Shown one piece after another: positions 1 to 64,000 of a stretch of DNA of 64,000 nucleotides. Position numbers and translations under genes: made by a program. The notes beneath the pieces are model-generated. The model was not told where the DNA came from. It saw nothing but the letters and a program-made list of their open reading frames with translations, and did no database searches. The stretch comes from Patiria pectinifera (lineage: Eukaryota; Echinodermata; Asteroidea; Valvatida; Asterinidae): the NCBI GenBank assembly GCA_029964075.1, contig CM057149.1, positions 16,506,197 through 16,570,196 on the forward strand, given 5' to 3'. Every line of letters begins with the position of its first letter. Positions within the stretch are counted from its first letter, which is position 1.

Positions 1-355
1 GACATGAAGCATGTTAGTTATAAACAAACAAAATGAACTTTTGAAGGGTTTTTTGTTCATTACCAACTTCTTGACGAATACAACACAATTTTCTATCCCT
101 TTTTTACAAAGATTTTGGTTTAATGTTCAGAAAATTGTCGGGTTTTTTTCCCAAGGCCGTTTAGACATTTAGAAGTCCCAGCCTCCTTTTTACCCAGTTG
201 TTGCCTCTTAGTTTTAACTTTTTTCTGGAAATGAAACCGAGGATATATTTTTCTAGTCATGCACCAGGACTGTAGCTTGCAAACCTGAAGAAACCGGAGA
301 GAAAGAGAAGACGATAAAGCAATGTTCCTCTTTTTCTTCCCTTTTTTACACAAAG
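1..355 (+). other. Intron of the ARFGEF3-like gene (partial)
   Basis: AT-rich sequence with no exon seen. It ends in a pyrimidine-rich tract and an AG at 354-355 that serves as acceptor for the first visible ARFGEF3-like exon. Confidence 0.55.
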
Positions 356-3168
356 ACGTTGACAACCGTCAGTTGCGGGAGGAGTTTGCCAAGTCCTGCT
401 TCGAGACCCTGCTCCAGTTCTCCTTCATCGCCCACGACCTGAGCAAGATGACCGACGAGGGCGGTCTGACCAAGATGGCTCTGTCGGCTCTGCTGCAGCG
501 ATGCCAGGAGGTGCTGCAGAAGTACGTGGAGGACGAGCGGCTCAGCGGCAAGTGCCCATTGCCAAGGTCAGTGCATGTAGCTGCTAAATAGACCTGTAGC
601 ATGAATGTCACGCTTTGTTTTCCAGCGCTGCGGTGACTGGGTTACAGTGTTGTGTTGTAGGTCTCGAGACCTGATCTCGGTCTCAAGACTAACTCAAGAC
701 CATTTTTTGTGGTCTCGGTCTCGGTCTCGTACTATCAAAGTCTCGGTCTTGGGAGGGCTGGTCTCGGTCTCGAAAGCTCTGGTCTCGGTCTCGGATGCCA
801 AAGTCTTTGGTTTTTTACCCGAGACCTGTCGAGACCAGAACAAAATGCACCATTTACATATGGCTTAATTCATTTGCATGCTGAATTACATACGAGTCTA
901 GTCTTTATTCCAAACATAAAAGAATTTGTTAAGTGTAACTTTCATGCTGAAGAATGAGATTGAAGCTGGAATAAAGACCAGTCAATTCAGCTTGTTGATT
1001 CGGCACCCGTGCACATATTGCCCATGTATTTCACTGGTACACATTGTACTGTCCTAGACGTGACCACCAGCACTTGCACGTGCAAATGTAGCACGTTCTT
1101 GTGCTTCATGCTTTACACATGCTTTACCCTAATTTTTTTTATCTATGACTGTACAATTGTAACTTCTAAAACATCAACTTCAAGGCCCTGCAGAAACTGA
1201 TCAACCCTGCTATACCAAAAAAAATAATAAGCAGTGGTACCGTTTGGTTTTAAGAACCGCCGGTCATTGTGGGGCGGTGGAAAAGGGGGCAAGAAACTCT
1301 GTGCAGAATGCAATTTTGCACAAAGATAATTTCAGAGACACATACGGGACACATCAGTGTACATTTGCCACCAGAAACAGGTACACAAGCAAGAATCAAC
1401 TTTGTTTCAAAAAGAACAGCACAATTTAGCATTAATTTCTGACATTTTGTCAGTATTTGCTAGACATTACGTTCAACAATAAGCTTTCTGCAAGTAAAGT
1501 TTGACCTTTGTTTGCAGCAAGTTGTAAACTATGACTTCACCAAACTTTGTTGGCTGCAATTTTGGCAGTAATTTAAAGGGCCTTATTTTGAAATTGTAAT
1601 TTGCCTGACTGACAACATTTTAGACACTGTTTTTTGGGGCAAGGTCTTGCATAGTTTGTTACTTGTTACATGTACATTAAAAATCAATCAACAGGGTACC
1701 GGTAGGAACCTCATGCAAAATATTTGTGAGTTTTTTTTTCAACCTTACAATACTATAATTGGAAATGTGAGATTTCTTTTTCTTTTCTTTATGTTTGGTC
1801 TCGGTCTCGGAAGTCTTGGTCTCGTTCTGGGTCTCTGTCGTGGCCTTCAATAGCCTCGGTCTCGGAAGTCCGGTCTTGGTCTCGAAATAGCTGGTCTCGG
1901 TCTTGATCTCAGTCTCGAATGCCTCGGTCTCGGTCTCGAATGCCTCGGTCTTGGTCTCGGACATGGAGGTCTCGACTACAACACTGCTGGGTTATTAGCT
2001 TGTTGTGGATGATAGGTCACAAGCATGAAACTGTAGGTTGACTTTTGACTTTGGGATTTCTCCAAATGACAGATCCCGGATGGCTGAGATGTCGTTTGTC
2101 TTACAAGCCGTCACCACTCTGATACATTCCTTAAAGAAAGCTAAGAGCAGCAACGGTAAGTCTCCAATTCCAGCTTCCCTTGATTTAATCAAAAAGTCCA
2201 TAGGTTACATTCATAATAAGCCTCCATACTAATGACGTCACACTTTGTTTGCGTGAGTGCTTTCCTATGGTGCTCAGTGGACTGTTGGCCCCCATTGGCT
2301 CCATAGGAAAGTGCACATGTAAAAAAGTGTGACATCATTAGCACGGAGGCTTATTTACATTATTAACTGAATATTTGACTCTCCATGTTAACCTAACAAT
2401 TAAAAAGTATAGTCCATCATTTGTAATTTGTGCATTATGTTCGTTTGAAGCAACAAAAGTGCTCAAAATCTAAAGAAGGGTGCTGAACAACTAACCTGAT
2501 GAAGTTTTAGCTCAGTGAATGCTGTATATTCCGAGAAAACAATATTCTAGGATCTCGATTTCAAATCAAAAGTTGCTGAGTCATGTTTTGAATTGGGCCT
2601 GAATTCAGCGTCCGAGACACGTTCTCACTGAGCCGATTGCAGCTACGCGATGTCGCACACTGAACCGACGAATTATAGCAACCGCGCGCATGTGCCTCGT
2701 GTCAACGCTTGCGTGCGCTTCCCCAAATAAAAAAAAAACGAACTGCTAACGGAAATTTCCAACAATGCGTTGGAAAGGCCTTCTTTCGTTGATTTTTTCA
2801 AAATGACAGCTTGCCGGAAAGAATAATTTCACAGGGAGTTTAGTCCCTTTCCTATCTTTCAACCAAGTATGATTTTCAACAATAATTACGTCAGTTACTT
2901 TTTGGATAGCTGCAAATGATGGACTGTACATGTACTTTACCATTTAGCAACAAATGGCAAATGTTGTTAAACAAGTCCTTATATCTCTGGTTTCCCCTAT
3001 TTTGCAGTGGACCAAGCCACCTGGAGCCAGGTGATAGACCTGTATCCCTACCTGGTGGACTGTACCACTTGTACCTCCTCGCAGGTGTGCAATGCGCTCA
3101 AGGAGGCCCTCAGCCAATACCAAGACCTCCTGGTTGCCCCTAGCAACAGGCTCGTCAACGGCACGTGA
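356..3168 (+). CDS. ARFGEF3: ARFGEF3/BIG3-like protein, C-terminal three coding exons (5' part outside window)
   Basis: Three exons join in phase: 356-566, 2073-2155 and 3008-3168, with donors at 567 (GTCAGT) and 2156 (GTAAGT), acceptors AG at 2071-2072 and 3006-3007, and TGA at 3166-3168. Together they encode about 151 residues of an all-helical tail. Segments include [49 protein letters not shown] and [20 protein letters not shown], ending RLVNGT. From memory this pattern matches the extreme C-terminus of vertebrate BIG3/ARFGEF3, a large Sec7-family protein related to the ARF exchange factors BIG1/2. The Sec7 domain would lie upstream of the window. BIG1/BIG2 tails looked less similar to me. 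The introns carry a hAT-like MITE, a hairpin MITE and a TTAA-flanked element. Exon structure is well supported; the choice of paralogue is less so. Confidence 0.72.
645..1986. mobile_element. hAT-like non-autonomous element (1342 bp)
   Basis: The element starts CAGTGTTGTG and ends CTACAACACTG, so its ends are inverted repeats beginning CAGTGTTG. It is flanked by an exact 8-bp direct repeat CTGGGTTA (637-644 and 1987-1994). An 8-bp target duplication with CA-starting ends is the hAT signature. Subterminal regions 660-830 and 1795-1975 are arrays of GGTCTCG/GTCTCG hexamers. No transposase is visible. It lies in an ARFGEF3-like intron. Confidence 0.85.
2215..2355. mobile_element. Hairpin MITE, 141 bp
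   Basis: Nearly the whole sequence is one inverted repeat. It opens AATAAGCCTCCATACTAATG and closes with the complement of AATAAGCCTCCGTGCTAATG, and both arms run on to CTTTCCTATGG around a short centre. It sits just 3' of the second ARFGEF3-like exon. I could not define a clean target duplication. Confidence 0.75.
2404..2936. mobile_element. TTAA-flanked MITE, family shared with 61409-61921
   Basis: The ends carry AGTCCATCATTTG in inverted orientation. TTAA precedes the left end (2400-2403) and TTAC follows the right end, so one flank appears mutated. The family is clear because a second copy at 61409-61921 has intact TTAA on both sides. piggyBac-type insertion is inferred from TTAA only. 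Confidence 0.65.
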
Positions 3169-3623
3169 GAACATCGTCAATTTTGTTTTCCCTCCTGAGT
3201 TAAACAAACCAGAACACAGCATAGATATTTGTACCATATATATTTTGGAAAGATTTACGGTATATCTAGATTCAGAAAGATTGATGCTAAAATGCCAGCT
3301 TATTTAAGATTGTTAATTTGGCAGTAAATGTATAAATTTCAAAGACATTGGCAATTTTCTCTTTCTTTTTAGTAGGGTCCCCTCTTTAAAAAAAATTGCA
3401 ACTCTGTAAAAACGAGCACCAAACAGAAATTTCATGAACGGCGCTTATATAAACTCAGCTTGCTCCTCCAAACTCCCCCCCCCCTCTTCCTGGCAACCCC
3501 ACCTCCAAAAAGGGATGAAAAACAGACTTTGTTTTCCTGCATGGAATTTCTGACGGAGGCCAAAAATTTGAAAAATTCTACTTATGTATAAAATTAAACA
3601 ATATTGATTTTTTTTTTAGTATA

Positions 3624-4098
3624 GGTTTTCCCGGCTATTTTTAAATATTTATCATTTGAATTCACTGTTTCTATTATTCAAATTTGTCCATCAACATCGA
3701 TTTAGTGCATTTCCAATATTTAATTTCGTCTTTTGTCAGACAATTTCAAATTCAGTTCAAGCAACTTCAAACAATGAGCCCATGTTTTCATCCGGGGGTT
3801 ATTCGATTTCGTCTCGTCTACGCCAAACATTGTTATTCAGAAATCAAATTCGTCCAGTTGATTTATATCAGTTGAATTCGATCTCTGAATGCTGCCAATC
3901 GACAACAGCTTAGACAAATTTGATATGAAATGACGAATATTCTTGAACCAGTGACTAAAGAGAGTTACCAAACTTTAAAATTGAATGGTAAATGACTAAT
4001 TTGTTTGGTTAAAAGCATGTGAAAATTTTCGTGGACGAAATCGAATGGTAGAATCTGTGAATGTGAACAAAGAATCTTTTAAAATAGCTGGGAAAACC
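3624..4098. mobile_element. MITE with GGTTTTCCC inverted ends, about 475 bp
   Basis: Left end GGTTTTCCCGGCTATTTTTA and right end complementary to GGTTTTCCCAGCTATTTTAA form inverted repeats. Internal parts near both ends again match in inverted sense (ATTCGATTTCGTC near 3802 and its complement near 4037). No coding content. The superfamily is unresolved. Confidence 0.65.
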
Positions 4099-5107
4099 TT
4101 AAATTACCAGTTTTGGTGTCAGACCATGGAAAATTACTGGAAATCATTTCGGGAGTTCCAACAACTTTTGAAAGTTGATTAATATTCGATATCTTCAAAC
4201 ATGTCAATTTTAAGGGATTTGGGGTGTTTTTTTTTTGCTACAGCAAGAGATGGTTTTGTAGAGGATAGACTTTCTATTATGTAGTATGAAAAATGAAACA
4301 TCAAAAGAACAAATTGTTGGGAGCTAGGGGGCTTGGTTTAAGTACCTATTGCATGCATGTGATATTCAACTTGGTATAAATATGTGGAGAATGTTTTTTA
4401 TGCTAAAAACTGGCAAAGTGCATTTTAGAATGAAAAAAAATTATCAAACAACTCTGATAAAAAAGCAAATTTGCAAAAATAGAGAACAATAATTACATTC
4501 TTGCTTTTGAGGAATTTTCATTTGATTATGTTTTTTTTTGTATGTACACAGATATTTAAAATGGCTATACTTCCTTGTTTGCTATTCTGTGGTTTTTAAG
4601 GGAAAAAATCACACTTTTGTAGTTGCCTTTTGTTGTGCAATGTTTATACCATGACTAAGTGTTTATTTGCAAAAGGTGTAACCTAGCAACAGCCTTGATT
4701 TAAACGACCTTGGGTTTCTTTTTGTTTGGTTCAAAAGTTTGGTGGCTACCATGTCTACCTGAAAACCAAAGTGATAACAGTTTTTTGTTTTCGAGGAGGT
4801 TTGGATTTTATTCAAATGAGGGTGTTGTGTTCGAAATACAAAATGCATTAAAATAACATAAAGTAGTGAAACAGTTTCAATAACCCAATATTTTTCCCTC
4901 CAAAATACAGTTAACAAACTCACTTTTATCTTTGGGTGCTGTTGTTGCCTTGTTTTTCTTGGTTTTCAAAATGTGGTTGAAGAATGCACCGGTACGCTAA
5001 AAAGCAAAGCCCACATACCTGCTAAGCAGGGAAATATTTTGCTTACCCAAAAAAATGTTACCAACCAAAATGGCATGTAAAGTTAATTGGTCGTGGTTGG
5101 TACTCCA

Positions 5108-5345
5108 CATTATTGTCTACTTAGCAGCTCCGGAGCTCAGTCAAGCGGAGGACAAACAGGTTTGGCACATGAAATTCGTAACTCCCATATCTCAGAGACA
5201 AAATGTGCATTTGCTATCACGTTTTCGTCACTTAAGTTTATAGATCAATATTTGAATACCACTAAATTGAATTTTTGAAATATGCTCCACAAGTACTTGA
5301 AATTTGCTGTCAAAAGTGGGTTTGATTCTTTTTGCACCACCATGT
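5108..5345. repeat. Dispersed repeat, copy 1 (second copy 11094-11287)
   Basis: Shares blocks GCTCCGGAGCTCAGTCAAG, GACAAACAGGTTTGGCACAT, CATATCTCAG.GACAAAAT and TTTTTGCACCACC with the copy in the Rho-1 intron, in the same order and orientation. No termini defined. Confidence 0.6.
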
Positions 5346-7658
5346 AGAACAAACGAAATGGGTTTAGTAAGGGTGCCTTGAGGTAAATACAAACATAGAC
5401 GCTACGTTGTTCTGGAGTTCTTGGCGACCCAAACCCAGGCTCTGCCAATTTTTTCCATGCATTTTTCATTTTTTTGAAGCTCACCCATGTGTACATTGTG
5501 TTCATACTTTCCCAAGTATTACATTTTTCGAAATTTTGACTTCATTGCCAGTTTTGGCTTCGTACTGTTGACCTTTGCTCAGCTTGGATCCATGTTCAGG
5601 AAAGTCAAATCCAGTAATAATGAGACAGCCTTTCCATTCAGTTGGACGTGCATCACAAGCCAGAGACGGAGCCAAAACTGACGACAAAACCCTAGATTTC
5701 GTAAACTCCCCATGAGTCAGTGCAAGAAATACACAACAGATGCTCGGACCAGTAGATTATCGTGGGTACACGGGAGCAATTACCCAGCCCGCTGGGCCCG
5801 TCCCACCCTGCTCTGTCAGCAGGATATTGCATTAGGAAATGCCGGGACGGCCCCACGAGGAAGTGATAATAAGTCTACAACGTGTTTGCCATTTCCTTCT
5901 GTCGATTGCGGGGAAATGGAACAGCAGTATTTTATATTGCGTTGCTGACTTGAATTTCCTCAATTTAGAGGGGAAAAAAATTGAATTTATTTCCTCAAAA
6001 GAGAGGAAAAAAAATTGAAATTTTAAAGTTGGATGTGGCATAGAAATGCCACTGTCTTAGATTCACAAAATAGCCATAAACAACTGAACAATTTGTTTTA
6101 TGTTTTTGAGTCAACTGCTGTTTTTTTCTGATACCCTTGATTTTTCTCAAGTTTCCAGGGTTGCGTTTGTGGGGCTAATGTATCAGCAGATCTTTGCAAA
6201 TAAGCCATGTTTTCCCACCGATTCACATACAGAACAACTTAAATAAGAGAGCAACACAGCTATTATGAACAGAAGGGATAGGTCACATGGCCTCAAATTG
6301 GCCTGAACTTTTAAAAAAAATTGGATTATATATTTGCAGAAGGAGCCTTTATGCTAAATCTCATAGTTTTTTTTTTTACCTTCCCCGACCATGGAAATAG
6401 AATGGGGAAAAAAAGTTTCTTAACTCTGAACTTAATTTGAAGCTGCATGAAGTGTGATATGTTACCTGCCACTACTAAATGAGCATAAAGTTGCAAGTTA
6501 CCATATTGCAAAACTTCCGACTAAAGCCAAAAATACGAAAGGGTGGTCGATTTTTTTGTTTTCAGGTCAGCCTCAATCTGTGAATCCTGTGCTACCGTTC
6601 CCAGTGGGAGACATTTTAGACATTGGTGGCAGCAAACACACTGATCCATACATTTTCAATTATTTTCAATTATTTATGTCGTGTTTAAGCTATTGAAGCA
6701 TGCATGTTCAACATGACACAAACAATGGAAGAGGGACCACTATGTTTGCTGCCACCACTGTTTCAAAAGTCTCCCATTGCTTTTATGCTAACAAATGTTG
6801 TTGAAACCTATTTGCATGCCGCTTTATTGACTTGACTGTTCATTCATACAACACGACAGCAGAAATTTGAAGTGCCATTTTCTCAACAACAAAACTTACT
6901 TTCACAACTTTAATTTAGTTGGCGGTCCATATTTCCGTTACCGAACTCAGTACTCCTAAACGTTGTATACCATTAGAAATGTCTTGATCTGCTGAATCCA
7001 GATATATAAGTATCTTGATTCTTCATGCACTTTTTCCTCGGATCAGCTGATTTCCTCTTTTTTTACTTCCCATGTGTGCCATTAAAAAAAGAAAAACACT
7101 GTACAAAGTCTGGGAAAAATTTGAATTTCCTCCTTTTTTTGTGATTTCCCAGTTGCATGCCTGTGAATCTTAAAAATACTGACTTAATGCTCATTATCTA
7201 ATTTCCCGACCCTTATAGAAGATAGACTTGTATATTGTTAATTTGTGCATTCAATCTTTAATCCTATAAAACAGTTGTGATCAGTTATAATTGTTGGTTT
7301 TTTTTCAATATTTGTAAATCAATTGCAGAATGTGATTTGTAAATCTTTTGTAAAGTGATACGTTTGCCAGTTTTTGGATAAACTCTTTTATTCTGAAAAG
7401 CTGTATTAACTGAATTTAATTCTCAGTTTCTTTAAAGTTGAATTTCTATATTTGCCTGTAGCTCGGAAACAAGAATTATTTATTTATACGTGTTCATGAG
7501 TTTTTAAACAAGAGTATTTAATACGGAAAAACTGGTGAATTTGTTTTTTTGGGATGTAGCTGATTATACAAACACAGATGTTCGGGTAACGTGTTATTGT
7601 GGGACGTACGAGATAGTGTACAGAATAGAAATGTAAAATAGAACATAATACATTTACG

Positions 7659-7664
7659 AATAAA
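7659..7664 (+). terminator. Candidate polyadenylation signal AATAAA
   Basis: AATAAA in an AT-rich context, the best candidate for the 3' end of the ARFGEF3-like transcript. Without transcript data this is only a motif match. Confidence 0.35.
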
Positions 7665-8036
7665 TTATTTACTCATACAAAAAAAGAGATAATTTTCCTG
7701 TCTTTATTTCTTCGTTCATGCGAAACCTTCACATTGCTTTTAAAAAAATCTGTCCACATACAAAATATATAATCAAATTGCACCAATATGAGTTCTTTTA
7801 ACATATTTTTTTTACAAACAAACCTATGTAAGTTTTAAGACTTCATTATAACCATTCTCCTCGATTTCAACATCATTTTTTCTAATTTCTTTTATACCTT
7901 CTGTAACTAAAAGTCAGTTTTATTTTTTGAATTGAATTACTCCAGTTCATACTTCTGTATGTTACAAAATTTCTGGCATTTTTTTTTTTCCAGTCAAAAT
8001 AACAAAATTTATTTCAGTTTTAGAATTGTCCTCAAG

Positions 8037-8328
8037 TAGGGCTGTCCACTTCCGAATAAATTAGTATTCGATTACTCAAAACTGCATGGACCGAATACTG
8101 GAATATTCAAAGCTCGCTGATCAAGTTTTACATTTGCCAGTTGCAACAGCGTACCGCGCTGGCTAACAGTCGTACACAAAGCGCGCCAGGTAAACTTAAT
8201 TGTGTGCTGCATTGATATTATAGGCCGCTGGGTTTGTTTTTTTACCCGAATATGGGACCAGCCACAAAAAATTTCCAACATTGACGATCAAATATTTGAA
8301 TATTCAGTATACTTGGGACAGCCCTATC
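8037..8328. mobile_element. hAT-like MITE with TAGGGCTGTCC ends
   Basis: TAGGGCTGTCC at the left and GGACAGCCCTA at the right form inverted ends, each followed internally by ATTCGAATA-type AT-rich repeats. Flanks TCCTCAAG and TCCGCCAAAG may be a decayed 8-bp duplication. The internal block 'tgatcaagt' with TATTCAAA recurs at about 44805 and 62150, so the family is dispersed. Confidence 0.6.
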
Positions 8329-8530
8329 CGCCAAAGACACACAAAAAATGGACAAACATAATGGTATACAAATCAAATGTATGCTTCACGAATACATTTC
8401 TGCAATGCCAAAGCCTCACATTAATATAAAATCTCGGTTATATACAACCTTTGCCATACAAGTCCAATACTACATGTACATGTATATACAAATTTCAACG
8501 CCGCATCATAAAAGTGTTACTTTGCACAGA

Positions 8531-9148
8531 ATGACATAAATTTGTGAAAATATAAACTTAAAAGTTGTTAATGAATATTAAAATATATTTAAGAATACTG
8601 ACAGTGATTAAAATACATTGAGAGTGAAGATATTAGTAACTGTACCCGGTAATTGTATGATCTGTTTAAAAGGCATCTTAGTTACATCATGTTCCATTTG
8701 CACTTCTTTTTTTACTTGGTTTTCAACACACAATTTATTGACGATGCACAACACAATATTTTTTTTGTATTTGGACAATACAAAAATTGTAATATTTGTT
8801 TACAAAAATACAACAATGCTTCCTTTAATTATTTCTTGACATAAATTGGTGAAAATAAAATTGAAAGCTGATAATGAATATTAAAATATATTTAAGAATA
8901 CTGACAGTTATTAAAATACATTGAAAGTGAAGATATTAATAACTGTACCCGGTAATTGAATGATCTGTTTAAAAGGCATACATCTTAATTACATCATTTG
9001 CACTTCTTTTTTTACTTGGTTTTCAACACACAATTTATTGACGATGCAGATTATACACAAACAACACAATCTTTTTTTTTGTATTTGGACAATACAAACA
9101 ATTTTATATCTGTTTACAAAAATACAACAATGCTTCCTTTAATTATTT
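8531..9148. repeat. Tandem duplication of about 305 bp, two units
   Basis: 8531-8835 and 8836-9148 are direct copies, alignable throughout (for example AACTGTACCCGGTAATTG at about 8638 and 8941, and TTATTGACGATGCA in both). Differences are scattered substitutions and small indels. Confidence 0.85.
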
Positions 9149-9370
9149 CAAAAGAAATTGCGTAACTTTCTTTACTAGGGGACATTTGCCCTTGACTTGG
9201 CGTAAAATATAGATGGCATAACAAGACCCCAGTAAATAGACTTTATTCACGAATCAGCCATATTAAATTAAAAGCGAGGTAAATTCTTCATTTTTGGAAC
9301 TTGAGAGTAGAAATGAAAGCAATCAAATCAAAGTTCATTACAAATTAATACCAGTCTCCTAATGTTTTAT

Positions 9371-9659
9371 CCTAATGTTTTAAGCCACGTAAAATAAAAC
9401 AATTGAAAGTGAGGCTTTGAACGTCTTCAATCACAGAATAGTCTGGCACCTTCCCATTCAACAGTTTACAATGTATAAAATAGATTCAAGGAACACGACC
9501 GAAAATGGCTTCCTTGTGAATGGGCCTTTATTCCCGAGTTGGCCATTTTTGTGGAGTTCCCTGAATGTATTTCATTAAAAGTTAACTGTTGAATGGGATG
9601 GCGCCAGACTATTTATGCAGGCACAATGCAGCCTTATTTTACTGGCTTTAAACATTAGG
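9371..9659. mobile_element. Inverted-repeat MITE, about 289 bp
   Basis: CCTAATGTTTTAAGCCACGT at the left is matched by the complement of CCTAATGTTTAAAGCCAGTA at the right. The arms continue inward through AATAGTCTGGC.CC and CCCATTCAACAGTT on both sides. Arms exceed 100 bp with moderate mismatch. Confidence 0.7.
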
Positions 9660-10222
9660 GAATGTTTAATTACAAATTTTTAAATTATTCACTGAAGCAG
9701 ACTGGAATTTATTATAAATTAAGTTGCGTTCATTTTTCTTCGCAAGTTTCAAAAATTAAGATTTTGCCTAACTTTCTATTAAATATGGCTAGTATAGAGG
9801 ATAATTTCAAATGCAGCAAAAATCGAAGCTCATTACCTCCGAAATTGCACATTCGTGGCCAGGCCTATTGCTTTTTTTCAACAGACTGGTCGCGCGCAAA
9901 CATTACTGTTGTTAGAATTCACAAGGCGAGGCGGGATTCACACCTACGCACGTCATGCATATAGTTAACTGCTAGTTACCTGTCCCCACTTTTGAAGTCC
10001 AAAGGACAATGAGGTCAGGGAATCAGACTAGCTTATAGACTCAATCGAGGAACAATAGGTGGCGCTGTTTGGACTACTCGTGAACATACAGGAAGACAAA
10101 ATTGGGAACCCACACTTGTACAAGCGCATGTAATTCCTGGAAGCACACATGATCAAATTTTACCGTGATGTTTCATACATACAGAGTCCATAGGAGGGAA
10201 TAACTCAGGCGCGCGACGACTT

Positions 10223-18341
<8,119 letters not shown>

Positions 18342-18931
18342 TTAATAGTTTCTACAACAAACAAACGTTTTACTTAAAAAGTTGTTTATCTTTATTTTTG
18401 AATGAAATTTAGGCAGTACAATATAATTAAAAACAAAACACATTTTTTATCAGTTTTAAAAAAAACGTATATTTCTTGAAGAAAAATACACAAATAAATC
18501 GCAAAATAAATTTCATCAAGAAATAATTGATGCCCAAATATCAAACTTCAATTCTGGACATTTTTACATTTCGATTAATTTTTATATTATCATAAAAGGT
18601 AGCGAGGCTTAAAAATGCAATCCAACAACTAGAACAAATAAATTAAACACGACAATCTTTTTTATTTCATATAATCTTCTTCTTTTTTATTAAATAGAGA
18701 GAATATAGAGACCAAATTAAAACTGGCGCTACACCAGTACCATGTTAAAAACCCAGCGCCAGCATATACACATGATACAGTACTCTATCCGAACTTTTCC
18801 ACCTGTTTTCGGAGATAATTGATTGACAATTGTAAATCAAAACCAGCACACTTTGACAGAATTAACATGTCAACTTCATCATAGTTCTTGTTAATTTAGA
18901 GTCATTCATCTACAACGTATCAAAACCTTAC

Positions 18932-19015
18932 CTTTTAATTCTTGAAATTTCGTTCGTAGCTTGCTCACAAATCGTGCTGCACGAGGGCGTTTTCTGTTGG
19001 CAGGTGTTTTATGAC
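18932..19015 (-). other. Rho-1 non-coding first exon (probable)
   Basis: On the minus strand the sequence AATTAAAAG is followed by GTAAGG (donor GT at 18930-18931). A matching acceptor CCAG lies at about 18295-18298, 35 bases 5' of the ATG at 18260. A TATA box about 27 bases upstream sets the probable 5' end near 19015. The exon would be 5' UTR only. Confidence 0.55.
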
Positions 19016-19041
19016 TGACCATTTTCGGCTCCGCGTGCACG

Positions 19042-19076
19042 CTTTTATACCACTCGGCCAACTGTGCTAAAAATAG
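19042..19076 (-). promoter_or_regulatory. Rho-1 core promoter: TATA box and MEF2-type site
   Basis: TATAAAAG on the minus strand at 19042-19049, with CTAAAAATAG at 19067-19076 matching the MEF2 consensus YTAWWWWTAR 18 bp further upstream. The spacing relative to the non-coding exon at 18932-19015 fits a TATA-directed start. Function is inferred from motifs. Confidence 0.5.
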
Positions 19077-19099
19077 ATCGGAACTTTCGACTTGTTAGG

Positions 19100-22000
19100 G
19101 GGTGATACGTCACCGCTTTGTAATGAATAGATGGACGTTGTACCGATGCTTTGTACTGCTGGTTGCATCATGATGCAAATTTTATGAGTGGTTTATATTT
19201 TTGGAATTGTATTTTCAATGTCATATAAATAATGCTGGTCCAAAAATATCTTCATTGTTCTGTTATGCGTAGGAATGAAAGATCAGATAAACAATGGTTT
19301 TCACTGCATCAAATTCGGATTTGTGTACAATGTATTGGAAAATCTTAGGTATTTTGAGGGTGCAATACTGAGTACAGTTTTGGCGTATTTTAGGGGAAAT
19401 TGCGACAACGTAAGTACGAATTGACCTAATATTTTGTTTTTGAAAATCTCTTCATTTTGTTTGGGGGGGGGGGCGGGGTTTATATGAAACCCCATATAAA
19501 ATTGGACGGGACCTTGATCATATTTTCAAAAAGATTGGAATTTTTGAAACTAAATCAGTTCGTCATTTTAAACAAAAGTTTAGAAGTTGCCACCAATCTG
19601 TTGATCAAGGACGAAATAAGACAGAGGCCTTCAAACATGCACGAGTCATCCATTTTGCTCAATTTGAATGCCGGCCGCCGGTGAAAATGGAATACGCGTA
19701 GGGAGTGGACGCGTTTTATTGTCAGGGATTGCGTAGGTAGGTGTCATCCATTCACTGCCCGTCGCGTCATTTATAAATTCTACCGTTTGATTTGTTACGA
19801 TTTTGCTGATATTCATATAGTACCCAAACCCAGATACTAGGCAATTGCGCCCCATTTCAAGGAACAGCTATACTAATCAGAAAGTTGCTTGGCAAAATTA
19901 CATACAAAGCACAAATCCGTTTAATTATTCCTAATTCAGGAATAATATGCAGTAATGAATGTTTATTAGTGCAATGGTAAGAATAATTTCATGAGGTGAC
20001 AGCTGGAATGTTCCACGAGGCGGAGGCGAAGCCGAGTGAAATGGAACACTTGAAGCTATAGTCACCTTAAAAAATATTGTTATTGCGCGAATGTGAAACA
20101 TTCATTATTTGTTTTACACACCGCCTGAATAAATCCTCATCAGAGCCACAATAGTGTGACTGTGTGGATGGTTAATGTACTTTATTTTTGCGGTGCGGCC
20201 GGGCCCGGCGGTGGGTTGGGATGAATAATTCAATGTACATATCAATGACCCACCAATCAGATGGCGGGGATTTATTCAGGCATTGTGGGTTAGTGTTTAT
20301 ATTGCTATCTCCCTATCTTCAACGGATTCTCACCCCCCCACCCCCGACTTTCGCATTTGTATATTTTATTTTAAAGAAAACAACTTTTTTTGTGAACCCT
20401 ATGAAAAGGGGAGTGTTATTTGGGGATCCACCTCTCTTGTGTTGCATGCTTCAAAATGTATACACTTTCAAACTAAACGTGGGCGTAATTGTTTTCTCCT
20501 GTCATCATTTCAATTAATAACTTTTTATTAAACACAAAACCATGGGCGGATCCAGGAATTTGCAAGGGGGGTGGGGGTTCATTAGCAAATCAATGCTGAA
20601 ATGTATACAGTTTTTTTTCCGGACACTTGCCCCATATACAATAGGTTGGGGGGGGGGTTCAATGGGAGTGCTGTTCAAATCGGACGATCATGAACAATAT
20701 TTTTTACAGACTAGAATAAGGTAACAAATACCCTTCCCCTTCCCCCTCCCCGGTCCGGTACCCCATGCTGTGCACAGGTGAACCTTCTTACCGGTACAGT
20801 TGACAATTTGTTTAGGGTGTCAGAGCAGGGGGGTTGGCATAATTTTCAATAGAATTTTGTCAGTGAAAAACAAAAATTAGTCAGAAATGGGGGGTTCAAC
20901 CCCTAAACATCCCCCCACCCCTAGTCTATGTAATAGACCCATGGCAAATGTTAGACAGGAGTCTGGGCTCCGTGGATAACGGGTGATACTCAGACTACCC
21001 TCCCCCGGATCAGCGCCAAAAAACATCTATTTTTTGGAGCGATACTCGATAACAATTCGGGGTCAGCAGTTTTTAAAAACAATGCTGCATACAGGACACA
21101 GAATAAGGACACGGAGGAAATACACAAGTTTGCTTGTTCAGTTTTTAAGTGTGCTCTTATCTTAACGTGGAGAAACGACAGGACAAAATGGTATCACCAT
21201 AACCGCATGCATTATCTTATGTTCTTGGACTTTTGTTTTGGAACAAGACAGAAAATCGTCATAGCAGCAAGATGGAGAACGTAGCTCAAACTTGTTGATT
21301 TTATTTTAATTTAGGTGGCAAAACCACAAGTTTACATGTGTGTCTTGGGTTTTATATTTGAATCTGACAAAAAAATGGTCGGAGCACACTCTGTTAAGGC
21401 TCAGTACTCCATCTTGTAGCTTCGGTGCTTTAACTATCTTTAAATGTAATTGATATAACCACTTTTTTTTTCTCTCGTGAACAAAATGAAAATCTGAACA
21501 CACTTCATTTGCTTCCATTTAAGAACAGCTTGTACTTAACACTAACACACAAAACACTTTCAATCTCTTTCTCTTTTTTTTTTTTTTGGCTTTTATATAA
21601 TTCCGATATTAAGTGCGATTTTAAGTATAGACAATACACAAAGCCTTTAATGAAAAAAGAAAAGCGGAATTACATTATTTCAAATTATAACTGACGAGAC
21701 TATCTAAAAGGGTTAACTCGGAAACAAGTTTTATACAATATTTGTTTGGTGACAATGAGTGCATATTGTAATTTGTTTTTTGTTTTGTTTAATCTATAGG
21801 AATATACAAGTTGATTGTTAAAGTTCTTACAAATCAAGCAAGTTTTTTTTTTTAACGTACATACAGAAAAAGTATGGTTGCATAATTTTGTTGAAATGGG
21901 ACTAGATTTTATTTGTTATAATTCATAAATTCTTTTGTATCCTTTTGCACACGAAACAAAATAAACCCTAGACAAACTTTAACGGGAAGTATTAATAAAG

Positions 22001-22690
22001 TAGCTTTGTACGCCTATGGTTTTAAGACCTCAAACTTTACACGGAAATATTTTTTAAAAAAAATCATAAATCAAAGCTGACATAACATGTTTAGACGAGA
22101 GACTCCAAAGATATGTAGAAAACCTCAGAACTTTAAGTTGGTCAAGTTTCTTTTTTTTTAGTTAGCATAGTGGTAAGCCATTATATTGACCGTAAATATA
22201 CAATGAAAAAAATTGTTCCATTACACTACGTGTACACGTGCTAACTAAGAGCACAGTACTACACACAAAGAACATGCAGTACCTCGCAATGCATAACAGC
22301 ATACTTAGAGTCTTACTAAAACCAAGTATGCAGCATGCTTTCGTACATATACGGGTGGAGTGTTCCCTGGCTGCCGTGAATTTGTAACTTTGAACAATTT
22401 CAAAAGCAGGGGCAAAACCAAAGGGTCGCTCAACCATGGTACGATATCCCTGCCATCACAAACAGTTGAAACTTTTGCTTATGCATGACTGAGTATTATA
22501 ACACAAGCATCGTGACTTCATGGAAAACAAATACAATGGTGAGACACACTGTCGCAATGCTGAATGGCAACTGACTCCGCGCACAAGTACTCCCTCAACG
22601 GTTGAAAAGAAACTGTTGGGAAGGACAACTGGGAGAGACTCTTAAACGCATTGCCTGTCGCGCCCCAGACTCGCGCAAAATCTAGCACGT
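19100..22690. other. Intergenic region 5' of Rho-1
   Basis: No gene seen. 19994-20067 is a GC-rich inverted repeat (AGGTGAC ends around GAGGCGGAGGCGAAGCCGAG). 20540-20760 holds G-rich repeat debris with GGCGGATCCAGG, of the same kind as the element at 56038. 20922-20997 is a short copy of the TAGTCTATGTAATAGAC family. The rest, including AT-rich 21300-22150, shows nothing I recognise. Confidence 0.5.
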
Positions 22691-22692
22691 AT

Positions 22693-22884
22693 GTTTATGG
22701 TGTAAATCAAGGATTTTCTTTTGTTCCTCTTCCCTTTTCCTTTGTACTAACTTTCCTTTGTCTCAACAGCTCTCATTGGTTTTGTACACGTTTTCTAATC
22801 GAGGTTGTCCTCGATTTGGTTCCTGTCCTCAATTCACCGATGATGTTGCACGTGTGTGTCCTCGATTTACACCATAAACAAACG
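22693..22884. repeat. Inverted repeat, GTTTATGGTGTAAATC arms
   Basis: GTTTATGGTGTAAATC at about 22693 recurs as GATTTACACCATAAAC at about 22864, about 190 bp end to end. It may be a short MITE. No target duplication found. Confidence 0.5.
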
Positions 22885-23503
22885 CAGTCGTGCGTACTTC
22901 GCACTATACCATGCGCGCACGCGGTGGTCTCTCCAATTGGCTCTCTGATAATGGTGACAAAGTGCCATCTACTGTTATGAACGGAGTCAATGGAGTACAG
23001 AAGTGTGACGTCATTTAGAACCAGAAAGTGTAGTGCAAACGAATGGAGTAAGCGCGCGTACTGGTTCTCGGACTGAATCACGCGGTAATGTCTTTTACAA
23101 ACATTTTGTGCGCGTGACGTATTCACTTCGGTACTCCATAGCCAATTATGGAAAATCGCATATTGCGTTCGGAGCACAACCAGGTGCATTTCATCTTCTG
23201 CATTTTGCGTCCACTCCAACACCCTCAAAACCATGATGCCTTTTAATATTAGTCTATGTACACAATCTAAATCTACTTAATTTTTTTTACTGATGTTAAA
23301 ATGCAACGTCCTAAGGAATGGCAGACACGTAACAATGACAGGTACCGTTTCACACCCAACCCTAGCAAATGGTAGCCTCTGTCAATAATAACCTTACAAA
23401 ATGCATTCAACAGTGAATTTGAGACTTGAAAAAACCTTGCCTTGAGACCAATGTATGTATACTGTACTTTATGAAACTCCAGGGTTTTTTTGTACGTATA
23501 TCT

Positions 23504-23766
23504 GGGCCCAATTTAATAGCGCTGCTTAACAGCCGACTTTGTGCTTACCGAGCCGCCATCTATTTCATAGGGACCGTTAAGCAGTAAGCACAGCAAAAGC
23601 ACGCTTAACCCCAGAAGAAAACTTTGCTTAAATCAGTGACGTAACAATAGAAATCTCCATGCGCGCAACCGTTAGCACGAAATAGTGCTTAAGCAGCAGC
23701 ATGATTTTCTGCTATAGTAAGCACAACTTTTCTGCTTACTGTTAAGCAGCGCTATGAAATTGGGCT
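23504..23766. mobile_element. GGGCCCAATTT-family MITE
   Basis: Left GCCCAATTTAATAGCGCTGC and right complement of GCCCAATTTCATAGCGCTGC, each continuing TTAACAG. The interior alternates GCTTAA/TTAAGC and CTTAC words in both orientations. I recall MITEs with this terminus as common in echinoderm and amphioxus DNA (memory, not a search). Confidence 0.75.
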
Positions 23767-23769
23767 TAG

Positions 23770-24720
23770 GTGTGAAATGTGGAAGTGAATATTTAAAGTG
23801 AGTTTTAAGCACGGTAAATACCAATTGTGTCTCTACTCTTTAGTATCAGCTGGTTCTACTACATTGCCTCTTACTGTTCTTACCACTTGTAACATTACAC
23901 CAGGAGTTACATGAAATTGTATTGATAGTAATATCCAGGCTTCAATATTCACACGGTACAAAAAATTTATGTAATTTTGTGGACAAGGTTAAGCGTATCC
24001 ATCTCACACGTTCACCAATTTAGGACAAATTTTTGTGCACCAAATTATACAAAATGATTTCACTGATTGTTACATTACATGTACTTTTCGTCTTATGAAA
24101 TTTAAATAATCTTGTACTAGATTAAACGTGGGTGTTATTTTCAGGGTCTTTGAAGCAGTGGAAATTATTTGAACAATAAAAGCCTGATCAGCCAGACGGA
24201 ATTTGCGAACATCACGTTGAACAGACATCTTGCATTTCGCACCGAGGATAGTACTGAAAAGTGGCCGTAGGAGAGAACACGGGCCTTTTTGTTAGCTTTC
24301 ACTGTGTTTGCATCCATAGTACAGTGCCGGATGCAAAGTGCGAGCGGGAAGTCGACAGCAAGACATTACCATGAGCCCTACGGACTGCAACTGATCAGAA
24401 ATTACAGCTTTCGTCGTTTGCTTTGTCTTAGCACCCTGGCATAACCAATCACACAAGAAACTGTGCTTGTTATATAGTCATACCGTGACTACATAATATA
24501 AGGTAAAAAAGAAGAATTAGAATTGCCCCCCCCCCCCTCCCCTTTCATAAAAAAAAACTGCACTCAGCTGGTATATATCTCTTATTTGAGCAATGAACTA
24601 AAAAAAAAAACTTGCTGTCGGGAACTGATGTGAGGCCTCTTCTAAGAGACACGGCTCAGTTTGACTTCAACAGCCATCAGCTGAGTGCAGCTTTTTCTTC
24701 ATACTTGGTATTAAACAAAG
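23770..24720. other. Intergenic, 3' flank of Rho-2
   Basis: Nothing recognised apart from a poly-C tract near 24530 and A runs near 24600. The stretch lies downstream of Rho-2. Confidence 0.4.
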
Positions 24721-24726
24721 TAAATA

Positions 24727-24732
24727 TTTATT
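24727..24732 (-). terminator. Candidate polyadenylation signal for Rho-2
   Basis: AATAAA on the minus strand 93 bases 3' of the Rho-2 stop codon. Motif only. Confidence 0.35.
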
Positions 24733-24824
24733 TTAGTTTAGAAAATGAAAACCCTCTTTCCCGGGCAGGAAAGTGTTTCTGTGTTGATATTAGGGAGATC
24801 TGCTTTTTTCTTTTTTTTCTTTTT

Positions 24825-31420
<6,596 letters not shown>

Positions 31421-31584
31421 TTGCCGTTCGGTTCTAAAAAAAAAAAAAAATGGCCACACCTCAATAGCTCCTATAGGGGGTACGGCAATTGCTCAATTAC
31501 TCACTACCCCGAATGACATCACAAGTGCTTGTGCAATGCATGGTGGGGGAAAATGTTTATTCATTATTTTGTGAAACGGATTTG

Positions 31585-31614
31585 ATTGGCTCATGTGCCG
31601 TCAAATTGACGTCA
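31585..31614 (-). promoter_or_regulatory. CCAAT box and palindromic CRE upstream of Rho-2
   Basis: CCAAT (as ATTGG) at 31585-31589 and TGACGTCA at 31607-31614, about 170-190 bp upstream of the tentative first Rho-2 exon. Both are standard proximal promoter motifs. The link to Rho-2 depends on the tentative exon at 31343. Confidence 0.35.
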
Positions 31615-31619
31615 CTCTC

Positions 31620-32690
31620 GAACAGGTAAATAACCTTTGAACAAAGCAAAAATCTCGATTTTCTTTTTTAAGAAAAATGAGATACACGACCAAGACGCAA
31701 ATTGAAATGTAGGAATAAAGTTATGACGAGCAGCGGTATTCGAAATCGCAATATTTAAAAGGTTGTTGGCTGGCTCAAATTGTCTGCAAATGAAAAGAAA
31801 GAAGGGAACGCCCTGCATTTTTGTGAATATCATGTATCAAAGTCCGCTGAGCCTGGCAGGCGCCGCCGCGTGAGGCGCGAATTTGGAATACAATATTTTT
31901 GGGATTCAGATTTATTTGGATACTGCCAATAAACCACGATAAACTAAATATCAAAAACAGGCAGCAAAACAAATATCCTTTAGGTGAAACAAAAGGAAGT
32001 GATATCAAAAAAATGAAAAATACCGTCACCTATAGCTCTGCTGACAAAAGACTAGCGCGTTGGCGATCGGATGACTCACCGTATAAAGTTTTGTTCCGGC
32101 GGGAGACGACTGTGTGCAACCGAAACTTTACTCTCCAAATATATAGTTGTGAGGGCCATCTATAAATAGATCTCGCAAACGCCCCGCACGACGCGACGGA
32201 GATCAGCGATATATAACTCCTGTTTTTATTTCTGTAAATACGTTTCGATATAAACATGACGTGATAATTATTGTATTGTCGTTTCAATCTGCATGGGTTT
32301 TGTTATATTTTCGAGTAAAACAGTCATTTGGAATTGGGGCATCTATAATCCTCTGAAAAAAATGGGGGTTTTAATAATATTGGCCGGCGCGCGGATCGCT
32401 TTTTTTTTTGCCTCAAAAAGCTCACAAACGATTATATATGAATTAATGTCGGGTCTAAAATAATTTTAAAAGCTGTAACTATTGTTCATTACTAAAACGT
32501 GGACGATGTGTTTTGGGATTTTTGTTGTTGTCTCATTTAAAAGGGAATAATTCTATTGTATTACTTGTAGAATAAAAAAAAATCTATATTTTTTTTACAT
32601 GCACCGACAACGCGCGCTAAAGGGCACCGTTGCTTCGTATTCCGGGTCACTCCAGTGCAATTCAGGGAGGGCTCAAAAATAAACCTGTGT
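31620..32690. other. Intergenic between Rho-2 and RBR-A
   Basis: No gene seen. CTATAAATAG at 32160-32169 fits a MEF2 or TATA-like site. 31850-31880 is locally GC-rich. Otherwise nothing recognised. Confidence 0.35.
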
Positions 32691-32935
32691 CACGCGCTGT
32701 GTATCATGTTTAATACGCAATATGCGCCCGGCTGTTGTTGTATTGCAAATCACTGGATTCGAATTGCCCAATCAAACCATTAGTCCAGTGGAAATGAAAA
32801 GACGTCACAATTTAGTAGAGTCGACTCCGATTGGCTGGCGCTGGAGCGGCTTGCATTACCCTATACCTGCATGTGAGCCATATTAGCCGTTATACAGGAG
32901 ACTAATTCAAGATGGTGATACTCAGACTAGGGCGG
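32690..32935. mobile_element. Fragment of a dispersed element, family of 45617-46046
   Basis: Aligns with 45830-46046 in blocks: GGCTGTTGTTG, CACTGGATTCGAATTG, TAGTAAAGTCGACTCCG-like, TTATACAGGAGA and GGTGATACTCAGACTA. The left edge of the large duplication falls inside this element. Confidence 0.65.
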
Positions 32936-33286
32936 CGTTGGTGCTCAGTCTTGTGATTTTTAACCCCAGATTGCTACGGTGGTACCTATAACCTATTGAC
33001 AGACAATTAAGTGGTCGGACATGACCGAGAAACAAACAGAGACAGTGACAAGGGACAAAATGGACACTGCAATCAGACACACAAGGACATAACCTAGAAA
33101 AACAGAAACTGGTATGAGACGAGAGCATATACATCTAGATTCATGAATTATAACTAATTATTCGAATAATTAAGAATTGAGAGTAGATGTGATCTAAGGT
33201 TTTTAACAAAGACAGAGAAGGAGGGTGATGATTTTAAGAAGTTATCTAGACTATTCCAATATCATGATGTACAACGTTGAATAACG

Positions 33287-33545
33287 CTATTTTGAGACAA
33301 ATGTTGTTCTGTTAAGGTTAGACATATAAATTTCTCTTACTATAGTGCTTCGGGTGTTATACAAATGAATATCAGATGTGAACATCAAGAAGGGGTTGAA
33401 ACAAGTAGGTAATGTATTGTTTGTAAATTTAAACATAAATTTACCCAGGTTAAAGTAGTATAAGTCATTGAATTGTAAGAGTCTCCGAGTCAAATTGGCA
33501 AATAAAGGAAGGGCCAGTATATGATCACGATATCCAGCACAAATC
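33287..33545 (-). mobile_element. Non-LTR retrotransposon (LINE) fragment, reverse transcriptase C-terminus
   Basis: Minus-strand reading encodes HILALPLFANLTRRLL, DLYYFNLGKFMFKF, LPTCF and IHLYNTRS before a stop. This is the pattern of the extreme C-terminus of LINE ORF2 proteins (DLY..N.GKFM...LP..F.....H.YNTR). Only about 86 codons remain. The same fragment is present in the duplicate at 49981-50239. Confidence 0.75.
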
Positions 33546-33681
33546 GTACCGCTCGCTGCTGTTTCTAATTAAGCTCGCACAACACCATGAAGGAATGAAA
33601 TTTAACGGCGACAGCAGCTGTGGACTATGGACGGACATAAATTCGCTCCTACCCCCCCCCCTTACCCCCGCCCTATACTGG

Positions 33682-34693
33682 CATATGGAGCAAGAAACGA
33701 GACGATCGGTCACGCACCATATGTCATGCAGCATTGCTACACTGCTACAGAATTGAGCATGCGCAGTAACGATATTACACGTGTAGCACTGTGTAGCATT
33801 TAATTTGTGCACAAGTCAATGGTGTAGCACTTTTTTGCTACTTGCCACGGCCCCTTACGCGTGTAGCACTGTGTAGCATTTGATTTGTGCACAAATCAAT
33901 GGTGGTGTACTTTTGCTACTTGGCTTTTTTGCCCTTTCATTTACGCGTGTAGCACTGTGTAGCATTTGATTTGTGCACAAATCAATGGTGTAGCACTTTT
34001 TTGCTACTTGGCACGGCCCCTTCCTTTTCGCCCTTTCATTTACGCGTGTAGCACTGTGTAGCATTTGATTTGTGCACAAATCAATGGTGTAGCACTTTTT
34101 TGCTACTTGGCACGGCCCCTTCCTTTTTGCCCTTTCATTTACGCGTGTAGCACTGTGTAGCATTTCATTTGTGCACAAGTCAATGGTGTAGCACTTTCTT
34201 CTTCCTTTTTGCCCTTTCATTTACGCGTGTAGCACTGTGTAGCATTTCATTTGTGCACAAGTCAATGGTGTAGCACTTTTTTGCTACTTGGCACGGCCCG
34301 TTCCTTTTCGCCCTTTCATTTACGCGTGTTGCACTGTGAAGCATTTGATTTGTGCACAAATCAATGGTGTAGCACTTTTGCCTTCCTTTTCGCCCTTTGA
34401 TTTACGTGTGTAGCGCTTTGTAGCATTTCATTTGTGCACAAGTCAATGGTGTAGCATATATTTTGCTACTTGGCACGGCCACTTCCTTTTTGCCCTTTTC
34501 TTATAACTTGCCAAGCGTTCAGCGTTGGTGCGTTTTCCCTTGTCTGGTTCTTTGACCTTAAGGTGGCTCATGCCCATTCGAATAAAAGGCATCAAGGTAT
34601 CACCTGACTAACTGTTTCCTGTAGCATGTAGCACTGCTACACACACAGGCCTTGAATTCAATTGTCTCAAAACTTGCTGGGTATATATACTGG
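33682..34693. mobile_element. 1-kb insertion with minisatellite core (absent from copy B)
   Basis: Copy B is continuous where copy A carries this block. TATACTGG is present at both edges (33674-33681 and 34686-34693), as expected for an 8-bp target duplication or for microhomology deletion in B. About 700 bp of the core is the tandem array at 33778-34480. Near the edges TGTAGCA/TGCTACA words occur in both orientations, but no clean inverted ends are seen. Confidence 0.6.
33778..34480. repeat. Minisatellite, about 8 units of 79-99 bp
   Basis: Units start near 33778, 33857, 33943, 34042, 34140, 34222, 34321 and 34405 with ACGCGTGTAGCACTGTGTAG. Each contains a palindrome, in the best units the perfect 20-mer TTGATTTGTGCACAAATCAA, followed by GGTGTAGCAC and CCCTTTCATTT. 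Confidence 0.9.
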
Positions 34694-35039
34694 GCGTACC
34701 CTGGGCGGGGGGTATACGGGCGAAAGACGTAAGTTTGCTGATGGAAAATTTTGCTGATGGAAAATCAGTAGAGGGCGGTATAACCATTTTTATCAAACGA
34801 TTACGGCTGTTCTATTTTAAGTTGGGCGATACCACCAAAGGTGTTGTCAAAATACCAGCATTATACAGAGAGACAATTCTTACCAAATATAAGTTATGAT
34901 GATATTAGAAACATCAAAGTGTAGAATAAATAAATACTTTTTTGATTTTTTTACAAGGCCTAAGTTCAACTAATTGAAATTGAGTGCAAGAATTTATTGT
35001 GGAACCCCTACTTACTAATGAAATATGCTGTTCAAAGGT

Positions 35040-35214
35040 CAGTCTAAAAAACCAAAACAAGACACGCAAGATGTTGCACAACATGGGTGAAATGATGGCA
35101 AAACTCAACAGTATAAAAGTCACATTTAGCCGCTGTTCTGTAGGCTTAAAGTTAAAGGAAGGGCTTAGCAGCAACCGTGCCGACCGGAGGAGGAACCACT
35201 GTCGTCATCTTGAG
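35040..35214 (+). other. Exon-like block upstream of RBR-A, conserved in copy B (50721-50897)
   Basis: Open in one frame in both copies, basic (SLKNQNKTRKMLHN, ADRRRNHCRHLE) and ending GAG|GTAC at the same place. It could be a 5' exon of the RBR genes, but the reading frame does not join in phase to the exon that contains the predicted start codon, so if transcribed it is probably 5' UTR. Confidence 0.3.
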
Positions 35215-35538
35215 GTACAATTGTATTTTTAATTATTATTATTATGAACGAATAATGAGCTTTGACTTTGTTGTAGTTGACTAGTCCAATGTATGTATGG
35301 AGTGCTCTGACAATATTTAAAAAGTGACATGTCTGAAACAGTGTCACCGCTTCATATTTTTTTCTTCAAGATCAGCAATTTTTTTTTCAAGATTTGTCAA
35401 GCCTATGCAAATCATTACACAACCATGTGTTAATAAAATACACGTAATTTTCAGAGTACAATTTTTGGGTTAAATTAAAAACCAACTTACTGGATTTCGG
35501 TTAAAAAAACCCCAAAAAACTCACTACTGTAGTTCTAG

Positions 35539-36285
35539 ACCCATGAACGTGGCTTGTAAACTACGCCACGTTCTTGTGTCATTTTGAACCTGGCGAAATT
35601 GTCCTTCTGACTCCCTCCGTTACACACACTGGATGTTATTTTGCCCATGTAATAAGTACTCACATATGAAGCTGTCTTGAAATCCGTTTGCACATCAAAA
35701 CTTGCATTTGACGAAATTTGAGGAAAATTCTGGCCCCGATTTTCCGGTTTATGATGTCCTGCTAGCTGCCATTTTCTCCCAAGTGACGCATGCGCATTGC
35801 GTTTTATTGTACCGTCCTTCGTATAATTCTACGGCTGTTTACTGTCGCAGCTAAAAGAGACATCGTTTTAGACAAGTTTCAAGTCCTTTCCTCTCTCACC
35901 GCACCGCACGCTGGCGCACGTGCGCCCACGCCACGTGCGTGAGCGCACACGTACACGTGATGAGCCTAACAGCCAATCGGGTGCGGGGTTGTTTTTTTCG
36001 GGGTTGCGACATGAAACAGCCGTCAATCTGTCCAAGCGACTCGTCCGGGGTCATTTGTTAGGGTCACTTGTCGTGTAAAAATGAAATTTCTGTACACGTT
36101 CGTATGGGTCTTTACTGATGGGCAAATTTCGTCGAAATTACACAGCCTAAACAATCGGACGGGCAAATTTAGATTTCTAGGTGAGTACTCAACACCCATA
36201 CGGAATTGTGTTTGGCGGATCGATTTTCGCTAGGTTCAAAATGACACAAGAACGTGGCGTTGTATACAACGCCACGTTCACGGGT
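35539..36285. mobile_element. 747-bp inverted-repeat element with 15-bp target duplication
   Basis: CTACTGTAGTTCTAG occurs at 35524-35538 and 36286-36300 and once at the empty site in copy B (about 51271-51285). The element begins ACCCATGAACGTGGC and ends with the complement of ACCCGTGAACGTGGC. Inverted similarity continues inward through GCCACGTTCTTGTGTCATTT and TTGAACCT.GCGA, about 60 bp per arm. Each arm contains its own hairpin, GAACGTGGC with GCCACGTTC around an 11-12 base loop. The centre is CpG-rich and has no coding potential I can see. Confidence 0.85.
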
Positions 36286-36961
36286 CTACTGTAGTTCTAG
36301 TGTAGCGAGCTGCTAAATAAAAATAACAAATTTAAAATACAAATTACACAACCGTAAAAAGGTTTACATAAAATTTATTTTGTTGGTTTGCACTTTTGGG
36401 AAATTTTTAAAGATGTTTGGCTTTTTTGGGTTTTTTTTTCAAGTTTTCAAGATGGATCTCAAATTTGTAAGAACTTGAAACAATTTTTAACGTGCAAAAC
36501 TAAATCAGGCCAACTTTACTCATTTGCCATCAAATTTCTCCAGAATTTTCATTCGGCAAAGAAAAGGTCCTCCGTATTTCACCAGCCACCTCTTTGGTTG
36601 TGTAATGTGTACTGAGAGTCGATTGCATTTTCAAAGTATTTTCTAAAATTAGTAACCAAATTGGAAATGTTTCTCAGTCCCAGATTCATGTCTTTCCAAC
36701 ATTTCTACAATGACTGACCTTCCGTTGTGATAATATATGATAAAAAAGGTAGCATCAGGATGCAACTTTCTTTTCACAAAAAAAATCACGAAACAAAAAA
36801 AGGGGAGGTGGACAGAAAAAAAGGCAGTGGGCGGGGCAAGAAATTGGTTTGCTTCTTAAGTTGGCCTTATTAGAATTGGCTTTTTTTTTTACCATAGTGG
36901 CATCCTAGCTGACACCATTTCATCACATCAGGACCTGAGCGCAGTCGACAACAAGGAGAAC

Positions 36962-39900
36962 ATGTCTCGTAACAAGCAAGAAGAACGCTTTGGCCGGGTG
37001 ACCGGTCATACTCTGCGACGGAGCCCCATGTCCCACCACTTCAGAGAGCAGTTTGTAATAACAAAGAGGACGCATGGTGGAATGGAATACGAAGACATCA
37101 ACGGACAGTTTCAGGAGGTAGTGAGCGATGGAGGCTTGCGTGGATCCAGTGATTTCTTTTGTACGTTTGTGTGGCAAATCACATTTTGATGTGGTTGATA
37201 AATTACCACATTGATTTGTTCTATAATGCTGAAAATAATGATGTGAGCTTTTAAAAGAGGAAGCTTAAGTTTAATTTATGTTAATTGTTTATTACTTTAT
37301 TTGATTTCATTAAATCTATTTAGTAATTGTATTTATTTTTATTAATTTTAATTACTTGCAAAGTGGAGTGCTGCGTCCATAAAAACAGTTGGCGGGTTAC
37401 AGTGAAACATTAAAATTTCTGTGTGTAATGTAAGATTTGCGTTTACTTTAAATTTGCATCAACAGGGGATATGGTCTACTCTCTGAACAAGCAGAAGCGA
37501 TGGGAAATCCCGAGCCTCTTGAAAGAGAGCATCTGCAATGACAAGGACGCCCACGAGGAGCTGGACTTCAAGGTCCTACTGGTGGAGCGACACCTGGACG
37601 CCCACGACGTCTTTAAGCCTGCCTGCACAGGCGTGTACGAATCCAAGACCTCCCGGCCAGAGCGGCTGCCTAAGAAGACCTACGCCCATGCCTGGGACCT
37701 GCGCGGACGGGACCGCAGCAACGCCGCGACCGAAGCCGTCCGCAGCCGCATCCACAAGCTGCGCTGCGCCAAGAATCGCGGTGGGAAGAAGGTGGACTGG
37801 AGGGGGCTGCTGGACGCGCTAGAGGAGAGGATTCGGGAGGAGGGGCAACGATTGGATGAGGAGGAGGAGAGAACACCACAGCTGCATTACGAGGTCGGGT
37901 ACGGCCGGCCCGAGAACAAGTACCCATGGAGGCCAGAGATGAAGATGAACACCGTGACATCCAACAAAAGTAAGAACATTTTACAGCTTGATTCATTTTA
38001 TTATCACTCTTAAGACCATATGAACTCTCACTCCAAAGGACAACTAGGAACAGGCTTGAATCCTGCAAAATCTTCCACTCAAGTATCTGCATTCTTTGTT
38101 CAGAAATTTTCAATTGGCATCAATCCCCATGACGTGTACAAATGACTTTGCTCTACCTTCCTCAATCAAAAACCAAAAAATCAAAAGGTTGGGGTTAATG
38201 ATTCTGAAATGACACTATTATAGTAGATTTGGTACATAAGATACGGTATACTGATGATGCAAACATTGGATGTTTACAAACTGGATGGCCTGAGAGATTC
38301 AAAGATACAGATATTTTTCCCAGTACTTTGAACTTTTTTTGTTTAAACAGAAAGTGATATCCTTAATTTATTATCCTATATTTTAGGGTCTGCAAGCACC
38401 AAACAGAGACATAGAGCCACCACCGCATTCTACATGGAAGACGTCTACGATACGGAGGACTGCATCCAAGATGACATCTATGAGGAGGTTCTGTCTCACT
38501 CGGAGGCAGATTCGAATCTCCAAGATGATGCCATTGACAGTGGCTTGATGATCAGCGAGGAACGACCGAGGCAGACGCTGGGAGATGCTCTGTTTGCCAC
38601 CACGAAGAAACCAAAGCAGAAGAAGCGACGAAAACAGAGCGACATGGACACACATCTGTCAAAGGAGGGAGTCGATAGCAACCAGGGCACGTCAAAGGCC
38701 AAAGTTCAGCACAAGGGTCGTGTTGTCTATGACCCAGAGGGAGCTAAATATAAGCCTCGACCCAAGCCGCAACGTCGAGGAGGCAAAGCTGGCACAGTGG
38801 CGACTGCTAGTGCCCAGTCACAAGCTGGTGCTCTGTCGCAAGAGGTTTTGATTGCAGACACGTGCCAACTGCCCTCCACGTGCCTTCAACTCGACCAAGA
38901 GTCTGTACAACCATCAACGCTTGAGGCAGACTTCGGCAGGGCATACATTGAGGCCCAGTGCAGGCCGAGGAGGTTTGCCGTCCAAGTTGGGGAAGACGAT
39001 CTTTCAAGCGATCCTAGAAACAAAGTATACCTTCTGTTTGAATGCTTGGATGATGATCCCACGACCGTTGAGTGCACAGACTCAATGGAGGCGGAATCGT
39101 GGCAAGTCGTGAAGACAGGAGTGCATGTGAGGTGGGTCATCACAGTTTTTAATTCCAAATATAAGGACCTCAGTTTTGATGTGAAAAACACAGTCGATAT
39201 TTCTTTGAGGTCCAAGGACTTTCTAATTGAAAAAGTTTCTGCTAAATAATTAGAAAAGGGTTTTGATTGGCATTTACTTAAATTACTGGAAACAAAACTG
39301 GTTGCCTGTTCGACTACTTGATACTTGTGCAGGTAATTAGTCTACTAGTCACACGTGACAGTCAGTCAGTCAGTCAGTGCGAGGTTCAAGTCAGGTTCAA
39401 GAGCACACTAGGCTCAAACAGGATCCAACAATTTTGCCATCGGCAGTAATTTGGTCAAACCTATTTCCAGAAAGGGACGGTAAAATTTCAAACCTCAGTT
39501 TTACTCAAGCATCAGTTTTGAAGCACTCAAATCAATTGTTGCCACATTTTTCACCAGGATGACAGTGTACGGCCTGAGCGATCAAGTTCTAGTCACCACC
39601 GAGCAACTGTCTGCTTCTTTTCCGTCGGAAACCATCATTTCTATCCCAGACGTCATCAAGTACATGCAGGATGAGCTCGCAAAGTCTGCCGCTAGCTGGG
39701 GCAGAACGTAAGTGGTTCTGAATGATTCTGTAGTCTTGGCTCGAGACTGGAAAATTCTTATGCTTGCTAAACAGCCGGTCAATGGCAAGCGGTCAAGCGC
39801 CGTCAAGCGCGGTCAAGCGGCCTTGGTGATAAAGGGCAATATCAACAAGATGAATCAAATACAGCCTTCGGAATCTCAGCAAGTGGACCTCAATATTTAG

Positions 39901-42900
39901 AATATTCCCAGGCATAAAAAGACAACAAATACAGGTATATGATATGCTCAGCAATTAAAAACATTAAGGACAAACCTGTGGAAATAAATCAAACTATAAA
40001 AGGCTATAATAATAATGTTGATATTGGCTTCTTGTGTAGCGCTCATGTCCGTCACGAAGTCACGCTCCTGGCGCTCTATTATTACCCTGGCTTTGTGACG
40101 GCTGTTATTACGGCACTCAAAGCAAAAGAATTTCTTCCTACCAGGTACCCATTTACTACACCTGGGTGGAGAGAGGCAATCGTGGTAAAGTGCCTTGCCC
40201 AAGAACACAAGCACCATGTTCTCCGTCAGGATTCGAACCCATGTACCACGGCACACGAGTCGAACACCCTAACTAGTGGACCACAGCACCCCACAACAAC
40301 AAAAAATAACAAATATTACCGCATAGAGAACATAAAACAAAATGAGATAAAATTACACGTCAATATCGAATTAACAATTGAAAGGTTGTCTGTTTGTCTC
40401 AACTTTGGCTCAGATGTTTGAATTAATTTGAAAATTTATCTTATGGTGTAACCTGGCTAAGCCGTTTTACCTGAAATAAAGTGACAATGTACGATTCTAT
40501 TTCAGGGCGGCGCAGGTTGTAATCTCCCGATCCAGACACAATTCTGCAGACATCCCGACTGTGAGGGCGGCGCTGGGTTGGAACTGTCGATTGAGCACGG
40601 CGGATGAGGCTTATAGTGAGATTACTAGCAGACAGACACTTGAGGTAGGAATATAGTATACAAATATCACATGTTTGAAGGTCAATAGTCAATGTTAAGG
40701 GGTCGTGAAATTACCCATTTACCTTCGACGTTGGGCTCAGTCAGATAATATTTGCGAGTATGAAGTTTGTCACACACTTTCAAAGTTGATGTGGTTTGAG
40801 GCAATAAATTGTTTAGAAAAGTCAATTCTGAAACACCAAGAACTGAAATAATATTGAATTAAATCACATAACTGTCTTCTTTTAGCCGCGTTGTGACAAG
40901 GAGATCCGGGAAACCTCAACCTCATCCGACGAATGCGGAATCTGCTACGAGAGCCTGTCTCTCCCAGCCGGTGCAACACTGCCCTCGCTCGGCGGTTTGG
41001 AGGGCACCCTCCTCTCCCCCTGCGGGCACCGTTTCTGCAACGATTGTTGGCGCCAGTACCTGAGGTCAGGGGTCAAGCAGGGAGCCACGGACATCACATG
41101 CCCTGTAAGTTTATAAGTTGATAAGCAGGCAATCCAAGAAATTCCAACTCCAAAGGGCTATCACACCCAAGGGTGGATCCAGAGAGGTTACTCCCTTGGG
41201 GGCGGAGGGTGTGCCAGGGGAGGGGGGACGGTCTCCCACAAATGGAAACTTATTTGAGACGTATTATACTTGGGTCAAATATGAACTGGCCATAAGCATT
41301 ACACATTGATCATTTTACAAATGTCAAATTATTATCTTTAATCCTTCAATTTGTTTTTGTATCCATTTTTTCCTTTATCAGGAGTACAAGTGCAAGACGC
41401 TTGTGGACCCCGTCACGACCATGGCTTTCCTTAGCCCCGCCCTGTTCCATGCTCACTACAGGCGTGCCAGGGACACCACCTTGGCCCGCTCGGCCGAGTG
41501 CCACCGGTGCCCGAATGCACTGTGTGGTCGCGTGGCACGTCTGGAGTCCAATAGTGGATTGTCATCGTCATCATCGTCATCGTCGTCACCCTCGTCATCG
41601 TCATCGTCATCGTCGCTTTCATCGTCATCGTCGTCACTGTCATCATCTATTAGCAGCGAAACTTTGATGACGAAGATGATGACTGTCCGATGCGATTGCG
41701 GTTGGCTGTGGTGCACAGAGTGCAAGGAGGAGGGACACTGGCCGGCTTCTTGCCAGCAGGCCAGCGACTACCGCAAAGCCATGAAGAAAAAACGTGAGTT
41801 GCCATTTTTCTTCATCAATTTAAAAAAAAAAAAAATCCATTTTTGGAGGACATGTCTGAATCTAGGGTCTGTGAATGTCTAGTGAATTTTCTAACCTCAC
41901 AACAGCATAACTGATTTCACTTTTCCTTGTTGCCGTCACTTTTCCAGTGGGCGAAAAAAAAGTATCCCTCATCACTCATGTGCAAGTGAAGCATTGCCCT
42001 GGCTGCCAGACCAGCTGGGAGAAGAACGGCGGATGTCCTCTCATGATCTGCGGCACGTGCAACCTCAACTTCTGCTGGCTGTGTCTTGGCACCTACGACG
42101 GCCATGCCTACGGTGCATGCAATAGGGCTAAAGTTGGCCTCCAGGTAACCAAAATGATGAATTGTGTTGTAAGGGTTTTTAGTTGGCAAATACACGACAA
42201 AAGCGTTTATTATGAACGATTAAGGAGAGTCTGTTGACTGGTTAAATTTGGCTCCAAAATCTTCCATCCATTATGTCACTGCAAAATCTAAGTTTGGACT
42301 TTGAAAGATATGTAGGGAAGTTGGGGCCAATTGTAACAATAACTCAATGAAAACGAAAGTCAAGTTCAGTTGTGTGGAGCAGAGATGTGATCAATGATAA
42401 AATCACCACAAGTCATCAGAAGCCAGTCTCAAATTAATCACAAGTCAGTCACAAGCATAGAGCTTTATTAAATTACTAGAGCGCTAACTCATCAATCTTG
42501 CGCGCGGAGACACTTAGAAGCCGTCCTAGGGTGCAGACTTTTTTTAAATCATGTGCCTGTTGTAGAACATAATGCAATAAGATGGGGTGAGATTTGAAAG
42601 TGTACTCTAACTGCAACACGCAAGTACAACATACGCAAACAACTTAAGTGCGTCACATCGGTTAAAAAACATCACGGCAAAAATCATCTGCGGCGGATAC
42701 GCTGATTATGCGTTTCGGTTTTGGGCGTTTCGGCTATGATAAGCACAGCATAGAATACAAACGCAGATGTGTAAATAGCCGTACAAAAGCCGTACAAAAT
42801 TTCGAGTTTTGCCATGGGTTTGTACACAAACATAGATGCGCCCAGCAGGCATCACTTTGTACATCGAGTCAGCACTCTAGTAATTTAATATAGCTCTGTG

Positions 42901-45900
42901 GTCACAAGTCAGTGGCTAGTCAGTCACCTGTTTACAAGTCAATCACAAGTCAATCACAAATTATCAAAAGTCAATCACAAGTTCAGTGACTAGCTATAAA
43001 TACAAACTATGGTAGCGGCACTCCTTGTTGTTGGTCCTCTGTAACCCACATGACCTGAGTTTTGATTTGACTTGTGATTGACATGTTATTGAGGTATAAG
43101 TTAAAGGGACACTAGGTCCTGGAACAGCCCAATTGGGCTACAAAATGCGCTTTGAACGAGATGATGATAATCGGAAATAACTTTTAAAAGTAGGATATAA
43201 ACATCCACACAACTATCCTTTCAAAACTGGGCGTTTTTGTGTTTTGAGCTGTTTGGATGCTAGTTGTGCGGACATTGAAGAAACCACAATTTTTTGCATT
43301 GGTGATTGGTCACCGCGCGCTGGTCCCGAGACACACAACGTGTATAGCGTACATGAGAACGACACGAAAAACGTATTCGTACTCTGTCATGTCCGATGTA
43401 AGCAAGCAGGTTTTTTTCGTCTTTTCTCGGGAACGGTAAGACATTAGGTTGGTTTCCTTTCAACCAGATGTTTGAAATAGGTTAAGTAAACAATCCAAAA
43501 CATAACATTTTCGGGGATTTCAGGACCTAGTGCCCCTTTAACTTGTGATTGACACCAGAGCTACTTGTAATGACACTACTGTAACTTGTCTTGTTATAAT
43601 AAACACAGTGCCAAACCTATTCATCTTACTTTCCACCATTTTAGGCAGTCAAACTCGACTACAGGGTCCACTCCAAAGACTATCTGCTGGAGCTAGCCAT
43701 TGAGCACCACAAGCATTGGCGCTGGAGCACGCTGAGAAAGGGCCGGTTTGCCCTCAGGAAGTTGGCTTCACAATCGGTGAGTCTGCATTCTGGTCATGGT
43801 CTCGTGTGGTCCGGCGTACCAAACTCAAGATCTGTGGGTTAATTCTGCAGGTTGTGGGTTCAAGTCCAGACTGGGATTTGATGGCCAGGTACTTTGTCTA
43901 GACACTTTGTCGCTAATTGCTTCTCCTCACCCAGTAGTAAATTGGTACACGTGATCTGAAAACAAAGATGGTTATCGTGATTGATTTTATCTGCTTCGAG
44001 CAGGTACAATAATCCAAAGATTGGAGAATCAAATCCCACTCGACTAAATTTCCTCATTTCATTTTTTGTCAAAAAAAACCCTGAATTGACAAACTGGCAT
44101 TGACAAATAGGAATTTGAAAAACAAAATTCAAGAAGCAACGTTTTTATCGTTTGCCAATTTTGGACTATTCTGTCACACAGACCATGGCTCATATCCAAG
44201 GTGAAAGGTCCACGACTAAGTTCCGCACGTCCCAGGTGATGACTATCGATGTTGTCATGGCAACCGCACCCGCTGACAATCACCAGCCGCTGACGTGGGC
44301 TCGGACCAAGGAGCAACTAGAGATGATGAACAGGAGAGCCGAGGAGACGTTTGAGATTGCCGCCTTCTGCCACGAGGTAATTGCATCCCAAAAATAGAGT
44401 TTAAGTACACGTCTTGGGAACGTCTTGCAGTAGGTTTTTTTTATGGCAACATGGCACATTGTGATGTCATCATGAGGTCACTTTAGTTTTTGCCTGACTA
44501 ACACTGCCCGATCTGTACAAATTTAGTTTCAACCAAGTTGGCTTTGTGGGTAGGATGATACGACAGATGATGTCATGCATCGTGATGTCACTTCTCAATG
44601 ACCATCTTCTCTAGGTGGTCTTTGTATGTGCCAAGTTTCAGGTTGATCTGAATACAGAAAAAGTCCAATTTTGTAAGTCGGACAAAAATTACAATTTTTT
44701 TTTTACAGTGTCAATAGACTATTTTGACAAAAACCAACGACTTTATCATCAAGTTGATAAATTTTCCAATAATCTGGTATTCATATATTCCAGTCTGGAC
44801 TTGATTGAATATTCAAATGTTTGAAATGCGCTAATCAAGTTTCACATGCGCCAGCCTGAATTGGCCACTGATGGAGATTTACCATACTAAGTGACGAAGT
44901 GTCTCTTCATTTTTTATTTGTTTTTTTTTTAACAGAGTGTTTAGACACAGATCTGACACAGGGTATTGAGATGCACATGTACAAATATATTTCAGTACAA
45001 AAATTAATTTTTTTGATTTTTTTTTACAGTGTCATTTTGTGTTGGAGCATCTGGCCTTCCTGCTTTGGAGTCTGCCGCGTCGTCAGCGAAAGGCAAAATG
45101 GTGGCGAGCCATGGCGGATCTCAGGTTTATCGTGCAGAATCTCCAGCAGGTAGGATATGCTAATTTCATCCCAACGTTTCTTTTTTTAGAAACTTTGGCA
45201 GTTTTTACAACTGATCTTAAAAATTAAGAGTTTTTGCAAGGATGTCTGGTTTCCAGTCGTTGACCACGAAGTTAATTCCCGTCTTTAATTTAACTTTTTA
45301 ATTTGTGATTTTTTTTGACAAAAAAAACAGAAAACTGTTCAGGACTGTTCTTTTGTTAAAATACAGATCTTCCCATAAATTATGCCTGTTTGAACTTTGT
45401 GATGTCACTAAAGGGAAAAGCAGAGAAATTGAAGGTTTCAGAAGGGAATTTTTTTTAATATCAACATAAATTTTTTTTTAATTCAACTTTATTGGCAAAA
45501 TTACAGTCTAAACTTTCATAGTATACTTAAGACAAATCACAAATTTGCCAAAAATAAAAAAAATCACATTTGAAAAAACAAACCGTGGACATTTTTTAAT
45601 TGTACCTTTATTTCAAGTAGTCTATGTAATAGACCGTGGCGGAAGCCATGATCTGTTACAGATGAACAGATTCGCTGATTAATTAGACAAGACAACCGCA
45701 TCTTCTACCTCATGATTTTGACCAATCAGGAGGGGTTTTCTATGTCGGGTCTTCGGTCATTCACCTTTGTCGCGTCTAGACATGGATGAAAAATATCCCG
45801 CTAGACACAGCAACAAAGGCTATTTATGTTACGTGACACTTACGCACACGGCTGTTGTTGCATTACAAAACACTGGATTCGAATTGACCAATAACAGTTT

Positions 45901-46316
45901 TAGTCCTGATTTGGGAATGAAAGGACATCACGATTTAGTAAAGTCGACTCCGTTTGGTGCGAGATCGCATAAATCTGCATGCTTTGACATATCAGATGTT
46001 ATACAGGAGATTTGGCTCAGTGGATAATGGGTGATACTCGGACTACATTTAGCTCTGCCTAGAAGCATCTGGTTTTGACAGAACGATGTCATATTCGGTT
46101 CTTCAGACCATGTGATGGGTTAACATATATATCGTTTAAAAACCTTGTCACTTTCTCTTCTAGACACTGGAAAATGTGCCCAACATCAAGATGGCCGAGT
46201 CAGAGTCCACCATGGACAGACTGTGCAGGCTGATGCATGCTGGGAAGGTGTTCCTGAGGAGGCTGGCACTGAGCATGCCCAGTACACTGCCGCAAGGACG
46301 CAAGATCAAGGAGTAA
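36962..46316 (+). CDS. RBR-type E3 ubiquitin ligase, RBR-A (predicted 1050 aa)
   Basis: Twelve coding exons join in phase to 3153 bp: 36962-37148, 37466-37969, 38387-39131, 39558-39707, 40506-40644, 40886-41104, 41382-41793, 41948-42144, 43645-43776, 44182-44376, 45030-45149, 46164-46316. The start is the ATG at 36962 (A at -3); upstream coding exons are not excluded. About 590 N-terminal residues have no domain I recognise. They include acidic stretches, DALEERIREEGQRLDEEEER and a basic NLS-like KKPKQKKRRKQ (304-314). RING1 spans about C592-C652 (CGIC, CGHRFCNDC, CPEYKC). The IBR spans about C691-C772 (CPNALC, CDCGWLWCTEC, H767, C772), split by a 30-residue serine tract. RING2 starts at C802 (CPGC, WEKNGGC, CGTC, FCWLC); C815 is the predicted catalytic cysteine that forms a thioester with ubiquitin. 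A helical Ariadne-like tail follows (EQLEMMNRRAEETFEIAAF, CHFVLEHLAFLL). Only the exon-1 donor (GTGATT) is weak. Confidence 0.85.
40122..40289 (-). mobile_element. tRNA-derived SINE (minus strand), RBR-A intron 4
   Basis: On the minus strand an A-box-like TGGTCCACTAGTTAGGG is followed by a B box GGTTCGAATCC (40229-40239). The body then reads TTGGGCAAGGCACTTTACC and TAAATGGGTACC. This matches the SINE copies at 55041 and 63095. Confidence 0.75.
40886..41104 (+). other. RBR-A RING1 exon
   Basis: Encodes residues 576-648. Zinc ligands visible are C592, C595, the CGHRFCNDC cluster and the CP that begins the last pair; its partner C652 is in the next exon. RING1 recruits the E2-ubiquitin conjugate in RBR ligases. 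The copy-B exon (55759-55977) has the same length and nearly the same sequence. Confidence 0.8.
41382..41793 (+). other. RBR-A IBR exon with serine tract
   Basis: Encodes residues 649-785. (TCN)n microsatellite DNA at about 41567-41645 adds roughly 30 serines between the second and third zinc-ligand pairs of the IBR. All canonical cysteines and H767 are kept. In copy B the same exon (56963-57335) is 39 bp shorter, entirely in this tract. Confidence 0.8.
41567..41645 (+). repeat. Coding (TCATCG)n microsatellite
   Basis: Repeats of TCATCG/TCG encode polyserine inside the IBR domain of RBR-A. Copy B has a shorter, interrupted version at about 57140-57200. Complementary-strand Asp-rich reading frames here are artefacts of the repeat. 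Confidence 0.85.
41948..42144 (+). other. RBR-A RING2 exon (catalytic)
   Basis: Encodes CPGCQTSWEKNGGCPLMICG and then TCNLNFCWLC, matching the RBR RING2 consensus with the catalytic cysteine after GG. All ligand spacings are standard, so RBR-A is predicted to be active. Confidence 0.8.
42462..42899. mobile_element. MITE with AGAGCT.TATTAAATTACT ends
   Basis: Left AGAGCTTTATTAAATTACTA (then GAGCGCTAACTC) and right complement of AGAGCTATATTAAATTACTA (then GAGTGCTGACTC). About 430 bp, no coding content. Confidence 0.7.
43105..43537. mobile_element. TTAA-flanked MITE, AGGGACACTAGGTCCTG ends
   Basis: TTAA at 43101-43104 and 43538-43541. Ends AGGGACACTAGGTCCTG and CAGGACCTAGTGCCCCT are inverted repeats with one mismatch. 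TTAA duplication suggests mobilisation by a piggyBac-type transposase. Confidence 0.8.
43795..43960 (+). mobile_element. Old tRNA-like SINE remnant, shared by both RBR copies
   Basis: TCGTGTGGTCCGGCGTACC followed by GGTTGTGGGTTCAAGTCC (B-box-like), then a CTTCTCCTCACCCAGTAGTA body resembling the SINE body. The matching 59050-59150 in copy B is truncated after the B box. The insertion therefore predates the duplication. Confidence 0.5.
45617..46046. mobile_element. Dispersed element, TAGTCTATGTAATAGAC...GGTGATACTCGGACTAC
   Basis: Bounded by GTAGTCT and AGTCC/GACTAC-type inverted ends of a few bases. A 76-bp internal deletion form with the same ends lies at 20922-20997, and right-hand fragments lie at 32690-32935 and 49521-49615. 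It sits in the last intron of RBR-A. Confidence 0.65.
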
Positions 46317-46625
46317 ATTCATCAGTCTGCACATTCAGATTTTTCACATCGGCCAAGTGCAGTATACAGTGTCAAACATATTTTGTGATAGTTGATTTCA
46401 TTTGATCATTTTGCAGATCGTAAGTCATTGAAATGAATTGTCTAGAAAAAAATACACATAACTTATTTTTATATTCATATAAATTATTTCATTTCAAAGC
46501 TAGAAATATTGCAAAATGTCAGTTATTTTGGTAGTTTTCACAAGATGAAACTATGTTTTTGAATAGTTTAATAATTGCGGTACCTGCTGGTACATCAGAT
46601 TCGAACAAGCCAGCTGATCCCGACA

Positions 46626-46698
46626 AGCTCGTTGGTCGAGTGGTAAGACGTCTGCACTAGAAAGCAGGAGGTCGTGGGTTCGAGTCCCACCCGAGTGA
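46626..46698 (+). tRNA. tRNA-like gene or pseudogene with internal pol III boxes
   Basis: The 73-base sequence folds partly as a tRNA: D arm GTC/GAC, anticodon stem TCTGC/GCAGG, perfect T arm GTGGG-TTCGAGT-CCCAC with B box GGTTCGAGTCC, and T8 immediately downstream (46699-46706) as a pol III terminator. The acceptor stem pairs at only five of seven positions, and the anticodon loop is eight bases (ACTAGAAA), resembling serine AGA tRNA but without its long variable arm. It is more likely a tRNA pseudogene or SINE head than a working tRNA. Confidence 0.4.
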
Positions 46699-46739
46699 TT
46701 TTTTTTCCCACTTTCACGTTGGGGGGGGGGGGGGTTTAA

Positions 46740-48290
46740 CTATGTGAGTATACAGTGTTATTCGTCGGTGAAGGGCAAAACAATCTAATATTGAATTAAA
46801 ATCTCACCGAAGCAAATTCTATGTTATGACTAGTTTTTTATTCCTTTGATATTTGTATCAAATATTATTTATCCAACCAAACCAAGCTTGAATTATATTC
46901 AGTTTATTCTTCAAAATGATTCATGCACCGGCACCATTGCGCTAAAACATTTTCAACTTTTATTTAATTTCTGAACGCCAAGGTTAAATTTAAACTTACT
47001 TTAATGTGTTACAGACGATTTGTGTAAATTTACAAGTTTATTCTTTGTTGTTAATACCCCTTAATTCAGAATTACATCAATTTGTTAATCAGGCTGTTGC
47101 AATGAAACGCTTATACTTAATTTCAGAATTTCATTTTGAAAAGTACATTTAAATGTGTACACATTCCTTCAAAAGACAAAATCGGTCAACTATAGAAATA
47201 GGTAGCGTTATTCTTATGGGCTCTGTGCGCCAACAAAAGAGAGCGGTTTCTACCACTTTTGAGAGCTCCTTGGACGGGACACACAGCATGAACGTTCTGC
47301 CTGTACTGTTGCGCGCTACGTATGTACGACTTCCTGAATGTGCAAAAAGTTTGTGTGAGTGTCAGGCACCGTCGACGTGCACACGTTCAAGTTCGAATTT
47401 AATTTGCGATGGTCTTTCTGACCAATTCCCGCCCCAAGTAACTTTGGATCATTCCAAATACGCTAGGTCTCCCCAACTCTCCTTCTCTGGCCGTTGAAGG
47501 ATTACTCGTGCATGGAGCCCATAGAGAGTAAACATTGATATTAAACTTGAAACAAAGATATTTTTTTCAGTATAAATTCTTTATTGAAAAATGTGTGTTC
47601 AAGTTTTGACAATTAAATTTATATTTGCTGATCATTCTGACTGGTGTTGCCTTGGAGAACTATTCCTTGAAACTTCTTTCTGTTGCCTTCCATGGTTGCT
47701 CTTAATTTAATTTAATGTTATAACATCTGTTATTTATTATTATTATCTCATTTGGTTAATCATGTCTAAATGTACATGATATCATAATTTCTTCGAACGG
47801 TGGGAGACACCCGTCATTAGAAAGACATTTTCATGTCTCCCTAATGTCATAGCTCCCTTTAAAGGCAAAATTGTAGTGTCGCAATTAGGTCATTTTTTAT
47901 AAATAATTCATAAAAAAGTATAAGGGAATATTGGGTTAGGGCACAGTTTTGAAAAATTGTGTGCACAAGTCTATGGGAATGTCTCCCAAATGTCCAATCC
48001 ATGGGAATGTCTCCCAAATGTCCAATCCACGGTAATTAGAGGGGAAGACCAAGTACAAGCTTCGGTTTTTTGTCTGACCTCTCATACTATTTTGTTCAAG
48101 TTCCGTTAAAATGTTTCCCTAATGTACAATATTCAACTAAATGGCAATAAACCTGAAACCTGAAACCTAGCTGAAAACCTGAAACCTGCCCTTCCCAATA
48201 GATATTTCCACTAGTCGCCCACCAGTCACTGCCCGTGTATATAGCACTGCTCACTGCTGAACCGCCCAGTAGTTCCCTAATAAGTATCTG
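46740..48290. other. Intergenic between RBR-A and the inverted Rho fragment
   Basis: TATGGGCTC at about 47215 and GAGCCCATA at about 47515 bound a possible 310-bp MITE. CCATGGGAATGTCTCCCAAA is repeated in tandem at about 47970-48025. CAATAAACCTGAAACCTGAA near 48140 resembles a LINE 3' tail. No gene seen. Confidence 0.4.
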
Positions 48291-48304
48291 TCGCCGTCAG
48301 TCTT

Positions 48305-48552
48305 GTGGATCCCACCGCTGCCACCACTGTAATGAGCATCGCCAATTAACTGTGTGGATCCCACCGCTGCCACCACTGTAATGAGCATCGCCAGTTAACC
48401 GTGTGGATCCCACCGCTACCTCCAATGTAATGAGCATCGCCAGTTGGCGTGTGGATCCCACCGCTACCTCCAATGTAATGAGCATCGCCAGTTAACCGTG
48501 TGGATCCCACCGCTGCCACCAGTGTAATGAGCATCGCCAGTTAACCCTGTGG

Positions 48553-48555
<3 letters not shown>
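48305..48555. repeat. 49-bp tandem repeat, five units
   Basis: Units start at about 48305, 48354, 48403, 48450 and 48500 with GTGGATCCCACCGCT and end ATGAGCATCGCCAGTTAACC. A partial sixth start lies at 48549, exactly at the edge of the inverted Rho-2 fragment. Confidence 0.9.
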
Positions 48556-49518
<963 letters not shown>

Positions 49519-49980
49519 CCGGCGCTGGAGCGGCTTGCATTACCCTATACCTGCATGTGAGCCATATCAGCCGTTATACAGGAGACTAATTCAAGTTGGT
49601 GATACTCAGACTAGGGCGGCGTTGGTGCTCAGTCTTGTGATTTTTAACCCCAGATTGTTACGGTGGTACCTATAATAACCTATCGACTGACAACAGTGAC
49701 AAGTGGTCGGACATGACCGAGAAACAAACAGAGACAGTGACAAAGGACAAAATGGACACTGCAATCAGACACACAAGGACATAACCTAGAAAAACAGAAA
49801 CTGGTATGAGACGAGCTAGAGCATACATCTAGATTCATGAATTATAACAAATTATTCGAATAATTAAGAACTGAGAGTAGATGTGATCTAAGGTTTTTAA
49901 CAAAGACAAAGAAGGAGGGTGATGATTTTAAGAAGTTATCTAGACTATTCCAATATCATGATGTACAACGTTGAATAACG

Positions 49981-50239
49981 CTATTTTGAGACAAATGTTG
50001 TTCTGTTAAGGTTGGACATATAAATTTCTCTTACTATAGTGCTTCGGGTGTTATACAAATGAATATCAGATGTGAACATCAAGAAGGGGTTGAAACAAGT
50101 AGGTAATGTATTGTTTGTAAACTTAAACATAAATTTACCCAGGTTAAAGTAGTATAGGTCATTGAATTGTAAGAGTCTCCGAGTCAAATTGGCAAATAAA
50201 GGAAGGGCCAGTATATGATCACGATATCCAGCACAAATC
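49981..50239 (-). mobile_element. LINE fragment, duplicate of 33287-33545
   Basis: Same reverse transcriptase C-terminal remnant as in copy A, nearly identical, carried along by the segmental duplication. Confidence 0.75.
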
Positions 50240-51951
50240 GTACCGCTCGCTGCTGTTTCTAATTAAGCTCGCACAACACCATGAAGGAATCAAATTTAAC
50301 GGCGACAGCAGCTGTGGACTATGGACGGACATAAATTCGCTCGTACCCCCCCCCCTTACCCCCGCCCTATACTGGGCGTACCCTGGGCGGGGGGTATACG
50401 GGCGAAAGACGTAAGTTTGCTGATGGAAAATTTGCTGATGGAAAATCAGTAGAGGGCGGTATAACCATTTTTATCAAACGATTACGGCTGTTCTATTTTA
50501 AGTTGGGCGATACCACCAAAGGTGTTGCCAAAATACCAGCATTATACAGAGAGACAATTCTTACCAAATATAAGTTATGATGACATTAGAAACATCAAAG
50601 TGTAGAATAAATAAATACTTTTTTTGATTTATTTACAAGGCCTAAGTTCAACTAATTGAAATTGAGTGCAAGAATTTATTGTGGAACCCCTACTTACTAA
50701 TGAAACATGCTGTTCAAAAGGTCAGTCTGAAAAACCAAAACAAGACACGCAAAATGTTGCACAACTTGGGTGAAATTATGGCAAAACTCAACAGTATAAA
50801 AGTCACATTTAGCCGCTGTTCTTTAGGCTTAAAGGTAAAGGAAGGGCTTAACAGCAACCGTGCCGACTGGAGGAGGAACCACTGTCGTCATCTTGAGGTA
50901 CAATTGTATTTTTAATTATTATTATAATAATAATATTATTATGAAAGATTATAATGAGCTTTGAGTTTGACTTTGTTGTGGTTGACTAGTCCAATGTATG
51001 TATGTAGTCCGCGAAAATTTGGGTCTCTCAATTTATGCTGTGGTGGGCATGGAGTGCTCTGACATGTCTGAAACAGTGTCACCGCTTCATATTTTTTTCT
51101 TCAAGATCAGCAATTTTTTTTTCAAGATTTGTCAAGCCTATGCAAATTCTTACACAACCATGTGCTAATAAAATACACGTAATTTTCAGAGTACAATTTT
51201 TGGGCTAAATTAAAAACCAACTTACATGACTTACTGGATTTTGGTTTTAAAAAAACCCCAAAAACTCACTACTGTAGTTCTAGTGTAGCGAGCTGCTAAA
51301 TAAAAATAACAAATTTAAAATACAAATTACACAACCGTAAAAAGGTTTACATAAAATGTATTTTGTTGGTTTGCACTTTTGGGAAATTTTTCAAGATTTT
51401 TGGCTTTTTGGGATTCTTTTTTTTTTTTTCAAGTTTCCAAGATGGGTCTCAAATTTTTAAGAACTTGAAACAATTTTTAACATGCAAAACTAAATCAGGC
51501 CAACTTTACTCATTTGCCATCAAATTTCTCCAAAATTTCCATTCGGCAAAGAAAAGGTCCTCCGTATTTCACCAGCCACCTCTTTGGTTGTGTAATGTGT
51601 ACTGAGAGTCGATTGCATTTTCAAAGTATTTTCTAAAATTAGTAACCAAATTGGAAATGTTTCTCAGTCCCAGATTCATGTTTTCTAACATTTCTGCAAT
51701 GACTGACCTTCCGTTGTGATAATATATGATAAAAAAGGTAGCATCAGGATGCAACTTTCTTTTCACACAAAAAATCACGAAACAAAAAAAGGGGAGGTGG
51801 ACAGAAAAAAAGGCAGTGGGCGGGGCAAGAAACTGGTTTGCTTCTTAAGTTGGCCTTATTAGAATTGGCTTTTTTTTTTTACCATAGTGGCATCCTAGCT
51901 GACACCATTTCATCACATCAGGACCTGAGCGCAGTCGACAACAAGGAGAAC

Positions 51952-54900
51952 ATGTCTCGTAACAAGCAAGAAGAACGCTTTGGCCGGGTGACCGGTCACA
52001 CCCTGCGACGGAGCCCCATGTCCCACCACTTCAGAGAGCAGTTTGTAATAACAAAGAGGACGCATGGTGGAATGGAATACGAAGACATCAACGGACAGTT
52101 TCAGGAGGTAGTGAGCGATGGAGGCTTGCGTGGATCGCGTGGATCGCGTGAGTAGAATAGATTTCCTTTGTACGATTGTGCGGCAAATCACATTTTGATG
52201 TGGTTGATAAAGTACCACATTGATTTGTTCTATAATGCTGAAAATAATAATGTGAGCTTTTAAAAGAAGAAGCTTAAGTTTAATTTATGTTAATTATTTA
52301 TTACTTTATTTGATTTCATTACATCTATTTAGTAAATTGTATTTATTTTTATTAATTTTAATTACTTGCAAAGTGGAGTGCTGCGTCCATAAAAACAGTT
52401 GGCGGGTTACAGTAAAACATTTAAATTTCTGGGTGTAATGTAAGATTTGCATTTACTTTAAATTTGCATCAACAGGGGATATGGTCTACTCTCTGAACAA
52501 GCAGAAGCGGTGGGAAATCCCGAGCCTCTTGAAAGAGAGCATCTGCAATGGCAAGGACGCCCACGAGGAGCTGGACTTCAAGGTCCTACTGGTGGAGCGA
52601 CACCTGGACGCCCACGACGTCTTTAAGCCTGCCTGCACGGGCCTGTACGAATCCAAGACCTCCCGGCCAGAGCGGCTGCCTAAGCAGACCTACGCCCATG
52701 CCTGGGACCTGCATGGACGGGACCGCAGCAACGCCGCCACCGAAGCCGTCCGCAGCCGCATCCACAAGCTGCGCTGTGCCAAGAATCGCGGTGGGAAGAA
52801 GGTGGACTGGAGGGGGCTGCTGGACGCGCTAGAGGAGAGGATTCGGGAGGAGGGGCAACGATTGGATGAGGAGGAGGAGAGAACACCACAGCTGCGTTAC
52901 GAGGTCGGGTACAGCCGGCCCGAGAACAAGTACCCATGGAGGCCGGAGATGAAGATGAACACCGTGACATCCAACAAAAGTAGGAAGCATTTTTGCATCA
53001 TAGATCATTTCATTATCACTCTTAGACCATATCAACTCTCACTCCAAAGGACAACTAGGAACAGGCTTGAATCCTCCAAAATCTTCCACTCGAGTATCTG
53101 CTGGGTCTCCTTAATTAATAGTGCATTCTTTGTTCAGAAATTTTCAATTGGCATCAATCCCGGCCGTGACGTGTACAAATGGCTTTGCTGTACCTTCCTC
53201 TATCAAAAAAAACCCAGAACTTCCTGGTGGATTTTAAAGGATCAAGAAAGGGTGGGTTAATGATGCTGCAATGACAATATTATAGTAGATTTGGTACATA
53301 AGATACGGTATACTGATGACGTAAGCATTGGATGTTTGCATACCGAATGTCTCAAGAGATTCAAAAATTCAGATTTTTCACAGTACTTTGTGAACTTTTT
53401 TTTTATAATCAGATGATAATATATCCTTTATTTATTATCCTATATTTTAGGATCTGCAAGCACCAAACAGAGACATAGAGCCACCATCGCATTCTACATG
53501 GAAGACGTCTACGATATGGAGGACAGCATCCAAGATGACATCTATGACGAGGTCTTATCTCACTCTGAGGCAGATTCGAATCTCCAAGATGATGCCATCG
53601 ACAGTGGCTTGATGATCAGCGAGGATCGACCGAGGCAGACGCTGGGAGATGCTCTGTTTGCCACCACGAAGAAACCGAAGCAGAAAAAGCGACAAAAACA
53701 GTGCGAGATGGCAACACATCCGTCAAAGGAGGGAGTCACTAGCAACCAGGGCACGTCAAAGGCCAAAGTTCAGCACAAGGGTCGTGTTGTCTATGACCCG
53801 GAGGGAGCTAAATATAAGCCCCCACCCAAGCGGCGACGTCGGCGAGGCAAAGCTGCATCAGCTGGTACCCAGTCACAAGCCATTGCCCAATTACAAAAGA
53901 ATTGGCTTGGACATGAGTGCCAACTACCCTCCACGTGCCTTCAACTCGATCAAGATTCCGTACGACCATCCAGGCTTGAGGCAGACTTCGGCAGGGCATA
54001 CGCTGAGGCCCAGTGCAGGCCAAGGAGGTTTGCTGTCCAAGTCGGAGAAGACGATCTTTCAAGCGATCCTAGAAACAAAGTACACCTTCTGTTTGAATTC
54101 TTGGAAGATGATCCCACGACCGTCAAGTGTACCGATTCAACAGAGGTGGAATCGTGGCAAGTCGTGAAGACAGGAGTGCATGTGAGGTGGGTCACATATC
54201 TCAACCAAAATATTAACCTCAATTTCGATGTCAAAAACAGGATCAATATTTTGAGAACTTTCAAATGGAAAAGGTTGCCGAATAATTAGAAAGGGTTTTA
54301 ATTGGCATAAACTTAAATTACTGGAAACAAGACTAGCTCCTGTCACAGACCCATGCAGTCACAAGTGATAGTCAGATAATCATACAGGTTACCAGTCTAT
54401 TAGTAACGTCAGTCAGTCAGTCAGTCAGTGGGATAGGTTCAAGAGCACACTAGGCTCAAGCGGGATCAAACTATTTTGCTTTTGGCAGGATTTGGTCAAA
54501 CCTCTTTCCCGAAAGGGAAGGGAAAATTTCAAACCTACATGTAATTTTCACTCAAGCATCAGTTTTGAAGCACTCAAATCCATTATCATATTTTCACCAG
54601 GATGACAGTGTACGGCCTGAGCAATCAAGTTCTAGTCACCACCGAGCAACTGTCGGCTTCTTTTCCGTCGGATACCATCATTTCTACCCCGGCCGTCATC
54701 AACTACATGCAGGATGAGCTCGCAAAGTCTGCCGCTAGCTGGGGCAGAACGTAAGTGGTTCTGAATGACTCTGTTAGTCTTGGCTCAAGACTGGATTTAG
54801 ATTACGTTCCTGAGCTTGTCAATGGCAAGCGGCAAGTGCCGTCAAGCGCCGTCAAGCGTGGTCAAGTGGCCTTGGTGATAAAGGGCAATATCAATAAGAT

Positions 54901-57900
54901 GAATCAAATACAGTCTTTGGAATCTCAGCAAGTGGACCTCAATATTTATAATGTTCCCGGGCATAAAAAGACAACAAGTACAGGTATATGATATGCTCAG
55001 CAAATAAGACATTAAGGACAGACTTGGGCTTGCCTAAAAGGGGAGAGTGTGGCCTAGTGGTTAGGGTTTGTGACTCAGAGGCCTGGTCATGGCTTCGAAT
55101 CCAGCCACTGGTCATATGTTGTGTCCTTGGGCAAGCCACTTCATCCCCACTTGGCTTTGCCCACCCAGGAGTATAAATGGGTACCGGCATTAGCGTCTGT
55201 TTATCTCAACTTTCACTCTGATGTTTGAATTACATTCAAAATTTATCTTATGGTGTAACCAGGTAAACCGTATTACCTGAAACAAAGTGACAATGTACGA
55301 TTCTATTTCAGGGCGGCGCAGGTTGTAAGCATCCGATCCAGACACAATTCTGCAGACATCCCGACTGTGAGGGCGGCGCTGGGTTGGAACTGTCGATTGA
55401 GCACGGCGGACGAGGCTTATAGTGAGATTACTAGCAGACAGACACTTGAGGTAGGAATATAGTATACAAATATCACATGGTCTGAAGGCCAATAGTCAAT
55501 GTTAAGGGGTCGTGAAATTACCCATTTACCTTCGACGTTGGGCTTGGTTAGATAATATTTTTTGAGATCATCCGATATTTTTGATGACATCCGAAAGCAA
55601 GCTTGATGTCCCTTCAATACCATTATCATTTCTTTATTAGCTTCCTGGATGAACTTTGTCACACACTTGTGAGGCAATATGTTGTTTAGAAAAGTCAATT
55701 ATGAAATACCAAGAACTGAAATAATACTGAATTAAATCTCATAAATGTCTTCTTTTAGCCGCATTGTGACGAGGAGATCCAGGAAACATCAACGTCATCC
55801 GACGAATGCGGAATCTGCTACGAGAGCCTGTCTCTTCCAGCCGGCGCAACACCTCCCTCGCTCGGCGGTTTGGAGGGCACTGTCCTCTCCCCCTGTGGGC
55901 ACCGTTTCTGCAACGATTGTTGGCGCCACTACCTGAGGTCAGGGGTCAAGCAGGGAGCCACAGACATCACATGCCCTGTAAGTTTATAACCGGCCAATCC
56001 AAAAAATTGCAACTCCGAAAAGGCTGTCCCACCCAAGGGTGGATCCAGAGAGGTTACTGCCGGGGGATGGGGGGGGGGGTCCCTCAAGAGTACAAACTCG
56101 ATAGGATCTCGGAAGCTGCAGACAAATCATCATGTCTCTCAATAGTGTGTACAATAGTTAGTTAGTAGCAAACGTTCTGTACAGCCGCAGCTCAGCACGA
56201 TGAAAGGCCACAATCCGGTGTGGACAATCTGCATGCCTGCTGCATAACAGCTCTCGAGATCTCATTCATAGACTCAGCCGTACACATTCCACGCAAAATG
56301 CAACACAAACTGAACAAGCTCGAAAGGATCTCGAGAGCTGCGGACTCCCAACGAATTTGTGTTGCACCTTTGCGTGGAATGTGTACAGCCGTTGTCTGTG
56401 AATGTGATCTCGAGAGCTGCTATGCAGCAGGCATGCAGCTGCTGTCCCCCGGATTATTGCCTTTCATTGGGATGCGGCTGCGCAGAACGTTTGTTACTAA
56501 CTAACCAAGTAACCAACCTACTAACTAACGTACCGACTAATGGAGAGACATGGTGATTTTTTGAGCTGCAATCCGCAGCTAAAAATGGCCTTATTTGAGA
56601 AAATTTGTGTCACTGGTGGGGGGGGGGGTGTTCCGCACCCCCCTGGATCCACCACTAACACCTGTTGCCGGTGTAGGCACTGGCAGTAATGTTATCAGAG
56701 GAAAGTTTGTATGCTAAACATGTGAGGGTTGCCGCTTGTAATAGGGAGTTGAAGACGGCAGTATCTGAATCGTGTCCAACTCATTGCAACTGACAGTGTA
56801 AATACATTTGTAGTTCAAATGACATAGCAAAGTTATGTTCACACTGCTGTTGGGTTGAAGTACAAACTGGCACAGTGATCATTTTATAGTGGATTTATTC
56901 ATGGATGTCAAGTTATTATCGTAGCTCCTTCAATTTTTTTGTATCCATTTTCCTTTTATCAGGAGTACAAGTGCAAGATGCTTGTGGACCCCGTCACGAC
57001 CATGGCTTTCCTTAGCCCCGCCCTGTTCCATGCTCACTACAGGCGTGCCAGGGACACCACCTTGGCCCGCTCGGCCGAGTGCCACCGGTGCCCGAATGCA
57101 CTGTGTGGTCGCATGGCATGTCTGGAGTCCAACAGTGGAGTGTCATCGTCACCGTCATCAATGTCATTGTCATCATCACCGTTATCGTCCTTAAGCAGCA
57201 AAACTTTGATGACGAAGATGATGACGGTCCGATGCGATTGCGGTTGGCTGTGGTGCACAGAGTGCAAGGAGGAGGGACACTGGCCGGCTTCTTGCCAGCA
57301 GGCCAGCGACTACCGCAAAGCCCTGAAGAAAAAATGTGAGTTTGCCATTTTTCAGATGTATTATTTTTTTTGTAGATGTTTCCAACGGTAAAAATCCTTT
57401 ATACATATCAGAATCCAGGGAATGTGAAATGAACATAGTTTTGAAGGAACTGCTTTTTTTCAAACGCAATATTTGTTAACATCTTCCCAGTGCAAAAGTC
57501 CTTCATACAAGACATCAAGTTTTTCTTCCTTTGGTTTTTTTTTTTTTGGGGGGGGGAGGGGAAGACATGTCTGAATCCAGGGTATGTGAATGTGTAGAAC
57601 GTTTTTAAACACTAAACAAAACAGTGCAGCTTTAACACTTTCGCTTTTCCCTTGTGCCTTGTTGCCGTCCATTTTTTTCCAGTTGGCGGAAGAATAAGAC
57701 CCCTCATCACTCACGCGATAACGAAGCAGTGCCCCGGATGCAAGACGCGTTGGGAGAGGAGCCGCGTATGTTTCTTTCCTACATTTGTGATCTGCGACAT
57801 GTGCAAAGTCCGGTTCTGCTGGCATTGTCTCAGCGCCCCCTGGCAACATGACCGCAAACAATGCAGAGAGTCTAGAGACCACCCAGAGGTGAACAAAATA

Positions 57901-60189
57901 GGATGAATTCGTTGCCTCAGTGCTGTAACGTCTTTGGCGGGTTTTCGTGAATTTGAGAAAATACAGTTGGAAGTTTTGGTGCCCAAGGAAAATTATACAA
58001 GCAATCTGTCAACCACGCTGAGTGTGATAGTTGGGAAGATTTCAATGTCTGTATTTCAATAAAATGAATTTTTTGTGTGTGTTTAAACTTGTTATTTTCT
58101 GAGAAAACACAGTTATTGTAGTCCACACCTTAAGGTGTGGTGTGCACCAAAAGGTCTTTATCCATCAGTGACTTTTTGTCGATAATGCATTTAGGAGATA
58201 CGTACATAGGTGCTGTATGCTGGGACAAAAGATCATTTTCCGTTAGTGACCCTTGTCCACAACGCATTAATGAGATCTTTAGGTGCCGTATGAAACAAAA
58301 TGTTGTTATCCGTTAGTGGCCTTTTGCCAATAACTCATTGGTCATTATCATGCTTTTTACCGTAATGTTGCCAATTAGCGACCTTATGAAAAGAATACAA
58401 TGTGAAATAAAAATAAGGCCCTTTTTTAGTTAGTTAATTTCTAGCATAATCAAAAAGATAAAATGAATTTTTTTTTTTGTAAGAAGCAAGTATTTTGACA
58501 GCTTAATAACATGCAACAAAAAAGTAATTTTGGCCAAAATTGCCATAACGACCTTATTAGCACTGAGCCAATGGCTTGTTTGTTGTCAGGGTTTCTAGTT
58601 GGCAAATACACCACACAAAAACGCGGAACCCAAAAACCCCCCAAAATGTGTTCACATTCAATAAAATATGTAGTATCAAAAATAATTATGACTGGTAAGC
58701 CAATTTAATAAGCTACTTTTAGACGAACAAAGTACTGTAATTGCTTTAATCGGTTAAAAAAAATATCAACATTTAAACACAATGATCCTAAACCTTTTTT
58801 GTCCAAAAATTTGATTTCAAGAATCCTCAACACAATGGTCTTCAAACATCACCAGCAATAAAACCTCAGTTTAAAGGCCTGTCTTGCGTTCCACCATTTT
58901 AGGTAATCATACTAGACTACAGGGTCCACTCTGAAAACCACATGCTGGAACTAGCCATTGAGCACCGCAAGCACCGGCACTGGACCACGCTGAGAAAGGA
59001 CTGGTTTGCCCTCAAGAAGTTGGCTTCACGAGCGGTGAGTCTTCATTGTGGTCATGGTCTCGTGTGGTCCGGCGTACCAAACTCAAGATCTGTGGGTTAA
59101 TTCTGCAGGTTGTGGGTTCGAGTCCAGACGTGGTCACACACGCTGTGGATCTGGTTGTTTCATGATCGAGATCATGTGATCCAGCGCAGTGCAAAAACAA
59201 GCAGGACCACCCTATCTTGCGCGTCAATTTTTTTTAGGGTGCCCTCTCCTTATTTTTAAACACTTGGAATACCATGAACTCATGAGACAAATGTCATCTG
59301 CTTCAGATTTTGTAGGCAGAAGGGCTATTTTGATGATAAGCTTTCTATAATTTCCAGAAAAAGTAAATCAATCGTACTGTTTTTATTCACAAAATACACT
59401 CTAAAAGAATTGGCGATCGTGTAGTGTAGGGCCCGGTTCCTAGAAGGGAACAAAATCCAATTCAAAATTATTAGACCGACCAAACTAGGTGGCGACATTC
59501 TCAATAAACAGGTATGTCATAGATAGAGGGAAGGGTTTTGATTTTTTGAGGGAAATTTGGGGGTAAAATGACGACGACAGCGCGGCGACAACACGCAACA
59601 TGAAAATACAAATTGCGATCACCGCGCGATGTACCGTGAGCACGCACGGCGCGCTGAATCGCAAGGCACAAACCGCGCAGGAAAATCGTGATTTCCATCC
59701 AAGAAACTGTTCAAAATTGCAAAACGGGTGTCGTTAGAATTGAGAAAAGTCTGCTTTTGATTGAAAAGATGATTTTTGAGCAATAAAAAAAAGACATTCT
59801 AGTCTGATCAAAACAAAACAGGGGTTCTACACTACACGATCGCCAAAGAATTATGAAAAAATATTGTCACAATTAAAAGCTAATTAGATCCTTCAAATCT
59901 ACTACTTGTCTCTCTGTCCGTCATGCATGTTGCCATCCTTGAAATGAGCTGATAAAGAAATTTGGAAGCAATTTTGGACTATTCTGTCACACAGACCATG
60001 GCTCATATCCAAGGTGAAAGGTCCACGGCTAAGCTCCGCACGTCCCAGGTGATGACTGTCGATGTTGTCATGGCAACCGCATCAGCTGGCAATCACCAGC
60101 CGCTGACGTGGGCTCGGACCAAGGAGCAACTAGAGATGATGAATGAGAGATACGAGGAGACATTTGAGATTGCCGCCTTCTACCATGAG
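51952..60189 (+). CDS. RBR-type E3 ligase paralogue, RBR-B (first ten coding exons, 950 aa; 3' end outside window)
   Basis: Exons 51952-52147, 52476-52979, 53451-54186, 54601-54750, 55312-55450, 55759-55977, 56963-57335, 57683-57888, 58903-59034 and 59995-60189 join in phase to 2850 bp without a stop. Counterparts of RBR-A exons 11 and 12 are not found before the window ends. The N-terminal region, RING1 (C592-C652) and IBR match RBR-A closely, with a shorter serine tract. RING2 does not: CPGCKTRWERSRVC is followed by seven residues before the next cysteine instead of four, and the GG before the catalytic cysteine (here C802) is RV. The remaining ligands CDMC and FCWHC are kept. It may therefore be catalytically altered or impaired. 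Exon 1 has a 9-bp tandem duplication that creates a strong GTGAGT donor. Confidence 0.82.
55041..55196 (+). mobile_element. tRNA-derived SINE (plus strand), RBR-B intron 4
   Basis: A-box-like TGGCCTAGTGGTTAGGG, B box GCTTCGAATCC, then TTGGGCAAGCCACTTCATCC and GGAGTATAAATGGGTACC. It lies at nearly the same intron position as the minus-strand SINE in RBR-A but is a separate insertion. Confidence 0.78.
56038..56653. mobile_element. GGTGGATCCAG-ended element containing a long palindrome
   Basis: GGTGGATCCAG at 56038-56048 and CTGGATCCACC at 56643-56653 are perfect inverted ends next to poly-G/poly-C tracts. Inside, 56125-56558 is an imperfect palindrome with arms of about 190-215 bp centred near 56340. 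For example CATGCCTGCTGCATA.CAGCT and TGTACACATTCCACGCAAA occur on one arm and in complement on the other. Copy A has only a short GGTGGATCCAG stub (41172) and no palindrome. Confidence 0.8.
57683..57888 (+). other. RBR-B RING2 exon (divergent)
   Basis: By eye only about 60-65% identical to the RBR-A exon, while the neighbouring introns keep stretches of about 90% and the IBR exon upstream is nearly unchanged. Catalytic-loop spacing is changed from C-x4-C to C-x7-C. Confidence 0.75.
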
Positions 60190-60215
60190 GTAATTATACA
60201 TCCAAAAATAGAGTA

Positions 60216-61197
60216 CAGTAAACTCCGGCTATTAAGTCAGCACTCTCGGGACCCGAGAATTTGTGAGGACTTACGCGAATGCCGACATCTGCTGTAAGCC
60301 TTCATTTTGCCGACTTACACGAATGGCCTTTTTGCACACATGATTTGTTGTACCACTCCATGAGGCCTTCGTGATAACGCATCAGCATCAGCATTTGTTC
60401 GCCCTGGCTTGTACTGAATGGAGAAATCAAAAGAGGCCAATGGGGCCAACCAGCGATGGCCGGTGGCATCCAACTTAGCTGATGTAAGGACATATTAAAG
60501 TGAAAGGCTTGTTGTCTGTCATCACCTTGGTACCTTTAGCCAAAAACAAGTAGTCTCTGAACTTGTCTGTGACTAAGTGGCTTCGATTTACACTGGTTTA
60601 TCTCCTTAATGCTTGAGGTGAATCCAGCAAATTAATCCCTCAAGTTTGATCATCACGTCTAGGGTATTGGTAGTGGAGACAACGTGTACTAATGTACGTG
60701 CACAGTTACGAATTAGATGCGCGTGTTGTATACCAGGCACGCATTGACTGCAGCACTGGTGGTATTGACTGCATCATTCAATGAGACGACCTCCAAAATG
60801 GACAGAGCGCATGCAATTATACTCTAGAGGGGGTACTAGTATTGATATGCTCACGATGCATGCGATGTATGCAGATAGGAATGCCTTTTAATAATTAGTA
60901 ATAATAATAATAACCAAACCACTTTTTCTTGCCAACCGCACGCAGTACAAGAAGTCGATGCCAATGCATGATTTTTGAATGCCGACTTATTTACCCAAAG
61001 GATTTTGTTATGCTTTTTTATGGAAAGGGGACTGAGAGTTACAACAATGACTTGAGCGAAATGGCGATTATAAACGCCGACTTAGAAATAATAAAAAAAT
61101 CAATGGAAATTCATTACGGACAATAGGGATTTTAGTCAGACGGCCGACTTGAGCGATTTGACGAGTTGTACGATGTCGACTTGGCTGGAGTTTACTG
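60216..61197. mobile_element. Tigger/pogo-like element, 982 bp
   Basis: Flanked by TA (60214-60215, 61198-61199). Ends CAGTAAACTCCGGCTATTAA and the complement of CAGTAAACTCCAGCCAAGTC. Inside, GCCGACTTA words recur near both ends. It is a B-specific insertion downstream of RBR-B exon 10 and contains a gypsy fragment. Confidence 0.8.
60340..60582 (-). mobile_element. Ty3/gypsy retroelement fragment (RNase H region), degenerate
   Basis: On the minus strand VTDKFRDYL, VMTDNKPFT, GHRWLAPLASFDFSIQYKPG and NADADALSR lie in order, as in the RNase H end of gypsy-type polymerases. A frame break and a stop lie between the second and third blocks, so it is non-functional. No LTRs recognised. Confidence 0.75.
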
Positions 61198-61408
61198 TAG
61201 TACATTTCTTGGGAACATTTTGCAGTGGGGCTTCTTTGTTTATGGGAACATACATTTTGTAATGCATGATGATGTCATCATGAGGTCACTTCAGTTTTTA
61301 ACAAGACCCACTCTACACAAAGTTAGTTTCAAGTAAGTTGGCCAATGGGTAGGTTGGTGAAAGTTGACGTGACACATGACGTCATTTCATTATATTGTCA
61401 CTTCTTAA

Positions 61409-61921
61409 AGCTATAGTCCATCATTTGTAATTAGTGCATTTTGTTCGTTTGAAGCAACAAAAGTGTTCAAAATCTAATGAAGGATACTGAACAACTGACT
61501 TGATGAAGTTTCAGCTCAGCTTCAGCTTCATATTCCGAGAAAAACAGCTTTCTAGGATCTCAATTTAAAATCAAAAGTTGCTAAATCATGTTTCGAATTG
61601 TTTTGAATTGCAGCTTTACGCGAGGTTGCGCACTGATCTAACGAATTATAGCAACCGCGCGCGCCTGTGCATCGTTCCAATGCTTGTGCGTGCTGCGCCG
61701 AATAACAAAACGAACAACTAATTTAAATTTTCCTACGGGTGCTTCTTAAGAAGCACCGTTGGAAATGCCTTCTTTCGTTGATTTCTTCAAAATGAGAGCT
61801 TGCCAGAAAGGATAATTTCACAGGGAGTTTTAATCCCCTTACTATCTTTCAACCAGTATGTTTTTCAACAATAATTACGCCGGTTACTTTTTTGGATAGC
61901 TGCAAATGATGGACTTGGGCT
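61409..61921. mobile_element. TTAA-flanked MITE, second copy of the 2404-2936 family
   Basis: TTAA at 61405-61408 and 61922-61925. Inverted ends AGC...AGTCCATCATTTG. Aligns along its length with 2404-2936 (GTTCGTTTGAAGCAACAAAA, AGCAACCGCGCGC, TTTCTTTCGTTGATTT in part). Confidence 0.8.
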
Positions 61922-62189
61922 TTAATACATTTACTTGCCAAGTTTCAGGTTGATATGAATACAGATAAAGTCCAATTTTGTATGTAGAAAACAAATTAAA
62001 AATGTTTAATTAGTGGGCTATTTTGACCAAAACAATGACTTTAAGTAATCATCCAATTTTCTTTTTTGAAGTTAATACCGTGGATTTTCCAATAATTCAG
62101 TATTCAAATATTCAAATCTGGACTTGATTGAATATTCAAATGTTCAAAATGCACTGATCAAGTGTCACATTCACCAGCCTGAATTGGCC

Positions 62190-63090
62190 TGCAATCAAGA
62201 TTTGCATTATATTCACTGTGTGGAATGCCGAACAAAAGATGTCCACATAAACCAGGTAGCAGTGACGTTGTGTGGACTTGCCCACGTCCACACAAGGTTT
62301 CCCCCTCTCTGGAAAACAGGTTTAGAGGCATTTTGGGTTAGGTTTATCCATTGCAAAATGAAGGGGAGCACTTGAGGGAATCATAGAAAACAAATTGGGT
62401 TGAAAGAGTCTTCACAGTGTGAGTAAAGTGAGTTTTTGGACAAGTCTTTCGATTGTACTACTTGAAAACAAAGCAATGTCCACACTACGTATGTAACGTA
62501 AACATGATTTGATACACCGTGCCCTCTGGAGACATGCGTCAATAGGGAACAAAAGATGGCAATTTCAATAGATGAATATGTCTCCACAAGGTTTTCACGA
62601 AATAGATATATGGATTTTACTCAAAAACTAGGAATTTCCAAGGTATGTCGATCCGTCGCAAATGGTAGAGTTTTAGAGAAGGGATATTAAGTCCGAATTT
62701 CAGCCAAGGAAATTAATTCTGGTGAAAATAAGAGCATTTTGAAACTGTACTTTCAAACTCGTAAACTTTAGTGCACGAGAACAAAGAAATGTCTCGACAA
62801 GGATACAAATATCGGTATGTATGCATGCTCCTGTGGATGTTAGTATAGTATCAAAGAAATTCAAGAAGAAATTCAAGCTAACGTTCCTCATGGACGCTCT
62901 CATATCGTATGGAGAAAAGGGGATTTCGACAAAAAATGTGGCATTTCATGACAAACAATGAAACCACAAACTAAAACGATTAAACATTTGATTAAAAAAA
63001 ATGCCATTTAGATTTATTCAGTGAATGATTAAATATTCGGTGAATTATCAAATATTTGCATATATATTCAACCCAGCCCTATCCTGTAGT
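62190..63090. other. Repeat-rich tail without recognised gene
   Basis: Begins with hAT-like remnants (TTGAATATTCAAATG) and ends with TATTCAACCCAGCCCTAT, which resemble the two ends of the 8037-8328 family about 970 bp apart. No coding segment recognised. The last two RBR-B exons were looked for and not found. Confidence 0.4.
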
Positions 63091-63094
63091 GTTG

Positions 63095-63310
63095 TGGTGA
63101 GAGCATGGCATGGTGGTTAGGCTTTTGTGCCTCATTGTCAGAGGGGTCAGGGGTTCGAATCCAGCTGCTGGCTGTGTGTTGTGGCTTGGGCAAGCCACCA
63201 TACCCCCACTTGCCTCTCGATCCCCACCCAGGAGTATGAATGGGTACCGACATTAGCTGGGGAGTAAACCTGCAATGGACTGGAATCCCATCTGGGGGAG
63301 GAGGGAATAA
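63095..63310 (+). mobile_element. tRNA-derived SINE with fuller 3' tail
   Basis: GCATGGTGGTTAGGC and B box GGTTCGAATCC, body TTGGGCAAGCCACCATACCC and GAATGGGTACC, tail TGCAATGGACTGGAATCCCA then CTGGGGGAGG. It is the longest of the SINE copies here. Confidence 0.78.
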
Positions 63311-64000
63311 AATATTTACGGGGGAGGGGAGATAAAATATTTTCAGTCACTATATGCCACCGATGGAGATTTTGCAGCCACAACTTGCAAATATGACGAA
63401 TACGACGACTACGTGTAGGGAATGAAATCTAAAAGTCTATAAACAGGAGATTTTTGGGGTTCGTAGTTTTCTGACCCATTGTCTGTTATTAGGTGTTGGG
63501 CCTTGAGCTCAACACCTACTGTTATTCTATGAGTTCAATATTCTTGTTGTTATTATTCTCCAAGACACATCCTTCTCCAGAACTGTTTGGAAAAATGGAA
63601 ACATATATGAACTTCAATTGTCAATACATGAATGCACAACCTACTGCAGATGTGCTTTTTTGCCATTACGTAATCATGACGTCATCGCGGGTCACGTGAC
63701 GTCACTTCAAAGTTTAATAAATTTAATCTTTGAAATTCCATATAAAATCAACCGTGAGAGACCGAAACCTGAAATTTGTGGGATCGACATGGTAATACAT
63801 GATCTTCATTTTATCTTGTGCGCATAAAATCACGTGATTCTGCCTTCCGGTCGAAACCAGAAGTGCCTAATAATTTAAAAGTGCAAAAAGATATGAACTT
63901 TCTTTTAACGATTTAAGTGTCTGCCTGGATTGACCTTTCAAAAAAAAAAATGGGTGACGCCATGAAGAGTTGGAGCGCCTCTAGCGGCAGGTTAAAAAAC
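63311..64000. other. Right edge, nothing recognised
   Basis: AT-rich with scattered GACGTCA words (63680-63705). No exon, RNA gene or element with clear ends seen. Confidence 0.4.

Follow-up and report, generated by a model that had tools for sequence, protein, structure and literature searches.

Catalytic domains are usually among the slower-changing parts of an enzyme. A cluster of RING1-IBR-RING2 (RBR) ubiquitin ligase genes in the sea star Patiria pectinifera raises the question of what drove the divergence of the one exon that encodes RING2 and with it the catalytic cysteine. A sequence-only reading of the window, that is, of the whole 64,000-nucleotide stretch of DNA analyzed (C21:16506197-16570196), had described two such genes, RBR-A and RBR-B. 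It proposed that the RING2 exon of RBR-B had changed faster than its introns, either under positive selection or through sequence donated by a third paralogue, and that RBR-B might be a non-catalytic or retargeted partner of RBR-A. The explanation favored here, to which we assign a probability of about 0.62, is that an RBR ligase was duplicated and its catalytic face came under positive selection, within a cluster that recombination has also shuffled.

The RBR Gene Cluster

Three RBR copies, termed RBR-A, RBR-B, and RBR-C, occur in the cluster, each with 12 exons, a single open frame, and GT-AG junctions (Table 1). The gene models are homology-based and were made without transcripts. A third RBR with a B-like RING2, for which the earlier reading had advised a genome search, does exist: the RBR-B RING2 exon, used as a DNA query, was found in three places, namely B, C, and A. 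When RING1 and IBR were used as protein queries against the whole genome, seven matches came up: six belong to A, B, and C, with two exons from each gene, and one is weak (C4, E 2e-4). Neither DNA nor protein search of the genome, with the best candidates scored, yielded a fourth RBR copy or a close RING2 donor besides A, B, and C; further matches were weak, with E values of 0.2 (C19) and 0.3. The locus C9:3270154, presumably an RNF144-like RING2, was considered as an exon donor and ruled out, being only 41% alike.

Table 1. Positions of the RBR genes and of the parts discussed in the text, in window coordinates
Feature	Position	Strand	Remarks
RBR-A	36962..46316	+	12 exons, 1050 aa, A-type RING2 (EKNGGC, spacing 4); homology exon model
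RBR-A exon 8 (RING2)	41948..42144	+	Cys815 codon (catalytic position) 42034-42036
A-like 5′ side of RBR-B	51352..52475	+	upstream 600 nt, exon 1, and intron 1 resemble A rather than C
RBR-B exons 1-10	51952..60189	+	full RBR-B (12 exons) 1040 aa; sole stop at end
RBR-B exon 2	52476..52979	+	A-like to C-like switch within or near
RBR-B intron 7	57336..57682	+	B-C 10/347 differ (global alignment)
RBR-B exon 8 (RING2)	57683..57888	+	B-type (ERSRVC, spacing 7); AG/GT borders, open frame
RBR-B Cys802 codon	57769..57771	+	catalytic-position Cys kept
RBR-B post-Cys fast-changing stretch	57772..57888	+	B-C 19/117 bases differ
RBR-B intron 8	57889..58902	+	B-C 22/1011 differ (global alignment)
RBR-B exon 9	58903..59034	+	changed versus A too (28/44 aa alike), not versus C (42/44)
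RBR-B exons 11-12	window-equivalent 64708-64827, 65925-66077	+	just beyond window end
RBR-C	window-equivalent 104505 to 92801	opposite	inverted, 27 kb beyond RBR-B; outside window

The IBR exon (exon 7) harbors a serine-codon repeat of varying length, located at 41561-41647 in A and at about 57140-57200 in B; the exon measures 412 nt in A, 373 in B, and 403 in C. Elsewhere in the window, Pfam detects Ras-family GTPase exons on the minus strand at 10223-10510 and 24825-25097, which by reading are Rho-like with CAAX-like ends. More Rho-like exons were recognized by eye at 28000-29467 on the same strand. Upstream of RBR-B, a plus-strand copy of a Rho-like first exon, likewise found by eye (about 49286-49443), has an in-frame stop early on and looks like a broken fragment. 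Minisatellite arrays lie near both RBR duplications (33775-34498 and 48304-48555), and ARAGORN reports a tRNA-like gene without a clear anticodon at 46626-46698.

The RING2 Active Site

The sequence-only reading had placed the RING2 exon of RBR-B exactly, and its numbering of the catalytic cysteine (Cys815 in A, Cys802 in B) is correct; with Cys810 in RBR-C, the cysteine at this position is kept in all copies. The RING2 sequences are CPGCQTSWEKNGGCPLMICGTC in RBR-A, CPGCKTRWERSRVCFFPTFVICDMC in RBR-B, and CPGCKTRWERSRVCPFPSLVTCDLC in RBR-C. The active-site motif EKNGGC-PLMI-C of A corresponds to ERSRVC-FFPTFVI-C in B, and C is of the same type as B. The alteration of KNGGC (to RSRVC) and the addition of three residues after the cysteine were thus described accurately, the spacing to the next cysteine growing from four to seven. 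Both glycines preceding the catalytic cysteine are absent from B and C. RING2 has nine Cys/His positions that do not vary, either in a 21-sequence alignment of A, B, and 19 of 124 database proteins or across A, B, C, and the Patiria miniata and Acanthaster sequences. With the zinc ligands assigned as in HHARI, the predicted ligand positions are kept in RBR-A, B, and C.

The 124 database proteins of the RBR survey comprise five from a search with RBR-A and 119 from an Ariadne-like query (best 120 of 169). A glycine before the catalytic cysteine combined with a spacing of four is present in 124 of 124 RBR proteins among the matches listed, and also in A, but not in B or C; this combination is typical of RBRs, not formally defining. 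Among the same matches listed, 121 of 124 carry a histidine at Cys+2 and 107 of 124 a glutamate two residues before CWxC, both of which are missing from A, B, and C. In place of the histidine of Ariadne-type RBRs, A has leucine, P. miniata and Acanthaster have serine, and B and C have phenylalanine; the glutamate place is occupied by asparagine in A, P. miniata, and Acanthaster and by arginine in B and C. A Cys-His-Glu/Gln pattern is described for parkin, HHARI, and HOIP in the part of PMC3940038 consulted, and all five sea-star sequences deviate from the pattern as given there. Since RBR-A is devoid of the usual histidine and glutamate, it is neither a safe catalytic benchmark nor a proven active standard.

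The closest protein found for RBR-A is LOC119736918 of P. miniata (P0001), with 91% over residues 570-1000, followed by LOC110974212 of Acanthaster planci (P0002) with 62%. Both belong to the same family, match along the whole protein, and possess an A-type RING2 (EKNGGC, spacing 4); in their N-terminal half, Pfam gives no match at E 0.001. The protein database yielded no B-type protein: full-length RBR-B matched only P0001 and P0002 among the candidates sharing most words. The order RING1-IBR-RING2 is present, and Pfam zf-C3HC4 and IBR score above cut-off in A and B. The RING2 itself matches Pfam IBR_1 with 28.9 bits in A, above the cut-off of 27, and with 16.2 bits in B, below it. AlphaFold models of the lone RING2 reach middling mean pLDDT values (73.0 for A, 68.5 for B). 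A Foldseek search with the B model returned ARIH1, ARIH2, HOIP, and parkin chains at the top, the best with an E value of 0.012 and none below 0.001. By sequence, ARIH1/HHARI and ARIH2 are the best solved-structure matches to RBR-A. Unlike Ariadne-type RBRs, however, A, B (without exons 11-12), P0001, and P0002 give no Pfam match to an Ariadne domain, although a diverged one is possible.

Divergence between RBR-A and RBR-B

The RING2 exons of A and B are alike at 126 of 197 bases (64%), as the earlier estimate of 60-65% implied, and their products share 24 of 65 amino acids. Near identity had been claimed for the N-terminal exons, RING1, and IBR, and these are indeed very similar (62/62 amino acids in exon 1, 161/167 in exon 2, 67/73 in the RING1 exon, 113/124 in the IBR exon), but not uniformly so, exon 3 being identical at only 206 of 244. 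The description of parts of introns 7 and 8 as about 90% alike was overdrawn: islands at 89.5% do exist, yet none exceeds 38 nt. By BLAST, two such islands (38 and 19 nt) cover 57 of the 154 bases of A's intron 7, and a single one covers 38 of the 1500 bases of intron 8; the bulk of both introns is not comparable. Forced alignment of the last part of intron 7 yields 79 of 110 bases alike (shuffled control: mean 45%, maximum 54% in 20 shuffles), and the start and end of intron 8 yield 17/22 and 19/25. The alignable intron ends adjoining exon 8 are accordingly 72-77% alike versus 64% for the exon, so that exon 8 has diverged, at the very most, a little further than the intron sequence next to it. 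Its divergence is nonetheless greater than that of the BLAST-alignable intron blocks when these are pooled over the whole gene (307 mismatches in 2803 sites, 11%).

The comparison of dN/dS by exon recommended in the sequence-only reading, which had named normal silent divergence in the exon as refuting its proposal, shows that silent divergence in exon 8 is itself raised. NG86 estimates for this exon are Ks 0.396 and Ka 0.514 for A-B and Ks 0.452 and Ka 0.461 for A-C; for the other exons together they are Ks 0.135 and Ka 0.053 (A-B) and Ks 0.151 and Ka 0.055 (A-C). Exon 8 stands above the rest both in A-B (12.3/40 versus 80.5/653 silent differences, p 0.003) and in A-C (p 0.0009). By exon, A-B silent divergence is 0.03-0.08 in exons 1, 2, 4, 5, and 12, 0.345 in exon 11, and 0.40 in exon 8. 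Because of this elevation, selection alone does not explain the A-B contrast, and an older, unhomogenised genealogy accounts for part of the A-B divergence of exon 8.

Divergence between RBR-B and RBR-C

Introns 2-11 of RBR-B and RBR-C differ at 153 of 7108 aligned sites, or about 2% (1.6-3.2% by intron), and introns 7 and 8 at 32 of 1358 (2.4%). Nonsynonymous differences in the RING2 exon amount to 19 in 163 sites (11.7%), which exceeds the level of introns 7 and 8 (Fisher test, p 3e-7), that of nonsynonymous sites in the other exons (45/2242, p 1e-8), and that of the pooled synonymous sites (33/691, p 0.003). The nonsynonymous rate of exon 8 is thus about fivefold that of the introns and 2.4-fold that of the pooled silent sites, and by amino-acid change this exon is the fastest-changing one between B and C. 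NG86 gives Ks 0.077 and Ka 0.127 for exon 8, as compared with Ks 0.048 and Ka 0.020 for the other exons together. The proposal that the RING2 exon diverged beyond its flanking introns, weak for A-B, therefore stands clearly for B-C.

Most of this change follows the catalytic cysteine, where 17 of the 19 nonsynonymous changes (17/96 sites) and two of 21 synonymous sites are affected; in total, 19 of the 22 differences in exon 8 fall within the 117 bases after the cysteine, reaching the exon end. Immediately outside the exon, B and C differ at two of the 100 nt that precede it in intron 7 and at three of the 99 nt that follow it in intron 8. A 150-site sliding comparison from exon 1 to past exon 10 gives 14% in exon 8 and no more than 7.3% elsewhere, except for exon 1/intron 1, where the maximum of up to 26% is found. 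Since the latter peak arises by recombination, a local maximum does not by itself prove selection. The choice of yardstick matters as well: synonymous sites outside exon 8 have changed more (25/609) than the introns have (p 0.004), so that introns may understate the neutral rate and silent sites are the more cautious reference. Synonymous change in exon 8 (3/41) is somewhat above the introns (p 0.08), an excess that would also be expected from a small donated patch or from local hypermutation.

Recombination within the Cluster

Sites informative in the three-way comparison unite A with B rather than B with C in the 600 nt upstream (259 versus 3), in exon 1 (7 versus 1), and in intron 1 (57 versus 5). 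In intron 2 the relation is reversed, with 47 sites for B=C and 6 for A=B, and B=C is also favored by introns 3 and 5 and by exons 3 and 6-12. Exons 2, 4, and 5 give no clear three-way signal (exon 2: A=B 4, A=C 6, B=C 6). Intron 1 of RBR-C differs by 21% from that of RBR-B. By these patterns RBR-B is a recombinant gene, A-like along its 5′ side and C-like in its body, with the switch in or near exon 2. Given the shared upstream side, A and B may be expressed alike. A 0.86 kb block upstream of both genes (32831-33681 and 49515-50375, 96.5% alike) belongs to the A-B segmental duplication.

Codon Models and Orthologues

Omega was estimated in a codon model in which exon 8 shares its silent rate with exons 2-7 and 9-12, exon 1 being left out because of the recombined 5′ end. 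For exon 8 the model yields 3.2 in B-C (p 3e-4), 4.4 in A-B (p 6e-13), and 3.3 in A-C (p 4e-9), where the p-values for A-B and A-C are not to be taken at face value because silent divergence of exon 8 lies above the rest. The B-C value for the post-Cys stretch, a subset chosen after the data had been seen, is 5.6 (p 2e-6). With the few silent sites of exon 8 itself as reference, omega is 1.8 in B-C (p 0.35), 1.6 in A-B (p 0.27), and 1.1 in A-C (p 0.85), and 2.4 (p 0.22) for the post-Cys stretch in B-C; these sites are too few for omega above 1 to be provable from the exon alone.

Between A and the P. miniata protein, 16 of 65 amino acids differ in exon 8 and 50 of 976 elsewhere (p 7e-7). No exon 8 excess is seen between P. 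miniata and Acanthaster (18/65 versus 316/946) or between A and Acanthaster (23/65 versus 321/950), which suggests a recent acceleration. Protein distances split the exon 8 change equally between the B and C branches, 8.5 each. Outside exon 8, A and P. miniata are 5.1% apart and A and B 10.6%, suggesting that the B/C type is older than the separation of A from its P. miniata counterpart. That a B-type protein was not found for P. miniata may reflect loss, missing annotation, or faster change.

Alternative Explanations

The strongest competitor holds that the RING2 of B and C has lost catalysis and that both proteins serve as non-catalytic decoys binding E2~Ub or as partners of A. Loss of the glycine and the spacing of four seen throughout the RBR matches listed, together with the sub-threshold IBR_1 score of B, points in this direction. 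Such a role would be compatible with positive selection and overlaps with the favored explanation; by itself, drift after loss of function should remain at or below the neutral rate, whereas nonsynonymous change in B-C exon 8 is above it, and the cysteine and ligand positions are kept. We regard catalytic loss as possible, if somewhat doubtful.

It seems rather unlikely that gene conversion is the whole story, having homogenised the rest of A and the B/C ancestor while RING2 kept its old divergence. The strong dependence of A-B silent divergence on the exon, with exon 8 above the rest, fits such a mosaic, as does the composite build of RBR-B with its A-like 5′ end. For the A-B contrast, this mechanism is compatible with the favored explanation. 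It leaves unexplained, however, the excess in B-C exon 8, where introns 2-11 are nearly the same, and the excess of amino-acid differences that A and P. miniata show in exon 8.

Donation of the post-Cys stretch of B or C by a lost or unassembled paralogue is improbable. The crowding of the B-C differences into one segment that runs up to the exon end fits a donated patch, as do the silent changes found there. Yet the genome searches, with the best candidates scored, revealed no fourth copy, the change is borne equally by both branches, and a donor evolving at the usual omega near 0.4-0.5 would, by our estimate, be expected to bring more than two silent changes. The third paralogue envisaged earlier does exist in the form of RBR-C, but B and C are equally close across introns 2-11, so that RBR-B is not the recipient of a RING2 exon alone from C. 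An artefact, be it a wrong exon, an alternative RING2 exon (which the earlier reading had allowed for in RBR-B), a pseudogene, or an assembly error, is hardly credible, as the genome searches, with the best candidates scored, find one RING2 exon per locus and none besides in RBR-B, the same RING2 type recurs at two separate loci, and the open frames and GT-AG junctions speak against a pseudogene.

Proposed Remodeling of the Catalytic Face

Positive selection on the catalytic face would account for the B-C excess over both introns and gene-wide silent sites, and the A-B contrast would mix it with old divergence. Under this explanation, RBR-A would be the older form of this sea-star RBR ubiquitin ligase, as the A-type RING2 shared with P. 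miniata and Acanthaster suggests. A duplicate would have given rise to a second type, now represented by B and C, in which KNGGC of RING2 became RSRVC and three residues were gained after the cysteine. After B and C had separated, the post-Cys stretch would have gone on changing under positive selection in both, with the introns nearly static and RING1, IBR, and the Cys/His at ligand positions of RING2 retained. B and C would presumably still bind E2~ubiquitin via RING1 and fold their RING2, while the RING2 face that receives ubiquitin and meets the substrate would have been remodeled, making B and C retuned or retargeted partners of A and not mere copies.

In the portion of PMC3772753 consulted, Trp379 near the C-terminus of HHARI RING2 is reported to contact the loop of the catalytic cysteine and Tyr387 to contact zinc site II. 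The fast stretch of B and C, from the catalytic cysteine to the exon end, spans the parts matching this Trp379/Tyr387 region, which would put the changes on or near the catalytic face. B and C are, in our view, ligases that have been retuned or retargeted; the chief alternative is that they act as non-catalytic partners binding E2~Ub. A more far-reaching proposal, to which we give little credence, is that they constitute a new kind of RBR whose active-site loop (RSRVC, spacing 7, neither His nor Glu) would use a changed ubiquitin-transfer chemistry or non-lysine acceptors, the catalytic face being engaged in an arms race with, e.g., a pathogen or gamete protein. If selection is confirmed, B and C would provide a natural experiment on the RING2 features needed for ubiquitin transfer and would also be informative on the outside partner driving the change.

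Relation to Known Systems

Among the matches listed in a literature search, there was no paper on the RBR-A/B/C gene or on a positively selected RING2 exon. The expansion of ARI1 genes in Caenorhabditis (PMC6288150) likewise represents a recent lineage-specific duplication of RBR genes; the terms "RING2" and "positive selection" are absent from the main text of that article in the form consulted. Genes for snake three-finger toxins, as described in the part of PMC2474615 consulted, likewise combine similar introns with strongly changed exon segments and kept cysteines. The proteins concerned in that case are venom toxins, whereas in RBR-B and RBR-C the changed segment belongs to the catalytic domain of an enzyme.
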